From Thiomicrorhabdus sp. 6S3-12 (lineage in GTDB: Bacteria; Pseudomonadota; Gammaproteobacteria; Thiomicrospirales; Thiomicrospiraceae), in the NCBI RefSeq assembly GCF_017571475.1, contig NZ_JAGETW010000004.1, positions 186,001 to 250,000 of the forward strand: a stretch of 64,000 bases of DNA, in the 5' to 3' direction. The notes under the pieces are model-generated. The model did not search any database. It saw nothing but the letters and a program-made list of their open reading frames with translations, and had not been told where the DNA came from. Numbering within the stretch: the stretch's first letter is position 1; every line of letters starts with the position of its first letter. Shown piece after piece: positions 1 to 64,000 of the stretch. Both the position numbers and the translations under genes were made by a program.

Positions 1-1129
1 CGTTCTTAGCGGTTTTGATATTGTCAATAAACTGGTCGAACAGAGGTGCGACATCATGAGGTCCCGGACTCGCTTCAGGGTGTCCCTGAAAACTGAATGC
101 CAATTTATCGGTACGGGAAATCCCCTGCAGGGTCCCGTCGAACAGTGATTTATGCGTCGCTTTCAGATTGGCCGGCAAAGTGTTTTCATCAACTGCAAAG
201 CCGTGGTTCTGAGCCGTGATCATTACTTTGTTTGAATCCATATCCTGCACCGGATGGTTTCCACCGTGGTGACCGAACTTCATTTTTACGGTTTGCGCGC
301 CGGATGCCAAAGCCAGAAGTTGATGCCCCAGACAGATACCGAATACCGGAATATCGGTTTTCAGAATTTCTTGAATCGCTTCGATCGCGTAGTCGCAAGG
401 CTCAGGATCACCCGGACCGTTGGACAGGAAGACACCGTCCGGGTTCATAGCCAATACTTCTGCTGCAGTCGTTTTTGCCGGAACCACAGTCAGCTTGCAG
501 CCTCGATCAGCAAGCATACGCAGGATATTGCGTTTTACACCGTAGTCGAAAGCAACGACATGGAATTCCTGGCTGGATGAACAATCTTTGTGGCCTGCGC
601 CAAGTTGCCAGGTTCCTTCGGTCCAACTGTAAGTTTCCGGAGTCGTCACTTCTTTTGCCAGATCCAGACCTTTTAGGCCACTGAACGCTTTTGCCTTGGC
701 AATTGCCGCATCGGCATCAATCTCATCACCGGCAACAATCACACCGGACTGAGCACCTTTATCACGAAGCAGACGTGTCAGTTTACGTGTATCGATATCG
801 GCAATGGCCACAACACCCTGCTCTTGCAGATAGTCCGGCAGGCTATTTTGAGCACGGAAATTACTCATGCGTGGAGGACAGTCTTTAACAATCAAACCTT
901 GAGCCATAATACGCGATGACTCTTCATCTTCTTCATTCACACCGACATTACCGATATGCGGGTAGGTCAAAGTGACAATCTGTTTAAAGTAAGAAGGGTC
1001 TGTCAGAATTTCCTGATAACCGGTCAATGAAGTGTTGAAAACAACCTCACCGACAGTTTCGCCCTCTGCACCCAACGAAGTTCCCCAAAAAAGGGTACCG
1101 TCTTCCAACGCGAGTAAAGCCTGTTTCAT
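1..1129 (-). CDS. carA: Carbamoyl-phosphate synthase small subunit (3' end off window)
   Basis: Glutaminase subunit of carbamoyl-phosphate synthase. It hydrolyses glutamine and passes ammonia to the large subunit CarB, feeding arginine and pyrimidine synthesis in the cytoplasm. The translation starts [12 protein letters not shown] and carries the small-subunit N-terminal domain followed by a class I amidotransferase domain, with the nucleophile in GICLGHQ and the His/Glu pair in [11 protein letters not shown]. The 376 codons visible approach the usual length of about 380, so only a few C-terminal codons lie beyond position 1. carB would be expected next. The ATG at 1129 follows a leader of about 230 nt containing a hairpin and a tiny ORF, suggesting attenuation. 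Confidence 0.97.
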
Positions 1130-1207
1130 TAATATGTCCATCCGAGAAATAACAAAGTGAGCAACATTTAAGCAGCCTCTATACAGGGTAGCGCCCAGCA
1201 CATATAA

Positions 1208-1246
1208 AAAAACGGAGCCAGTCCCACAGGAACTCACTCCGTTTTT
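1208..1246 (-). terminator. Terminator-like hairpin (attenuator) in the carA leader
   Basis: Perfect 10-bp inverted repeat AAAAACGGAG / CTCCGTTTTT with a 19-nt loop. On the minus strand it ends in a run of seven T. It lies 79 nt before the carA start and more than 200 nt after the preceding gene, so it reads better as a regulatory terminator for carA than as the end of the upstream transcript. Confidence 0.6.
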
Positions 1247-1289
1247 AGAATGCTGAATGACTAAATGCCATCTCCGCTAAATACCCCAT
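1245..1289 (-). CDS. Candidate carA leader peptide, 14 codons
   Basis: ATG at 1289 opens a short frame, [14 protein letters not shown], ending at a TAA (1247-1245) that touches the 5' arm of the terminator-like hairpin before carA. An AAGG sits 8 nt upstream of the ATG, a normal ribosome-binding distance. The arrangement (short translated ORF running into an intrinsic terminator upstream of a pyrimidine/arginine gene) is that of translation-coupled attenuation as in pyrBI. There are no arginine codons, so pyrimidine-sensitive pausing is the likelier logic. The peptide is not recognised; translation is inferred. Confidence 0.4.
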
Positions 1290-1463
1290 ATAAATCGCCT
1301 TAAGGCTTAAATTTTAGTCATTTAAAAGTTAGGCGGATTTTACTCGATTTGCGGTTTCATGTCTATAATAAATCCCGACAATTCACCCACTTCCGTCTAA
1401 GTTTGTCCGTCTGCAAATTCGACGCCGCTTTTACCTCGACGATCAGAGTTGAAATCGTCAATT

Positions 1464-2261
1464 TCACTCCAATACTCTTCGCGCCATATAAAACCGTTTA
1501 GCCCAGTAATTCTGTCCAATCGAGGAAATCATCACGCCGCGACTGCTGGAGGCGTGCATAAACTGCTGTTTTCCGAGGTAGATACCGTTATGAAAGGTAC
1601 GGTGACCGGTTTTGAAAAACACCATATCCCCGACTTTCAGTCTGGAAAGCGATACCTTGGCGCCGGCTCGCATTTGATCACGGGTAGTACGCGGCACCGA
1701 CACACCGAATTTCTGATTAAAAGCGATCTGTACAAAAGCCGAACAATCCACTCCGCGTTTACTGACTCCGCCATAACGATACGGCACGCTTTCCCACTGA
1801 CGGTAATGCTGCCATAAACGGGTTGGAACAGATTCACTAATGCTCTCGACGGGAGAGCGTTTCAAATTAGACAGGGATTGCGGATAAAAACTTTGTGCCA
1901 GACGATCAAGTTTATCCTGCGCCTGTTTGCCGACCCCATCCGCGTCTTGCGTTGCCTTTTTCGCCGCCGAGACGCGTAAATCTACTGCCTCAGCTGGCAT
2001 CGCGCGCTGTGCAGAATAATCGACAGTATTCTTAGACGTTTCGGAAACACGGCTCGATGCATCAAACGAAGCGGGAACGGAGGAGTTCTGTGACACCTCT
2101 TCTACCGAATAAGTTTTCCCTGTGGAAGAACAACCGGAAATAACCGAAACAGAAAATATCAGAACCGCTAACAAGCCGACAGCGGAGGAAATTTGTTTTC
2201 TACCACTGCGCTCATAAGCAAATTCCTGCCGTTTGACCTGTCCCACTTTCGTTTTCAGCAT
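1464..2261 (-). CDS. NlpC/P60 family lipoprotein, probable peptidoglycan endopeptidase
   Basis: Likely envelope cysteine peptidase that cuts peptide cross-links or stems in peptidoglycan, like Spr/MepS. A hydrophobic segment ends in a lipobox (SVISGC), so the mature protein should be lipid-anchored. The C-terminal 130 residues form the NlpC/P60 domain: Cys in GVDCSAFVQ, first His in TFHNGIYLG, second His in FMHASSS, giving the Cys-His-His triad. The middle is low complexity. The ATG at 2261 leaves an unusually long basic stretch before the signal segment; a TTG at 2306, with GGG 6 nt upstream, is an alternative start. It is transcribed toward carA but lies after a terminator, so it probably has its own promoter. 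Confidence 0.85.
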   Translation of the reverse strand: MLKTKVGQVKRQEFAYERSGRKQISSAVGLLAVLIFSVSVISGCSSTGKTYSVEEVSQNSSVPASFDASSRVSETSKNTVDYSAQRAMPAEAVDLRVSAAKKATQDADGVGKQAQDKLDRLAQSFYPQSLSNLKRSPVESISESVPTRLWQHYRQWESVPYRYGGVSKRGVDCSAFVQIAFNQKFGVSVPRTTRDQMRAGAKVSLSRLKVGDMVFFKTGHRTFHNGIYLGKQQFMHASSSRGVMISSIGQNYWAKRFYMARRVLE

Positions 2262-2369
2262 CTGTTTTTTCCGCTCGTCAATATTCCTGTGCGTATATTG
2301 CTTCAAGGTTTACCCGACTGATATTAAACAAAATATCCGTTGCGTTAAAGCCTTTACTCCCCACAAAGC

Positions 2370-2407
2370 AAAAAAGGAGCCCAAACCGAATGTTTAGACT
2401 CCTTTTT
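2370..2407 (-). terminator. Terminator after dapB
   Basis: Inverted repeat AAAAAGGAG / CTCCTTTTT with a 19-nt loop, ending in a T run on the minus strand 29 nt past the dapB stop. Confidence 0.75.
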
Positions 2408-2435
2408 ATATAAGGACACTGAATCAGAAGCGGCG

Positions 2436-3239
<804 letters not shown>

Positions 3240-3251
3240 TCAATCTCTCCG

Positions 3252-4415
3252 TTAATTCCAAGGACCGTCTTTCTTGTCACTCTTATCGGCATCGTCTCCG
3301 GTAAAGAAATTCTTCACCGAATCCAGCCAACCATGCTCTTTAGGCGAGTGCTGCTTATGGTGCTTGCCTTTCAAGCTGGCGTCAAACTCTTCCAGCAATT
3401 CTTTCTGACGCGCGGTCAACTTGACCGGCGTCTCGATATGCACTTGGACGATCAGATCACCAACCAGCGAAGAACGCACCGATTTAACCCCTTTCCCGCT
3501 CAATTTGAAGCGTTGACCGGATTGCGTACCGGCCGGAATTTTCAGGTTGGCTTTACCGCCCAGCGTCGGGACATCCAGAGAGCCGCCCAGCGCAGCCGTT
3601 GCAAAACTCAAAGGAATCTGACAGAACAGGTTATTACCGTCACGTTCGAAAACCGAATGTTTCTTAACATGGATGCGCACATACAGATCGCCTTTCGGAG
3701 CCCCCTGCTCTCCGGCTTCACCTTCACCTTGCAGACGAATGCGGTCGCCGGTATCTACACCTGCCGGAATCGAGACCGAAAGCGTTTTAGTGTCATGCAC
3801 ATAACCTTCGCCGTGACATTTCTTACAAGCTTTTTTGATGATTTTACCGGTTCCGTGACAGGTCGGACAGGTGGTATTCACCGCAAAGAAACCTTGCTGC
3901 ATTCGAACCTGACCGGCACCGCCGCAAGTCGAACACACCTCTACGTCGCTGCTGGATTCAGCACCAGTCCCATCACAGACATCACAAACATCTTTGGTCG
4001 GAATCTTAATATCGATTTTAGTCCCGCTGACAGCCTGCTCAAGCGTAATATCAAGCTCATACTGCATATCCGCACCCGGTCTCGGGCCGCGATGTCCGCC
4101 ACCGAAGCCACCGCCGAACAGATCTTCGAAGATATCGCCGAATCCACCGAAACCGCCACCGCCGAATCCGCCGTGACCGCCACCCTGTCCATCCAGCCCG
4201 GCATGACCGAATTGATCATAGGTTGCACGCTTCTGCGCATCGGAGAGCACTTCATAAGCTTCGGACGCTTCCTTAAACTTATCTTCGGCCTCTTTATCAT
4301 CCGGGTTACGATCCGGATGATACTTCATGGCCAGTTTACGGTAGGCTTTCTTGATTTCACCTTCGGAAGCGCTCTTGGAAACCCCAAGAACTTCGTAATA
4401 ATCTCTTTTCGACAT
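3252..4415 (-). CDS. dnaJ: Chaperone DnaJ (Hsp40)
   Basis: Co-chaperone that delivers unfolded substrates to DnaK and stimulates its ATPase. The J domain (residues 1-70) carries HPD in [10 protein letters not shown]. It is followed by a Gly/Phe-rich linker (about 75-115), four CxxCxGxG zinc motifs ([32 protein letters not shown]) and the C-terminal substrate-binding region. The 387-residue length is normal. The 322-nt gap from dnaK contains a terminator-like hairpin, so dnaJ may be expressed partly independently of dnaK. Confidence 0.98.
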
Positions 4416-4737
4416 AGTTTTCTTAAACTTTCTTTGTTTCGTTAAACAACAAAATTAATAAACCAAAACACACTCGATGATGTGCTTTCGTTTATTAACT
4501 TAGCCAAGTTATAAATTTCGCGGTATTTAAACACAAAAGCACGGAGATCGTGAAAATTCCAAACCGAAGTTTAAACCTTCGTCACTCCGTGCAATTGCAT
4601 TTAGATTTTAAAAGCTAACGCCATTTCGTTTTTCATGAGAACTTGCAAAGGCTAGGCGAAAAATGTGAGCCTACAACGAGTAGGTGACCATTTTTTAACA
4701 ACGCCCCTGCTCTGTTATCGTGAAAAACTCCCTGACA
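4416..4737 (-). other. dnaK-dnaJ intergenic region
   Basis: A 322-base gap. It contains one long hairpin (listed separately) and AT-rich sequence on both sides. I do not see a clear RpoH or housekeeping promoter before dnaJ. Confidence 0.5.
4540..4592 (-). terminator. Terminator/attenuator hairpin between dnaK and dnaJ
   Basis: Outer arms GCACGGAG / CTCCGTGC (8 bp), with an inner CGAAG / CTTCG pair in the loop. On the minus strand the outer stem is followed by TTTTGTGTTT. Placed about 145 nt after dnaK, it could lower dnaJ-dapB expression relative to dnaK. Confidence 0.5.
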
Positions 4738-6651
4738 TTATTTTTTATCGTCTACTTCTTCGAATTCAGCATCTACGATATCGTCGTCATCCGCCTTGTC
4801 CGAACCTTGCTGCTGGGCCTGCTCACCACCGGCTTGCTGTTGCGCTTGCGCTTTCTGTGCAATGCCCTGGCTCGCTTCCATCAGCTTCTGAACCGACTCG
4901 TCGATCGCTGCTTTATCGTCGCCTTTAATCGCTTCTTCAACCGCTTTGATCGCTTCTTCGACCGGAGCTTTCTCTTCTGCAGTCACGGAATCGCCAGCGT
5001 CTTTAATCATCTTATTGGTTGCATGCACCATGGCATCAGCCTGGTTGCGCGCTTCAACAAGTTCTTTCAGTTTCGCGTCTTCTTCAGCGTGCGCTTCGGC
5101 ATCTTTAACCATTGCTTCGATTTCGTCTTCAGAAAGACCGGAAGAAGCCTGGATAGTGATGTGCTGTTCTTTACCGGTGTTCTTATCTTTAGCAGAAACG
5201 TTCAGAATACCGTTAGCGTCGATATCGAAAGTTACTTCGATCTGCGGCATACCGCGCGGCGCAGCCGGAATTTCGTCCAGGTTGAACTGACCCAGAGATT
5301 TGTTTCCGGAAGCCATTTCACGCTCACCTTGCAGCACATGAATCGTTACCGCAGACTGATTGTCTTCCGCAGTCGAGAACACTTGCGACTTACGAGTCGG
5401 AATCGTGGTGTTTTTCTCGATCAGCTTGGTCATCACGCCACCCATGGTTTCGATACCAAGAGACAGAGGCGTTACATCAAGAAGAAGAACGTCGTTTACA
5501 TCACCGGATAGAACACCACCCTGAATCGCTGCACCCATCGCAACTGCTTCATCCGGGTTAACGTCTTTACGTGGTTCTTTACCGAAGAACTCTTTAACCG
5601 CAGCCTGCACCATAGGAACACGAGTCGAACCACCAACAAGGATAACGTCATCGATTTCAGAAGCAGACAGACCAGCATCTTTAAGAGCGATACGGCAAGG
5701 TTCGATTGAACGCTTAACCAAATCTTCGATCAGCGACTCGAACTTGGCACGCGTGATTTTCATGTTCAAGTGCTTAGGACCGGTCGCATCCGCCGTTACG
5801 TATGGCAGGTTGATATCAGTCTGCTCACGGGAAGAAAGTTCGATTTTCGCCTTTTCCGCCGCTTCACGAACACGCTGTAGTGCCAGCTTGTCTAATTTCA
5901 GGTCAACGTTCTGATCTTTCTTGAACTCTTCGGCGATGTAATCAACGATTACGTTATCGAAGTCTTCACCACCCAGGAAGGTATCACCGTTGGTAGACAG
6001 TACTTCAACCTGCTTTTCGCCATCCAGATCAGCCACTTCAATGATCGAGATATCGAAAGTACCACCACCCAGGTCATAAACCGCAATTTTGCTGTCGTTG
6101 GTTACTTTATCCATACCGTAGGCAAGTGCCGCTGCAGTAGGCTCGTTGATAATACGTTTAACTTCCAGACCTGCGATTTTACCGGCATCTTTTGTCGCCT
6201 GACGCTGTGCATCGTTGAAGTAAGCAGGAACGGTAATAACCGCTTCTTTAACTTCTTCACCCAGATAGTCTTCAGCCGTTTTCTTCATTTTCATTAGAGT
6301 ACGAGCTGAAACTTCCTGTGGAGACAGTTTTTTATCTTTTACCTGTACCCATGCGTCACCATTGTCGGCAGCAACAATCGCATAAGGCACCATATCTTTG
6401 TCTTTGGCAACAACCGCATCGTCGGCACGTCGACCGATCAGACGTTTGATTGCGAAAAGCGTATTTTCCGGGTTGGTCACAGCCTGGCGTTTTGCCGGAT
6501 CACCAACCAAAATCTCGTCGTCAGTGTAAGCAACGATCGAAGGCGTGGTACGCGCACCTTCCGCATTCGGGATAACCTTAACTTCTTTCCCTTCCATTAC
6601 CGACACACAAGAGTTGGTTGTACCCAAGTCGATACCAATGATTTTAGCCAT
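4738..6651 (-). CDS. dnaK: Chaperone DnaK (Hsp70)
   Basis: ATP-driven Hsp70 that folds and protects proteins with DnaJ and GrpE. The ATG at 6651 gives [16 protein letters not shown], has GGAG 9 nt upstream and gives 637 residues, the normal length; an in-frame upstream start is unlikely. Signatures visible are the N-terminal phosphate-binding loop, [10 protein letters not shown] (about 190-200), the [12 protein letters not shown] segment (about 335), the interdomain linker [13 protein letters not shown] (about 390), and a Gln/Ala/Asp-rich tail ending [17 protein letters not shown]. It follows grpE by 198 nt and has an RpoH-type promoter in that gap. Confidence 0.99.
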
Positions 6652-6678
6652 CTGATTTCTCTCCAGTTTTATAGGCGT

Positions 6679-6696
6679 AAACACGAAACCGTGTTT
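6679..6696 (-). repeat. Hairpin in the dnaK 5' leader
   Basis: Perfect 7-bp arms AAACACG / CGTGTTT with a 4-nt loop, 28 nt before the dnaK ATG and just upstream of its GGAG. It could stabilise the transcript or affect translation; function is inferred only from position. Confidence 0.4.
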
Positions 6697-6763
6697 GAGC
6701 CGTTGGCAAATTTTGACAATTCTTTATGAATTCAAATCGTTTAAAAATTACGTTTGAACTGTT

Positions 6764-6790
6764 TATAGGGGTGCTCTTTCAGGATTCAAG
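6764..6790 (-). promoter_or_regulatory. RpoH (sigma-32)-type promoter for dnaK
   Basis: On the minus strand CTTGAAT (6790-6784), 12 nt, CCCCTATA (6771-6764), close to the sigma-32 pattern CTTGAAA-N(11-16)-CCCCATnT. The same bases also contain TTGAAT-N16-TATAAA, so a housekeeping polymerase might use it too. Leader length to dnaK would be about 105 nt. Confidence 0.65.
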
Positions 6791-6849
6791 GGAAAAATGC
6801 ATTTTTTTATCATTTTTTCTCCTCATCCCGACAGCTTCGGCAAAAAACC

Positions 6850-7431
6850 TTATTGAGCGACAATGACTCGCGCAGGTCGAACCAGACGGTCATTAAGCTT
6901 GTACCCCTTCTGGATTACATCGACAACCGTTTGCGACTCGTGATCCGGTGACGGAATCATGGTCATCGCTTCATGATCCTGCGGGTTGAATTTTTCCCCT
7001 TTCGGGTCAATACGCTCGACACTGAATTCGGCAAGCACGTCCAGCATCTGTTTAAAGGTCATCTCAACCCCTTCCTTGATGCTTTCTTTGGTCGCTTCCT
7101 CTTTGGAGGCTGCTTCAATCCCCATTTCCATTGAATCCATAGCTGGAATCAGCGCATCAACGAATTTTTTAAGTGCATATTTATGAGCTTCTTCTAAGTC
7201 CAGACGTGTGCGACGGCGCAAGTTTTCCATATCCGCCTGCAGACGAAGTGCCATATCTTTATGTTTGGCCGCCTCATCCTTCGCTTCCGCCAACATTGAT
7301 TGGATATCGTTATCAACTGCCTTCTGAGCCTCTTCCAGCTGCTCTTCACTCTGCTGCATCGCTTCTTCCGCTGTTGCAACCTGCTCTTCCACTTCCTGTT
7401 GATTCATCTCTTTCTGGTTTTGTTCAGCCAC
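6850..7431 (-). CDS. grpE: Nucleotide exchange factor GrpE
   Basis: Releases ADP from DnaK. The 193-residue protein has an acidic, Gln-rich coiled-coil N-terminal half (about 10-110), then the family core including RRTRLDLEEAHKYA and the C-terminal beta domain ending in KGYKLNDRLVRPARVIV. It lies between hrcA (119-nt gap) and dnaK (198-nt gap), with an RpoH-type promoter in the upstream gap. Confidence 0.98.
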   Translation of the reverse strand: MAEQNQKEMNQQEVEEQVATAEEAMQQSEEQLEEAQKAVDNDIQSMLAEAKDEAAKHKDMALRLQADMENLRRRTRLDLEEAHKYALKKFVDALIPAMDSMEMGIEAASKEEATKESIKEGVEMTFKQMLDVLAEFSVERIDPKGEKFNPQDHEAMTMIPSPDHESQTVVDVIQKGYKLNDRLVRPARVIVAQ

Positions 7432-7535
7432 GACTTATTCCTATCTTTGATGTTTAAAATTTCTAAATGCTATTGAATTTCAACCGATGTTCAGCACATC
7501 GGCTAAATAGTTGTTCTGTATTTGACTAGGGTTTG

Positions 7536-7563
7536 ACATGGGGTCATCTACTATTTTTTCAAG
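7536..7563 (-). promoter_or_regulatory. RpoH (sigma-32) promoter for grpE
   Basis: Minus-strand CTTGAAA (7563-7557), 13-nt spacer, CCCCATGT (7543-7536): an exact match to the sigma-32 consensus in both boxes with a normal spacer. The -35 box overlaps the last codons of hrcA. It would give a grpE leader of about 100 nt and lets grpE-dnaK-dnaJ be induced independently of the HrcA-controlled promoter. Confidence 0.8.
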
Positions 7564-8576
7564 AGGGAGCTTAAAATTTTCCCGGTCAAATCGACCTGAG
7601 GCACCACTTTCTGGTAGTTCATCCTGCTCGGTCCTATTACACCGAGTACGCCGAGCACTTCATCTTCAACCGCATACGGCCGGGTAATTAAACTGCATCC
7701 CTGGTAGACCTCATTACCGCACTCACTGCCGATAAACACTTTTAACCCCGGCGCCTGCAGGCTTTTATCAAACAGTTCCAACAACCCCTGCTGCTGATTA
7801 AAGGCGTGATAAATACGTTTGAGTTTCTGCGAATCCGCAAATTCCTGATAATCCAGAAGATTGGTTTTGCCGGACACTACCAGAGATTGTCGATCGCTGA
7901 GCTGACGACTCAAAAGGTCATCGGTCGATTTCAACAACGAACTGTACGGAAAGTCTCCCTGCAGCTGATTCTGTTCAACCGCCGAAGAAAGCTTTTCCCG
8001 CGCCTGAACCAGGCTCAATCCCAGGCACTGCTGATTCAAGAAATTAGCCAGTTTTTGCAACTGATCGGATTGAATCTCCCGATCCAGTTCCACGATGCGA
8101 TTCTGGACATCCTGATCTCCGAATACCAAAACCACTAGAATGCGTCTTGCCGACAGCATTAGAAAATCGACCTGTTGCAGTTTTTCCTGAGTTTTGGGCG
8201 GCAGCATCACCAGACTCGCCATACCGGTCAGGCCGGAAAGCAGCTTGGACGCTTCCTGCAAAAGACGATCCTGATTAAGATCGACCGACAACCTTTGACG
8301 CAGATCCTGCTCATGTACCTTGCTCGGCTCCTGATAGGTCAGCAGAGTATCGACAAACAATCGATACCCCTTATCGGTAGGTACCCTTCCGGCGGAGGTG
8401 TGCGGCGAGTGCAAGAACCCCATCTTTTCCAGATCCGCCAGAACATTGCGCACGGTCGCCGAACTTAAGGCGACTTCCGGCAGCTTGCTCAAGGTGTTCG
8501 AACCTACCGGCTTGCCATCGCTAAGGTATAATCCCATCAAGTTTTTAAACAACATTTGATAACGATCATTTAACAT
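7551..8576 (-). CDS. hrcA: Heat-inducible transcription repressor HrcA
   Basis: Represses chaperone genes by binding CIRCE operators and is kept active by GroEL. The 341-residue protein has the N-terminal winged helix (about 1-75, with LSSATVRNVLADLEKMGFL and SPHTSAGRVPTDKGYRLFVD), a GAF-like middle, and the C-terminal segment GVLGVIGPSRMNYQKVVPQVD. A CIRCE element over its own promoter indicates autoregulation. First gene of hrcA-grpE-dnaK-dnaJ-dapB. Confidence 0.98.
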   Translation of the reverse strand: MLNDRYQMLFKNLMGLYLSDGKPVGSNTLSKLPEVALSSATVRNVLADLEKMGFLHSPHTSAGRVPTDKGYRLFVDTLLTYQEPSKVHEQDLRQRLSVDLNQDRLLQEASKLLSGLTGMASLVMLPPKTQEKLQQVDFLMLSARRILVVLVFGDQDVQNRIVELDREIQSDQLQKLANFLNQQCLGLSLVQAREKLSSAVEQNQLQGDFPYSSLLKSTDDLLSRQLSDRQSLVVSGKTNLLDYQEFADSQKLKRIYHAFNQQQGLLELFDKSLQAPGLKVFIGSECGNEVYQGCSLITRPYAVEDEVLGVLGVIGPSRMNYQKVVPQVDLTGKILSSLLKK

Positions 8577-8639
8577 ACGTAAACCAACTTAATTGAAAGC
8601 AGAGCCTTGAGATGGACAGATTGAATTTTGCTATTCTCC

Positions 8640-8645
8640 TATAAT
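8640..8645 (+). promoter_or_regulatory. Candidate -10 box for nadK
   Basis: A perfect TATAAT on the plus strand. The -35 region is weak (no good match at 16-18 nt). Transcription from about 8652 would run through CIRCE, placing nadK under possible HrcA control. Confidence 0.4.
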
Positions 8646-8670
8646 TGGGAACAGCAAGCTTCGAGAGTGT

Positions 8671-8697
8671 CTAGCACTCCCCTAGCACGAGTGCTAA
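8671..8697. promoter_or_regulatory. CIRCE operator (HrcA binding site)
   Basis: Inverted repeat CTAGCACTC-N9-GAGTGCTAA, one base from the TTAGCACTC-N9-GAGTGCTAA consensus. It lies in the divergent hrcA/nadK region, immediately downstream of the hrcA -10 box, where bound HrcA would block initiation. Confidence 0.95.
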
Positions 8698-8725
8698 ATT
8701 ATAAATTTATCCCCCTCTTATTCAA
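8698..8725 (-). promoter_or_regulatory. Housekeeping promoter of hrcA
   Basis: Minus-strand TTGAAT (8725-8720), 16 nt, TATAAT (8703-8698). The predicted start (about 8691) falls inside CIRCE, which supports the assignment. Confidence 0.75.
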
Positions 8726-8755
8726 GCCTTGAGGGAAGTGAAGGAAAAGAAAATC

Positions 8756-9631
8756 ATGTTTACGCGAATCGGTATTTTTGGCAAATACGACGGCATTGCC
8801 TGCTGGGATACGATTAATCGCCTGCTGCAGCATTTGCTTAGCCGTGACAAAACGGTCCTACTGGACTCTGCTTCCTGCGCCGACTTCCCGCATCAGAGAT
8901 ACGGCGTTGAAGTCATTGACCGTCTGGAACTGGTCAAGCATATCGATATCGCCATCGTTGTCGGCGGAGACGGCACCTTTCTCGATGTCGCCCGCTCCGT
9001 GGTCGATCACGACATTCCGATTCTCGGCATCAACCTGGGACGCCTCGGGTTTTTGACGGACATCTCGCCCAACGAGATGCTCAACACGCTGGATGAAGTC
9101 ATGGTCGGCCAGTGTGAATACGAACAGCGCAACCTGATTCATGTACAGATACGAAAAGACGGCGAACTCGAATTCGATCAGCTCGCACTCAACGACGTCG
9201 TGATCCATAAAACCGACTCGCCGCGAATGATTGAATTCGAAACCGAAGTGGACGGGCGTTTTCTGAATACCCAGCGTTCCGACGGCATGATTATCGCCAC
9301 CCCGACCGGTTCTACCGCTTATGCTCTGTCTGCAGGCGGCCCGATTCTCGACCCTCGTCTGGATGTTCTCAGCCTGGTTTCGGTCAACCCGCATACCATG
9401 AGTACGCGTCCGTATGTCATCCCGGGCAGCAGCGTAGTGCGCATCTACCCGCATAAAAACTGCAACGGCATGGCGCACATTATCTGTGACGGTCAGCTGA
9501 CTCACCATATCGGTCAGGGACACGAAACCACAATCAGCCGACATAAAAAATTCATTCAGATGATCCACCCTAAAGGGCACGATCATTTTGAACTTCTCAG
9601 AGCAAAATTGCGCTGGGGTGACAAGCTGTAA
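8756..9631 (+). CDS. nadK: NAD kinase
   Basis: Phosphorylates NAD to NADP in the cytoplasm. Diagnostic motifs are GGDGTFLDVAR (about residue 70), NLGRLGFLTD (about 95) and the GSTAYALSAGGPI segment (about 180). The ATG at 8756, preceded by AAGGA at about 10 nt, gives 291 residues, matching the family; an in-frame start at 8729 would add nine residues. Divergent from hrcA with a CIRCE element between them. Confidence 0.97.
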   Translation: MFTRIGIFGKYDGIACWDTINRLLQHLLSRDKTVLLDSASCADFPHQRYGVEVIDRLELVKHIDIAIVVGGDGTFLDVARSVVDHDIPILGINLGRLGFLTDISPNEMLNTLDEVMVGQCEYEQRNLIHVQIRKDGELEFDQLALNDVVIHKTDSPRMIEFETEVDGRFLNTQRSDGMIIATPTGSTAYALSAGGPILDPRLDVLSLVSVNPHTMSTRPYVIPGSSVVRIYPHKNCNGMAHIICDGQLTHHIGQGHETTISRHKKFIQMIHPKGHDHFELLRAKLRWGDKL

Positions 9632-9670
9632 AAAACCTTTGGATTTTGTAACTGTTTTCAAGTAATCTAA

Positions 9671-9699
9671 AGCCGGAATGAAAATTCTCCCGGTTTTTT
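9671..9699 (+). terminator. Terminator after nadK
   Basis: GCCGGAAT / ATTctcCCGG stem with a short bulge, followed by six T, 40 nt past the nadK stop. Confidence 0.6.
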
Positions 9700-9749
9700 C
9701 GGCTGAGAAAACCTCCCGCAACGCACTTTTTTGATCTGGAAATAGACGC

Positions 9750-11414
9750 ATGTTAAGCGAGTTGTCAATTCAAAACCTGGCTTTAATTGAAAAGCTGAAC
9801 TTAAACTTCAGTAACGGCTTCAGCTCTCTGACGGGAGAAACCGGAGCCGGAAAATCCATTCTGCTTGATGCCCTCGGCCTGACACTCGGAGAACGCGCCG
9901 ACAGCTCCCTGGTTCGCCACGGCAGCAAAAGAGCCGACATCAGCGCCGCATTCGATTTAAGTCAACTTCCGCATGTTCAACTGTGGCTGCAGGAAAATGA
10001 ACTGGACGATGAAAACTCCTGCCTGCTGCGCCGCACCGTTAGCGCCGAAGGTCGTTCCAAAGCCTACATCAACGGCATTCCCGTAGCGGTTGCCCAGCTT
10101 AAGACTCTCAGTAATCTGCTGATCGATATTCACGGCCAGCACGAACACCAGTCTCTGCTGCACAGCGGTAAACAACTGGCGCTCCTGGATGCATTCGCTG
10201 CCCATACAACTCTGCTCGAGCAGACACGCGACAGTTTCAAACAGTGGAAAAGCCTGCAACAGCAGCTGAGCGCTCTGGAACAGCAGCAACAGGACTTTCA
10301 AAGCCGATTTGAACTCCTCAGCTTTCAGCAGCAGGAATTTGCCGAACTGTCCCCGGTCGAGGACGAATTCGAAGAACTGGAACTGCAACAGAATCAACTT
10401 TCGCATGCCAGCGAGATCAAACGTCGCGGTTTGAACGCCTACGACCACCTTGAAGCCGAACAAGGTGCCAGCGATCAAATCAATCATGCAATTCACCATC
10501 TGGAAGAAGTGGTGGCTTTCTGTCCGCAATTTGAAGCCCCTTTGGCGCAGCTCAACAGTGCATTAATCGAAATCCAGGAAGCGGCTGCGGAAATCCAGAC
10601 AACCGCTGAAAATATCGAACTCGATCCGAATCAGCTCGAGGCTGTCGAAGAACGTCTGTCCGCCCTGTTTTCAATCGCCAAGAAATATATGATTGAGCCG
10701 TCCCAGCTGCCGCAAAAGCAACAGCAGATCGAGGAGGCTCTCAATACTCTGCAGCATTCGGGAGAATCTCTAGAACAGCTGCGTCACGAAATCAAGCAGC
10801 AGGAAGCGGACTTTCACGCTAAAGCGCATAAGCTTCGCGCTTCACGCCAGAAAGCCGCCAAGAAGTTAAGCCGACAGATTACCGAAGGCATGCAGGAGCT
10901 CGGCATGGCCAACGGCGTTTTCGAAGTGGCGCTTGAAGCGAGTAAAACACCGGCCCAGACAGGCGTCGACCAGATCGACTTCAAAGTATCCGCCAACAAA
11001 GGACAACCGATTCAGCCGCTGGCAAAAGTCGCCTCCGGCGGAGAATTGTCACGCATCAGTCTGGCGATTCAAGTGGCGACCGCTGAAGTCGCACAATTGC
11101 CGACCCTTATTTTTGACGAAGTGGATGTTGGAATCGGCGGCGGCATCGCCGAAGTTGTCGGAGAGAAGATGCGCCAACTGGGAGAACACAAACAGATTCT
11201 GTCGATCACGCATCTGGCGCAAGTTGCGGCTCACGGCAATCACCATTTTAAAATCGCTAAAAGCACACGAGCTGAAATGACCCATACCGAGGTAAATTAT
11301 CTGGATTCATCACAGCGAATCGAAGAACTGGCGCGTATGCTCGGCGGTATGAAGATCACCGAACAGACGCAGAAGATGGCCCAAGAGATGCTCTCCCAGG
11401 CCCAGGAAAAATAG
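9750..11414 (+). CDS. recN: DNA repair protein RecN
   Basis: SMC-like ATPase acting in double-strand break repair. Residues 1-60 carry the ATP-binding head with Walker A GETGAGKS (about 29-36). A long Gln/Glu-rich coiled coil follows (about 160-370, e.g. QQQLSALEQQQQDFQ), then the ABC signature ASGGELSR (about 428) and Walker B LIFDEVDVGIGG (about 450). The 554-residue length is normal. The nadK-recN order is common in this group. Confidence 0.97.
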   Translation: MLSELSIQNLALIEKLNLNFSNGFSSLTGETGAGKSILLDALGLTLGERADSSLVRHGSKRADISAAFDLSQLPHVQLWLQENELDDENSCLLRRTVSAEGRSKAYINGIPVAVAQLKTLSNLLIDIHGQHEHQSLLHSGKQLALLDAFAAHTTLLEQTRDSFKQWKSLQQQLSALEQQQQDFQSRFELLSFQQQEFAELSPVEDEFEELELQQNQLSHASEIKRRGLNAYDHLEAEQGASDQINHAIHHLEEVVAFCPQFEAPLAQLNSALIEIQEAAAEIQTTAENIELDPNQLEAVEERLSALFSIAKKYMIEPSQLPQKQQQIEEALNTLQHSGESLEQLRHEIKQQEADFHAKAHKLRASRQKAAKKLSRQITEGMQELGMANGVFEVALEASKTPAQTGVDQIDFKVSANKGQPIQPLAKVASGGELSRISLAIQVATAEVAQLPTLIFDEVDVGIGGGIAEVVGEKMRQLGEHKQILSITHLAQVAAHGNHHFKIAKSTRAEMTHTEVNYLDSSQRIEELARMLGGMKITEQTQKMAQEMLSQAQEK

Positions 11415-11425
11415 AGCCACATACA

Positions 11426-11463
11426 AAAAAAGCGGCTGCCTTATCAAGGTCAACCGCTTTTCC
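11426..11463. terminator. Bidirectional terminator between recN and fur
   Basis: AAAAGCGG / CCGCTTTT with an 18-nt loop, A run on one side and T run on the other, between convergent genes. Confidence 0.75.
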
Positions 11464-11519
11464 GCTTGATTTATTGCCCCCTTCCAGAGAAGAAAGCAAT
11501 AACTTCAATCCAAGCCCTA

Positions 11520-11927
11520 TTATTCTTCTTTATATGCGCCGTAAATCACCAGATTATGACCGGATAATTCATACCCCAACTCTTTGGCAATCTCTTTGAT
11601 GCGCTCTTCGATAGTCGGATCAACGAATTCGCGTACGCGACCGGTCTTCATACAGACGATATGGTCGTGGTTATCTCCGGTATCCAATTCAAAGATAGAG
11701 ACATTATTTTCGAAGTTCAAACGGCGAACAATTCCCGCCTGTTCAAACTGGGTCAAGACGCGGTAAACAGTCGCCAATCCGACCTCTTCGCCCTGCTCTA
11801 ACAAAATCTTGAAAACATCTTCAGCCGACAGATGATGATCTTCGCCAGCGCTTTCCAAAATTTCCAATATTTTCAGTCTAGGCAAAGTGACTTTCAAGCC
11901 CACTTTTTTTAATTCTGCACCGCTCAT
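11520..11927 (-). CDS. fur: Ferric uptake regulator Fur
   Basis: Iron-responsive repressor. The ATG at 11927 has GAGG 6 nt upstream and gives 135 residues; a start 19 codons upstream is possible but lacks support. It has the N-terminal winged helix (LKVTLPRLKILEIL, GLATVYRVLTQFEQAGIVRR) and the dimerisation/metal domain with HDHIVC. Only one Cys is present (CMKTG rather than CxxCG), as in pseudomonad-type Fur. Divergent from bamE, the arrangement seen in Pseudomonas. Confidence 0.97.
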   Translation of the reverse strand: MSGAELKKVGLKVTLPRLKILEILESAGEDHHLSAEDVFKILLEQGEEVGLATVYRVLTQFEQAGIVRRLNFENNVSIFELDTGDNHDHIVCMKTGRVREFVDPTIEERIKEIAKELGYELSGHNLVIYGAYKEE

Positions 11928-12036
11928 CAAAACCTCTATATTGATACACTTTCGCCCCGACAATACGCGGGGTATCGAATTCAAACATTAAACGTCTAAG
12001 CAGACATACAATCCTGCTAAAATCCGCTTAACAAGA

Positions 12037-12063
12037 TTGAAAAACTCATTATGTGTGTATAAT
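12037..12063 (+). promoter_or_regulatory. Candidate bamE promoter
   Basis: TTGAAA (12037-12042), 15-nt spacer, TATAAT (12058-12063). Both boxes are good; the spacer is short. Confidence 0.45.
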
Positions 12064-12116
12064 AACCCAATTCCGATTTTTTTATGTCGAAAAAAGCGAT
12101 CAAAACAAGAATCTAA

Positions 12117-12548
12117 ATGAGAATCACACCCATGCTTTCACAAGCCCAGGTCCCCGCAAATAAACCGTCCCGCATTAAAAAACTTATCCTCACCGGATTA
12201 CTCTTCAGCACGATTGGAGCCTTGAACGGCTGCTCTGCGTTTAAACCTTATGAAGTTCCGGTTACACAGGGAAATGTCATGACCGAGGAGTCGTTAGACC
12301 TGATTCAGGAAGGTTTAAATCAAATTCAGGTGAGAAAGTTGTTAGGACCGCCGATCGGACAAAACACTTTTAACCCTTACCACTGGGAATATCTGTTCTA
12401 CACAACGGATCCGAAATCCGACCTGGCGGTAAAACGGCATCTTGTGCTGCAGTTCGATGAGAATTTTTATTTAACCAAATGGGAATCACATCCGATTCAG
12501 GTGCAAATGAAAAAAGACGACAGCTTTTTGGGATTGGGCTGGTTCTGA
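12117..12548 (+). CDS. bamE: Outer membrane protein assembly factor BamE (SmpA/OmlA)
   Basis: Lipoprotein of the Bam complex that inserts beta-barrel proteins into the outer membrane. A signal segment ends in the lipobox ALNGC (Cys at about residue 40), followed by the SmpA/OmlA fold with IQEGLNQIQVRKLLGPP and HWEYLFYT. The start is uncertain: ATG at 12117 or 12132, neither with a strong ribosome site. Its position divergent from fur supports the call. Confidence 0.93.
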   Translation: MRITPMLSQAQVPANKPSRIKKLILTGLLFSTIGALNGCSAFKPYEVPVTQGNVMTEESLDLIQEGLNQIQVRKLLGPPIGQNTFNPYHWEYLFYTTDPKSDLAVKRHLVLQFDENFYLTKWESHPIQVQMKKDDSFLGLGWF

Positions 12549-12587
12549 CGTTTTCGACAAAGGCCTTCATAGCAAAGGCTTCTAAAT

Positions 12588-12616
12588 AAAAATGCAGCTT
12601 AAAGGCTGCATTTTTT
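12588..12616. terminator. Bidirectional terminator between bamE and rnfH
   Basis: AAAATGCAGC / GCTGCATTTT with a 6-nt loop and flanking A and T runs, between convergent genes. Confidence 0.85.
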
Positions 12617-12631
12617 ATATCCAGAGAAAAC

Positions 12632-12913
12632 TTACTTCAGCTTTCCGTCACGCTCTTTAGTAACCTTTTCACGCCGACGCTCACGCGGATCCGCCTTCAA
12701 AGGTCGGTACACTTCAATCCGATCGCCTTCGCGCAGAATCTGATCATGTTTAACAGGCTTGCCGAAGATACCGACTTTCTCGATATCCAGCTCAGGAAAG
12801 CGACGCAGCAGTTCGGAAACCTGCAACGCCTCTAAGACCGTGCTCCCCTCTGGGACGTCCTGTTCGTACAAAAACTGCTCATCCGGTAAGGCGTAGGCTA
12901 TTTCAATTTTCAC
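12632..12913 (-). CDS. rnfH: RnfH family protein (UPF0125)
   Basis: Small ubiquitin-like-fold protein of unknown biochemical role, usually found beside ratA. Family features are the EIAYALPDEQFL start, the VPEGSTVLEAL segment, VGIFGKPV and LREGDRIEVYRPLKADP, with a basic tail. The GTG at 12913 has AAGG in good position and gives 93 residues; the GTG at 12922 is less well placed. It lies 46 nt after ratA. Confidence 0.9.
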   Translation of the reverse strand: MKIEIAYALPDEQFLYEQDVPEGSTVLEALQVSELLRRFPELDIEKVGIFGKPVKHDQILREGDRIEVYRPLKADPRERRREKVTKERDGKLK

Positions 12914-12959
12914 GATATTCACCTTAATTCATCGTCTTGTATCGGCCGCAAACGCGCCC

Positions 12960-13403
12960 TTAAGCAAAAGGATTCGGATAAATCACTTTCGCTCGTTCAC
13001 AGAAAGAGTCCACCAGCGTACTGGCGATCTGTTCGAAAATCGGCCCGATAGCCATATTCAATAAGCCGCTGCTGACTTCAAATTCCACTTCAAACAGAAT
13101 TTTGCAGGCGTCTTCATCCAGCACCTTAAACTCCCACTCGCCTCTTAACGACTTGAAAGGGCCGTCGAGCAATTGCATTTCGATACGCTTACCGTCAACC
13201 AGATGATTTTTAGTAGTAAACGTCTGCTTGATGCCCGCTTTGGCTATGGTTACCGAAGCGGACATACTCGAACCGTCGCAAGATTTAACTTCCGCCGCTC
13301 CGCACCACGGAAGAAATTCCGGATAAGCCTCGACATCATTGACCAAGTCATACATTTTTTTGGCCGAATACGGCAATAAGGCACTACGGGTAATTTTTTT
13401 CAT
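12960..13403 (-). CDS. ratA: RatA / COQ10-like START-domain protein
   Basis: Polyketide-cyclase/START fold protein of 147 residues, related to E. coli RatA (YfjG), described both as a ribosome-association toxin and as a coenzyme Q-binding homologue. Visible features are YDLVNDVEAYPEFLPWC near the N-terminus and the C-terminal helix with FEQIASTLVDSFCERA. ratA-rnfH beside smpB is a conserved arrangement; here an extra gene separates ratA from smpB. Confidence 0.92.
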   Translation of the reverse strand: MKKITRSALLPYSAKKMYDLVNDVEAYPEFLPWCGAAEVKSCDGSSMSASVTIAKAGIKQTFTTKNHLVDGKRIEMQLLDGPFKSLRGEWEFKVLDEDACKILFEVEFEVSSGLLNMAIGPIFEQIASTLVDSFCERAKVIYPNPFA

Positions 13404-13630
13404 TCGCTAAAGCGTCCTTCCTTCAACGGCTTTCAGGAAAACCTCAAGAGCCTATGATTTGCTTAAGCGTGCCTAACTACTTAGACTAAGTAGATGTTCG
13501 GCCGCACAGCGTTAAAATTCAAGGCACAATAGTATAACAAATTCCCTCGCCGACCGATCAAGGGACGCGCTGAAGCGCCGCCCATTTATGCAACACAAAA
13601 TAATGAAAAAAGATTTTAGTGGAGAAACCT

Positions 13631-14377
13631 ATGAAACACTCGAGCAAACGGCAAGGCATCTTCTCTCTTTGGGCACTTTTTATATTACCGACCCTGAGCA
13701 TCGGCCCGGCTTCGGCTGCAGAAGAACTGTTAACCGAAAACGCCAATTGGCCGCACGGTTCCTGGCAACTGGAATACGAATACGACGATTTCAGTGAAAA
13801 AATTCATCACGCCAAACTGACATATGCCCCGCAGAACTTCGCCACGCAAAAAGCCTTTCTTATTCGCTGTCAGCCTTTCTATACCAATTTCAGCACCTCT
13901 TTTCTCGAAGAGAAAAACAACCTGATGGAAAACGGCAAACTGCATAACGACTCTTCCAAATACGCCAAGCATGGCTTTATCTACGATCAGAAGCGAAATC
14001 TTAAGGTTGAAGTCGCCGGCCGCTCATTCAGCGAAGACGTCTCCGTCGGTGGCCAGGTTCGAGCACTGAGCAACTGGTTTCCTCTTAATGACAATTTCAA
14101 AACCGCAAACGAGGACAAAGTCAGTGTCAGTTGGCACGCCTCAATGGTGTTTAAAGAGATTCCTTCATTTACCAGCACCAAGAATACCGACTTGAGCCGT
14201 AAACTGTTCAAGACATTCAAAACCGCTATCGAAAAATCAACGCCGATCCAGTTTCAATTGGACATGCCCAACGGCATACAGCAAAAATACCGTCTGGATG
14301 TGCAACGCCTGAAAAATTTTGCACCGCCTGAAGTTCTGGATTTCTGTCTACTACGTAGAACTTTGCGTGACGATTAG
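13631..14377 (+). CDS. Exported protein of unknown function
   Basis: Not recognised. The 248-residue product starts at ATG 13631 (GGAG 6 nt upstream) with a classical signal peptide: basic start KHSSKRQ, hydrophobic core, probable cleavage after ASA (about residue 26). The mature part is polar, with two cysteines (RCQPFY and LDFCLLRR) that could form a disulfide, and no membrane segment, so it is probably periplasmic. It sits between ratA and smpB, genes often adjacent elsewhere, suggesting lineage-specific insertion. Confidence 0.75.
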   Translation: MKHSSKRQGIFSLWALFILPTLSIGPASAAEELLTENANWPHGSWQLEYEYDDFSEKIHHAKLTYAPQNFATQKAFLIRCQPFYTNFSTSFLEEKNNLMENGKLHNDSSKYAKHGFIYDQKRNLKVEVAGRSFSEDVSVGGQVRALSNWFPLNDNFKTANEDKVSVSWHASMVFKEIPSFTSTKNTDLSRKLFKTFKTAIEKSTPIQFQLDMPNGIQQKYRLDVQRLKNFAPPEVLDFCLLRRTLRDD

Positions 14378-14513
14378 AGCGCAACTGCCTCAATAAACTG
14401 CGTAAAAACCAAGCGAGGCGATGTTATAATCGTCTCCCATTTGGAACTTGACGCTTGTGGAATATCCGACTTTATCGGCAATCCTGAGCAAACGATTTAG
14501 AGATAGGTAAGGC

Positions 14514-14993
14514 ATGGCAAAAAAATCGAAAAAGAAAACGCCTGCAAATGTCATCGCGCAGAATAAAAAAGCCCGTTTCGACTACTTTATTGAACAGGAA
14601 TTCGAAGCCGGTCTGACACTTGAAGGCTGGGAAGTCAAAAGCCTGCGCCAGGGTAAAGTGCAAATCAACGAAAGCTATATCCTGCTCAAAAACAATGAAG
14701 CCTGGCTTTTCGGTGCTTTAATCACGCCTCTGATCACCGCCTCAAGCCATACCAAGCAAGACCCGCTACGATTGCGTAAACTGCTGATGCACCGCCGCGA
14801 AATTGACCGTCTGATCGGCGCCGTTGATCAGAAAGGCTTTACACTGGTGCCTTTGAACCTGCACTGGTCCCGCGGCAAGGTGAAACTCAGTCTCGGCTTG
14901 GCTAAAGGTAAGAAAATGCATGACAAACGCGCTACCGAAAAAGAGCGGGAATGGAATCGTGACAAACAGCGCTTAATGAAAATGACCCGCTGA
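14514..14993 (+). CDS. smpB: SsrA-binding protein SmpB
   Basis: Binds tmRNA and brings it to stalled ribosomes for trans-translation. The 159-residue protein has the family start [20 protein letters not shown], the core [20 protein letters not shown] and the basic C-terminal tail [22 protein letters not shown] precedes the ATG. The tmRNA gene lies 1.7 kb downstream on the same strand. Confidence 0.98.
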
Positions 14994-15011
14994 CCATCAT
15001 TTCTGCACAAT

Positions 15012-15038
15012 AAAAAACCACCGTTCAGGTGGTTTTTT
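15012..15038. terminator. Bidirectional terminator after smpB
   Basis: AAAAAACCACC / GGTGGTTTTTT, 11-bp perfect arms with a 5-nt loop, between the convergent smpB and cyclase genes. Confidence 0.9.
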
Positions 15039-15063
15039 ATTTCCGGCAACTAAACGCTGTTGA

Positions 15064-16428
15064 TTATGAACAGACGATAACCCGGTTACGTCCTTCATCT
15101 TTTGCCTGATATAAGGCGCTGTCCGTTTGCTCAAACCACTCTTTCGACGACCATCCCTGCTGCAGCTGACAGATCCCGAAACTGGAGGTAAGCGTGATAT
15201 TTTTCGGCCAAACATTCTCTTCGACTTTTTGGCGCAATTTCTCAATCACGATAAGCGCCTGATTCACATCGGTCATAGGTAGCAGGATTGCAAACTCCTC
15301 TCCGCCCCAACGCGCCAAAGAATCCGTCTGCCGCAGATTTTCTTCCATTAACTTATAGAATTCCTTGAGGATATCGTCGCCCGTTAAATGACCAAAGGTG
15401 TCATTAACCTCTTTGAAATGATCGATATCGCACAATACCAGACAGACCGGATCCTTATGACGGTTGAACTCTTCGATAGTCTGGAAGATAAACTCATCAA
15501 AAACACGACGGTTTAGCGCACCGGTCAGCTGGTCGTGGTTAGCCTGCTTCTCCAGAGACTGTTGACGGGTAATATTTTCCGCAATCAACAGATAACCGGT
15601 TTTGTTGGAAAACGCATCGTATTCCGGGCGAATCATCGCATCCAGCCAATAGCTTTTCGGCCCGACTTCCGAGTACAGAATCCCTCCCCAGAATTTACGT
15701 TCCGACAACCAAACCTGGGGGTCGTTGCTCAGGGAAATCAATTTCAAATCCGTATAATTCTTGCCGACGATATTGCTGACACTACGCCCCAGAATGCGCG
15801 ATATCGCCAGACTGGCGTAAGTGATCTGACCATTAAGATCCATTTTCAGCATTGGAACGCTGCTGTCGACAATCTTCTGCTGATATTCCAGTTCGCGGTT
15901 AAGGTGATGAATATTCTGCTCGGATCGTAAAAAAAACTCCTTCACAAAATACAACATAATGCTGATAACAATCAGCGCTACGGCAATATTGGTATAACTG
16001 CCTTCAAACGATGCCTCGGCAAACCAGCCTGGCAGCAATAGAGGAATCAACAGAATCACCAGCCAGACCAGCTGATGCGTAAAACGGTTGATAAAAATAT
16101 TGAGTATCGGCAGAACCAGTACCCAGTAGTAAATCTGCTGCTGTCCTTCGGAAACCGCAAACAGACTGAGCAGATAAAGAATATACAGCGAACTGAGCAA
16201 AATCAGGGAAGAAAGGCCATCGGAATGCTTCTGATGAAAATGATAACTGGCGAGAAAACCGAACAGGGAAATCGAAAATGCCGTCACCATTGCCCAATTT
16301 TCCTTAATCAGGAAATGAAAAATCAGCAACATCAACACCGGCATAAACAGAATTAAAACAAACCAGCGAATTCTCGCGGCCAACCGTTGCTGATAACTTA
16401 AAACGCCCTGCTGTAACAATTTCGGCAT
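15064..16428 (-). CDS. Membrane PAS-GGDEF diguanylate cyclase
   Basis: Synthesises c-di-GMP from two GTP. The N-terminal 180 residues contain about five hydrophobic segments with short loops, a membrane sensor of unknown ligand. A PAS domain (about 195-300) and a GGDEF domain (about 310-454) follow. The active site reads GGEEF, and RQTD lies five residues before it, the RxxD inhibitory site for product feedback. The ATG at 16428 gives MPKLLQQG, matching MPKILSW of the paralogue at 40.9-42.3 kb; an in-frame start at 16491 would add 21 residues. Confidence 0.9.
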   Translation of the reverse strand: MPKLLQQGVLSYQQRLAARIRWFVLILFMPVLMLLIFHFLIKENWAMVTAFSISLFGFLASYHFHQKHSDGLSSLILLSSLYILYLLSLFAVSEGQQQIYYWVLVLPILNIFINRFTHQLVWLVILLIPLLLPGWFAEASFEGSYTNIAVALIVISIMLYFVKEFFLRSEQNIHHLNRELEYQQKIVDSSVPMLKMDLNGQITYASLAISRILGRSVSNIVGKNYTDLKLISLSNDPQVWLSERKFWGGILYSEVGPKSYWLDAMIRPEYDAFSNKTGYLLIAENITRQQSLEKQANHDQLTGALNRRVFDEFIFQTIEEFNRHKDPVCLVLCDIDHFKEVNDTFGHLTGDDILKEFYKLMEENLRQTDSLARWGGEEFAILLPMTDVNQALIVIEKLRQKVEENVWPKNITLTSSFGICQLQQGWSSKEWFEQTDSALYQAKDEGRNRVIVCS

Positions 16429-16631
16429 CATTCCCTTGTACCATTTGATATCGAGAAACCCGCATCGCCATTCAATCGCTCCATACGACATCCAAATGCT
16501 AGGCGGATTTCATTTAAGACCTATGAGGTAAAGATAATTTAAGCACTGACAAATGTCTATTCCTTTCTCGGAAAGCGCTGAATCTCGAAATAAATCTCTA
16601 AAGTGTCGCTGTAATCCCTTGAAAATTTCAC

Positions 16632-16637
16632 TATAAT
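16632..16637 (+). promoter_or_regulatory. ssrA -10 box
   Basis: TATAAT 34 nt before the mature tmRNA 5' end. The -35 region is poor. A precursor start near 16644 would leave a short leader for RNase P removal. Confidence 0.5.
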
Positions 16638-16670
16638 ACCCATCTTTAAATAAACACCGATCTTTCTATT

Positions 16671-17027
16671 GGGGCTGCACTGGTTTCGACGGGGAGTTCA
16701 AAGTTTAAAATGCATGTCGTGCCTGAATGATGCACGTAAATCTTTATTTCACTTTTGTTATAGTTGCAAACGACGATAACTACGCTCTAGCGGCTTAATC
16801 CCGCTAGTGCAGGCTAGACCCGTTGCCTTTGGCCCCTAGCCTGTATCGACTTACAAAGGATCGTGTTGCGTGCGTGTTTGGGTACGTACCACTAAACTTA
16901 ACAAACTCGCTTGGTGTGATCCCTGCTGGTCGGGCAGCATTCAAGTTAAATTAATAGACCAAATAAACATGTAGATTTTTAGATGGCGGCTTTGCGGACG
17001 GGGGTTCGACTCCCCCCAGCTCCACCA
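16671..17027 (+). ncRNA. ssrA: tmRNA (SsrA)
   Basis: Rescues stalled ribosomes and tags the nascent protein for proteolysis. The 357-nt gene starts GGGGCTGCACTGGTTTCGAC and ends with a tRNA-like T arm (GGTTCGACTCC) and encoded CCA. The acceptor stem pairs GGGGCT with AGCTCC. The tag frame (16766-16798) encodes ANDDNYALAA followed by TAA, the expected proteobacterial degron ending in ALAA. Its partner smpB is nearby. Confidence 0.98.
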
Positions 17028-17033
17028 ATTCTG

Positions 17034-17072
17034 AAGCCCGAACGATTGATTAGGAATCGTTCGGGCTTTTTT
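17034..17072 (+). terminator. Terminator of ssrA
   Basis: GCCCGAACGATT / AATCGTTCGGGC perfect 12-bp stem, 7-nt loop, then six T, just after the tmRNA 3' end. Confidence 0.92.
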
Positions 17073-17414
17073 ATTTCCATTCTCTTTCAAACAATAAATT
17101 CTCGACTGTTATACGCTCTGCATTTGATCTGATCGTATTGCACCTGAAAAGCCTTCTGAATCAACATTCGCCTAACAATTCTCAAGGCCATGCACGCTCA
17201 CTTGCGCCCCATCATTTTTTAATGAAAAAACGCTTGGCATAATCAACCTGTTGCTAGTTTTGACCTATGTGAACAATGGCAATTTTTACGTCGTTTTATG
17301 GTTCCTTCTTTGCCTAACTCACCCGAAAAACTACTTAGCCTATTAAAAACCTTGCCACCATATAAAAAAAATTGTTAACTATAAATTCCTTAGTTTTTCA
17401 AAGGGGAAAAACCT
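17073..17414. other. Intergenic region before the V-ATPase operon
   Basis: A 342-base AT-rich gap. The operon promoter should be here, but I find only a TATAAA near 17380 without a -35 at the right distance. The last 20 bases contain AAGGGG, the ribosome site for subunit B. Confidence 0.4.
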
Positions 17415-18758
17415 GTGTTGAATAAACTGGCTCGCTATACGCAAGTGGTCGAAATCATTGGCGATATCATTAAGGTAAAAGCTGACAATATCGCCTATGG
17501 TGATTTGGCCATAGTGGAGAACCACGATGGCGAGCAATCGTTGGCTCAGGTAATACGCCTGGAAGGCGATGTGGTTTCCATGCAGGTTTTCTCTGGTGCC
17601 CGCGGCTTGTCGACCAAAGCTCAGGTGCAGTTTCTCGGCCACCCCATGCAGGTGACCTATTCCCCGAATATTCTTGGTCGGGTATTTGGCGGTTCAGGAA
17701 CCTCTCTGGACAGCGGCCCTTCTCTTGATGCCGATCCTCAAGTCGATATTGGCGGCCCGACGGTAAACCCTGTCAAGCGCGTCCTTCCAAGCAAAATGGT
17801 ACATACCCACATTCCAATGATCGATATGTTCAACAGCTTGGTGGAAAGTCAGAAGATTCCGATTTTTTCTATTGCCGGCGAACCCTACAACCATTTGCTG
17901 GCGCGTATCGGTATTCAGGCGGAAGCGGATATCGTGGTGTTTGGCGGTCTGGGCCTGATTTACGACGACTATCACTATTTCCGTAAAACGTTTGAAGACG
18001 AAGGTGTATTCGCGCGTACGGTTATGTTTGTCAATCTGGCTTCCGACCCGATCGTAGAACGCCTGCTGGTACCGGATATGGCGCTTAAAGTGGCCGAGCG
18101 CTTTGCCGTGGAAGAAGGCAAACGGGTTCTGGTGCTGATGACGGATATGACCGCCTATGCCGATGCCATGAAAGAGATCGGGATTGCAATGGAATATGTC
18201 CCTTCCAACCGCGGCTATCTGGGCGATCTGTACTCGCAGCTGGCAGTGCGTTACGAACGCGCCTGCGATTATCAGGGCGCCGGTTCTGTCACCATCCTAA
18301 CCGTCACCACTATGCCGGGGAATGACGTGACACACCCGGTACCGGACAATACCGGTTATATCACCGAAGGTCAGTTTTATCTGCACGACGGCATGCTGGA
18401 TCCCTTCGGCTCACTATCACGTCTTAAGCAACAGGTGATCGGCAAGGTAACCCGTGAAGACCATTCGCAGTTAATGAATACCATGATCCGCTTTTATTCG
18501 AACGCCAAAGAGGCCGAGAAAAAGCGTGCCATGGCTTTTGAGCTGTCTGACTTTGACGAGCGTTGCTTGCAGTTCGGTGAAATGTTTACCGAAAACTTTA
18601 TGGACATCGACGTATCCCTTCCTTTAAACGACGCATTGGATCTTGGCTGGCAAATATTGGCGCAATGCTTCTCTCGAGACGAGTTACTGATGAAAGAAGC
18701 GCTGATCGATAAATACTTCCCTGACGATGACGAGCAGACACAAGACAAGGCGAGCTGA
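17415..18758 (+). CDS. ntpB: V-type ATP synthase subunit B
   Basis: Non-catalytic nucleotide-binding subunit of the V1 head. The 447-residue protein has the family N-terminal barrel, the segment LGRVFGGSGTSLD (about 90), SKMVHTHIPMIDMFNSLVESQKIPIFS in place of a P-loop, and VTTMPGNDVTHPVPDNTGYITEGQ (about 305). It starts with GTG, preceded by AAGGGG. First gene of the operon here; in chlamydia-type operons B follows A, so this position is part of the rotated order. Confidence 0.96.
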   Translation: MLNKLARYTQVVEIIGDIIKVKADNIAYGDLAIVENHDGEQSLAQVIRLEGDVVSMQVFSGARGLSTKAQVQFLGHPMQVTYSPNILGRVFGGSGTSLDSGPSLDADPQVDIGGPTVNPVKRVLPSKMVHTHIPMIDMFNSLVESQKIPIFSIAGEPYNHLLARIGIQAEADIVVFGGLGLIYDDYHYFRKTFEDEGVFARTVMFVNLASDPIVERLLVPDMALKVAERFAVEEGKRVLVLMTDMTAYADAMKEIGIAMEYVPSNRGYLGDLYSQLAVRYERACDYQGAGSVTILTVTTMPGNDVTHPVPDNTGYITEGQFYLHDGMLDPFGSLSRLKQQVIGKVTREDHSQLMNTMIRFYSNAKEAEKKRAMAFELSDFDERCLQFGEMFTENFMDIDVSLPLNDALDLGWQILAQCFSRDELLMKEALIDKYFPDDDEQTQDKAS

Positions 18759-18760
18759 TT

Positions 18761-19375
18761 ATGGCGGCCAAAATTGCTTTAAACAAAACCGCCCTAAAAC
18801 AATCCCGCGACAAGCTGGGAATGTACAAACGCTATCTGCCTTCTTTGGACTTGAAACGTCAACAGTTAATGCTTGAATTACAAAAAGCCCGGGCGGAAAC
18901 CGATGCGCACCTACAGGCAATAGAAGAGCATCTGGCACAGGCGCAAGATTGGATCGGATTGCTCGCCAATGCCGACATCAAAGTAAACGGTCTGGTAAAG
19001 GTCACCGGCATTGATGAAGCCGAGCAGAACCTGCTCGGCGTCACCCTTCCATTATATGTAGACACCCATTTTGCTTTGGAAAGTTATTCCATGCTGGCTA
19101 ACCCTTACTGGGTCGATGCTCTGGTTGAAACGCTTAAAGAAGTGGCCATTCTGCGTGCTAAAGCGGCCGTCGGCGATAAGCGAACGGCCATTCTGCAAGA
19201 AGCGGTGCGCAAAATAACTCAGCGGGTCAACTTGTTCGAGAAACGTCTGATCCCCGAGACCAATGACGATATACGCAAAATCAAAATTTTCCTGGATGAT
19301 TCGGATCGGGCCTCGGTGATTCGCGCCAAGTTCGCTAAGAAGAAAACCTTAAGCTCAACCACTGGAGGAGCTTAA
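18761..19375 (+). CDS. ntpD: V-type ATP synthase subunit D
   Basis: Central rotor shaft. The 204-residue protein is an antiparallel coiled coil, with the family start KIALNKTALKQSRDKLGMYKR and a long C-terminal helix (AILQEAVRKITQRVNLFEKRLIP). It starts two bases after the subunit B stop, so the two are probably translationally coupled. Confidence 0.93.
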   Translation: MAAKIALNKTALKQSRDKLGMYKRYLPSLDLKRQQLMLELQKARAETDAHLQAIEEHLAQAQDWIGLLANADIKVNGLVKVTGIDEAEQNLLGVTLPLYVDTHFALESYSMLANPYWVDALVETLKEVAILRAKAAVGDKRTAILQEAVRKITQRVNLFEKRLIPETNDDIRKIKIFLDDSDRASVIRAKFAKKKTLSSTTGGA

Positions 19376-19376
19376 A

Positions 19377-21134
19377 ATGTCCATCGTACGCCTGAATAAA
19401 GTCACATTTATGGGCCCTTTGGCCCAACGCAGGGAAGCACTGGAAGAATTGCAGGAGCTGGGATGCATGCATCTGCTGGACCTGAACCCTGAGCTACAGG
19501 ATGAAATTCCGGTATTTATCTCCAAAGAAGCCCGCGAAGCTTATCGTTATCTCAGCGGCTGTCCGTCCAAACTGCGTCAGAACCATGATGAAAAGAACTT
19601 CGATTTCGATCAGGTACAGACCCTGACTCTGGATATCAAAAAACGCATTAATGATCTGGAAAACGAGCAGGAATTTTTACGCAAGCGCATCAAAGAGCTA
19701 TCGCCGTGGGGCGAGTTTGTTTTACACCCCTATCAGGAGCTGGAAGAGCGCCGTTTCTGGTTCTATATCGTGCCGCACTACAAAATGGACGAGATTGAAA
19801 GCAAAGAAGAGCCCTGGCAAGTGGTTTTTAAAGACAACCGTTTTAGCTATGTCGTGTTCATTGCGGATGAAGAACCCGTTAAAATGCCGGTACCTCGAAC
19901 GCATACCGGGAATGTCCCCTTATCGGAACTGCAAGAACGTCTGGATGCCAGCGAAGTCGAACTCGAAGAGCAGTTCTGGCAAAGGGTTGGACTCACCCGC
20001 TGGATTGACCTGTTTGGCAAACGCATTGACGCCGCAGACGACAGAGCGTCTCTTGCTCTGGCAGAGCAAATGACCCAGGTCGACGGCGAAGTATTTATCG
20101 TTCAAGGCTGGGCACCGGTGGATCAACATGAAACACTGAAAAGGTTGGCTAAAGAAAAAGGTCTGGCCGTTCACCAAATTGAAGCCGATATCAAAGATCG
20201 TCCGCCCACACTGATGAAAAACACCGAGAAACTCTCGGCGGGTGAAGACATGGTGAATTTCTACTCCACCCCGGCTTATTCCCAATGGGATCCATCCGGT
20301 ATATTGTTTGTCTCCTTCACCCTGTTCTTCTCGATGATTATTGCCGATGCCGGTTATGGTCTGATTTTCGGTCTGATGCTGCTGCTCTATTGGCGTCCCT
20401 TGTCCAAAGGAAAATTCTCGCGCTTTAAATATCTGTTTGCGGCACTCGTCGCCGGAACCATCGGCTATGGCGTCATGGTCGGCAGTTATTTCGGCCATAC
20501 GCCAGCCGAAGAGAGCTTCTGGCATCATTTGAAAATACTCAATATGAACGACCATGGCCAGATGATGGCCGTATCCATTCTGCTGGGTGTCAGCCATTTG
20601 ATTCTCGCCAATGCGATGCAGTTCTGGCAGAACCGCGACCGGGAAAGCGCCAAAGCGAATCTGGGTTGGATTGCGGTTTTTGTCGGCGGTCTGATTGTCT
20701 GGCAAGGAAGCAACAGCGGATTCGTTGTAATGGGATTGGGCGGATTGACGATCCTGTGGTTCAGCAGTCCGAACGACAACGCTTTGAAACGCCTCCTTGG
20801 CGGCCTGATGGCTCTAACCAATGTATCGCAAGCCTTTTCTGACGTATTGAGCTACTTACGCTTATTCGCGCTGGGGCTGGCAAGTGCCCAGCTGGCGATC
20901 ACCTTCAATGAACTGGCATCCGATGTGATGCAAAGCATGCCCGGTATCGGCGTGTTCTTCGCGATTCTTATTTACATTCTCGGTCACGGTTTAAACCTGC
21001 TTCTTGCCATTATGAGCGGCGTGGTACACGGGCTGCGTCTGAACGTCATCGAATTCTTTAACTGGGGGCTGAAAGACGAAGGCTACCCTTTTCAACCTTT
21101 TATTAAACGCGAGGTAAAACAATGGAAGCGCTAA
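19377..21134 (+). CDS. ntpI: V-type ATP synthase subunit I (a-type stator)
   Basis: Membrane stator that provides the ion half-channels. The 585-residue protein has a soluble N-terminal half (about 1-300) with coiled coil, then about seven membrane segments from GILFVSFTLFFSMII onward. The segment SYLRLFALGLASAQ (about 495) holds the conserved Arg that faces the rotor glutamate. GGAGG precedes the ATG, which lies one base after the subunit D stop. Confidence 0.94.
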   Translation: MSIVRLNKVTFMGPLAQRREALEELQELGCMHLLDLNPELQDEIPVFISKEAREAYRYLSGCPSKLRQNHDEKNFDFDQVQTLTLDIKKRINDLENEQEFLRKRIKELSPWGEFVLHPYQELEERRFWFYIVPHYKMDEIESKEEPWQVVFKDNRFSYVVFIADEEPVKMPVPRTHTGNVPLSELQERLDASEVELEEQFWQRVGLTRWIDLFGKRIDAADDRASLALAEQMTQVDGEVFIVQGWAPVDQHETLKRLAKEKGLAVHQIEADIKDRPPTLMKNTEKLSAGEDMVNFYSTPAYSQWDPSGILFVSFTLFFSMIIADAGYGLIFGLMLLLYWRPLSKGKFSRFKYLFAALVAGTIGYGVMVGSYFGHTPAEESFWHHLKILNMNDHGQMMAVSILLGVSHLILANAMQFWQNRDRESAKANLGWIAVFVGGLIVWQGSNSGFVVMGLGGLTILWFSSPNDNALKRLLGGLMALTNVSQAFSDVLSYLRLFALGLASAQLAITFNELASDVMQSMPGIGVFFAILIYILGHGLNLLLAIMSGVVHGLRLNVIEFFNWGLKDEGYPFQPFIKREVKQWKR

Positions 21135-21568
21135 TCACCACCTTAGGCTGGATTGGAATTTATGCACCGATGGCTCTAGGGGCCATCGGCAGTATTATCG
21201 GCTGTGCCCGTGCCGGTCAGGCAGCCTGTGGCGCCTTGCTGGATACGGAAACGGGACATGGCCGCTTTATCGGTGTATCGGCAATGCCCTCATCTCAGAC
21301 CATTTACGGTATCGTCATTATGTTTACCCTGGAACGCGCAGTAACCATCGATAACGCTCCCGGCCTGTTCGCGATAGGCGTACTGTCCGGTTTTGCACTG
21401 CTCTGGAGTGGTATGCGTCAGGGTGATGCCTGTGCTTCAGCCATCCATGTCAGTAAGAGCAAACCGGAAGTGTTTGGTCTCTCGATTGCGCCGGCCGCCA
21501 TTGTTGAAGGCTTTGCGGTATTTGCCTTCATCTTCGCCCTGGTTATCAGTGGCGGAATTCCAGCCTAG
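21122..21568 (+). CDS. ntpK: V-type ATP synthase subunit K (c ring), sodium-type residues
   Basis: Rotor-ring proteolipid of 148 residues with four membrane helices (two hairpins). The ion carboxylate is the Glu in AAIVEGFAV. Compared from memory with Enterococcus NtpK, the other sodium ligands also appear: Gln and Tyr in PSSQTIYG (Ser replacing Thr-64) and Gln in SGMRQGD. This suggests Na+ rather than H+ coupling. The start overlaps the subunit I stop by 13 nt. Confidence 0.94.
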   Translation: MEALITTLGWIGIYAPMALGAIGSIIGCARAGQAACGALLDTETGHGRFIGVSAMPSSQTIYGIVIMFTLERAVTIDNAPGLFAIGVLSGFALLWSGMRQGDACASAIHVSKSKPEVFGLSIAPAAIVEGFAVFAFIFALVISGGIPA

Positions 21569-21587
21569 CCGCCAGAGGAGATAGTCT

Positions 21588-22253
21588 ATGTCTAACGAAC
21601 AACTCTCTTCCGGCGTGCAGGATCTGGTAGATCGTTTGCGGGAAAAAGGGATCGAAGAAGGTCGTCATCAAGCCGAAGAAATAACCAATAACGCCAAAAA
21701 AGAAGCGCATGACATTATCACCTCAGCCAAACAGGAAGCCGAATTGATTATCAGTCAGGCGCGTCACGAAAGGGAACAATTGGAAAAAGCGGGACGCGAT
21801 GCCATGAATCTGGCAGCCCGCGATGCGATTTTGGAACTTAAAGAAACCCTCTCCCACCAGTTCAGCGAGCAGGTACATGGTTTGGTATCCCATCACTTAC
21901 GCGACGAAGATCTGCTGCAAAGAGTGATCCTGGAAATTGCCGGCAAAGCCCGCCCGACGCAAGAAACCGCTACCTTCGAATTACTGCTGCCGGAAGACGT
22001 CATCGGCTTAAAAGAACTGCGCCTGCATCCTGAAAACGTTCAAGAAGGAACCTTGAGCCATTTCGTACTCTCCGTCTCGGCGGAAATGCTACGCGAAGGC
22101 GTCACGATCGGCAGCCATGCCGGTGATGGTGTACGCATCCGCCTGGTGGATGAAGATATTGAAATTGATCTCAGCACGCAAGCCATAACGACCCTATTTC
22201 TGGAACATCTGTTGCCCCGCTTCCGCGCTCTTCTCGAAGGCAGTATTAAATAG
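21588..22253 (+). CDS. ntpE: V-type ATP synthase subunit E
   Basis: Peripheral stalk subunit, 221 residues. The N-terminal half is a long charged helix (EEITNNAKKEAHDIITSAKQEAELIISQARHE region, about 20-85); the C-terminal half is a globular domain that binds the V1 head. AGAGGAG precedes the ATG at 21588. In the chlamydia-type order this would be the first gene; here it is fifth. Confidence 0.88.
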   Translation: MSNEQLSSGVQDLVDRLREKGIEEGRHQAEEITNNAKKEAHDIITSAKQEAELIISQARHEREQLEKAGRDAMNLAARDAILELKETLSHQFSEQVHGLVSHHLRDEDLLQRVILEIAGKARPTQETATFELLLPEDVIGLKELRLHPENVQEGTLSHFVLSVSAEMLREGVTIGSHAGDGVRIRLVDEDIEIDLSTQAITTLFLEHLLPRFRALLEGSIK

Positions 22254-22255
22254 GT

Positions 22256-22921
22256 ATGACTATGCAAAGCCACCAATACTTCACGCTCATTTCCAGTCTG
22301 CCCAATCTACCCGCACGCTTTGACACGCCCAACTATGAGCCGATTAGCCAACTGCGTCTGGAGCAACGCCTGCAAATGCTGGAAAAAGAAGATGCGAAGA
22401 CACTGGCGGCATTACAGAAATTTTTCCATTGGGAGCATCATCCTCAGCAGCATACTGACCTTGAAGTGGTCGAAGTCCTGAAAACATTTCTTGACGAGAT
22501 TGACAACCCGCTCTCCCGCAACCTGGTGCTGCATATGATGAATGTGCGTTTCATCAATGCCGCATTACGCCTGCGCCAGGCAGGTCGGCCATTTCCGCCA
22601 TCCGTCGACAGCTGGTGGCACCGCCATGTAAAGCGTCACTGGGATCAAACCGATCTCGGCATGTCGGCGCGTTACCCATGGGTCAACGACCTGCATAGTC
22701 TGCTTGAAGCCAAGGACGTAAAAGGCGTACACCACAAGACGGTCGATATTCTTTGGCAATATCTGCTGCGCAAGTCATTGAACTACACTTTCAGCTTTGA
22801 GGCGGTAATCCTCTATAACGCCCGCTGGCACCTGATTCACGGTTGGCAAAAACAGAACAGCGAACAGGGAAAAACCCAATTCAACTTACTTTTAGAAGAG
22901 GCCTTAGGTAATCATGTCTGA
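22256..22921 (+). CDS. DUF2764 protein, V-ATPase accessory subunit
   Basis: Protein of 221 residues encoded between subunits E and A, the same relative place as the DUF2764 gene of bacterial V-ATPase operons in chlamydiae and Bacteroidetes. The start QYFTLISSLPNLP matches the family opening. It is Trp- and His-rich and soluble. No classical subunit C gene is present, so it probably links the central rotor to the membrane ring; that role is inferred from position. It starts at 22256 or 22262 and overlaps the subunit A start by 8 nt. Confidence 0.8.
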   Translation: MTMQSHQYFTLISSLPNLPARFDTPNYEPISQLRLEQRLQMLEKEDAKTLAALQKFFHWEHHPQQHTDLEVVEVLKTFLDEIDNPLSRNLVLHMMNVRFINAALRLRQAGRPFPPSVDSWWHRHVKRHWDQTDLGMSARYPWVNDLHSLLEAKDVKGVHHKTVDILWQYLLRKSLNYTFSFEAVILYNARWHLIHGWQKQNSEQGKTQFNLLLEEALGNHV

Positions 22922-24695
22922 ACAAAATATTCCTTTTGCCAAAGTCACTGGTGTAAACGGCAATATCGTTTCCATTGAACATCCTCATGGCCACCTGATG
23001 AAAAATGAAGTGGCCTATGTGCATGTCGGTGACGAACAACTCAAAGCCGAAGTCCTGCGCATCCGCGGCAAAACGGCCGACCTGCAGGTTTATGAAGAAA
23101 CCGCAGGCGTCAAAGTCGGCGATCAGGTTCAACTGACCGGAGAACTGCTTTCCGCGGAACTGGGACCCGGCCTGCTCGGGAAAGTCTATGACGGCTTGCA
23201 AAACCCGCTGCATTCGGTGGCAAGCGCCCACGGTTTCTTTCTCCCTCGTGGCAAGTATTTGAATGCCTTGGACAATGTGCACAAATGGGCATTCAACCCT
23301 CTGGTTCGTTCTGGGGAAAAAGTGATTGCCAGTCAACCCATCGGCACCGTTCAGGAAGGCCGTTTTACACACAAAATCATGGCGCCATTCAACCTTAAGG
23401 GCGAAGCGGAAATCACTTGGATTCAGGGCGGCAGCTTCAGCGTCGATGAACCGATTGCCCGTATTCGAGATCAACAGGGGCGCGAAGAAGTCATTACCCT
23501 GAAACAAAAATGGCCGGTGCGCATCCCGATCCCGGAGAAACTGATTGAAAAACGCATTGCCGAACGAAAATTTCCCGATGAACCCCTTATTACCACTCTG
23601 CGTCTGATCGACACCTTTTTCCCGATTGCCAAAGGCGGTACTGCTTGTATTCCCGGTCCATTCGGAGCGGGCAAGACGGTACTGCAAAGTTTGATATCGC
23701 GTTATTCATCGGCGGATATCGTTATCGTAGTCGCCTGTGGCGAACGTGCTGGCGAGGTGGTGGAAACCATTGAAACCTTTGCCGAGATGAAAGACCCGAA
23801 AGGTGAAGGGACTTTGATGGAACGCACCATTGTTATCTGTAATACCTCATCCATGCCGGTTGCCGCCCGTGAAGCCTCTATCTATATGGGCGTTACCTTG
23901 GCCGAATACTACCGCCAAATGGGTTACGACACTCTGGTTCTGGCGGACTCCACGTCGCGCTGGGCCCAGGCGATGCGTGAAACATCAGGACGACTGGAAG
24001 AAATTCCCGGCGAAGAGGCCTTTCCTGCCTATCTCGACTCGGCTATCAAGAACATTTACGAACGCGCCGGCGTAATTGAAAATCTTGATCGTCAAAAAGG
24101 CAGTCTGACGCTTATCGGTACCGTCTCTCCTGCGGGCGGTAACTTTGAAGAACCGGTTACCCAATCAACCTTAGGTACCGTAAAAACCTTCCTTGGTCTT
24201 TCCTATGACCGTGCCTATAAACGCTACTACCCTGCCATCGATCCGCTTATCTCATGGTCGCGTTACGGGCTGCAGTTAAAGGACTATTTTGATAAACATA
24301 TCGCCCCGGACTGGACAGACAGTATAGAACGAGTGCGAGAGATACTGGTCAAAGCGGAAGGTATCGAACAAATGATGCAGGTAACCGGCGAAGAAGGGAT
24401 AACCCAGGATGACTTCATCCTCTTCCAAAAAGCAAAAATGCTTGATCTGGTCTATCTTCAGCAAGACGCCTTCGACCCGGTCGATGTCTCGGTTGACCTA
24501 AATCGCCAGAAAGAAAACTTCACCCTGTTGAAGAAAATTGTCGATACAGATTTTGAGTTTAATGAGAAACAGGACGCCAGCGCATTTTTTACGAAAATCA
24601 CCGGTATTTTCAAGAATATGAACTACTCAGTCTATGCCTCAGGTGAGTACAACAAGCATTTAAATGAAATCAACAAGATGATTGAAGCATATTAA
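22914..24695 (+). CDS. ntpA: V-type ATP synthase subunit A (catalytic)
   Basis: Catalytic V1 subunit of 593 residues. Walker A is GPFGAGKTVLQ (about 247); Walker B-type segment is YDTLVLADSTSRWAQAMRE (about 340), followed by PGEEAFPAYLDSAIKNIYERAG. A non-homologous insert precedes the P-loop, as in A/V-type A subunits. It is last in this operon and is followed by a strong terminator, so the B gene does not follow A. Confidence 0.97.
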   Translation: MSEQNIPFAKVTGVNGNIVSIEHPHGHLMKNEVAYVHVGDEQLKAEVLRIRGKTADLQVYEETAGVKVGDQVQLTGELLSAELGPGLLGKVYDGLQNPLHSVASAHGFFLPRGKYLNALDNVHKWAFNPLVRSGEKVIASQPIGTVQEGRFTHKIMAPFNLKGEAEITWIQGGSFSVDEPIARIRDQQGREEVITLKQKWPVRIPIPEKLIEKRIAERKFPDEPLITTLRLIDTFFPIAKGGTACIPGPFGAGKTVLQSLISRYSSADIVIVVACGERAGEVVETIETFAEMKDPKGEGTLMERTIVICNTSSMPVAAREASIYMGVTLAEYYRQMGYDTLVLADSTSRWAQAMRETSGRLEEIPGEEAFPAYLDSAIKNIYERAGVIENLDRQKGSLTLIGTVSPAGGNFEEPVTQSTLGTVKTFLGLSYDRAYKRYYPAIDPLISWSRYGLQLKDYFDKHIAPDWTDSIERVREILVKAEGIEQMMQVTGEEGITQDDFILFQKAKMLDLVYLQQDAFDPVDVSVDLNRQKENFTLLKKIVDTDFEFNEKQDASAFFTKITGIFKNMNYSVYASGEYNKHLNEINKMIEAY

Positions 24696-24786
24696 ATACT
24701 GCTTGAATCATCTTGTTCAAAAACCGGTTTTTCTGCCTAGCAGAAATCCCCCATCAAAAATTAAACCTTAAATTCAACGAACGCTT

Positions 24787-24812
24787 AAAACCGGCTTGAG
24801 CCGGTTTTTTTC
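24787..24812. terminator. Terminator after the V-ATPase operon
   Basis: AAAACCGGC / GCCGGTTTT with a tight 4-nt loop and seven T. It also ends the convergent minus-strand cluster. Confidence 0.88.
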
Positions 24813-24840
24813 TCGCAAAACAGAATGTCTCCGGATCGTC

Positions 24841-26076
24841 TCAACCCGACTTGGGCATTACCGGCTGTGGGTATAAAGGAATACTCTCGTCGATAATTGA
24901 ATCCGTGTTTACCGGAATCTGTTCGCCGATCAACCTTTTGCCCAGCGTAAAATCCATCGGACTATTGATCGCTTCCAGAGCCTGCAATCGATCTCCCATC
25001 ATATGCAGAACAGAGAAACTGCCGCTGGAAGGATCACCGCGCAGCATAGAGGTGTAATCCGGCCGCACGATACCGGCAATCTGTAAACGAATATCGAACT
25101 GATCGGACCAGAACCAGGGAACTTCGCTGCGTGGCGCCGGCTTATTCATAATCTGAGCGACGATCATACGAGCCTGAGCGGTTGCATTCTGTACTGACTC
25201 CAAGCGCAAGGAAGTTTGCAATAAAGCATGAATCTGACGCGTACAATCGCCGGCCGCAAAGATGTTTGCATGACTGCTGCGACACTGATCATCGATCACA
25301 ATCCCGTCGTCGCATTTCAGCCCTGCCTTCTGAGCAAGTTCGGTATTGGCAACGGCACCTATGCCAATTACCACGACGTCTGCAGGCCAGGTAAGCCCGT
25401 CCTCGGCCTCAACCGCCATCACCTGGTGTTCGCCTTGCAATGCCGACACATTGACGTTGCACACTACCTTCACACCAGCCGCTTCATGCATACTCTGATA
25501 GTATTCAGACACCTGCGGCGATGCGCTGCGCTCCATTACCCGGCTGGCGCGTTCCAGTACGGTCACATCCAGTCCTTGTTTGACACAGGATGCGGCCAGT
25601 TCCAACCCCACATAACCGGCACCGATAATTACCAACCGCCCCTTCTCAGGCAAAGCGTCCTTGATCGCCTGCGCATCGTCGATGCCACGCAAGGAAAACA
25701 CATGCTTCAAGCCCACTCCTTTGATCGGCAGGTCACGCGGTCGAGAACCGGTGCTCAACACCAGAGAGCTATAACTTAATTGCTCACCGTCATCCAAGCG
25801 CACACGACACTCTTCCGCCTGAATAGATTGCACCCGACAGCCTTTTATTAACTGTATCTGCTTCTGTGCATAATAGGATTCCGGTTTGACCAGCAACGCA
25901 TCGACACCAATCTCGCCATTGATAACGCCTTTAGATAGAGGCGGACGCTGATACGGCGCATAGGCTTCCTCACCGATCAGCGTGATCGTGCCCGAATAGC
26001 CTGCCTGAGCCAAACCGGTCGCGACCGTTGCACCGGCCAGTCCCGCACCGACAATAACGACACCTGCATCACTCAT
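24841..26076 (-). CDS. FAD/NAD(P)-dependent ferredoxin reductase
   Basis: Pyridine-nucleotide reductase of the putidaredoxin/rhodocoxin reductase type, 411 residues. FAD site VVIVGAGLAGATVA at the N-terminus, YQRPPLSKG (about 50), second Rossmann motif VIIGAGYVGLELA (about 150) for NAD(P)H, and FAD-contacting IFAAGDCTR (about 270). It would pass electrons to the 2Fe-2S ferredoxin encoded two genes upstream. The ATG at 26076 is one base after the RidA-like stop, implying coupled translation. Confidence 0.9.
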   Translation of the reverse strand: MSDAGVVIVGAGLAGATVATGLAQAGYSGTITLIGEEAYAPYQRPPLSKGVINGEIGVDALLVKPESYYAQKQIQLIKGCRVQSIQAEECRVRLDDGEQLSYSSLVLSTGSRPRDLPIKGVGLKHVFSLRGIDDAQAIKDALPEKGRLVIIGAGYVGLELAASCVKQGLDVTVLERASRVMERSASPQVSEYYQSMHEAAGVKVVCNVNVSALQGEHQVMAVEAEDGLTWPADVVVIGIGAVANTELAQKAGLKCDDGIVIDDQCRSSHANIFAAGDCTRQIHALLQTSLRLESVQNATAQARMIVAQIMNKPAPRSEVPWFWSDQFDIRLQIAGIVRPDYTSMLRGDPSSGSFSVLHMMGDRLQALEAINSPMDFTLGKRLIGEQIPVNTDSIIDESIPLYPQPVMPKSG

Positions 26077-26077
26077 A

Positions 26078-26482
26078 TCAATCAACCGGCTTTTTATAAG
26101 CAACCAGATCAATCTCGACCAGCGCGTCCCGACCCAATTCAGCCACGCCGAAAGTCGTACGACCGGGCAGATACTCTTTCTTAAAATGGCCGACAATAAT
26201 CTCGTTCATGGCGTGGAAATCCCGTTTGAAATGCGTCATGTAGATACGCAGAAACATGACATTGTCAAAAGTGTACCCTGCGTGCTCAAGAATCAGTCGC
26301 AGATTCTCGAACACCAGCTTTGTCTGTGCCTGTATATCATCCGGCAAAGGCGCTTGCGGATCTTTCGGGTCGGTGGGCAACTGACCGGTTACATGCAGCC
26401 AGCCGGCCGCTTCTACCGCGTGATGATAAGGCGACGCCGGTGGCGCAGCGGTTTCGACAAAATGATGTGTAATACCTTCCAA
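26078..26482 (-). CDS. RidA/YjgF family protein
   Basis: Rid proteins hydrolyse reactive enamine/imine intermediates or act in degradation pathways (as RutC does). The 134-residue product has the family elements VTGQLPTDP, QAQTKLVFENLRLILEHAGYTFDNVMFLRIYMT and GRTTFGVAEL with the Arg that binds substrate carboxylate in RidA, followed by VEIDLVAYKK. The start is TTG at 26482 with AGGAG 6 nt upstream; no early ATG exists. Probably specific to the pathway of this cluster. Confidence 0.88.
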   Translation of the reverse strand: MEGITHHFVETAAPPASPYHHAVEAAGWLHVTGQLPTDPKDPQAPLPDDIQAQTKLVFENLRLILEHAGYTFDNVMFLRIYMTHFKRDFHAMNEIIVGHFKKEYLPGRTTFGVAELGRDALVEIDLVAYKKPVD

Positions 26483-26524
26483 AATCAGCTCCTTAGAAAT
26501 TGCCGTTACAGTGAAAATAGAGTT

Positions 26525-26845
26525 TTAAATGAATTGCGATTCAGGCATCTGCAATACCAGCCCATCAAGCTCCGGCACCAGATTTATCTGGCAGGCCAGA
26601 CGGCTGTTTTCCGCAAGATCGGAGCGCGAAGCCAGCAAAGCTTCTTCCATGGGAGAGGCTTCCCCCACCTGTTGACTCCACTTCGGGTCGACAAATACGT
26701 GGCAGGTCGCACAGTTACAGTTACCGCCGCAATCGCCCTCAATACCGTCGATGCCGTTATTGATCGCCGCTTCCATCGCCGTCATGCCTTCGTCGGCATC
26801 GACGGTGTAAGATGTGCCGTCAAAGGACAAAAATGTAATTTGCAT
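26525..26845 (-). CDS. 2Fe-2S ferredoxin (adrenodoxin type)
   Basis: One-electron carrier of 106 residues. Cluster ligands are three Cys in CGGNCNCATCHVF (C-x5-C-x2-C, with one extra Cys) and a fourth in RLACQI, as in putidaredoxin and terpredoxin. Such ferredoxins usually serve a P450 or Rieske oxygenase, neither of which is encoded nearby. Good GGAG before the ATG. Confidence 0.93.
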   Translation of the reverse strand: MQITFLSFDGTSYTVDADEGMTAMEAAINNGIDGIEGDCGGNCNCATCHVFVDPKWSQQVGEASPMEEALLASRSDLAENSRLACQINLVPELDGLVLQMPESQFI

Positions 26846-26892
26846 TAATATCTCCTATTGGATTGATTAGTTAAATTCGCTTAAATCTACTT

Positions 26893-27720
26893 CTACGACT
26901 GAGCCGCGAAACCCATCACCTGAGCCAGTTCAGCTTCTGTGAATTCGTCATAGGCGACCTCTTTTTCCAAATGCGCTTCCAAGCGTTGTCGAATGGAGGC
27001 CAGCGAAGCTTCGTCGAGTCGACGAGGTCGCGGGACATCGATGTCGATGACCTCACTGATCGTGCCGGGCGAACCCGAAAACAGGACCAGACGATCCGCC
27101 AGATAGAGGGCTTCGTCGAGATCGTGCGTCACCATAATCACCGTGGCGTCGGTGGCCTGCCAGGTCATCAGCAGATAATTCTGCATAATGCGCCGAGTCT
27201 GATGATCGAGTGCGGCAAAGGGTTCGTCCATCAACAGCAGTCCCGGTTGCATCGCAAACGCACGCACCAGCGCCACCCTCTGTTTCATACCGCCGCTGAG
27301 TTCGTCCGGAACCTTGTCCGCATAGTCCTCAAGCCCGACATTCGCCAGTAGCTCCATTGCCCGTTGTCTCGCCTCCTTGCGCGGCATACCGCGATTGCGA
27401 AATGCAAAGGCGACGTTGTCGCAGGCGGACAACCATGGAAACAGGTTATAATGCTGGAACAGCAGCGCCACATTCTCCGTCGGCCCGGCCACTTCACGCC
27501 CTCCGACAAACACGTAACCTTCGCTCGGTTCATCCAGTCCCGCGGCAAGACCGAGCATGGTGCTTTTGCCGCAGCCGCTGGGACCGATAATCACCGTAAA
27601 ACTACCACCGGGCACCTTGAGCGAGACATCCTGTGTCGCCTTTTTTTCGCCAAAACTTTTACTGACGTTTTCAAATACGACCTGTGTCGGACGGCGCTTT
27701 TTTTCGTTTATATTGCTCAT
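26893..27720 (-). CDS. ABC transporter ATP-binding protein (nitrate/sulfonate/taurine type)
   Basis: Energises the importer with the permease encoded upstream. The 275-residue protein has Walker A GPSGCGKST, Q-loop LFQHYNLFPW, signature LSGGMKQRVALVRAF and Walker B LLLMDEPFAALD, followed by the switch His in VTHDLDEA. The family (SsuB/TauB/NrtD-like) imports small organic or inorganic anions. The ATG at 27720 overlaps the permease stop as ATGA. Confidence 0.94.
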   Translation of the reverse strand: MSNINEKKRRPTQVVFENVSKSFGEKKATQDVSLKVPGGSFTVIIGPSGCGKSTMLGLAAGLDEPSEGYVFVGGREVAGPTENVALLFQHYNLFPWLSACDNVAFAFRNRGMPRKEARQRAMELLANVGLEDYADKVPDELSGGMKQRVALVRAFAMQPGLLLMDEPFAALDHQTRRIMQNYLLMTWQATDATVIMVTHDLDEALYLADRLVLFSGSPGTISEVIDIDVPRPRRLDEASLASIRQRLEAHLEKEVAYDEFTEAELAQVMGFAAQS

Positions 27721-28616
27721 CGACGGTACTCCCACCACAACAAACGACGCTGAATCAGCAACAGCAGTCGATCAATAACAAATCCCAGAACACCAATGGT
27801 GATAATCCCCACCATCACCAGTTTCATGTTGTACATCTGCTGGCCGAGAATAATCAGATATCCGAGTCCGGAATTGATACCGGCCATCTCTCCGGCCAGC
27901 ACCGCCATCCACGCGGCAAAGAAACTCATGCGTGCCATGACCATTAAATCGGGCGCGGCTGCCGGGATAATGACACGAGTCCACATATGCGTGCTGCTGG
28001 TTCCAAGACTGCGCCCCACTTTCAGCATCTCTTCCGGAACACTGTCGAAAGCGGCGACCGCCGAGACCGTCATCGAGCCGAAAATCGCCATAAAGACCAC
28101 AAAAATCGCTGCCGGTGAACCGATCCCGACCAGTGCGATGGCAAACGGAATCCAGGCCACAGGAGAGACCGGAGCCAGAGTCTGTACAATTGGAAAACAA
28201 ACACGGCGCAACGGCTTATAACGTACGATCAGCGCACCAACCAGCAGTGCCGCCAAGATCCCCAGAAGATAACCGATAGCGACGCGGCTTAAGGTATCGA
28301 AAATAGCGCCCAGAAATGTCGTGCGCTGTGCGCCGATGCCAGCCGGTGCGGGTCCCTGCAATAGATAAGGTATGGTTTCACTCGGAGGCGGCAAAATCCG
28401 CGGATTAAGCACTTCGGTATAAGCCCCCAATTCCCAAAGCGCGGCAATCAGCAACCAGGCGAACAGCAACCAACCCGCTTCGCTCCAGGCCAATCGCATG
28501 CGACTGGGTTTCACCGTGATGCTGCGAGATGCACGTGTTTTCGGGGCAGCAGAAGCAGTGGCTTTTTCAGCTGCGGCGTTTTCAAATATTTCGGACTCGG
28601 GTCGATTACCGGTCAT
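27717..28616 (-). CDS. ABC transporter permease (nitrate/sulfonate/taurine type)
   Basis: Membrane subunit, 299 residues, with about six helices after a polar N-terminal extension (about 45 residues). The EAA-type cytoplasmic loop is visible around VPEEMLKVGRSLGTSSTHMWTRVIIPAAAPDL. The ATG at 28616 (GGAG 8 nt upstream) overlaps the DUF1116 gene stop as ATGA. Partner of the ATPase and of the binding protein that heads the cluster. Confidence 0.93.
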   Translation of the reverse strand: MTGNRPESEIFENAAAEKATASAAPKTRASRSITVKPSRMRLAWSEAGWLLFAWLLIAALWELGAYTEVLNPRILPPPSETIPYLLQGPAPAGIGAQRTTFLGAIFDTLSRVAIGYLLGILAALLVGALIVRYKPLRRVCFPIVQTLAPVSPVAWIPFAIALVGIGSPAAIFVVFMAIFGSMTVSAVAAFDSVPEEMLKVGRSLGTSSTHMWTRVIIPAAAPDLMVMARMSFFAAWMAVLAGEMAGINSGLGYLIILGQQMYNMKLVMVGIITIGVLGFVIDRLLLLIQRRLLWWEYRR

Positions 28617-29854
28617 ACGCATTTCTCCAATTGTTGCGGGGTGACACTGTCAAGGTAGTTACAGGCCTGAGTAAAACAGTCCAGCGGCGCATCCACTGCA
28701 CCGATGCCGATCCAGCCGGTCATACCGTTCCGATGAGCGATTCCGGTATGAATACGTACCCCGCTGCGACTGCTGACTACGCGGTAGGCATCCAACCCCA
28801 GACCGAGGCCATCATCACCGGCTAATACCGGGTGTATTTGCGAATGAGCGGCAATAAAAAAACTGCGCTGCAAACGCCCGGCGTTTACCGCCACGGACCA
28901 GGGCGTCTTTAAAAGTACGGCCAGCTGCGGAGCACAATGCGCTGCGGTACCGCCAAGTCCGAAGGCTTCCATAATGGCACTGTCACCGAGATCGGCCTGC
29001 GCATCCTGGAGAGTGAATGGCGGATAAAATCCACCATCGGGAATTCCGGAAGGCGCACAGAACCATTTCTCGCCGGTGCCCGCCAACTGAATACCACACT
29101 TATTACCGTTACGGGCAATCGCCACTACAATGCTCGAACCGTCAATGCCCCGCGCCTGATCCAGGCACAGTTTGGCGGACGCCATGGCGTAATTGAGAAA
29201 ATGCTGCGGGTTGGCGAGCAACCAGCTGCGCACGTCCGCGTCCAGATCGGGAAGCGCCTTGATAAAGGCATACATTCCGCCGACATTGCGTTGATGCACA
29301 TCGTCGCCGAGCGTGACACCTTGCGCAATTAACGGCAGTACGGCCAGCCCCTCCTCAGGCAAACAGTCCGCTATAGCAGGAGCCACGCGGTTTTCTACGA
29401 AGGCCAGATGTTCGGCGACCTGATCGTCATAAACGCCGAAACGCAGTGCGCGGCGCCCGCCTTCGGCAAAGGTCGCATAACAGACGCCGTCACCAGCGTG
29501 GTTTTCCACCCGCATCAAAGGTTGTGACGGCCGAACCACTCCGGCCATCGGCGAGACGGTGCCCAATTCGTGATTGCTGCGCAATCTGATCTCGCGACTT
29601 TCGATCATAGTGCGCGCCTCGTGAATTGTTTTCGCCCAACCCTCGATCACGGCCGCACCGGCCAACGCACTCAGGACCGTTGTCGGCAGGATTTCGTCAT
29701 CGGCGAAAGGCGGACCGGCATGCCCCAGCTCCCGCTCCCGCAAACCGAGTGCGGTATGCGCCGGCTCTATGCCGACGAGTACCGGTTCGCAGGCGGCAAT
29801 GTGATCCAAAGCTTGGCGATTGGCCGCGCTGAGATTGTTTATCTGCTGTACCAT
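28613..29854 (-). CDS. DUF1116 family protein (YlbE/AllG-like)
   Basis: 413 residues resembling E. coli YlbE, a DUF1116 protein assigned to the oxamate carbamoyltransferase complex. Shared features recalled from the family are HAGPP, EGWAKT, PMAGV, LRFGVYDDQV, AQGVTLGDDVHQRN, ARNGNKCGIQLAGTGEKWF, LGDSAIMEAFGLGG and NTGIAH-like TGIAHRNGMTGWIGIG. The usual partners (FdrA-like and DUF2877 proteins) are not in the window. It may act in processing an amide or carbamoyl group of the imported substrate; that is inference. Confidence 0.8.
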   Translation of the reverse strand: MVQQINNLSAANRQALDHIAACEPVLVGIEPAHTALGLRERELGHAGPPFADDEILPTTVLSALAGAAVIEGWAKTIHEARTMIESREIRLRSNHELGTVSPMAGVVRPSQPLMRVENHAGDGVCYATFAEGGRRALRFGVYDDQVAEHLAFVENRVAPAIADCLPEEGLAVLPLIAQGVTLGDDVHQRNVGGMYAFIKALPDLDADVRSWLLANPQHFLNYAMASAKLCLDQARGIDGSSIVVAIARNGNKCGIQLAGTGEKWFCAPSGIPDGGFYPPFTLQDAQADLGDSAIMEAFGLGGTAAHCAPQLAVLLKTPWSVAVNAGRLQRSFFIAAHSQIHPVLAGDDGLGLGLDAYRVVSSRSGVRIHTGIAHRNGMTGWIGIGAVDAPLDCFTQACNYLDSVTPQQLEKCV

Positions 29855-29864
29855 TACGCCTTCC

Positions 29865-31118
29865 TCAAGCCGTAACTGCTAGCGGAACAGAACTCTCTTC
29901 TTCGAAAGGTTCCAACACCGAGTCGACGCTCTCCCCCATTATTTCGGCAAGGAATGGCGCGCGCGGAATGACATCCTTCCACGGGCTCGAGGTTCTGCAC
30001 CACACATCGCCCAGTTTGCGAGCCAGAATCGGGTCGGCTATTGCCGCATCCATGACTTTGCGCATACCTTCGTCTGAAGGAACCTCTGCCAAATGCTTAC
30101 AGAACGCATACAGTTCGCGGGACACACTTTCGCGCCATTTCGGATATTCAGTACGATAATTGCCTGCCAGAATCATCGGCGCGACCGCTTCACTGGCATG
30201 CAAGGCATCGCCAATTCCTTGTGCGCCGGCGGGATGTTTGAAATGAGAGGCGTCGCCGACCAATAGCCAGCCGGGACCGACGGAATCGCGGTAATAGCCT
30301 TCAAGTTTCGGCGTACCTTTGACACGAGTCACTTTCTCCGCATTTTCCAGACGCGACCAGAGTGCAGGCATCGACTTCAAACGCTCCATATAGAAGTCGT
30401 CCATGTTTTTGATTTTCGGACGTTCGCTTAGAGGGCCGTTCATGGTGACAACGTGATAACCGTTGTCGGCGGGAAAATGCGCGTGTACCCAAGGCGGTTC
30501 AAAGAAGAAATCCTGAGTATTGCGTGTATCAACCCCTTTCCAATAGGCAAAATACAACATGGTATCGGTAGGCATAACCTTGTGCTTTTGCGCGCCGACC
30601 AGTCTGGCGACGGTTGAATTGACACCGTCGGCACCGGCGACCGTGTCCGCTTCAAACTGAATTACCTGATCACCGTTTTTGGCGACAAAACCGCTTACCG
30701 GATCGTCTTCGCTACCGGAACCGAGCAGTTCGGTCACTGTCCAGCCTTCGTAAATATCCGCCCCCTCTTCACGCGCCTTGTTAACCATAATGGCGTCCAA
30801 AGTAATACGCCGCACGCAGATGGCCCAATCGCGGCCGTCCACCGGCGTATGTGGAGCGACAAACATGCGGTTTTCGTGAATCCATGAGGTGTACAGCGGC
30901 GGCGGACCGTTATCGAGAATTTCCTGTAAAACCCCGAGGCGCTCGAAACGCTTCAGAGTATTCGGATACACCACATGGGTGGACATAATGTCTGAAGGGA
31001 AAGTGGCGCGGTCGACCACCGCAACCTTCTGCCCCAATCTTTGCAGCTCAATCGCCAGCGACGCGCCGGCAGCACGCGCGCCGACGATCACTGTATCGTA
31101 TCGTTTGACTTCACTCAT
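29865..31118 (-). CDS. FAD-dependent monooxygenase-like oxidoreductase
   Basis: Member of the p-hydroxybenzoate hydroxylase/geranylgeranyl reductase superfamily, 417 residues. FAD motif VIVGARAAGASLA (GxGxxG variant with Ala), then RATFPSDIMSTH, a DG-type motif VAGADGVNSTVARL (about 170) and GD motif WLLVGDASHFKHPAGAQGIGDAL (about 285-307). It probably hydroxylates or oxidises the imported substrate with NAD(P)H. GGGAG precedes the ATG; DUF1116 follows 10 nt downstream. Confidence 0.85.
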   Translation of the reverse strand: MSEVKRYDTVIVGARAAGASLAIELQRLGQKVAVVDRATFPSDIMSTHVVYPNTLKRFERLGVLQEILDNGPPPLYTSWIHENRMFVAPHTPVDGRDWAICVRRITLDAIMVNKAREEGADIYEGWTVTELLGSGSEDDPVSGFVAKNGDQVIQFEADTVAGADGVNSTVARLVGAQKHKVMPTDTMLYFAYWKGVDTRNTQDFFFEPPWVHAHFPADNGYHVVTMNGPLSERPKIKNMDDFYMERLKSMPALWSRLENAEKVTRVKGTPKLEGYYRDSVGPGWLLVGDASHFKHPAGAQGIGDALHASEAVAPMILAGNYRTEYPKWRESVSRELYAFCKHLAEVPSDEGMRKVMDAAIADPILARKLGDVWCRTSSPWKDVIPRAPFLAEIMGESVDSVLEPFEEESSVPLAVTA

Positions 31119-31149
31119 TTAATAGCTCCCTGTTCGTCTGCCATAAACA

Positions 31150-32214
31150 TCACACAGGTTGATGACTGAGGTTAAGCACTTCATCGGCGATATTGGTATC
31201 GAAGTAACCGAGTTCGATCAGATACTTAACACCCTTGCGGATACCGGAGACACCGGCGGCGTTAATTAACGGATCCGGCGACTGGCGTTTCAACGCAATA
31301 GCAAGTATTTCACGAGGCACACCGTACAAAGGTTGCAGATCGTCCAAGGCCGCATCGAAATCGTTATAGAAAGACTCGGCTGACTCACGCAATACCGCCA
31401 TGTAATCGGTGGCCATAGCACTGTCCTTTTTCAGGAAACCTTCAGTTGCGGTGATCACGCAATCCGGCGCTTCCGGACCCCAGACATCGTTACTGTCAGC
31501 CAGATAAATACCGCCTGCTTCCTTCACCACCATTTCGGCGTACGGCTGAGCCAGCGTACACACATCCACGGAACCGTTAATAAGCGCTTCCCCCATACCG
31601 ACCATACTCGGGAAAAAGGTCATTTCGTAATCATCGTAGGAGACGCCGTTCTGAGACATCACGCCATGAGCGACCAATTCAAGTGTATCCAGACGTAATG
31701 TCCCGACACGCAGTTTCTTACCGGCTTTTTCGATGAATTCGTTTACGTTGGCAACACTGCCCTTGCGAGCGACCAGCTCAATACCGGCCAGACCTGAACC
31801 GCCGATAATGCGTAGATCTTTGCTGCCTTCGGCATAAGCGGCCATGGTTGTCGTCCAAGGGTTGTGCATCATGTGCAACTCGCCGGCAACCAAAGCGCGA
31901 ATGTTATCCGCCGGGCCATTGAACTGAACCAGGTCAACCTTGAGTCCGGCCTTGGCAAACATGCCGCGTTTCTTCGCCAGTAATACATGTGAGACACATC
32001 CTGCAGGTAAATGACCGACTTTAAGAGTCGTACTGGAAACGGCAGCTTCCGCTCGACCGGCTGTCGCAAGCATAAGTCCGGCGGCCGGTGTCAGCGCAAG
32101 CGCCGCACAACAGGAACAACCGCTACGCAAAAAGTCACGTCGGCCGTGACCCGCTTCATCAGTTTTGCTAACAACATCGGTAGATTGAAACCACTTAAAT
32201 AGATCGCTTTTCAT
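31150..32214 (-). CDS. Tat-exported ABC substrate-binding protein
   Basis: Periplasmic binding protein of the SsuA/TauA/NMT1 class, 354 residues, delivering substrate to the ABC importer encoded downstream. The N-terminus has a twin-arginine signal (GRRDFLRSG, about 25-33) followed by a hydrophobic stretch. The mature part opens TTLKVGHLPAGCVSHVLLAKKRGMF. First gene of the cluster, preceded by AGGAG, a promoter and a TetR-type operator. Confidence 0.9.
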   Translation of the reverse strand: MKSDLFKWFQSTDVVSKTDEAGHGRRDFLRSGCSCCAALALTPAAGLMLATAGRAEAAVSSTTLKVGHLPAGCVSHVLLAKKRGMFAKAGLKVDLVQFNGPADNIRALVAGELHMMHNPWTTTMAAYAEGSKDLRIIGGSGLAGIELVARKGSVANVNEFIEKAGKKLRVGTLRLDTLELVAHGVMSQNGVSYDDYEMTFFPSMVGMGEALINGSVDVCTLAQPYAEMVVKEAGGIYLADSNDVWGPEAPDCVITATEGFLKKDSAMATDYMAVLRESAESFYNDFDAALDDLQPLYGVPREILAIALKRQSPDPLINAAGVSGIRKGVKYLIELGYFDTNIADEVLNLSHQPV

Positions 32215-32294
32215 GGGGTGAGACTCCTAAAAAAATACAAGTAATTAATCAGACAGTCATTACCTGGCTGCCTCGTTGGACGGTGGAAAACAAG

Positions 32295-32310
32295 TAGACC
32301 AATCGGTCTA
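32295..32310. promoter_or_regulatory. TetR-family operator of the catabolic cluster
   Basis: Perfect 6-bp inverted repeat TAGACC-AATC-GGTCTA, the form bound by NemR/AcuR-type TetR regulators. It overlaps the last two bases of the -10 box of the minus-strand promoter, so a bound repressor would block initiation. The adjacent tetR-type gene is the obvious candidate regulator. Confidence 0.8.
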
Positions 32311-32337
32311 TCTATCAGTAAACAAGAGACATGCCAA
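32309..32337 (-). promoter_or_regulatory. Promoter of the catabolic cluster
   Basis: Minus-strand TTGGCA (32337-32332), 17 nt, TAGATA (32314-32309), then the operator. The leader to the binding-protein gene is about 85 nt. Confidence 0.6.
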
Positions 32338-32618
32338 CACTAAAACAATCAAATAAGATATTGATATACAAGGATTTATAATTATTAACCAAGAAAATAA
32401 CTGTGACAAAGAAACATAAAACGCACGATTAATGAGCGCCTAGTAAAATTGCGCACCAATATGCAACACCATTTCAGGATTTAATTTTTAAACGCCGCAA
32501 AGCCTCAAACGGCAGCGAAGATTGACTAACCGTAAGGCCCTCCTTAAGATAGCGAAATTAAAGGCCTGAGTTCCCCGAGGCAAAACATGTGAAACCATCG
32601 AAGAACGATAATGAAAAC

Positions 32619-32637
32619 CGCACTTCACCGAAGTGCG
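32619..32637. repeat. Short palindrome upstream of the TetR-type gene
   Basis: CGCACTTC-ACC-GAAGTGCG, 8-bp perfect arms. No T run follows, so it is more likely a protein-binding site than a terminator. Confidence 0.45.
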
Positions 32638-32810
32638 ACGAATCAAAGGTCACCAGATGTATCAAAGATAAAAATGTCGACGAGGAAAGACCGGATACAT
32701 TATTGAAAAATGAGTCCTTAAAGCACCGAGCCAAATACATCTTGCCGGAGCACGCTAGGTTTTAGAGTAAAATTCAGAGTGCAAGGTTTACAAAAGTCAG
32801 GAGAATCGGC

Positions 32811-33416
32811 TTGAAACACGCATGCTACCAACGCAATGCTAACAAAACGGATATCGGCTCTTCGGAACGTCTGTTATCCGTAGCCAATGAACTGTTCTGC
32901 CGTGACGGCATCCACGCTACCGGTATCAAGAAAGTACTGGATGAGTCCGGCGTCGCACGGCGAACACTCTATAAACACTTCAACTCCAAAGAAAATCTGG
33001 TGCGGGCTGTTCTCGAAAGGGAGAGCGCATTATGGCTCGACTGGTTCCGTGATTTCATCAATAATGCCGCCGACACACCGCGTGATCGATTACTGTGCAT
33101 TTTCGATGCCCTCAAAGTGTGGTTCGAAGACGAGTCTTTTTTCGGATGCGCTTTTATTAATGCGGTGATGGAAAATCACAAGCAGGATGAATCCATACGG
33201 GAACTCGCTCTGCAACATCGGGAGAATACCAACCGCTTTATTGAAGAGCTGGCCACAGCAGCCGGAGCCAATGCCCCTCGCCTGCTTACCGAGCAGCTCG
33301 GGATACTTGTCGACGGCGCCATTGTCGGCGCAGTGACGCTACAGAACTCGGAACCTGCGACACATGCCAAAATGGCCGCCCGGATACTGATAGAGGCAGC
33401 AATTAAACAGGAGTGA
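32811..33416 (+). CDS. TetR/AcrR family transcriptional regulator
   Basis: 201 residues. The N-terminal helix-turn-helix reads LFCRDGIHATGIKKVLDESGVARRTLYKHFNSKENLV (about 28-65). The remainder is an all-helical ligand domain containing FEDESFFGCAFINAV, typical of a TetR subgroup with C-terminal effector pocket. The start is TTG at 32811, supported by AGGAG about 8 nt upstream; the nearby ATG at 32822 is out of frame. Divergent from the cluster, which it probably represses in the absence of substrate. Confidence 0.9.
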   Translation: MKHACYQRNANKTDIGSSERLLSVANELFCRDGIHATGIKKVLDESGVARRTLYKHFNSKENLVRAVLERESALWLDWFRDFINNAADTPRDRLLCIFDALKVWFEDESFFGCAFINAVMENHKQDESIRELALQHRENTNRFIEELATAAGANAPRLLTEQLGILVDGAIVGAVTLQNSEPATHAKMAARILIEAAIKQE

Positions 33417-33781
33417 TTAGACGCTCCGCTGAAAATTTCTTTGCGACTGCTTTAAGCAAAAAGGAGAAGAAGACGGAATTAGCGATCTTTTGCCTATTCG
33501 TGTCCAATAAAAAACCGGCCTTAAGCCGGCTTTTTTATACTTTACAGCAGTCTGTTGGATTACTTGGACGAGAATGAACGATTACCCCCTGACTCGTCAT
33601 TGCTCACCGGAAAAGTTGGCGTCGATTGCAAAGCAAAAAGGGTATGCTAAAAAATGAAACTGGAACTTTAAAGTTCTTGCGCAACCCAATCACACACCTG
33701 CAACAGGCATGCTGTTCAAAAGCTCTCTTCAAAGCTGAAAGAGGCCAATATCAACTTAATATTGAATTAATACCGCATTAA
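33417..33781. other. Intergenic region, 365 bases
   Basis: Contains the terminator at 33509-33536. I see nothing else that can be supported. Confidence 0.4.
33509..33536 (+). terminator. Terminator downstream of the TetR-type gene
   Basis: AAAACCGGC / GCCGGCTTTTTT-type hairpin with a 5-nt loop, 90 nt past the stop. Confidence 0.8.
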
Positions 33782-34096
33782 TTAATATCGCTGAACCGAT
33801 AGCTCGAACATCAATTCATTTCGCTCGTTGTTCAAGGCGTGCAGCTTCTTATGATCAAACAAATTGGCCGTATTGGTAATGATTGCCCGTAGCGGCCGAA
33901 TTGATTCGAAGTCGATTAGATCTAAACGCGCTTTTATCTGTTCGATCCGCTCCTGACTGATCGTTCTGGAGTCTTTTTGCTTGACCAGCGCCTCTCTTTC
34001 CGTTTGCGTGATTTCAATCCAATCATGGCTTATCAAGTGCTCTTGCCCTTCCGGGATGACAAAAACCTCATTATGCGTATCTTTATATAATTTCAT
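33782..34096 (-). CDS. Small protein of unknown function
   Basis: 104 residues from ATG 34096, which has GGGAGAAGG just upstream. The opening KLYKDTHNEVFVIPEG and the later RLDLIDFESIRPLRAI segment remind me of small phage tail or tail-fibre accessory proteins, but no other phage gene is near. Charged and helical, with no signal peptide. Orphan between two terminated units. Confidence 0.6.
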   Translation of the reverse strand: MKLYKDTHNEVFVIPEGQEHLISHDWIEITQTEREALVKQKDSRTISQERIEQIKARLDLIDFESIRPLRAIITNTANLFDHKKLHALNNERNELMFELSVQRY

Positions 34097-34373
34097 ACCT
34101 TCTCCCCTTAAGCTCAAGCACGGCCTGATCGGATTAACTTCGCGATGCGGACCGTTTATTTCTGCTTTAAAAGTAACGCCGGCGATGCAATTCGTACAGA
34201 GTAAAACACTTCAAAAACTTACGTTATCAATGACTTAGATCAATTCATAAAAAATTGAGGCGCGAATTCGATTAAAAGTTTTTTTCACTTCGAATATAAA
34301 TTTTCAATGAATAACGAGGAATGCGCAGATTGCGCTCACTTGGGAACAGCATGACAGACTCGGCCAAGCGGGT

Positions 34374-36290
34374 TCAGTGATAGAAATTAATGCGATTTTT
34401 ACCGGAATTTTTCGCTTTGTACATCGCTCTGTCGGCTTGGTTAATAATCGATTCGACGGAAAGTTTTGAATCAGGCTGAATCTCTCTGATACCGATACTG
34501 CATGAAACATGCATGGTATTGCCATCGATACTGACCGCTTCGTTGACTTTATGCAGAATCCTTTCGCTGATGGCATACAACTGCTGAGAATCTTGAAAAC
34601 CGCTTAACAGCACCAGAAACTCGTCCCCCCCCATACGGGCGACAAAATCGGTAGATTTCGTCGAATCGGTCAAACGACGGGCAATGATTTTCAGTAACTC
34701 ATCTCCGGCGTGGTGTCCGAAACTGTCATTGACCTCCTTAAAACCGTCCAGATCAATAAATAACAGTGCCAGCTTGGTTTTCTTATTGGCATTGAACAAG
34801 GCGGCTTCCAGATGTTCTTCAAAGTAATTCCGTCCCGGCAGCTCTGTCAAAGAGTCGAACATTGCCGCCCGCTTGAGCTTTTCTTCAAACGCTTTCTTCT
34901 CGGTCACTTCGACGTGAGTACCGCCCATCAAAAGTGCATTGCCGTCTTTTGACCGGGTAATGACTTTGCCTCGAGAATGGATCCATATCCAGCGTCCTTT
35001 TTTATGCCTTAAACGCAGATCCATTTCATATTCATTTTCCTTACCGGCCAGGTTATCCTGAATTTTACGCTTCATTTCCAGAAGGTCATCCGGATGTACC
35101 AGCGAGGCGAATTTTGCAAAATTGAACGGCTGCAATTCATCCCGCGTATAGCCGATCTGAGTCACATAATGCTCGTTGATCTCCATACGGTCTTTTGCAA
35201 GATCCCATTCCCAGGTTCCTACCCGGGTTGCAGTGATAATATTCTCCAACCGCTTGTGGTTCATCATGGCGATGCCGCGATACTTTTCCGATTTCCACAA
35301 TGCGAAGACGATTGCAAAAACCGCAAGCAACACAAAAGAAATCACGCGCCAGTAGGAATTCCATATCTCGCTGAATGACGGTTTTTGCACCACATCATAA
35401 GGTTCAAGACGCAACTCTCTGAGCATCATTTCAAAAGGCAGATAATTCAAGGGCGAAACAAATCCCTGAATCCCGTCGATCTCATTTTCTGCAAACAGCG
35501 AGCGGTTGATTTTAAAAAGCGAGGAAGCGATTTTTCTGGAATCGTCGGAACCGACATTCGGCATGATAATAAAAGCCCATTCCGGATAGAGGTGCGTCGA
35601 CAGGATAAACGGAAAACTTTTCAAATCGCGTCGATTAATGATCTGCACTTCATCCAACGAACTCAGTTCTCCGCGTCCGAGCCAGTTTTCAAGGATTCCG
35701 GTGCGCACAAAACCGACATCGGCTTTGCCGGAAAGTACCGCTTCCATGACATGATCATTGGAACCGACTTTCATAAAATCCAGCTGCTGGTAACGAATAC
35801 CGGAACTAACAAGTTCGTATAAAGGAATGCGAAAAGCACCAGAGTTGCTTTCGGAAGGAATGGCGATTTTCGCTTTTCTAAGATCCTTCAACTCTTTGAA
35901 TTTACTCCCTTTACGCGAGATAATCACGCCGCCCAGACTGGAAGTACCCACCCCGTCACGATAACGTTCCAGCGTAGCGGTAATGCCACTGATAAAACTT
36001 TCATGACGGATAATCTCGTATAAAGACGGACTGATCAGCAGCATATCCACTTGTCCGGAACGCACCGCTTTACGGATCTCCTGATTACGCATTACAACCA
36101 GTTTGACCTCAATCCCGTCAATATCGCGACTTAAAAAGTCCGCGATTGGAGAAAACTCCTGAAAGGTTTTTTCCTTTGACTGATAGGCGTAAACGCCTAA
36201 AGTCAGAGTCTTCGACTGAGCCCCGATTGACTGAGCGATCAGAATTCCGAATAAAAATAAGATAAAAAAAACAGGTCGCTTCACAAACAT
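34374..36290 (-). CDS. Periplasmic-binding PhnD-like/PAS/GGDEF diguanylate cyclase
   Basis: 638 residues. A signal peptide (1-24) leads into a periplasmic binding domain of the PhnD/phosphonate type (about 28-300: TLTLGVYAYQ, FSPIADFLS, GQVDMLLISPS). One membrane helix follows (about 318-337), then a PAS domain (about 350-470) with PAC segment and a GGDEF domain (about 480-638) with active site GGDEF. The inhibitory RxxD site is not evident (KSTD precedes), so feedback inhibition may be absent. The start overlaps the upstream binding-protein gene by 10 nt. Confidence 0.9.
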   Translation of the reverse strand: MFVKRPVFFILFLFGILIAQSIGAQSKTLTLGVYAYQSKEKTFQEFSPIADFLSRDIDGIEVKLVVMRNQEIRKAVRSGQVDMLLISPSLYEIIRHESFISGITATLERYRDGVGTSSLGGVIISRKGSKFKELKDLRKAKIAIPSESNSGAFRIPLYELVSSGIRYQQLDFMKVGSNDHVMEAVLSGKADVGFVRTGILENWLGRGELSSLDEVQIINRRDLKSFPFILSTHLYPEWAFIIMPNVGSDDSRKIASSLFKINRSLFAENEIDGIQGFVSPLNYLPFEMMLRELRLEPYDVVQKPSFSEIWNSYWRVISFVLLAVFAIVFALWKSEKYRGIAMMNHKRLENIITATRVGTWEWDLAKDRMEINEHYVTQIGYTRDELQPFNFAKFASLVHPDDLLEMKRKIQDNLAGKENEYEMDLRLRHKKGRWIWIHSRGKVITRSKDGNALLMGGTHVEVTEKKAFEEKLKRAAMFDSLTELPGRNYFEEHLEAALFNANKKTKLALLFIDLDGFKEVNDSFGHHAGDELLKIIARRLTDSTKSTDFVARMGGDEFLVLLSGFQDSQQLYAISERILHKVNEAVSIDGNTMHVSCSIGIREIQPDSKLSVESIINQADRAMYKAKNSGKNRINFYH

Positions 36291-37198
36291 TGATCCGTAT
36301 GCACCGCCTTATCCGGAACGGTTTTCAACAGTCCGGATGCTTTTAGAATCAAAGCGATCTCGCGCGTTTTTTCAAAAAAACGGTTATCACCAAACATTTG
36401 CAGATTGATCTCTCTGGACGGCAGCGTAATTCCCCCGAGAGAAGTCAGCACTTCTTCATGGGTAAAACCTAGGTTGTCGGCAATCTGATAGCTACTCTCC
36501 TGAAAATTATCTTTGATCAGACTGACCCCGGCGAAATGCGCATCGACCAGTTGTTTAATACTTGAACAGGCATTCTCAAGCACATTCGAATCGACGGCTA
36601 ACACATCGACAATCACTTCCGGCATTTGCGAACTGTTGAAGACCTCCTGCGCACCTGAACGTAAAATCTGCGTCGATACCGGATCATAGGTAACGATCAT
36701 GTCCGCCTCGCCGCTTTCCCAGAAACGATACTGCCTATCAAGCGAGATATGTTTGAGGACAACATCGGACTGTTTGACCCCGTAATGTTCCAGGAACTTG
36801 TACAACATTAGTTCGCCGACACCGCCCCTTTCATAAGCGATGGTTTTTCCGATGATATCCTCTTTGCGGGTTATCGCCGTTCTGGCAAGTACCTTGTCGG
36901 CCCCCGAAGAGATATCGGTAATTAAAACTACGCTAAGCGATTTGCCCTGATCTCGCAGCGAGAGTACTTCATCCAAGGTCAGATAGCCTGCATTAATCTC
37001 GCCGTCGAGCAGCTGTTGCTTGGTTTGCAAAGCGGTTTTATTTTTAATCAGATGAATATTCTGCGGCAGAAGGCCATTTTGCTGCGCAAGATTGATCGGT
37101 TGATAGCCGATCCAAGGATGGACGCCGACATGCAACTGCGTTTCTCTGGAGCAGCCCAGAAAGGAAATTAACGTCAATAAGATAAGCAGAACTCTCAT
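36281..37198 (-). CDS. Lipoprotein substrate-binding protein (NMT1/SsuA-like)
   Basis: 305 residues with a lipoprotein signal ending FLGC, then a binding-protein fold opening LHVGVHPWIGYQPINLA and containing GEINAGYLTLDE and ESGEADMIVTYDP. No ABC permease or ATPase gene is adjacent; instead the gene overlaps the downstream sensor cyclase. It may present a ligand to that cyclase rather than to a transporter; this is inferred from the coupling. Confidence 0.87.
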   Translation of the reverse strand: MRVLLILLTLISFLGCSRETQLHVGVHPWIGYQPINLAQQNGLLPQNIHLIKNKTALQTKQQLLDGEINAGYLTLDEVLSLRDQGKSLSVVLITDISSGADKVLARTAITRKEDIIGKTIAYERGGVGELMLYKFLEHYGVKQSDVVLKHISLDRQYRFWESGEADMIVTYDPVSTQILRSGAQEVFNSSQMPEVIVDVLAVDSNVLENACSSIKQLVDAHFAGVSLIKDNFQESSYQIADNLGFTHEEVLTSLGGITLPSREINLQMFGDNRFFEKTREIALILKASGLLKTVPDKAVHTDQCL

Positions 37199-37733
37199 AC
37201 TTTTTCCGATCCCAGACTTTATTCATCAAAAGTAATACAACGTTTGCACGGGAAATTATGATAATACAATAAGTTACAACTATAACCCCACCTGTTAAAA
37301 GGTTAAAGAAAAAGCGTACAAAATACGCAAAATTTGTAGGCACAAGGGGTTAGCCGGACTCTTAGTCGACTCTTCAGAAACCATACAATCCCCCTTATCT
37401 CAACGATTGAGCCAAAACATATTGCGATCCAGAAGTGCATTGCCCGTTATCTGTGCAGGGCTGCTTAATGCAATCCCTGCTGCGTGTAACAGACAGCTGA
37501 TAATTAAAAAGATTAACCTGCATTAAGTTTGCTTAAAAATTTGCCTAAAAACCTTTTATTCAAAAAGGGATTTTGCGGTTTAATGGGCTGTAATCTGTAA
37601 AGCCCCTTTAGAAATCGTATGTAGAGACGTTAAAAAACATGAGCCACGCCGTTTTTCGTTTCGTTTAAATAAAAGCGTTATTTACGGCAACTCTACAGGC
37701 GGCAAACAACTATTAATTAAAAGGTTTTTGGAA
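37199..37733. other. Divergent intergenic region, 535 bases
   Basis: AT-rich gap between the sensor-cyclase pair and the chemoreceptor. Promoters for both sides should be here but I find no strong paired boxes. AAGG 9 nt before 37734 is the chemoreceptor ribosome site. Confidence 0.4.
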
Positions 37734-40733
37734 ATGCGTAACAATCAGCCGGTCACTCAAAAAGAATATGTCATTAAAGAAGGAGACATACTGGTTTCCG
37801 AGACTGATCTGCAAGGTAATATTGTCTATGCAAACGAGACCTTTATCGAAGCCAGCGGCTATAACTACGAAGAGCTGATGGGACAACCGCATAATATCGT
37901 CCGTCACCCGGACGTACCGCCGCAGGTATTTGCCGATTTCTGGAAGACTCTGCAAAAACGACGTCCCTGGCGCCAGATTGTCAAAAACCGTCGAAAGAAC
38001 GGCGACCACTACTGGGTCGAAGCCAATGCAACCCCGATCATTAACGATGGTGAAATCACCGGTTATCTGAGCTTCAGAACTCCGGCCAGCCGTGAACAGA
38101 TTCAACAGGCGGAAGCGGCCTATCAGGCCATTGCCGACGGCAAAATCAAACTCTATCACGGTGAAGTGGACGGAATCTGGAAACGCCTGAATATTTTCGC
38201 CCACTGGCCGCCTCTGATCACCCTTATTCCGGCCACTCTTCTGGCAATCGTGATCGAGGTCTATGCATCACTGTACGGATACCGACCAGGCTGGCTGAAT
38301 TCACTGGTGATTTTCCTAACAATACTGTCAACCATCCATGTCGTTTATTTCCTGTCGCGAATCGAAGACGGTATCAAAGCGATCGACCGTATTGCATCGG
38401 GTCACCTTACCGGATACGTCAATACGCATGGCGAAAACAGCGCCGGTACAATCAATCGGCGCATTAAAACACTGCAAACCCGTCTCGGTGCTCAGGAAAA
38501 CGAAGTTCTGACGACGGCACGTCGCTCATCCCGCCTCGAGGCCGGGCTAGACAACCTGAACGCCAATATTATGCTGGCTGATCAGACCGGCACCATTATT
38601 TATTTCAATGATTCGCTCAAGCAATATCTGAGCACTCTGGAACCGGAAATCCGCAAAGAGGTTCAAGACTTCAATCTCAACAAACTGCATGGAAAACCGA
38701 TCGGGTGTCTGTTCGATAAGAACCCGCATATTCTTGAAGCCATCTACTCTTTAAAACACGCCGAACAGTTTAAATTCGAATTTTTCGGTGCTCAGCTGCA
38801 ACTGCAAATTACGCCTATTGTGGATAAGAAATCGCAATCCCCTCTGGGCGTCGTAATCGAATGGCAGGATATTTTTCAGGAAATTTATGTCCAAAACAGT
38901 ATTAAAAAGCTGGTTACCGACGCCAAGCAAGGGCGACTTCACTCTCGCGTCGATACAGATCGCCTGAGCGGTTTCTATAAAGAGCTTAGCGATGAAATCA
39001 ACGAATTAATGGAAGATCTGCAGCATACATTGCGCGATATATCCGCTCTGATCGGAGGCCTTTCACATAAAGACCTGACCATGCAACCTCAAAGCGAACA
39101 CCACGGGCAATACGGCTGGACAATCAAAAACCTGGTAAATGGCATCAACTCGCTGCGCGAATCTTTCTGCAGCGTCAACACTCAGGCCGAAGAGGTCAAT
39201 GACTCGGCGCATCACGTAGCCATCAGTAACGAAGAACTGTCAGGTTCAATCAAATCCCAAGCAATGGAGTTGCAGAAAACCGCTTCCGCGATGCGTCAGC
39301 TGACCGATAAGGTCAACCAGACTGCCAAACAGGCGCAAAGCTCCAACCAACTGGCGCAACAAACTCAAAATGGCGTTAAATCCGGTAATCAAAGCATGCA
39401 GGAAGCAATTGAGGCCATGCATGAAATCAGTCAGGTCAGCCACGAGATCACCAGCATCGTCGCTTTGATCGACAGCATCGCTTTCCAGACCAACCTGCTG
39501 GCCCTGAACGCAGCCGTTGAAGCGGCGCGCGCCGGCGAACACGGTCGCGGCTTTGCCGTGGTAGCCGGTGAAGTCCGCTCTCTGGCACAGAAATCCGCTG
39601 ATGCCGCACGCGATATTAAGGGATTGATTGACCGCACTTCGGAAAAAATCGAACAGGGAACCCAGAAAGTACAAGTGACCGGAGACTCTCTGAACGAAAT
39701 TATCGAGCAGGTTCAGGAAATGAGTGAAAACATCGCTCAGATCTCGCAAAACACTCAGGATCAGTCGCAACAGATCAATCTGGTCAACCAGTCGGTGATC
39801 GAGCTCGACAAATCAGCGAAAAACAACGCCACACTGGTGATGGAAAATTCGTCTTTGGCGGATTATCTGGGAGAAGTCGCTAAAAATATGGATGACCTCG
39901 TCGGCAGCTTCGAACTTGGCGATTGCGAATCGGATTTCAAACAGACCGAGAAAGAAAAAAATAATGCGCCATTGATTCTCGTTGTCGATGACAACATCTC
40001 GAACCTTAAAGTCGCCACCATGATTTTGAAAAAAACCGGTTACCTCACTAAAACGGCGACCAATGGCCGTGAAGCGCAGACACAGTGTAAGCGTTATAAC
40101 CCGGATGTCATTCTTATGGATATCGAAATGCCGCTCATGGGCGGCTTGGAAGCGAGCAGACAGTTGCGCAACAGCGGTTATGACAAACCGATCATCGCCT
40201 ACACCGGTCATGGAGACGACTTTATTGAGCAGGTTAATCAGGCCGGCATGAACGATCTGTTGCATAAACCGTTGAAACCGGAAGAACTGAACGCGAAACT
40301 TGAAGCCTTCAACTGTTATCCGAATCCGCAGATTTCCGAAATTGCATTGGAAAAACGTGCGCACATTATCGAGCAGTCGACTCAGGCCAAACAGTTTAAA
40401 GCCATGATTGATGCCCATAAAGAGTGGAAAAAACAGATTCGCAGCTATATCGACGGCTCCGATATCGGCGTGAGTTACGATAAGGCGATCGATCATACCG
40501 CTTGCGCTCTGGGACAATGGCTCTATCAGGGCAATGGTCGTCAGCTGCAGAATGATCCGTTAATCGCCAAACTGACCGATGAGCACATGCAGATGCATCA
40601 GATGATCAAGCGAATTATGGATGCCTTCTCGATTGACGACTATGCGACGATGGAACAGTCAATCGAGCAGATGGATCTGTTAAGTGATAATGTGGTTGAA
40701 ATTCTGAATCAATTGATCGATCAGGAAGCTTGA
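37734..40733 (+). CDS. Chemoreceptor fusion: PAS-TM-HAMP-PAS-MCP-REC-CZB
   Basis: Methyl-accepting chemotaxis-type protein of 999 residues. An Aer-like PAS (about 15-125, with [14 protein letters not shown]) is followed by two membrane helices (about 160-205), a HAMP region, a second PAS (about 275-390), and the signalling domain with its hairpin tip [21 protein letters not shown] receiver domain (about 770-885) with LVVDDN, phospho-Asp in VILMDIEMP and Thr/Lys in AYTGHG and LHKPLK follows. The C-terminus is a CZB zinc-binding domain ([19 protein letters not shown]). MCP, REC and CZB in one chain is unusual. A TTG at 37728 is less likely as start. Confidence 0.92.
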
Positions 40734-40741
40734 TGGAATTG

Positions 40742-40755
40742 CAGCGCAAGCGCTG
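40742..40755. repeat. Small hairpin after the chemoreceptor gene
   Basis: CAGCGC-AA-GCGCTG, not followed by a T run. Possibly a weak 3' stabilising stem; not a convincing terminator. Confidence 0.3.
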
Positions 40756-40889
40756 ACACTGCAACTATATGACAGTCCCGGAATTCATAGCGTTAAGGGT
40801 AGGATTTTTTAATTTTACCGACAAAAATCCGGGCAGCCGTTACAATGGTAAACGGGTACATTTTTAATCAGCGTTTAAGAAAAAACTAT

Positions 40890-42290
40890 ATGCCAAAAAT
40901 ACTCAGCTGGACGAAAGAGCATAGCCTTTATCAGGAACAGATCAACCGGATCCTTCTGCGTTTTATTTTACTGGTTGCCGCCCCATCCCTCCTGCTTCTG
41001 GCGGCGATCTCGTTCGTCAATCAGAACTATGTTTTTACCGTAATCAATTTAATCAGCTTAGGGATCGTCGGTTTCGCCTTCTCGCTGTCCAGTAATAGCG
41101 AGACGAAAAACATCTCCAAAGATGTCACCCTGGCGGCGATCTATATCCCCTATCTGACGACACTGTTTTATCTGGACGCGCACCATTTGGGCTTTCTGTG
41201 GATTATGCTGATCCCGATCGTACTGGTATTTCTTAACTCGCCAAAAGAACTTCTCTTCTGGTCAACCGCCCTGTTCGCCCCTCTGATCCTTGTCGCATTG
41301 ATCAATTATCTGCAACTCGCTCAGACCAATCTCCACTATACCCAGGCAATCAACAGCGCAATCGGCCTATTGATCGAAGGCGTGTTTCTGTTTTACATCA
41401 AACACACGATTTTCAGTGACCAGCTGAAACTGAAGTATAAAAACCGTCAGCTGGAATTCAATAAACAGCTGATTGACGAAAAAGTGCCGATTTTATCTCT
41501 GGACGTTAATGGCAAGATCATTAAAGCCAATAGTGCATTCATGGAAATTACCGGTTACCGCCAAATGGCACTGATCGGAAAAACACTGGATCAGCTTGAT
41601 ATTCTGAATGAAGAACTTGATCACTTCAGTTTAAGTAATATTCTTAAAAATAAGTCTTGGAGCGGAGAACTACACGGGCGACGCCGCAGTGGCGCGCAAT
41701 TCTGGATGAATGTCACCATTCGCGAGGAGTTTAACTCAAAGTTCGAAAAAATCGGTTTTATGGCGCTTTGCGAAGACATCACCTCGCAACAATTGCTTAA
41801 ACTGCATGCCAATCACGACCAGCTTACCGGCGCTCTCAATCGTCGGGTATTCGATCAGTTTATTCAGAAGTCGGTTCATGAATTCCAACGCTATCGCGAA
41901 CCATTCAGCCTGATCATCTGCGATATCGACTACTTCAAGAAAATCAACGACAGCTTCGGACATAATTTCGGTGATGAAATCCTCAAACAACTGTACAGTG
42001 AACTGAGCAAAATCTTGCGTGGCTCGGACAGTATCTGCCGCTGGGGTGGAGAAGAGTTCGCCATTCTGCTACCTAAAACCGGACTGGATTTGGGCGTAAG
42101 AGTCGCCGAAAAGGTACGCCAGCATATCAATACCACCGAATTCGCCGGCCAATACCCTCTGACAATCAGTCTCGGTGTGGCAGAAATACGAATCGACGAA
42201 AAGGCCGAAGACTGGTTTGCCCGTGCCGACCGGGCTCTGTACGATGCAAAAGAAAACGGTCGCAACAAAGTCAGCTTCAGTAGCCACTGA
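40890..42290 (+). CDS. Membrane PAS-GGDEF diguanylate cyclase (paralogue)
   Basis: 466 residues with the same plan as the cyclase at 15.1-16.4 kb: about five N-terminal hydrophobic segments, PAS (about 205-310) and GGDEF (about 320-466). Near-identical blocks include NHDQLTGALNRRVFD and RWGGEEFAILLP. The product-binding RxxD is RGSD. ATG 40890 (MPKILSW) is chosen by alignment with the paralogue; an in-frame ATG at 40845 has no better ribosome site. Confidence 0.9.
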   Translation: MPKILSWTKEHSLYQEQINRILLRFILLVAAPSLLLLAAISFVNQNYVFTVINLISLGIVGFAFSLSSNSETKNISKDVTLAAIYIPYLTTLFYLDAHHLGFLWIMLIPIVLVFLNSPKELLFWSTALFAPLILVALINYLQLAQTNLHYTQAINSAIGLLIEGVFLFYIKHTIFSDQLKLKYKNRQLEFNKQLIDEKVPILSLDVNGKIIKANSAFMEITGYRQMALIGKTLDQLDILNEELDHFSLSNILKNKSWSGELHGRRRSGAQFWMNVTIREEFNSKFEKIGFMALCEDITSQQLLKLHANHDQLTGALNRRVFDQFIQKSVHEFQRYREPFSLIICDIDYFKKINDSFGHNFGDEILKQLYSELSKILRGSDSICRWGGEEFAILLPKTGLDLGVRVAEKVRQHINTTEFAGQYPLTISLGVAEIRIDEKAEDWFARADRALYDAKENGRNKVSFSSH

Positions 42291-42307
42291 AGCAAACCGA
42301 AGCGATA

Positions 42308-42338
42308 AAAAAAGCCGGTTTTACAGACCGGCTTTTTT
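42308..42338. terminator. Bidirectional terminator after the second cyclase
   Basis: AAAAAAGCCGG / CCGGCTTTTTT, 11-bp arms, 9-nt loop, between convergent genes. Confidence 0.88.
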
Positions 42339-42373
42339 GTGCGGAAGTGTTGGACTCCGATTCGATTACGGAC

Positions 42374-43105
42374 TCATTTCTGTGCCGCTAAACGTTCCTG
42401 ATTCTTGCGTGCGATCTCATCCCAATCGATATTGTTACAAGCTTCGCACTCCTCTTTGAAGACACCGAGTTTAACCAGTAAAGAATACACCTTACAGCCG
42501 ACACAGAAGCCGAGAACCGTCTCCATCCACATAAAGCCCAGACAGATCCAAACCAAAGTCAAAGGAATCCATGGCGACATGTAATTGACCGTGGTCGGCA
42601 ATAGTGTCGAACCTGCAAGGGTATTAACCCAATTGGCAAATACGTCTGGATTAAAAAAGACCAGACAGACGGAAATAAAAGTCGCGCCGATGCCCCAGGC
42701 AAAACGCTTCGGAACAATCGGTTTCCAGACCGGTTTGGTATTTTTAGCTAAGATCGTCGCCAAAAGAATCGCCGGCGATAACCGGGCACTCCAGACAAAC
42801 ATGCCTGCAAGCATTTCAAACAAGGCGTAGAACAGCACCCAGGTCTGTACGGTGTAATCGTAGCTTTTCTTAATTGCCTCGACAGAATAGATAATATTGT
42901 AATCCCAATCCATATCCCCGCTATCTACCGCGGTATTGCCATCGACAACCCAATGCGAAACGAAAACGGCGTCATACAGAGTAAAACTCATGTAGATCGG
43001 AACGAACAGAAGAATACCCGCACGAATCCTGATCGCAATATCATTGATATATACAGGGGATTCTTTGGGGTCGCGAAACCATAGATTCTTCAATACAGAA
43101 AGCAT
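42374..43105 (-). CDS. Membrane protein with DUF4395-like C-terminus
   Basis: 243 residues with about four or five membrane segments. The C-terminal part WMETVLGFCVGCKVYSLLVKLG and the following ECEAC give four cysteines in two CxxC pairs, like DUF4395 proteins often linked to sulfur or thiol chemistry. The substrate is unknown. It stands alone between a terminator and the mini-regulator genes. Confidence 0.7.
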   Translation of the reverse strand: MLSVLKNLWFRDPKESPVYINDIAIRIRAGILLFVPIYMSFTLYDAVFVSHWVVDGNTAVDSGDMDWDYNIIYSVEAIKKSYDYTVQTWVLFYALFEMLAGMFVWSARLSPAILLATILAKNTKPVWKPIVPKRFAWGIGATFISVCLVFFNPDVFANWVNTLAGSTLLPTTVNYMSPWIPLTLVWICLGFMWMETVLGFCVGCKVYSLLVKLGVFKEECEACNNIDWDEIARKNQERLAAQK

Positions 43106-43391
43106 AAAGACTCCTTAAAATTGTCTGCCAAAAGTTAAATTAGACTATTAGCAAATAATGAACTCGTCATAATTAGACAACTTAGGAGTAAAAAATCCTA
43201 GAGAAAATGAGATAGAATTTTTTAATTCTGTAATTAAAAACGGAAATTAAGTTCAGCCAAATCAGGCTGAAACAGGCATGTTTTTGCGCCGTTAAGGCAG
43301 GGAAATTGAGTAACAAAAAAGCCAGCAACCTAACCTCGATAGTCCGTTACCGAGGCGCGAAACGGCTGCTGACGAAAACACGGTATATGTT
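43106..43391. other. Intergenic region, 286 bases
   Basis: AT-rich. Nothing I can support as a gene; a promoter for the DUF4395-like gene should be in the first 100 bases. Confidence 0.3.
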
Positions 43392-43637
43392 TTAAGAAGC
43401 CGATTCTTTATTTAAACTGCTCGCACTTTGCGCCACAGCCGGATCGATATTAAATCCGTAAGCAATCATTTCCGGCCACACTTCCTGCAGCTTTTCGATA
43501 TTGGAAGATTTCATCGTGCTGGTTCCATTAAGAAAACGGAAAAAGGCACTCGGAGTAATTTCCGCAACTTCCGCAACACGATGCTTAATGATCCCTTTGG
43601 CTTCAATATAACTTTTAACTCTTTGATTAAAACTCAT
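43392..43637 (-). CDS. Small XRE-like helix-turn-helix protein, copy 1
   Basis: 81 residues from ATG 43637 (GGAG 7 nt upstream). The core KGIIKHRVAEVAEITPSAFF looks like a Cro/CI-type helix-turn-helix, followed by RFLNGTSTMKSSNIEKLQ and a family-specific motif WPEMIAYGFNIDP. Two paralogues lie within 1.3 kb on the opposite strand. Likely a DNA-binding regulator with no separate effector domain; target unknown. Confidence 0.75.
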   Translation of the reverse strand: MSFNQRVKSYIEAKGIIKHRVAEVAEITPSAFFRFLNGTSTMKSSNIEKLQEVWPEMIAYGFNIDPAVAQSASSLNKESAS

Positions 43638-44027
43638 ATCTGATCTCCTATTTATTCCCAAAAGACGGTAGAACTCTTACGGTTCCACTCTGTACACTTT
43701 TTTACAATTTCAAGATATCGCAGAGCCCTATATAAAAAAAGAGTGAAAAAAATTCACTCATTGTTTTTACCTATATCGTCTCTTTAGATTATTTAAAGCC
43801 CGTAACAAGCATTAAATACACGATTGAAACCAGAAAAAATTTAGTCAGAAATGGTTATAAAATGCCAACGCTCGTCCCATAAACACGGCAAAAATCTTAC
43901 GACTTTCCCCATACTTATCTCTATACAAATTTATTCAGTTCATTACAATTTGCTTTGACTTCTTAAGCAGATCTACTTACTGTATTTTATGCAATTGATT
44001 GAAAACACATTGAGGGAAAGAAATACG
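43638..44027. promoter_or_regulatory. Divergent region between mini-regulators 1 and 2
   Basis: 390 AT-rich bases. Contains a 7-bp inverted repeat GAGTGAA / TTCACTC with a 5-A loop (43741-43759), a candidate shared operator, and a possible plus-strand promoter TTGACT (43955-43960), 17 nt, TACTGT (43978-43983) with a poor -10. Confidence 0.4.
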
Positions 44028-44270
44028 ATGGCACTATATAAAAGAATGCGTAAATACTTACAGATCAAGCAACTTTCAGCACAGCAGGTTGCATCTGAAG
44101 CATCCATTTCACTGGTCGACCTTGAAAAGTTTTTGCAGGGCTTAGACGCGATCGACTCAAGCCAGATGGAACAGTTGAACCGTTGCTGGCCGGAAATGAT
44201 CGCTTACGGATTCGATATCGACATCAGCCTATGTACGGAAAACCAGCGAATCCCTGTCCACACCTCATAA
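44028..44270 (+). CDS. Small XRE-like helix-turn-helix protein, copy 2
   Basis: 80 residues from ATG 44028 (GAGGGA upstream). The most diverged of the three: QLSAQQVASEASISLVDLEKFL replaces the KxRVAEVA core, but the end WPEMIAYGFDIDI is shared. An in-frame ATG at 43989 would add 13 residues but has no ribosome site. Confidence 0.7.
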   Translation: MALYKRMRKYLQIKQLSAQQVASEASISLVDLEKFLQGLDAIDSSQMEQLNRCWPEMIAYGFDIDISLCTENQRIPVHTS

Positions 44271-44594
44271 GCGGATTTCTCTTTTGTTAGCAATCACTTA
44301 TAACAAACGGACAATTTAGCGCCAAGATGAGCGGATTTTTTTCGCATTATTGAAATCAATCCCGCGAATAAAATATAGATCGTTGAATTTCTTATAAAAA
44401 TTCTCTTTGAAACACTGAGATGCGGTGTCTTTTCCGCTATAATGCACCGAATAAACGAATTAGATTAATTTTGTGAAACTTAGTGTGTAGTTAACTATCC
44501 AAAAAAATAAAATATACGATACAAAAAACGCTACATTACTTAAGGGTTACAATCGACTCACAATAAAAAGCTTTTAAGGTGTAAGGAGTATTGA
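44271..44594 (+). promoter_or_regulatory. Upstream region of mini-regulator 3
   Basis: 324 bases. A candidate promoter is CTGAGA (44415-44420), 17 nt, TATAAT (44438-44443), giving a leader of about 145 nt. GGAG lies 7 nt before the next ATG. Confidence 0.4.
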
Positions 44595-44870
44595 ATGAAA
44601 CTTCATGAGAGAGTGAAATTCTATATTGAATGGAAAGGAATCACAAAAAAACGCGTTGCCGAAGTGGCCGGAGTCACTCAAAGCGCGCTTTATCGTTTCC
44701 TTAACGGTAGCAGTACCATGAAGTCCTCGCACCTGCAAAAAATCAACGAAGAATGGCCTGAACTGATCGCTTTCTGTTTTGACGTCAATCCGCATATTGC
44801 CATGGAAGCATTGCGCATCGATTCGGTGGAAACGCAAAAAGAAGCCTACGCCAAAATGAGTCAGGAATAA
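44595..44870 (+). CDS. Small XRE-like helix-turn-helix protein, copy 3
   Basis: 91 residues, clearly paralogous to copy 1: KGITKKRVAEVAGVTQSALY and RFLNGSSTMKSSHLQK, then WPELIAFCFDVNP and an extra charged tail. Strong GGAG before the ATG. Same plausible role as the other two copies. Confidence 0.78.
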   Translation: MKLHERVKFYIEWKGITKKRVAEVAGVTQSALYRFLNGSSTMKSSHLQKINEEWPELIAFCFDVNPHIAMEALRIDSVETQKEAYAKMSQE

Positions 44871-44880
44871 AATCGATTTC

Positions 44881-44900
44881 AGCCCACTTAACAATGGGCT
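44881..44900 (-). terminator. Weak terminator-like hairpin after tatD
   Basis: AGCCCA / TGGGCT with an 8-nt loop between convergent genes. No good T run, so low confidence. Confidence 0.3.
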
Positions 44901-44941
44901 TGTAAATGCAATTCGATTAAGCGCGGATACTCGAGTACAGA

Positions 44942-45721
44942 TCAAAAGTCTGTTTTGAACAGGCGATTAAAGTTTGCTGTCGTTGCCTTGGCGATCTCTT
45001 CAAAAGGCACCTCTCTTAAATCGGCAATTTCCTGCACAACGTATTTCGTATAACCGGGCTGATTGACCTTCCCGCGGTAAGGAACCGGAGCCAGATAAGG
45101 CGCATCGGTTTCAACCAGAATGCGATCCAAAGGGACTTCCTTGGCAACTTCTTTCAACTCTTTGGCATTCTTAAAAGTCACTATGCCGGAAAAAGAGATA
45201 TAAAAGCCGATCGCCATTGCTCTGCGGGCAATCTCCATATCCTCGACAAAACAGTGCATAATGCCGCCAACTTCCTGAGCGCCCTCTTCTTCCAGAATCC
45301 GCAAACAATCATCGGTTGAATTACGGGTGTGAATCACAATCGGTTTTTGCAGCTGCTTGGCAATACGGATTTGCAGACGAAAACGTTCCTGCTGCCAATT
45401 CATATCCTGTTTTTCGGCATCAAAGTGGTAATAATCCAGACCGATTTCACCGATCGCCAGCACCTTAGGGTGCGAAGCCGCTTCAATCAACATCTGGTCC
45501 GTTACCTGAACGTCCTCTTCTTCACAAGGGTGAATCCCGATTGCGGCATAGACCTGTTCGTACTTATCCGCCAGCTCCAGCACTTCATGCCACTTGGCCG
45601 GATTAATCGCGATGCACATCATCTTGCCAACCCCCAATTCTACGGCCTGGCGAATCACCTCATCGGTTGTGCCAACCGAATCCGGAAGAATATTTAAATG
45701 ACAATGCGAATCTACGATCAT
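44942..45721 (-). CDS. TatD family metal-dependent hydrolase
   Basis: TIM-barrel nuclease/hydrolase of 259 residues (YcfH-type). Metal ligands are visible in VDSHCHL, GEIGLDYYHFD, VIHTRN and VETDAPYLAP. It starts right after the holB stop, and holB-tatD lies at the end of the fab/pab/tmk block as in E. coli. The pilZ gene that sits between holB and tatD in pseudomonads is absent. Confidence 0.95.
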   Translation of the reverse strand: MIVDSHCHLNILPDSVGTTDEVIRQAVELGVGKMMCIAINPAKWHEVLELADKYEQVYAAIGIHPCEEEDVQVTDQMLIEAASHPKVLAIGEIGLDYYHFDAEKQDMNWQQERFRLQIRIAKQLQKPIVIHTRNSTDDCLRILEEEGAQEVGGIMHCFVEDMEIARRAMAIGFYISFSGIVTFKNAKELKEVAKEVPLDRILVETDAPYLAPVPYRGKVNQPGYTKYVVQEIADLREVPFEEIAKATTANFNRLFKTDF

Positions 45722-46741
45722 TTACAGAAGTCCTCTATTTAACGTCGGTTTAAACATGGGCTCACAAGCTTCGGCAACAGGGTTTTGCAACTTCAGCCAA
45801 ACGGATAACAGATTTTCCAGAATCAGTTCCTTATTGGCATTTCCCATCCAGAAGGCTTTCGCCTGCATCACCTGCTGTTGAAACTGCAAAAGCGCTCTGA
45901 CCTTAGAGGTATCCGGATGCTCCGCACTATAAGCCTGGCTGCGCACCTGCATCAGTGCCCAATGATAAAAATAATCAAATACTCTCTCCGGTTGCGACCA
46001 TTTCAACCACGGAGTCGCCACCTTGGAAGGTGTTTTTTTAAATTCTTTAAGCAACCGCAGGCCCTCCTGCCACTCGCTGTATTCCTGAATCCGACCTTCA
46101 TCAATCCAGCGTAACGCATCCAGCGGTGCCCCCCAGTTGAGACGTAAGGCTCGCTTTAGCAACGCCTGATCCAGCTGAGGACGCTGTTGCTGCAACCATT
46201 CCATGGCAATGGGCAGTTCCGGGAGATTGACGGTAAGTTTCTGGCAACGGCTTTTGATAGTCGCCGGCAGTTTCGACGCTTGGGCGCAACTCAACAGAAA
46301 CAGTGTCTGTTCCGAAGGCTCTTCCAATGTTTTCAGCAAAGCGTTGAAGGCAGAAATATTAAGATCCTCGACCCCTTCAACCCAAATCAGCTTATAGCCG
46401 CCTTGGTGCGAGGTTTCGCTCTGCTTTTCGAGTAGCTGGCGAACCTGGTCAACTGCAATCTCTTTTTTATCTTCAAGACGCTGTAAATGGTAATAATCCG
46501 GGTGCTGACCGGAAGCAAACAGCTGACAAGTCGAACATTGCCCACATGCCCCCTTTGCAGTAGGCTGTTGACAAAGCGCCTGTTGCGCCATCGCAGCAAC
46601 CAACTGTTCTCCACCAATACCATTCGGCATATTCAACAGGTAGGCATGGCCGAGACGCCCCTGCAACTGTTGCCATTGCTGCCACACCGGTAGCATCCAT
46701 GGCAATGATGCCAAGTCGTAAACGCTGTTTTGTGAACTCAA
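45722..46741 (-). CDS. holB: DNA polymerase III subunit delta prime
   Basis: Clamp-loader subunit of 339 residues. The AAA+ fold has a degenerate P-loop (NGIGGEQLV) as expected for delta prime, a zinc-binding CxxCxxC-type cluster (GACGQCSTCQLF), and the SRC motif in IKSRCQKL. The start appears to be TTG at 46741, since the family N-terminus (LASLPWMLPVWQQW) begins before the first in-frame ATG. It follows tmk by 15 nt. Confidence 0.93.
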   Translation of the reverse strand: MSSQNSVYDLASLPWMLPVWQQWQQLQGRLGHAYLLNMPNGIGGEQLVAAMAQQALCQQPTAKGACGQCSTCQLFASGQHPDYYHLQRLEDKKEIAVDQVRQLLEKQSETSHQGGYKLIWVEGVEDLNISAFNALLKTLEEPSEQTLFLLSCAQASKLPATIKSRCQKLTVNLPELPIAMEWLQQQRPQLDQALLKRALRLNWGAPLDALRWIDEGRIQEYSEWQEGLRLLKEFKKTPSKVATPWLKWSQPERVFDYFYHWALMQVRSQAYSAEHPDTSKVRALLQFQQQVMQAKAFWMGNANKELILENLLSVWLKLQNPVAEACEPMFKPTLNRGLL

Positions 46742-46756
46742 CTTGCTGTCACTCTC

Positions 46757-47404
46757 TTAAACATTTAAAGCGATGTGCAATCTTTGCACCAGCTGCTCGG
46801 AAATCTGTTGTTGAACTTGCTGTAGACTCTGGCTGGCATCGATCACCTGATAGCGCTGAGGTGCCATTTCAGCACGGCGCAGATACGCTTGACGGACGCT
46901 CTCGAAGAAGTCTTTACGTTCCTGTTCAAATCTGTCGATCTGACCGCCGCGACTGGCAACACGCTGCATACCGATGTCAATCGGCAAATCGAAAACAAAC
47001 GTCAGGTTCGGCTGAAAGCCCTGTTGAACCCAACGCTCGATTTCCGCTACCCGCTCAAATCCCATCGCTCGAGCCGCACCCTGATAAGCGAATGAAGCAT
47101 CGGTAAAACGGTCGGAAATCACCCAAATCCCCTGAGCGAGAGCCGGTTTGATTTTTTCCTGAATATGCTGGGCACGGGCGGCAAACATCAACAAAAGCTC
47201 GGTATCCTGATGCATCGCCTTGTTTTCCGGATCCAAAAGCAGTTCGCGAATCTTCTCGCCGATTTCCGTCCCACCGGGCTCGCGCGTGGTAATGACATCT
47301 TTACCGGCCTGTCGCAGCTGCTCTGCGATAAAAGCCAGATTAGTCGACTTTCCGGCACCTTCAGAGCCTTCCAAAGTAATGAATCTACCTGTTTGTTGTG
47401 TCAT
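46757..47404 (-). CDS. tmk: Thymidylate kinase
   Basis: Phosphorylates dTMP to dTDP. The 215-residue protein has P-loop EGSEGAGKST, TREPGGTEIGEKIR, and the DRFTDASFAYQGAAR segment with the dTMP-binding residues. It lies 7 nt after mltG, in the same minus-strand operon. Confidence 0.97.
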   Translation of the reverse strand: MTQQTGRFITLEGSEGAGKSTNLAFIAEQLRQAGKDVITTREPGGTEIGEKIRELLLDPENKAMHQDTELLLMFAARAQHIQEKIKPALAQGIWVISDRFTDASFAYQGAARAMGFERVAEIERWVQQGFQPNLTFVFDLPIDIGMQRVASRGGQIDRFEQERKDFFESVRQAYLRRAEMAPQRYQVIDASQSLQQVQQQISEQLVQRLHIALNV

Positions 47405-47411
47405 CTAAACT

Positions 47412-48455
47412 CTACTTATTCAAAATATATTTACGCACGGCGCGGTTATGTTCCAGCAGCGTATTGGAGAATTCATGCTGACCGCCGCCCTTAGCAACAA
47501 AATACAGCGCACGGGTCTCTTGCGGCTGCATCACCGCCTGAATCGCTTCGCGTGAAGGCATCGCAATCGGAGTCGGCGGCAAGCCATCGATCTGGTAAGT
47601 GTTATAAGCGGTTTTGCGATTCAGATCCCGTTTACGAATATTGCCATCATACTCCGCACCGATACCGTATATCACCGTCGGATCGGTTTGCAGGCGCATA
47701 TTTCTTCGCAGCCGATTGACAAATACTCCCGCAATTTCCGAGCGTTCCGGCGCATAACCGGTCTCTTTCTCGACAATCGAAGCCAGTATCAATGCCTCCT
47801 GAGGACTCTTAAGCGGCAGGTTTTTCTGTCTTGCCTGCCACGCATCCTGCAGCACCTGATCCATCGCCAGCTTAGCGCGCAGCAAAATCGTTTTATCGCT
47901 GTCACCAGATTGATAGTAATAGGTTTCCGGAAGGAAGTGTCCTTCAAGATTGGCGTACGGATATTTCGGGTTGATCTTGCCTTCGACACCCAGGATCGTT
48001 TGCAGGCTGGCAACATCGCTCAAATCCAGCTCTTTTTTTAATTTTTCCAGTGCCTGCAGCTGCTGTAAAGTCTGCTTGAATGTCTGGCCGGCGATAATGG
48101 TCGCCGGATAACTGACGCTCTCACCCTTGATCAATACATCAATCAGCTCGTCCACGGTAAAAGACGGTTGAATAGCAAATTCGCCGGCCTTTAGGCGGTG
48201 ATGTTTATCCAGAAAACGCAGATACCAGACAAACCACTGTGGATGGTTCATAAAACCGTGTCGATGCAACTGGTGTGCAATCTGTGTGGCGTTTGAACCT
48301 TTTTTGACCTGTAAAATGAGCGTTTCGTTGTGTGCTGAGATCGGGCGCTGTTTAAAGTCCTGCCAGTTGACCCAGGCAACGCTGCTCACGATCAACAATA
48401 ATATCAAAATCCCCCAGACTAGAAACTTACGCACCGATTTACTCTCAACATCCAT
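47412..48455 (-). CDS. mltG: Endolytic transglycosylase MltG
   Basis: Inner-membrane lytic transglycosylase that releases nascent glycan strands. One N-terminal membrane helix (about 10-28), then the YceG domain of 347 residues total. The catalytic Glu is in LASIVEKETG (about 215); YNTYQIDGLPPTPIAMPS is family-typical. It starts immediately after the pabC stop. Confidence 0.96.
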   Translation of the reverse strand: MDVESKSVRKFLVWGILILLLIVSSVAWVNWQDFKQRPISAHNETLILQVKKGSNATQIAHQLHRHGFMNHPQWFVWYLRFLDKHHRLKAGEFAIQPSFTVDELIDVLIKGESVSYPATIIAGQTFKQTLQQLQALEKLKKELDLSDVASLQTILGVEGKINPKYPYANLEGHFLPETYYYQSGDSDKTILLRAKLAMDQVLQDAWQARQKNLPLKSPQEALILASIVEKETGYAPERSEIAGVFVNRLRRNMRLQTDPTVIYGIGAEYDGNIRKRDLNRKTAYNTYQIDGLPPTPIAMPSREAIQAVMQPQETRALYFVAKGGGQHEFSNTLLEHNRAVRKYILNK

Positions 48456-49322
48456 TTATCGATTCAAATTTACAGACGAATCCGTCTGATACTGCAGCCA
48501 AGCCGTCGCCAGCCATGTGCCTTTTTCGCAGGCATAGGATTTGACTTCATCGCGAGAAGCCACAAAAGCCGATACAGGCATAATGCCGCGCACGGCATTG
48601 CTTAAAAATACCTCTTCGGCGCTGAGTAGATCGCTCAGCTGTAGACTTCTTTCTTCCCACTGCCAGCCGTGATCCGCAAGCATTTCCGGCAAGGCGTTAC
48701 GAACCGTTCCGGCCACACCGCTAACATTGAGTCTTGGCGTGATCACCTTTTGAGCACTTATCAAATACAGGTTTGCCTGCGTTGCACAGATAATCTCTCC
48801 GTTATCGCTACACATCACTCCTTCCTGCCAGTCGTTATGCATCAACTCCTGACGAGCCAGAACATTTTCCAGACGGTTAAGGTGTTTCATGCCCGCCAGA
48901 AGACGGTTACTGCTGGCTGGCGTCCGACAAAGGTTTAATTGCAATGGCGACTTATCCTGTAACGGCGTACTAGACCATTGAACAATCAAACTGACCTGTG
49001 CCGTTTGCGGCGGTTGATAGCCTCTGCCCCCTTCCCCGCGGGTAAGAATGATTTTAGCCACCAGTGTCTGACGTCTCTGTTCCTGATCCAGACAAGCGAA
49101 GGTTGCGGATAATTCCTGCAGACACTTCTCTTCGGAAAGCGCTGCAAAACCCAATCGCCGACAGCTCTCTTCAATACGTCGCAAATGGTTCGACCAGTTC
49201 ATGAGATGACCGGATTGCACCAGCATAGTGGTAAAAAAGCCGTCGCCGTAACTCAGACCGCGATCAAATACGCTGATTCGATCGTTTTCTTCACCGTTGA
49301 TCCAGCACCTTGGCAAACTCAT
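48456..49322 (-). CDS. pabC: Aminodeoxychorismate lyase
   Basis: PLP enzyme that releases p-aminobenzoate for folate. The 288-residue class IV aminotransferase fold has DRGLSYGDGFF at the start, the PLP lysine in GMKHLNRLENVLA and the SDNGEIICATQANLY segment. It lies 9 nt after pabB, its pathway partner. Confidence 0.95.
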   Translation of the reverse strand: MSLPRCWINGEENDRISVFDRGLSYGDGFFTTMLVQSGHLMNWSNHLRRIEESCRRLGFAALSEEKCLQELSATFACLDQEQRRQTLVAKIILTRGEGGRGYQPPQTAQVSLIVQWSSTPLQDKSPLQLNLCRTPASSNRLLAGMKHLNRLENVLARQELMHNDWQEGVMCSDNGEIICATQANLYLISAQKVITPRLNVSGVAGTVRNALPEMLADHGWQWEERSLQLSDLLSAEEVFLSNAVRGIMPVSAFVASRDEVKSYACEKGTWLATAWLQYQTDSSVNLNR

Positions 49323-49331
49323 GCGACCGTC

Positions 49332-50780
49332 CTAAGCATCGCTCTGGCCGAAAGCGCGCAGCAGACCGCGCGCCTTGTGCCGCGTTTCAATGAGTTCCAG
49401 CTCCGGTTGCGAATCAGCAACAATGCCTGCTCCGGCTCGGAACTGGATCTGTTGATGCCCTTCACACTCGCTCTGGATCAAGGTACGGATCAAAATATTC
49501 AGATCGAGGGTCCCGTCCAGATTAATATACCCCAGCGAACCGGTATAAGCCTCACGCGGCATCTGCTCCAATTCGGCAATAATTTCCATGCAGCGTACCT
49601 TCGGACACCCGGTAATGGTTCCGCCCGGAAACAGCGCATGTACGATATCCAAAGGAGAGAAACCATCACGCAACCGGCCACGGACATTGGAAACGATGTG
49701 GTGAACATGCTCGTAGGATTCGATCACCATCAGCTCATTGACTTCAACGCTGCCAGGCCGGCAGATACGACCCAGATCGTTACGTTCCAGATCGATCAGC
49801 ATAATATGCTCGGCACGTTCTTTAGGATGGGCGATCAACTCGTCCATCAAGGCACGATCTGCGGCATCATCATCGCTGCGGCGGCGGGTTCCGGCAATCG
49901 GCCGCGTATCGACCCACTCGCCGTCATACTTAACCAGACGCTCCGGCGATGAACTGATAATCTGCCAAGGCTGTCCGTCCTGATCTTTCAAACAGGCCAA
50001 GGCGGCAAAAGGCGCCGGGTTATTCACCCGCAAGGCCTGATAGACCTGAAGGTAATCCTGATCTTCCGCCAAGGAAGCCTGCCACTGACGGGACAGATTG
50101 ACCTGAAAAACATCGCCGGCAAGAATATATTCTTTGATCTGTGCGACACCATCCAGATACTTCTTTTCCTCTTCTTCCTGGAGATGACTTAAGGAAACTT
50201 CACTGGAAATCGCATTTGCAGTGCGAAGTACGGTTTGCATGTCCTCTAGCATTGAAGCCATTTCTGATTGATGCGTTTTTTCGGCGACAAGCCAGGCGCT
50301 TTCTGTCTCATGATCGAGAATCACCGCGGCGTGGCAACGAGTCAGATTCGCCAGCGGGAATTCCGATGCCGGAAGTTCTAATACCGGCTCAACAACCTGA
50401 GCATAGTCATAACTGAAATAAGCAAACCACCCGCCCTTGAACGGCAAAGCTTCGGCTTCGCTTTGCAGTCGTGCCCGGTCAAGTCTCTCATCGTCCGCGA
50501 GCATCAGTTCCAACTGGATTTCGTTCTGCGCGGTTATCGCCAGCACCTGTTGCGCCTGAGCGGTAAACTCCTGCGCATTGTGCGGCGAATCAAGCTGCAG
50601 CGAATCGCCCGGCAAAGCCATCAACACCGAATAACGCCCCAAAGATCCTTTGGCGACACTTTCCAGCAAAAACGGATAGCGCTGCGGATTGACACTGTGC
50701 AGCGCTGCCAGATCGAGTTTTTGCACTTCAGAGAAAAAAACAGGCCGTGCAACCACAGCCTGTGTATAAAGTTTCGTCAT
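49332..50780 (-). CDS. pabB: Aminodeoxychorismate synthase component I
   Basis: Makes 4-amino-4-deoxychorismate from chorismate with glutamine-derived ammonia. The 482-residue protein has an N-terminal TrpE/PabB domain and the chorismate-binding domain with GDVFQVNLSRQW, DLERNDLGRI and FPGGTITGCPK. The usual PIKGT lysine motif is PIAGT here, as in anthranilate synthase and some PabB. The neighbouring pabC supports PabB over TrpE. The glutaminase partner pabA is not in the window. Confidence 0.9.
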   Translation of the reverse strand: MTKLYTQAVVARPVFFSEVQKLDLAALHSVNPQRYPFLLESVAKGSLGRYSVLMALPGDSLQLDSPHNAQEFTAQAQQVLAITAQNEIQLELMLADDERLDRARLQSEAEALPFKGGWFAYFSYDYAQVVEPVLELPASEFPLANLTRCHAAVILDHETESAWLVAEKTHQSEMASMLEDMQTVLRTANAISSEVSLSHLQEEEEKKYLDGVAQIKEYILAGDVFQVNLSRQWQASLAEDQDYLQVYQALRVNNPAPFAALACLKDQDGQPWQIISSSPERLVKYDGEWVDTRPIAGTRRRSDDDAADRALMDELIAHPKERAEHIMLIDLERNDLGRICRPGSVEVNELMVIESYEHVHHIVSNVRGRLRDGFSPLDIVHALFPGGTITGCPKVRCMEIIAELEQMPREAYTGSLGYINLDGTLDLNILIRTLIQSECEGHQQIQFRAGAGIVADSQPELELIETRHKARGLLRAFGQSDA

Positions 50781-50810
50781 AAACTTAAGTGTCTTAAAAA
50801 AGCAAAACGC

Positions 50811-52049
50811 TTAGACTTTTCCTAGCACGATGGTTGCGTTGGTACCGCCGAAACCGAAAGAGTTCGACAGTGCAACATCAATTTTGGCGTCACGCGCTTC
50901 GTTGGCAACATAATCCAGATCGCAACCTTCTTGCGGGTTTTCCAGATTGATCGTCGGCGGAAGCTTCTGCTCTTTGATCGCCAAGGCGGTGAATACCGCT
51001 TCCATCGCTCCGGCTGCACCCAAAGCGTGCCCCGTCATCGATTTGGTAGAACTCATGCATAGATTGTACGCATGATCTCCGAAAACCGATTTGACGGCAC
51101 TGGTTTCACACAAATCACCCGCCGGTGTCGAAGTACCATGCGCATTAATGTAGTTGATCTGCTCCGGATTAACTCCGGCGTTATGTAAAGCGGTATGCAT
51201 GCAGCGAGCCGCACCGGCACCACCGGCAGCTGGCAAAGTCATATGGTAAGCGTCGCCGCTCATACCAAAACCTAGCACTTCGGCATAGATCTTGGCGCCG
51301 CGCGCTTTGGCGTGCTCATACTCTTCAAGTACCACTGCTCCCGCACCGTCACTCAATACAAAACCGTCACGATCCTTATCCCAAGGACGCGAAGCCGCAT
51401 GCGGATCATCATTGCGTGTGGACAAGGCTCTCGCCGCTGCAAATCCAGCCAATCCCAGTTCGGTTGTCGCATATTCGGCACCACCGGCAACCATCACGTC
51501 GGCATCGCCGTACTGAATCATACGCGCGGCATCGCCGATACTGTGGGTACCGGTCGCGCAGGCAGTGGCAATCGCCATATTCGGACCTTGCAAGCCGAAC
51601 ATAATCGACAGGTTACCGGAAACCATATTGACAATGGAACTCGGTACAAAGAAAGGAGATACGCGGCGCGGGCCGGATTTCTGATAAGTACCGTGCTGGG
51701 TTTCGATCGAACCGATACCGCCGATTCCCGAACCGATTGAAACGCCTATGCGCGGTGCATTTTCCTCGGTCACTTCCAGCCCGGAATCCTTAATAGCCTG
51801 TGCACCGGCGGCAATACCGTAATGGATAAAAGGATCCATCTTTTTGGCTTCTTTCGGCGCGATGTACTCTTTGACATCAAAACCTTTCAGTTCCCCACCA
51901 AAGGTCACCGAAAACGGAGAGGTATCAAACTTGGTAATCGGTTCGATTCCGCTCTTACCCGCTAAAAGATTAGTCCAGTTCTCTTCCACATCCAGCCCTA
52001 CAGCGGATAGTACGCCTAGACCGGTTATGACTACACGACGCTTTGTCAA
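50811..52049 (-). CDS. fabF: Beta-ketoacyl-ACP synthase II
   Basis: Condensing enzyme of fatty-acid elongation, 412 residues. The active-site Cys is in [12 protein letters not shown], and the His pair in [11 protein letters not shown] and [14 protein letters not shown]. The start is TTG at 52049 with GAGG 8 nt upstream. Downstream of acpP across a terminator. Confidence 0.97.
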
Positions 52050-52121
52050 AATGAGATCCTCTTTACTGAGTCCACGAAAATGATGTGATTTTATTGGCTG
52101 TTGGCACTAAAGTCCAGATAC

Positions 52122-52151
52122 AAAAAAAGCCGCATAAAAACGGCTTTTTTT
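52122..52151 (-). terminator. Terminator between acpP and fabF
   Basis: AAAAAAAGCCG / CGGCTTTTTTT, 11-bp arms with an 8-nt loop, 23 nt after the acpP stop. Probably partial, allowing high acpP and lower fabF expression. Confidence 0.8.
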
Positions 52152-52173
52152 GCAATCGTTTGTAACCAAGCGA

Positions 52174-52407
52174 TTATAGGTTTGCTTCTACGTAAGCAAC
52201 TGCTTGAGCTAGTGTAGAGATTTTTTCTGCTTCTTCGTCAGGGATTTCGCAGTCAAATTCTTCTTCAAGAGCCATTACTAGTTCAACTGTATCTAGAGAG
52301 TCAGCTCCTAGATCATCAACGAAAGAAGCATCAGCAGTAACCTGATCTTCTTCAACACCTAGCTGCTCAACAACAATTTTCTTTACGCGTTCTGCAATAT
52401 CGCTCAT
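52174..52407 (-). CDS. acpP: Acyl carrier protein
   Basis: 77-residue acidic carrier. The phosphopantetheine serine is in [22 protein letters not shown] 52407 has GGAG 9 nt upstream and gives the normal [11 protein letters not shown] start. It sits between fabG and fabF as in E. coli. Confidence 0.98.
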
Positions 52408-52558
52408 TTGGAAATTCTCCAATTATGGTTATATAAAAAATTTAGTTGGGGTATTTTCGCTTTATGTTTGCGGATTTTCAAGCACTTTCGCCTTTTTTCT
52501 CCTCTAAAAACATTTATAAGCGATTAGTTATTATTTGGCCTTCTGATTTATAAAAGGC

Positions 52559-53305
52559 TTAGATCATGTACATCCCACCATTAACGTTCAGTGTCTGACC
52601 GGTAATATAGGCTCCGCCGCTCCCTGCCAGGAAGGTAACGGTTTGCGCAATGTCTTCCGGCTGACCCAAACGATTCAAAGGAATCTGGCTGGTCAGAGAG
52701 TCGCGCTGTTCTTCAGGAAGTGCACGTGTCATATCGGTATCGATAAAGCCCGGGGCAACGGTATTAACCGTAATGTTTCGGGCACCGACTTCACGCGCCA
52801 GAGACTTACTGAAACCGATGATACCGGCTTTAGCTGCGGCATAGTTGGTCTGACCGGCATTCCCCATAACACCGACGACAGACGCGATATTGATAATACG
52901 TCCTTCTTTGGCTTTCATCATGCCGCGAAGACACGCTTTAGACATACGGAAAACCGAGTTCAAGTTGGTCTGGATAATATCGTCCCACTCTTCGTCTTTC
53001 ATGCGCATCAGCAGGTTATCACGAGTGATCCCGGCATTATTCACCAGAATCGTCGGCGTACCGAACTCTTTGGTTACTTCGGCCAACACTTCGGTAATCA
53101 TCTCAGCTTCTGTTACATTCAGACAAGCACCGCGCCCTTGGGCACCCGCTTCTTTAAGATAGTCCGTAATCGCCTGAGCACCGGATTCGGAGGTTGCCGT
53201 ACCGATAACCGTTGCGCCCTGAGCCGCCAGATCCAACGCGATCGCTTTTCCGATACCGCGGCTGGCGCCAGTCACAAATGCAACTTTATTCGTTAACATT
53301 TTCAT
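52559..53305 (-). CDS. fabG: 3-oxoacyl-ACP reductase
   Basis: NADPH-dependent reductase of fatty-acid synthesis, 248 residues. It has the short-chain dehydrogenase motifs TGASRGIGKAIA, NNAGITRDNLLMRM and catalytic Tyr/Lys in NYAAAKAGI, and ends YITGQTLNVNGGMYM. The true start may be two codons in. Confidence 0.98.
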   Translation of the reverse strand: MKMLTNKVAFVTGASRGIGKAIALDLAAQGATVIGTATSESGAQAITDYLKEAGAQGRGACLNVTEAEMITEVLAEVTKEFGTPTILVNNAGITRDNLLMRMKDEEWDDIIQTNLNSVFRMSKACLRGMMKAKEGRIINIASVVGVMGNAGQTNYAAAKAGIIGFSKSLAREVGARNITVNTVAPGFIDTDMTRALPEEQRDSLTSQIPLNRLGQPEDIAQTVTFLAGSGGAYITGQTLNVNGGMYMI

Positions 53306-53350
53306 ATACCCTTTATGAGTTTTTTCTCTGATTATTGTAAGCGTCCAATT

Positions 53351-54274
53351 TTATAGAGTCGCCAACGCTTTTTCCAGTGTTGCCTGGTCAAATACCGCCT
53401 GCATACCCATGCGACGGTCAATACGACGGTTTAATCCCATCAAAACTTTACCAGGACCCAACTCATACAGAGTTTCAACACCTTGCGCTTTCATCGATTC
53501 AACGGTTTTCACCCACTGCACCGGCTGATAAAGCTGTTTGACCAAAAGCGCTTTAATATCATCCGTGCTTTGCGCTTGGCTGAAATGCACGTTATGCAAA
53601 ACCGGCACCTGCGGCATCTGCAAATCCATCGCCGCCAGTTTTTCCGCCAGTTTTTCCGCAGCCGGTTTCATCAACGAGCAATGAGAAGGTACACTGACCG
53701 GCAGCGGAACAACGCGTGATGCGCCCGCTTCGGTTGCCGCTTCCTGAGCTGCTTCAACCGCCGCCTTTTCACCGGCGATAACGACCTGGCCCGGTGAATT
53801 GAAGTTAACCGCTTCAACCACTCCGTCAACCGATTCGCATACCTTGACAACCGCATCGTCATCCAGACCCAGTACCGCCGCCATAGCTCCGGCTCCAGCC
53901 GGAACTGCGCTCTGCATCAAGCGACCGCGTTCGGCAACCAGCTCGATCCCCTGCTCCAGCGTCATGGCGCCAGCTGCGACCAATGCGGTATATTCGCCAA
54001 GCGAGTGACCGGCCATAAACGCCGGTGCCACGTCTTTTTGCGCCTTAAGGGTTTCCAGGACAGCAATACCGGAAGCCAGCATAGCCGGCTGAGTGACGTC
54101 AGTCTGGTTTAACTTGCCCGAATCGTCGTTCTGCACCAGTTTCCAAAGATCGTATCCCAGAACTTCCGATGCTCTCGCAAAGGTTTCTTTCACCTGTGCG
54201 TGCGATTCCGCCAGCTCCGCCAACATCCCTTGAGACTGCGAACCCTGACCTGGAAAAACAAAAGCGTAACTCAT
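53351..54274 (-). CDS. fabD: Malonyl-CoA:ACP transacylase
   Basis: Loads malonyl groups onto ACP. The 307-residue protein has FVFPGQGSQ at the start, the active-site Ser in GHSLGEYTAL and the His in VPSHCSLM. GAAA/AAGG precedes the ATG. A terminator separates it from fabH. Confidence 0.98.
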   Translation of the reverse strand: MSYAFVFPGQGSQSQGMLAELAESHAQVKETFARASEVLGYDLWKLVQNDDSGKLNQTDVTQPAMLASGIAVLETLKAQKDVAPAFMAGHSLGEYTALVAAGAMTLEQGIELVAERGRLMQSAVPAGAGAMAAVLGLDDDAVVKVCESVDGVVEAVNFNSPGQVVIAGEKAAVEAAQEAATEAGASRVVPLPVSVPSHCSLMKPAAEKLAEKLAAMDLQMPQVPVLHNVHFSQAQSTDDIKALLVKQLYQPVQWVKTVESMKAQGVETLYELGPGKVLMGLNRRIDRRMGMQAVFDQATLEKALATL

Positions 54275-54355
54275 AATCTGATGTTTCCTTTATATTATTG
54301 AAGCAATGGCTTAGCGATCTTGCTCATTACTATTTAAATAGCGTCGCCTAGCCAT

Positions 54356-54384
54356 AAAAAAACGCCTGATTGAAAGGCGTTTTC
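54356..54384 (-). terminator. Terminator after fabH
   Basis: AAAACGCCT / AGGCGTTTT with a 7-nt loop, followed on the minus strand by more T, 8 nt after the fabH stop. Confidence 0.8.
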
Positions 54385-54391
54385 GGTAAAT

Positions 54392-55369
54392 TTAAAACTT
54401 GATCAGCGCGGATCCCCACGTAAATCCGCCGCCGAATGCTTCCAGCAGCAGCGTCTCGCCACGCTGAATACGACCGTCACGAACCGCCTCGTTAAGCGCC
54501 AGCGGAATAGACGCACTGGAAGTGTTCGCATGCTTGTTCACCGTAACCACGGTTTGCTCAGGCTGCAACTTCAATTTTCTGGCCGTTGCGCTGATAATAC
54601 GCATATTCGCTTGATGCGGAACCAGCCAATCCAGATCTTCTCGTTCAATATTATTCGCTTTAAGCGTGTCCAGAGCGACCTTGCTCAGCGTATTGACTGC
54701 AACCTTAAATACCTCGTTACCGCGCATCGACATGGTTCTTTCCGCGATTTCATCAGTTTGCGGAAGCTTGGAGGTACCGGAAGGAACGTGCAACAACTCT
54801 TCATACTGACCATCTGCATGAATATGCGTCGAAAGAATCCCTGCCTCTTCAGAAGCTTCAAGTACAACCGCTCCCGCACCATCGCCGAACAAGACACAGG
54901 TATTGCGGTCCTGCCAGTTGGTGATACGGGACAGGGTTTCCGAGCCGATAACCAAAGCGCATTTCGCCATACCGGTCTTAATAAACTGGTCGGCAACACT
55001 TAATGCATAAACAAAACCGGTACAGACGGCTTGCAGATCGAAAGCCGGGCAACCGTGAATATCAAGACGCTGCTGAATCAAACAGGCCGTACTTGGAAAG
55101 GTTTTGTCCGGAGTGGTCGTTGCGACAATAATCAGATCGATTGAATTTTTATCGACACCGGCCATTTCCATTGCCGATTTTGCCGCTTCGACGCCTAAAT
55201 CGGCAGTCGTCTGACCGTCCTCTGCAATATGGCGTTCTTCAATTCCTGTACGTTCACGGATCCATTCATCACTGGTTTCGACCATCTTTTCCAGATCGAA
55301 ATTGGTTAGAATTTTTTCCGGTAAGTAGCCACCTGTACCGCTGATGCGGCTATAGATTTTTTGAGTCAT
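54392..55369 (-). CDS. fabH: Beta-ketoacyl-ACP synthase III
   Basis: Initiates fatty-acid synthesis from acetyl-CoA and malonyl-ACP. The 325-residue product (ATG 55369) has the active Cys in [12 protein letters not shown], His in VPHQANMRI and Asn in [13 protein letters not shown]. The ribosome site is weak; an in-frame start 15 codons upstream is possible but would exceed the family length. Confidence 0.97.
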
Positions 55370-55461
55370 AAATTCAACATCTTTGCATTGATCGAAGCGG
55401 AGCGCTTCGGTCACCCATTTTGCATTGACAAGCAGAGCGAAGCGCCCTGCTCATGAGAAGA

Positions 55462-56478
55462 TTAAGAACTTTTCTGCTGGATCAACAGGGAAACTTCGGC
55501 AGAAATCAGCTGCGGAACATTCTTACTGACTTCCAGACGCGCTTCGGCAATTGCTTGTAAGAAAGCATATTGATCGGCACCACCATGGCTCTTAATCACA
55601 ATTTTTTGTAATCCTAAAAGCGATGCACCATTATAGCGGCGAGGATCAACCTTGTCTTTAAAAGACTTCAACACCGGGTAGGCAATCAGCCCGGCAAGCT
55701 TGGTAAAGATATTGCGGCCAAACGCTTCCTTAAGATAGTAAGCGATCATTTTGGCAACACCCTCACTGGATTTGAGCGCAATATTACCGTCAAAACCATC
55801 GCAGACCACAACATCGGTATCACCTTTGTAGATGTCATCACCTTCGACGTAACCGATGTAGTTAATCGATGTATTTTGAATCAACTGATGCGCGTCTTTA
55901 ATTCGCTGATGGCCCTTGATCTCTTCTTCACCGATATTCAGCAGTCCGACTCGCGGCGCAGCATTACTGTCGACAGCGCGAGACAAAACCGAGCCCATAA
56001 CGGCAAACTGAGTCAAATTCTCCCCGGTACAACCGACATTCGCCCCCAAATCCAGTACATGCACATGCCCTTTCATTGTCGGCATGGAGGTACAGATCGC
56101 TGGACGATCGATATCCGGCAGGGTTTTCAGGACGAACTTGGCGACCGCCATTAAAGCGCCTGTATTCCCGGCACTGACACACGCCTGAGCCTCATCCTCT
56201 TTAACCAGATTCAGAGCGATACGCATCGAAGACTTGCGTTTGTTACGCAAAGCTTTGGACGGCAAATCGTCCATTTCCACGACTTGCTCGGCATGAACAA
56301 CGGTTAAACGGGAGGAATCGTATTGGTAAGCGGAGAGCTGCTGCTCTATTTCATCCTGTTTACCAACAAGAACGATATGGATATCGGAGAATTTATCGAG
56401 TGCATCGATAGAAGCGGGAACGGTGACCGACAAACCGTGGTCACCGCCCATAGCGTCAATTGCTATATTGATAGCCAA
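55462..56478 (-). CDS. plsX: Phosphate acyltransferase PlsX
   Basis: Makes acyl-phosphate from acyl-ACP for phospholipid synthesis. 338 residues, with NIAIDAMGGDHG at the start and VGLLNIGEEEIKG (about 180). It begins with TTG at 56478: an in-frame TAA (the rpmF stop) lies 6 nt upstream, and no ATG fits. This is the usual rpmF-plsX-fabH order. Confidence 0.96.
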   Translation of the reverse strand: MAINIAIDAMGGDHGLSVTVPASIDALDKFSDIHIVLVGKQDEIEQQLSAYQYDSSRLTVVHAEQVVEMDDLPSKALRNKRKSSMRIALNLVKEDEAQACVSAGNTGALMAVAKFVLKTLPDIDRPAICTSMPTMKGHVHVLDLGANVGCTGENLTQFAVMGSVLSRAVDSNAAPRVGLLNIGEEEIKGHQRIKDAHQLIQNTSINYIGYVEGDDIYKGDTDVVVCDGFDGNIALKSSEGVAKMIAYYLKEAFGRNIFTKLAGLIAYPVLKSFKDKVDPRRYNGASLLGLQKIVIKSHGGADQYAFLQAIAEARLEVSKNVPQLISAEVSLLIQQKSS

Positions 56479-56484
56479 GATGGA

Positions 56485-56661
56485 TTACGCCTTATCTTGA
56501 ACGACTTTTTTACCTTTGTAGTAACCGTCAGCAGTAACGTGGTGACGACGGTGTACTTCACCAGTAGTAGAATCCTGAGTCAGCGCAGTTGCAGACAGAG
56601 AATCGTGAGCACGACGCATGCCGCGCTTTGAAGGGGTTTTACGGTTTTGTTGAACAGCCAT
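56485..56661 (-). CDS. rpmF: Ribosomal protein bL32
   Basis: 58-residue basic protein of the large ribosomal subunit, with [20 protein letters not shown] and [20 protein letters not shown]. It lies between yceD (21-nt gap) and plsX (6-nt gap), the conserved position, and carries GGAG before the ATG. Confidence 0.97.
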
Positions 56662-56682
56662 GTCAATCTCCTAAATAAATAA

Positions 56683-57219
56683 TTACTTTTTCAGTCCTTG
56701 CAAAACCGCAAACGGGTTCTGCTTCTCGGACTTCGGCTCTACGGAGCCGTTGGTTGAATCTTCTATTTGACCGTCATCGTCGGCATTCTGGTAAGCCAGT
56801 TCACTGCTTTCATCAATCGGTACCATCGGTACACAGAGAAGCAATTCCTCTTCTACCAGTCCGAGCAGCGAAATTTTATCGCCCTCGAGTTCAAACGCCT
56901 CAACCTCTTTCGGCAAATCTTCAACAAGCGCCATCGATTCGGTAAATACCCCTTTCATGTGAGCTTTCACAGGAAAGTCAAACGCATTCAAAGAACGCTG
57001 GCACTGTAAATTGAGTACGGCATCGACATTCAACTCAAAAGCGGGAAAGCCCAAAGCTTTATCGTAATAAAACCGAATGTCGACCGTCGCATCCTGACCC
57101 GCCGATTCCACCTGCTCCGCCAGCCGCGAAAATTGCGACATATTGACTCGTCCAACATAATGTTTATTATGTTTGACCGCATAGATGGGATCGATATAAT
57201 CAGGTAGCTTATTTAACAT
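56683..57219 (-). CDS. yceD: YceD family protein (DUF177)
   Basis: 178-residue protein of a family required for 23S rRNA accumulation and found beside rpmF. It has LNLQCQRSL, VPIDESSELAY and the Gln/Lys-rich C-terminus KSEKQNPFAVLQGLKK. First gene of the minus-strand lipid block. Confidence 0.93.
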   Translation of the reverse strand: MLNKLPDYIDPIYAVKHNKHYVGRVNMSQFSRLAEQVESAGQDATVDIRFYYDKALGFPAFELNVDAVLNLQCQRSLNAFDFPVKAHMKGVFTESMALVEDLPKEVEAFELEGDKISLLGLVEEELLLCVPMVPIDESSELAYQNADDDGQIEDSTNGSVEPKSEKQNPFAVLQGLKK

Positions 57220-57361
57220 AGGCGCGCATCATACCCGCAACCTCTTGCTAAGTCAAAAAATAACGCACAAAAAAGTCGTTATTTACGCAAAAACTTCGCC
57301 TCTTCGGATTTCAACCATCCGCGCCATGGAAACCCGACGGATTCAAAACCCGAAATCCAGG

Positions 57362-57436
57362 CGTTTTACTTTAAAAAACAAGAGATTACAAAACCTTTAA
57401 ATTTTCATAAACTGTTTCAAACGTTTTACTTTAAAA
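57362..57436. repeat. Two direct repeats of 15 bp
   Basis: CGTTTTACTTTAAAA occurs at 57362-57376 and at 57422-57436, exactly 60 bp apart, in the divergent yceD/maf gap. The phase suggests two sites on the same DNA face, but no regulator is recognised. Confidence 0.4.
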
Positions 57437-57513
57437 GCGATGAAAAATGCGATTCCTCGCAGTAAAACACCCTGAACGGGACACAGCGACATCATTAAAA
57501 CCGAGAGAATCCA

Positions 57514-58161
57514 ATGCAAGATACCCACGGGTTATCCACAAGTCATTCACAAACTAATCCAGAATCAAACGGGCTTCCGCCGGTTATCTTGGGATCAACG
57601 TCGATTTTTCGACAGCAGATGCTTGAAAAGCTCCACCTGCCGTTCGACACCGATAAACCGGAAGTAGATGAAACCCCGCTGCAGGGCGAACAGCCCGAAG
57701 CGATGGTCGCGCGTCTTTCTCTGGCCAAAGCCCAGGCAGTCGCCCGAAAGCATTCCGACGCGCTGGTCATCGGCTCGGATCAATGCGCGGTATTCGACAA
57801 CCGACCGATCGGTAAACCGCACACCTTTGCCGCAGCGCAGCAGCAACTGCGTCAGTTCAGCGGCCAATCGATCACCTTTTATACCGGACTGGTGGTAATA
57901 AACGGCCGGACAGGTAAAATCTATCAAAAAATGGACACCACAGTAGTTCATTTCCGCGAGTTAAGCGATAACGTCATCGATAATTACCTGACCATCGAAC
58001 AGCCGTTAAACTGCGCCGGCAGTTTTAAATCTGAAGGCCTTGGTGTTACGCTTTTCCAACGCATCGACAGTCGCGATCCGAACGCACTGATCGGCCTGCC
58101 GCTAATGGATTTAACCGACATTTTTTATCAAATGGGTTATCCGCTGCCGCTCGAGCCTTAG
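57514..58161 (+). CDS. yceF: Maf family nucleotide pyrophosphatase (YceF type)
   Basis: Hydrolyses aberrant or modified nucleotides such as m7GTP. 215 residues: LGSTSIFRQQML near the start, EVDET, VIGSDQCAVF with the YceF-type SDQ, and GSFKSEGLG. The first 22 residues before PPVILGST are not typical and the start may be further in. It is divergent from yceD. Confidence 0.92.
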   Translation: MQDTHGLSTSHSQTNPESNGLPPVILGSTSIFRQQMLEKLHLPFDTDKPEVDETPLQGEQPEAMVARLSLAKAQAVARKHSDALVIGSDQCAVFDNRPIGKPHTFAAAQQQLRQFSGQSITFYTGLVVINGRTGKIYQKMDTTVVHFRELSDNVIDNYLTIEQPLNCAGSFKSEGLGVTLFQRIDSRDPNALIGLPLMDLTDIFYQMGYPLPLEP

Positions 58162-58190
58162 CTTCTTAAGGTTTCAATGCACCGCGAAAA

Positions 58191-58221
58191 TCAAAAGCCC
58201 GGCGCTAATGCCGGGCTTTGA
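58191..58221. terminator. Bidirectional terminator between maf and the HAD gene
   Basis: AAGCCCGGC / GCCGGGCTTTGA stem, 6-nt loop, between convergent genes. Confidence 0.7.
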
Positions 58222-58258
58222 TAATGTATCCGAAAAACCTGATCCTAAACTTCAGGCT

Positions 58259-58921
58259 TTAGATATTCTGCATTAACCACATATTCAGTTCCTGCAAAGA
58301 GTCAAGGCAGGCGACCGGTTCATACTCAGTCAAAACCTCCATCTGGTGAACGCCATGGCTCAGCGCAATTCGATCCATGCCGCAGTTTCGTGCCATCTCC
58401 ATATCGAAAGTCGTATCGCCGACCATCACCGCATCTTCCACGGCAACATTCATTGCTTCAAGAATCTGCAACAACATCAAGGGATCCGGTTTGGAAGCCG
58501 ACTCGACCGGCGTCCGGGTAATATCGAAGTAAGGTTCAAAGCCGCACTCTGCGAGAACCTGATTAAGACCCTTGCGGCTTTTACCGGTTGCAATGGCCAG
58601 CTTGACCCCTTGCTGTCGAAGATTCAGCAACATAGCTTCGGCTCCGTCGAATGGAATCATCTGCACATCGGACTGCTCGAGAAAATTCATCGTATAGGCT
58701 TCGCACATGGTGACCAGTTTTTCCTGATCCTGCTCCAGGTGAGGATAAAGCGTCAAAACCGCCTTATCCAATGCCAGACCGATAATCTGCTTGCACTCAT
58801 GACTAGGAAGCACCTCCAGCCCGCATTCTCTGGCCGCCAGCTGCAAAGCATCAACAATACGCCCTTCGGAGTTCATCAGGGTTCCGTCCCAATCAAAAAT
58901 GACCAATTTATATTTTCTCAT
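58259..58921 (-). CDS. HAD-superfamily phosphatase (Gph/MupP-like)
   Basis: 220 residues from ATG 58921 (GGAGG 5 nt upstream). It has motif I FDWDGTLMNSEG, motif II ATGKSRKG, Lys in ASKPDPLML and motif IV VMVGDTTFDMEMA. Similar genes beside rluC in Pseudomonas encode HAD phosphatases of the phosphoglycolate/MurNAc-6-P type; the substrate here is not certain. Confidence 0.9.
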   Translation of the reverse strand: MRKYKLVIFDWDGTLMNSEGRIVDALQLAARECGLEVLPSHECKQIIGLALDKAVLTLYPHLEQDQEKLVTMCEAYTMNFLEQSDVQMIPFDGAEAMLLNLRQQGVKLAIATGKSRKGLNQVLAECGFEPYFDITRTPVESASKPDPLMLLQILEAMNVAVEDAVMVGDTTFDMEMARNCGMDRIALSHGVHQMEVLTEYEPVACLDSLQELNMWLMQNI

Positions 58922-58948
58922 TGAATCCTCCATAATTTCGCAACCCCT

Positions 58949-59905
58949 TTACAGCGCTTGTTCTTCGATCATACGTTTGAAATCGGCCCACAACGGTGCT
59001 TCGATGCGCATTTTCTGCTCGGTGTTCGGATGAGTAAAACCAAGAATATGCGCGTGTAACGCCAGCCGCTTCATCCCTTTCTTGCGGAAACGCTTATTCA
59101 ATTCCCGATCACCATAACGGTCATCGCCGACCAGAGCGCAGCCCTGCGCCAATGCATGAACCCTGATCTGATGCGTGCGCCCGGTCTTAAGACGCACTGC
59201 CATCAGATCACACTCTTTAAGATGCTGCTTGACCTCAAAATAACTCAAGGCACTTTTACCGTCCTGCGCGACCTTCACATGCCAGCCGCCATTTGGAAGA
59301 TGGTCTTTACGCAGCGGCAGTTCCACCTTGCTGACATTCTTAGGCCAGGTACCACTGACGATGGCCAGATAACGCTTCTCGAACTGATCGTCGCGCATCT
59401 GCTGATGCAGCGCTTTCAGTACCGATGCTTTCTTAGCCACTAGAATACAGCCCGAGGTATCACGGTCGATACGGTGTACCAACTCCAACCTTTTAGCTCG
59501 TGGACGCAAGGCACGCAAAACTTCAATCAATCCGTAGCGGATTCCGCCACCGCCGTGTACCGCCACACCGGATGGCTTATTGACAACCATCAGATCAGCA
59601 TCCTCATATAGGATCGCCTGCTCTATCTGACGCAATTCATCAGCCGGAATTTCGCTGTCTTCAACCTTGTCCGTTTGCGGCAGTCGCATGGGCGGCACCC
59701 GCACCACATCCCCGCTTTCGATTCGATTACTGACTTTGGAGCGACCTTTATTAACGCGAACCTCTCCTTTACGAATAATTCTATAAATCAAGGCCTTAGG
59801 CGCTTTTCTGAAATGACGCATTAAAAAATTATCCAACCGCTGACCGTGGTCTTCTTCCCCAACGGTCAGAAACTGTACTTTGGAAGCCGCATGTTGCTCG
59901 GTCAT
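58949..59905 (-). CDS. rluC: 23S rRNA pseudouridine synthase RluC
   Basis: Modifies 23S rRNA uridines. 318 residues from ATG 59905 (GGAGTGGAG upstream). An S4 domain (about 17-80) precedes the catalytic domain with HRIDRDTSGCIL (about 143), where the Asp is the nucleophile, and TGRTHQIRVH. It is divergent from rne, as in E. coli. Confidence 0.95.
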   Translation of the reverse strand: MTEQHAASKVQFLTVGEEDHGQRLDNFLMRHFRKAPKALIYRIIRKGEVRVNKGRSKVSNRIESGDVVRVPPMRLPQTDKVEDSEIPADELRQIEQAILYEDADLMVVNKPSGVAVHGGGGIRYGLIEVLRALRPRAKRLELVHRIDRDTSGCILVAKKASVLKALHQQMRDDQFEKRYLAIVSGTWPKNVSKVELPLRKDHLPNGGWHVKVAQDGKSALSYFEVKQHLKECDLMAVRLKTGRTHQIRVHALAQGCALVGDDRYGDRELNKRFRKKGMKRLALHAHILGFTHPNTEQKMRIEAPLWADFKRMIEEQAL

Positions 59906-60692
59906 CTCCACTCCGTCGCCAGATACTCTGAAAATTTCAAAAAAAGCCTATTCTACTCTATTCGGCTGCCGATTTAGGCTCGCGCAAAACAAATCCGTAC
60001 TTAATGACAACTTATTCACAGGTTTTTCCACCGATTCATCAATCACCGATTGCCAAGGTACCGACACAATGATATATTTGCGAAGCTTGCAAAATTATAA
60101 GCGAAATAGGTCGGCGTTCTACTGCACTTTCGAGTGAACAACGACCGGTGTTTAAGACGAATTTTTAAACCGCTTTTCGGAGTTTCCGAACAGCTTTTAT
60201 ATAACCTTGAACACAGTTAAACGGACAACAACCAATGCAAAAGTATGCAAAGTTGACCGGCGCAGCGATTTAATACGCCTTATGAATCATTTGACTCTAA
60301 GTCAAACCGTTAAATCCCCTAAGACGCCGGAAAGACCATACGAGAGCAAGCGGAAAGACCGTTAAAAATCAAAGCCTTGGCTTTGACGGCTAGAGCACCG
60401 ACACAATAATAAAAACCAGAAAGATGATCGCTGCTCGATACAAATGTTACCAAACTGATGAACTTGATACTTTTAAACGCATCACGGCGTTTTCCAAAAC
60501 CAGTGCTTAGCCCTTTGACCGGGCAATTCCGGAATGCCGAATAGCCGGCAACGGAATAAAAGTTCTGCAAACTCCCTGAAATGGTAACAACTTGCCTAGA
60601 CACCCTTTTGCTGCCGATAACCTCGTTGCATCTTAAACGCAGGATGACGACATCCGTGCACACTGTGTTCTCTTGAGTCAAAAGAGACATAA
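59906..60692 (+). promoter_or_regulatory. Long rluC-rne divergent region and rne leader
   Basis: 787 bases with no supportable gene. It should hold the rluC promoter and a long 5' leader for rne; in E. coli that leader is structured and used by RNase E to control its own mRNA. A TATATA at about 60196 could be a -10. Inverted elements occur around 60520-60560 (GCCCTTTGACCGGGC, and CCGGAATGCCGAATAGCCGG). A minus-strand frame across this stretch looks like a shadow. Confidence 0.5.
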
Positions 60693-63614
60693 ATGAAAAG
60701 AATGTTAATAAATGCGACCCAGAAGGAAGAGGTTCGCATTGCTCTTGTCGATGGCCAGACATTATATGATTTGGACGTCGAAACCCCACTTCATCAAAAG
60801 AAAAAAGCCAATATCTATAAAGGGAAAATCACCCGAATCGAACCTTCTCTGGAAGCCGCTTTCGTTGATTACGGTGCCGAACGCCATGGTTTCCTTCCTT
60901 TTAAAGAAGTCGCCAGCGAATATTTTCCAAATGAAAAACCTGAATCCGGCCGCCTAAGCATCAAAGATGTACTGAGCGAAGGCCAGGAAGTCATCGTTCA
61001 AGTCCAGAAAGAAGAACGCGGCAATAAAGGTGCGGCACTAACCACTCAAATCACCCTTGCGGGCCCTTATGTGGTCATGATGCCGAACAATCCGAAGGCC
61101 GGCGGTATCTCTCGCCGTATCGAAGGCGACGAACGCTCCGACATCCGCGACACACTGCGCGACTTGAATACCCCGGACGGCATGGGTTTGATTATCCGTA
61201 CCGCTGGTGTCGGCAAAAGCACGGAAGAACTTCAGTGGGGTGTCAACTATCTGATCCAACTGTGGGATGCCATTAAAAGTGCGGCAAACGAAAAATCCGC
61301 GCCTTTCCTGATCCATCAGGAATCGGACATTGTTATTCTGGCGATTCGCGACTACCTGCGTCAGGATATCGGTGAAATCATTATCGACGATATGGATACC
61401 TTCCATAAAGCGCGTGACTTCATCCAGCACGTTATGCCGCAGCAAGTTTATAAGGTCAAACCTTATCAGGACACTATCCCGCTGTTCACCCGCTTCCAGA
61501 TCGAATCGCAAATCGAATCCGCCTATCAGCGTGAAGTTACCCTGCCTTCCGGCGGTGCAATCGTTATCGATATCACCGAAGCTTTAACGGCCATCGATAT
61601 CAACTCCAGCCGTGCGACCAAAGGTGGCGATATCGAAGAAACCGCGTTCAACACAAATATGGAAGCCGCCTGCGAAATCGCTCGTCAACTGCGCCTGCGT
61701 GACCTTGGCGGACTGGTGGTTATCGACTTTATCGATATGCACTCCAGTAAACACCAGCGCGAAGTGGAAAATAAACTTCGCGAAGCGGTCAAATCAGATC
61801 GCGCCCGCGTGCAGATCAGCAAAATCTCCCGTTTCGGGCTACTGGAAATGTCGCGTCAGCGCCTGCGCCCGTCGATTGAAGAATCAACTCAGATTGTCTG
61901 CCCGCGCTGTAAAGGTGTCGGCGTAATCCGTGGCGTCTCTTCATTGGGTCTGTCTATTCTTCGTCTGCTTGAAGAAGAAAGCATGAAAGAAAACACGCGT
62001 CGAGTGACCGTACAACTACCGGTTGACGTAGCGACTTTCCTGCTGAATGAAAAGCGCGCGCAGATTACTAAAATCGAAGACCGCCATAATATGCACGTTC
62101 TGATCGTCCCGAACGAACACCTGCAGACACCGCAATACATTATGGAGCGCACCCGTCTTAGCGACGATGAAGTGCATGTCATCAGCTACGAAGCGAAAGA
62201 CGAAATCAAGAGCGAAGAAGAGATTCACAGCGTTAACGAAACACCGAAGCCGAAAGAAGAGCCTGCGGTGCAAAACGTTACGCCTATGGCACCTCCGCCT
62301 CCTGCATCCGTTGAAGAAAAGCCAAATGTCGAAGTGAAAGCGGGACTGTTCAAACGAGTCTGGTCAGCACTGTTCGGTAAAGCGGAAGAGCCGGAAGAAG
62401 TGAAGCCGAAAGAGAAATCTCAAGGCAACCGTAATCGCAACAACCGCAATCGTAACAACCGTAACGACCGAAACGACCGTCGTCGCAATGACCGTCGCCG
62501 CGGCAACCGTAATGACCGTCCAGAGTCCAAAGAGACCGCGGTGGATACAACGGCGAAAACGATTACTGAAGAGAACGACAAGCAGGAGAATACTTCGGCC
62601 AAGAGCAACCGCCGCCGTAACAACCGTCGTCGTCGTCCTCGCCAGGAAGAAAATGCCAAACCGGAAAATCAAAACACCCAGCCCCTTCAAGAGCAGGATG
62701 TTGAAAAAACCGAGAAACAACTAGACACGACTCCGGAAGAAAAGACTCCTGTTCAGGGCGGTAATAAGCCGAAAGAGGAAGAGAAAGAAAGCAAACCGCG
62801 TTCAAGACGCCGCAGCCGTTATAACAGTCGCAGTGGCTTCAACTCGCGCCGCCGTGCACCTAAAGACGCGGAAAGCCGTTCTATCCACTCTCCGGCACCG
62901 CATCTGGTAACGGTAACCAAAGACGGTGAAGTGATTCATAAAGAATCCGCTAAAGAAGAGAAGAAGCAGCAAGACGATGCATCTCAAGAGGCGACGGCTT
63001 CAGCTTCTGAGAATCCGACAGTAGCGCAGGCGTCTGTTGAATCAGCGCATGAAGAGACAATCCCAAGCCAGGACTCCGTCTCTGAAACTGCTGACAACAA
63101 CAGTGAGATTCAGATTGACAACGCGGAGAAAGCCCCTGCCACTGAGCAGCAGGATGCCGAGAAAACCTCTGACTCTGAAACGGCTGAACCACAAGTCGAG
63201 CTGAACTTTGATACTTCCGCTCAAAACGCTGCCAACGCAACTACCGAGACAGCCACAAGCGAATCGGAAACTTCCGTTGTAGCCGATAGCGAAGGTAAAG
63301 CGGAAGCGAAAACCGACGAGCAAGTTGAAGTACAGAAGGAAAAACCTGTTGAGACTGAGAGCGCATCCGATAATTCAGAAGCGGCTTCTCTAACAAACTC
63401 GGAAGAAGCAGCGTCAGAAGCCGATAAGGTCGCGTCTGCAAACGAAAACAGCGCCCTTGAAAAACCAGAGACCGAAACCCAAGCGAACGAAGTTTCTGAT
63501 AATAGCCAAAAAGACGACACGCTAAGCGAACAATCCGCGAAGCCGGAAGTCTTCTCCGAAGCGGAAGCGACGGATCAAGAGGCAAAGCAAGAAGAAGAGA
63601 AAACCAAAGCGTAA
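60693..63614 (+). CDS. rne: Ribonuclease E
   Basis: Essential endoribonuclease and degradosome scaffold, 973 residues. Starts [22 protein letters not shown]1 domain at about 35-120; catalytic Asp in TAIDINS and VVIDFID; zinc link CPRCKGVG (about 404). The C-terminal half is disordered: a short amphipathic [12 protein letters not shown] (about 552) is the likely membrane anchor, followed by Arg/Asn-rich RNA-binding segments (about 570-620, 645-655, 705-730) and then about 200 residues very rich in Glu, Ala, Ser and Thr. The acidic tail shows no partner-binding motif that I recognise. Confidence 0.97.
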
Positions 63615-63638
63615 GCCTGTAATTTCTTTTCCTGCAAT

Positions 63639-63676
63639 AAAAACGCCCAAGAGCATTTGCTCTTGGGCGTTTTTTT
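63639..63676 (+). terminator. Terminator after rne
   Basis: AAAAACGCCCAAGAGCA / TGCTCTTGGGCGTTTTT, 17-bp perfect arms with a 2-nt loop and T run. Confidence 0.92.
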
Positions 63677-63729
63677 ATGCTGGTCTTTTATTCAAACCAA
63701 TCGAACTGCCGCGAAGTGAATTACTTCTG

Positions 63730-64000
63730 TCAGCCGAGATGATTTTGCTTGATATGTTCGAGCAAACCGCGGGATGCCGATTCAACCAGATCAAAAACAT
63801 GATCGAACCCCTGAGGCCCTCCGTAATAAGGATCCGGAACTTCCGTTTCCTCAAACTCCTCGGTAAATTTCAGGAACATATGCAGTTTTTCGCGATGTTC
63901 CGGTAATGCCATTTCATAGAGATTGCTGTAGTTGGAATGATCCATTGCCAGAATATAGTCAAACTGATAGAAATCACCGAAATCCACTGCACGGGCACGC
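63730..64000 (-). CDS. Low-molecular-weight protein-tyrosine phosphatase, C-terminal part
   Basis: The last 90 codons of a gene continuing past the right edge. The fragment reads RARAVDFGDFYQFDYILAMD then VPDPYYGG, where the Asp is the general acid of this phosphatase family, and ends LLEHIKQNHLG. The catalytic CX5R loop is off the window. It is convergent with rne across the terminator. Confidence 0.88.
   Translation of the reverse strand, partial: RARAVDFGDFYQFDYILAMDHSNYSNLYEMALPEHREKLHMFLKFTEEFEETEVPDPYYGGPQGFDHVFDLVESASRGLLEHIKQNHLG

Follow-up and report, generated by a model that had tools for sequence, protein, structure and literature searches.

The Rut pathway of Escherichia coli (rutABCDEFG, with a divergent rutR), whose layout is taken here from PMC8113886, combines a divergent regulator and a transporter with a flavin monooxygenase, a separate reductase for that enzyme, a Rid-family deaminase that carries a catalytic arginine, and one enzyme for a carbamoyl-bearing fragment. 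According to the same source, this arginine is required in RutC. The oxamic transcarbamylase of E. coli needs AllF, AllG, and AllH, all three, as stated in PMC11326118, and is accompanied by the carbamate kinase AllK. In the CamAB chain, putidaredoxin reductase and putidaredoxin are encoded in one operon and have a P450 partner. Flavin monooxygenases of the PF01494 class, to which we take COQ6 itself to belong, normally accept NAD(P)H directly. PMC7615680 describes COQ6 as inactive with NAD(P)H and active with FDXR/FDX2. Here we describe a nine-gene set from Thiomicrorhabdus sp. 6S3-12, found within a 64-kb window (the whole stretch of DNA that was analyzed). Our best reading of these genes is a nitrogen-scavenging pathway that would work like Rut and yet not be Rut.

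Gene layout and conservation of the cluster

The set consists of eight tightly spaced minus-strand genes and a divergent TetR gene (Table 1). In minus-strand order, the eight encode a binding protein (SBP), a flavin monooxygenase (FMO), the DUF1116/AllG protein, a permease, an ATPase, a 2Fe-2S ferredoxin (Fd), RidA, and a ferredoxin reductase (FdR). Profile matches recovered the genes named in the original prediction where it had placed them. The tight spacing that it had claimed for most places, ATGA overlaps or gaps under 50 nt, was recovered as well: ATGA lies inside both overlaps (AllG/permease and permease/ATPase), and the other junctions are gaps of 31, 10, 47, 42, and 1 nt. Its list of eight minus-strand genes stood once TetR, on the plus strand and therefore not among the operon genes, was set apart. 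Within the ATPase gene, an internal ATG at 27720 would yield an ATGA overlap with the permease.

Table 1. Features of the nine-gene set, with positions in the window.
Feature	Position	Strand	Evidence or remark
TetR-family regulator	32811..33416	+	TetR_N 6e-14; divergent from operon
Palindromic operator TAGACC-N4-GGTCTA	32295..32310	.	Between TetR and SBP
SBP, NMT1/SsuA-like, predicted Tat-exported	31150..32214	-	NMT1_2 2e-16; RRDFL at residue 25
FAD monooxygenase (FMO), PF01494	29865..31118	-	FAD_binding_3 1e-23
DUF1116 (AllG-family protein)	28613..29854	-	PF06545 3e-58
ABC importer permease	27717..28622	-	BPD_transp_1 7e-18
ABC importer ATPase	26893..27738	-	ABC_tran 2e-30
Putidaredoxin/adrenodoxin-type [2Fe-2S] ferredoxin	26525..26845	-	Putidaredoxin 1e-26
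RidA/YjgF-family deaminase	26078..26482	-	PF01042 1e-28; TTG start
Putidaredoxin-reductase-type ferredoxin reductase	24841..26076	-	Pyr_redox_2 7e-70; Reductase_C 5e-24

Two other Thiomicrorhabdus genomes also carry the cluster, and one Hydrogenophilales MAG has it in collinear order. Comparison of the four loci (the window, L006, L007, and L011) revealed the same order of all nine genes, TetR included, in 4/4. The SBP is 99, 92, and 88% identical in L006, L007, and L011, respectively. Eight of the nine proteins are 76 to 90% identical to those of the Hydrogenophilales MAG, and the AllG of the MAG aligns as two pieces (79% and 68%); the control for this comparison, one topoisomerase subunit, reached 45 to 46%. 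Between Thiomicrorhabdus species, dN/dS was 0.009 to 0.104 for all nine genes, with the ferredoxin among the most constrained proteins (0.012 and 0.028) and the ferredoxin reductase among the least constrained (0.098 and 0.096). Given its recurrence in Thiomicrorhabdus and a collinear MAG copy with identity far above that of the control gene, the cluster is, as judged from sequence conservation, a selected, horizontally moved module.

The distribution of the cluster is patchy (3/62 genomes of the order), and Thiomicrorhabdus heinhorstiae HH1 is among its carriers. Wider searches for relatives returned the query genome only, both with the SBP (class, 1/369; phylum, 1/398; family of the MAG, 1/117) and with the FMO (order of the MAG, 1/399, at most four candidates being scored per genome); at the levels of class, phylum, and order, the searches sampled larger groups under strict limits (1e-40 to 1e-60), and their outcome is thus no proof of absence elsewhere. 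A scan of genome contigs with a single SBP sequence, which detects close relatives only, yielded 26 stretches that fit the pattern, two of which encode a relative. The prediction had proposed a self-contained, TetR-linked uptake-and-degradation unit without a named pathway, to be given up if relatives carried the genes scattered or as part of a known pathway. Neither was found: the block is intact in three other loci, which supports a unit that travels as such, and no described pathway was found to match. Literature searches for this gene combination, and for monooxygenases and ABC transporters in Thiomicrorhabdus genomes, found no paper.

Probable electron supply to the flavin monooxygenase

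The FMO has the GARAAG, DG, and GD motifs. Against the UbiH/COQ6 subfamily model it scored 55.8 bits (3.5e-15), below the cut-off of 224.65, so that any likeness to COQ6 would lie in electron supply only. Among the closest solved FMOs is 2-methyl-3-hydroxypyridine-5-carboxylate oxygenase (MHPCO; 5e-13), which opens an N-heterocycle; this match is not specific, because the halogenase CmlS is as close (3e-14). A flavin-dependent halogenase, for which WxWxIP is the motif, was rejected since the FMO has no WxWxI. Structure predictions for the SBP and the FMO, made from alignments of four similar rows, failed, with pLDDT values of 33.7 and 40.2.

The ferredoxin has its best PDB match in 3hui (5e-32), with cysteines at positions 39, 45, 48, and 85, and the ferredoxin reductase matched putidaredoxin reductase 1q1r at 2e-94. 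As in CamAB, both protein types are encoded in one operon; unlike in CamAB, a P450 partner was not matched in the four cluster genomes. Our genome-wide acceptor search covered P450 and ring-hydroxylating Rieske alpha subunits. Cytochrome P450 (PF00067) was found in 0/4 cluster genomes, the completeness of the MAG not being stated, and in 7/14 controls; Rieske alpha (PF00848) was found in 0/3 Thiomicrorhabdus genomes and in 4/14 controls, the only cluster genome of the four with a match being the MAG, on another contig. On these grounds we rejected a P450 system with its oxygenase elsewhere in the genome and, for the three Thiomicrorhabdus genomes, a Rieske system of this kind. For the same reason the ferredoxin pair probably feeds the FMO, by analogy with FDXR/FDX2 and COQ6. 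Where two redox systems had been predicted, the redox genes were confirmed, but they more likely form one chain from reductase through ferredoxin to FMO. The locus shares with COQ6 and FDXR/FDX2 a FAD monooxygenase, a 2Fe-2S ferredoxin, and a reductase, here in one unit in 4/4 loci; it differs in its predicted catabolic operon, its predicted imported substrate, and the putidaredoxin-reductase type of its reductase.

One potential alternative is that the FMO takes its electrons straight from NAD(P)H, with Fd and FdR serving another oxygenase or a desaturase elsewhere in the genome. This is, as general knowledge has it, the norm for the class, and the DG motif is kept. Furthermore, four distant FMO relatives (31 to 36% identity), opened among 83 matching plasmid records, all have no annotated ferredoxin within 4 kb, and the MAG does have its one Rieske oxygenase. 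Against this stand the retention of Fd and FdR in the operon in 4/4 loci, the strong constraint on Fd (though that on FdR is weak), and the Thiomicrorhabdus genomes, where neither acceptor type was found. We therefore regard a separate acceptor as possible but doubtful and keep the single chain to the FMO as our reading.

Importer relatives and substrate class

Can the relatives of the importer indicate what is taken up? The SBP matches comprised 14 records, of which eight were opened, Kovacikia and seven plasmid relatives (H59, H63, and H66 to H69 were not). The SBPs of the seven are 26 to 30% identical to the query, four of them matched over 58 to 69% of its length. All seven importers adjoin nitrile hydratase or C-N hydrolases, a count that has no control set: nitrile hydratase with an isochorismatase-like hydrolase in three, C-N hydrolase with amidohydrolase in three, and amidohydrolase in one. 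The three with nitrile hydratase (Stutzerimonas, Klebsiella, and Gloeocapsopsis) have the same SBP-permease-ATPase order, with SBPs 26 to 28% identical and permeases 38 to 39% identical in the two measured; they differ in the nitrile hydratase, which, like amidase, is missing from the window's operon. These C-N neighbors point to a substrate of the amide, ureide, or nitrile type. Of the nitrogen-containing organic acid or heterocycle proposed earlier, the nitrogen-containing class thus held up, with the C-N neighbors and the retained diagnostic residues of RidA on its side. In a literature search on nitrogen sources of Thiomicrorhabdus, the genus was not found among the matches listed.

The closest importer relative outside the group, that of Kovacikia minuta, sits with sulfur-acquisition enzymes. 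This genome retains the binding protein (53% identical), permease, ATPase, and RidA (50 to 58%, tblastn), and the importer adjoins two flavin enzymes, an oxidoreductase of the SfnB family and the FMN reductase SsuE, both above curated cut-offs. FMO, Fd, FdR, and AllG are all missing from the 25 kb that was read, as if oxygenase and reductase had been exchanged together. No orthology could be detected for the Kovacikia TetR, as tblastn gave no match at 1e-5.

These neighbors, together with the SsuA-family matches of the SBP, would fit an operon that acquires sulfur from an organosulfur compound. The SBP, however, scored only 73 bits (2e-20) against the SsuA family model, far under the cut-off of 163.5, and a sulfonate (Ssu) importer was rejected on this score. 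The window's operon has no SfnB or SsuE gene, and the seven other SBP relatives opened all adjoin C-N enzymes. The hosts of the other loci are, by general knowledge, sulfur oxidizers with little need to scavenge sulfur. Sulfur acquisition is thus improbable compared with uptake of a nitrogen compound.

A conserved operator between TetR and the operon

An operator had been mentioned in the original prediction, and the palindrome proved real and conserved in 4/4 loci. Read on the operon strand, TAGACCGATTGGTCTA starts upstream of the SBP start codon, by 96 nt in both the window and L006 and by 91 nt in L011. In L007 the operator is GGAGACCGATTGGTCTCC, with both arms altered and the dyad preserved. 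The core AGACCGATTGGTCT is kept in all four loci, 90 to 95 nt ahead of the SBP start codon. Within the window, AGACC-N4-GGTCT occurs once, as an exact match at the TetR-SBP site; chance would give one operator match at ≤2 mismatches in 64 kb. The operator was not found in the Kovacikia intergenic region. TetR orthologs in L006, L007, and L011 are 94, 87, and 78% identical and likewise divergent.

TetR control, the patchy, transferred distribution, and an operator that resembles the NemR box (a literature search on NemR and the palindrome found nothing) are also what one might expect of a detoxification operon. In such an operon, TetR would sense a toxic or electrophilic compound that the FMO then inactivates, and RidA would clear reactive enamines. 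For a toxin, however, one would not expect a dedicated importer and its exported binding protein; the nine genes include no efflux gene, and AllG would have no obvious role. We consider detoxification slightly less credible still than sulfur acquisition, and nitrogen scavenging remains the preferred reading.

RidA and a lone AllG in a Rut-like arrangement

In RidA, R108 and E123 occupy the positions of the catalytic residues (the diagnostic Arg and Glu). Neither RidA nor TetR reached the cut-off of its Rut counterpart (RutC equivalog, 55.6 bits versus 169.1; RutR model, 31.5 bits versus 368). Relative to Rut, a PF01494 FMO with a ferredoxin chain stands in place of RutA/RutF, AllG in place of RutB, and an ABC importer in place of RutG. 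The operon proteins gave no Pfam match to the luciferase, isochorismatase, or flavin-reductase families, which we take to be those of RutA, RutB, and RutF.

DUF1116 is now AllG (PF06545). AllF, AllH, and AllK had no match in the window or in L006, L007, and L011, and AllH had none in the 4 cluster genomes, whereas the E. coli control matched. Besides that of the window, 16 of 18 AllG loci were fetched (all but the second places of G610 and G668). A search of the AllG loci with AllF and AllK queries confirmed by Pfam revealed both genes in 12/12 high-scoring loci examined. The cluster AllG is 30 to 36% identical to 13 AllF-linked AllGs and retains 50 of the 70 residues invariant among them, with 20 changed. 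Because its AllG has no AllF, AllH, or AllK nearby, the cluster is not an oxamate transcarbamylase; it shares with AllFGH and AllK only the AllG homologue. Allantoin/oxalurate catabolism through this enzyme, suggested by AllG itself, is therefore very hard to credit, considering also that E. coli needs all three proteins together. Carbamoyl chemistry had been predicted from DUF1116: the AllG identity holds, and with the partners missing from the operon and AllH from the genome, the chemistry is reduced to a homology hint.

AllG without AllF was seen in four other loci examined. In L045 a Rieske oxygenase, an amidase, and an amidohydrolase lie nearby; L046 has a Mo-hydroxylase, L047 a 2OG oxygenase and an amidohydrolase, and L048 an amidase and an amidohydrolase. 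A tree of 20 AllGs, which carries a long-branch warning and excludes the AllG of L011 (also from the alignment), did not support a single monophyletic orphan subfamily: L046 to L048 share a clade, the three cluster AllGs fall into a second one that sits on a long branch, and L045 lies elsewhere.

Proposed pathway and implications

Taken together, the nine genes probably import a nitrogen-containing organic molecule, oxidize it with a ferredoxin-fed flavin enzyme, and release ammonia. By homology, the Tat-exported binding protein and the ABC importer would take up the compound. Electrons would pass from NADH through FdR and Fd to the FAD monooxygenase, which may oxygenate the compound to a ring-opened or unsaturated amine. 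RidA, with its catalytic residues present, would then hydrolyze the enamine or imine to a carbonyl compound and ammonia. Most speculatively, the lone AllG might act on the carbamoyl or amide fragment, either hydrolytically or by phosphorolysis. TetR, bound at AGACC-N4-GGTCT, would repress the operon, and the appearance of the substrate or of an intermediate would relieve this repression.

We give roughly even chances to a horizontally transferred, TetR-controlled operon that scavenges nitrogen from a small compound of the amide, ureide, nitrile, or N-heterocycle type. A more detailed version is correspondingly more tentative, and we would not yet bet on it: a putidaredoxin-driven catabolic FMO with COQ6-like supply outside quinone biosynthesis, removal of enamine nitrogen by RidA, and carbamoyl release by a lone AllG without AllF/AllH may constitute a second, unrelated Rut-like solution, spread horizontally among sulfur bacteria.

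If true, this would make ferredoxin-driven flavin monooxygenases, for which COQ6 is the case found in print, tractable in a bacterium. It would also suggest a function to seek for stand-alone AllG proteins, which at least four other loci among those examined encode as well, and would give a sulfur bacterium a route to organic nitrogen, with T. heinhorstiae HH1 as a carrier of the cluster.

Gene set, conservation and regulation of the cluster

Gene calls for the window, which comes from a genome of 2.55 Mb, bore out the arrangement in the original prediction: eight minus-strand genes, encoding a substrate-binding protein (SBP), an FAD monooxygenase (FMO), AllG (DUF1116), a permease, an ATPase, a ferredoxin (Fd), RidA and a ferredoxin reductase (FdR), and a divergent TetR gene. 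The operon junctions comprise gaps of 31, 10, 47, 42 and 1 nt and two overlaps containing ATGA. At 54.4% G+C, the operon is above the 10 kb on either side of it (48.7% and 45.7%).

Coordinates of the cluster and of other features
Sequence	Positions	Feature
Window	24841-33416	Nine-gene cluster
Window	22914-24695	V/A-type ATP synthase catalytic subunit gene, convergent with the cluster end
Window	34374-37198	NMT1-type binding protein gene with no ABC partner, overlapping a phosphonate-binding-like/PAS/GGDEF protein gene
L005 (Methylocystis iwaonis plasmid)	9809-14235	AllF-like CoA-ligase protein (annotated 'oxidoreductase') two genes from AllG
L009 (Kovacikia minuta plasmid)	7680-15821	SfnB, SsuE and carbonic-anhydrase-family genes along with the importer-RidA operon
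L011 (Hydrogenophilales MAG)	4982-6114	AllG in two pieces around a run of N
L063 (plasmid)	3284-8708	ABC importer, nitrile hydratase, isochorismatase-like hydrolase
L064 (plasmid)	6034-10999	Same unit
L065 (plasmid)	5965-10861	Same unit

Of 62 genomes from the order, three have an AllG match, and the complete nine-gene unit is present in each (the window and the Thiomicrorhabdus loci L006 and L007); Thiomicrorhabdus heinhorstiae HH1 is a same-genus genome with the cluster. The nine proteins are 92 to 99% identical to those of the window in L006 and 81 to 96% in L007. The window and L006 share both flanks: the V-ATPase subunit gene at one end of the cluster and, at the opposite end, the GGDEF gene (matching in two frames in L006) and a second NMT1 gene. 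L007 does not share them. The NMT1/GGDEF pair, which looks like a ligand-sensing cyclic-di-GMP pair, does not adjoin the cluster in L007 or L011.

In L011 the nine genes are collinear and eight of the proteins are 76 to 90% identical; the two pieces of AllG are 79% and 68% identical, and the break is probably an assembly gap. As a control for transfer we used one gene on the same MAG contig, gyrase/topoisomerase IV subunit A (PF00521), whose best matches in three Thiomicrorhabdus genomes were 45 to 46% identical, with a second, partial match of 49% over 409 residues. Because cluster identity far exceeds that of this single control gene, the comparison supports horizontal movement of the cluster between Thiomicrorhabdus and the Hydrogenophilales MAG.

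All nine genes are under purifying selection, with dN/dS values of 0.009 to 0.098 against L006 and 0.024 to 0.104 against L007. Constraint is strongest on RidA, Fd and SBP, then on FMO and the ATPase, and weakest on AllG and FdR. The SBP/TetR intergenic region holds AGACCGATTGGTCT at all four loci, 90 to 95 nt ahead of the SBP start codon, a sequence that we take to resemble a NemR box. In L007 the flanking pair is G-C in place of the T-A of the other three loci, both arms having changed. One site per window is expected by chance at ≤2 mismatches, so the evidence for an operator is its position and dyad conservation, not its rarity.

Proposed electron transfer to the monooxygenase

Which oxygenase would the redox pair serve? 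Fd matches putidaredoxin (1e-26; best match 3hui, 5e-32) and FdR matches putidaredoxin reductase (2e-94). Pairs of this type usually partner P450s or Rieske oxygenases. P450s were found in none of the four genomes searched as wholes (G000, G051, G427 and G428; 7 of 14 controls positive), and a ring-hydroxylating Rieske alpha subunit in none of three Thiomicrorhabdus genomes and one of the four overall (4 of 14 controls positive). G000, G051 and G025, the last being the same genome as G428, are rated 100% complete. Within the operon, FMO (PF01494) is the sole oxygenase candidate. There is a precedent: PMC7615680 reports that COQ6, studied as ancestral tetrapod proteins, is inactive with NAD(P)H and needs FDXR together with FDX2 to convert its substrate; PMC4726752 reports that the flavin of yeast Coq6 (MBP fusion) is reduced by neither NADH nor NADPH.

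Delivery of electrons from Fd and FdR to FMO is, in our estimate, slightly better than an even bet. The DG motif kept in FMO counts against this link. Also against it, none of the four distant FMO relatives opened, from 83 matched records, has a ferredoxin annotated within 4 kb, in incomplete annotation tables.

The Kovacikia minuta plasmid locus

By tblastn, the importer on the Kovacikia minuta plasmid is 51% (SBP), 58% (permease) and 55% (ATPase) identical to that of the window, and is followed by RidA (50%). A TetR-family gene diverges from the importer-RidA genes, with no match to the TetR of the window at 1e-5, and no operator-type site was found in the intergenic region. FMO, Fd, FdR and AllG had no match in 25 kb of the plasmid, nor was AllG found across its whole 1.2 Mb. 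Two enzyme genes follow behind the TetR gene: one encodes a flavin oxidoreductase of the SfnB family (582 bits against a cut-off of 431), and the second, on the other strand, encodes an SsuE FMN reductase (241 bits against 164). These neighbors are the best support for a rival explanation, that the cluster serves sulfur acquisition. We read this one locus as a case in which an oxygenase and its reductase may have been swapped as one, with importer and RidA retained; such a swap fits Fd and FdR as the reductase of FMO and RidA as acting on the oxygenation product.

AllG without its usual partners

According to PMC11326118, E. coli oxamic transcarbamylase needs AllF, AllG and AllH, all three. 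A phylum draw gave 18 AllG loci besides that of the window, of which 16 were fetched; AllF and AllK accompany AllG in 12, and AllH was detectable in 8 of those 12. Queried with proteins carrying the AllH, CoA-ligase and amino-acid-kinase families, the four divergent loci L045 to L048, the window, L006, L007 and L011 yielded no AllF, AllH or AllK. The AllF search covered loci; AllH was also not found in any of the four whole genomes.

Genes for oxidation and amide chemistry recur around AllF-free AllG: L045 has a Rieske oxygenase, an amidase, an amidohydrolase and a homologue of ferredoxin reductase; L046 has a Mo-hydroxylase; L047 has an NMT1-type importer, a 2OG oxygenase, an SDR and an amidohydrolase; and L048 has an amidase and an amidohydrolase. 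In the tree these AllGs fall into more than one clade, and their islands are possibly a set of uncharacterized pathways. Across 13 AllF-linked AllGs, 70 residues are invariant, and the AllG of the window shares 50 of them. That it acts on a carbamoyl group is a tentative assignment, somewhat short of even odds. At L005, where AllK and AllH had no match, AllG lies inside a nitrilase/radical-SAM gene set, presumably Nit1C.

Substrate class and proposed pathway

Seven of 13 plasmid-borne SBP relatives besides that of Kovacikia were opened (26 to 30% identity over 58 to 99% of the query). Three have genes for nitrile hydratase and for an isochorismatase-like hydrolase as neighbors (Gloeocapsopsis, K. 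pneumoniae and S. stutzeri), three more have a carbon-nitrogen hydrolase and an amidohydrolase (Burkholderia, K. oxytoca and Methylobacterium), and one has an amidohydrolase (Sodalis); this seven-of-seven count of C-N enzyme neighbors is uncontrolled. The unit shared by L063 to L065, whose plasmids belong to a cyanobacterium, an enterobacterium and a pseudomonad, is probably a nitrile-uptake operon.

In RidA, R108 and E123 align with catalytic positions, and PMC8113886 describes the arginine equivalent to R108 as essential in RutC. Although its layout is similar to that of the Rut pathway, the cluster does not belong to it: no operon protein has a Pfam match to a RutA-, RutB- or RutF-type family.

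In the proposed pathway, a compound would first be imported and then oxygenated by FMO with electrons from ferredoxin; RidA would hydrolyze the resulting enamine or imine, AllG might, as a speculative last step, handle a carbamoyl or amide fragment, and the end product would be ammonia. We place this full sequence of steps at even odds. Thiomicrorhabdus and Hydrogenophilales live by sulfur oxidation and autotrophy, and in the broader reading, which we consider fairly likely, the cluster would scavenge organic nitrogen.
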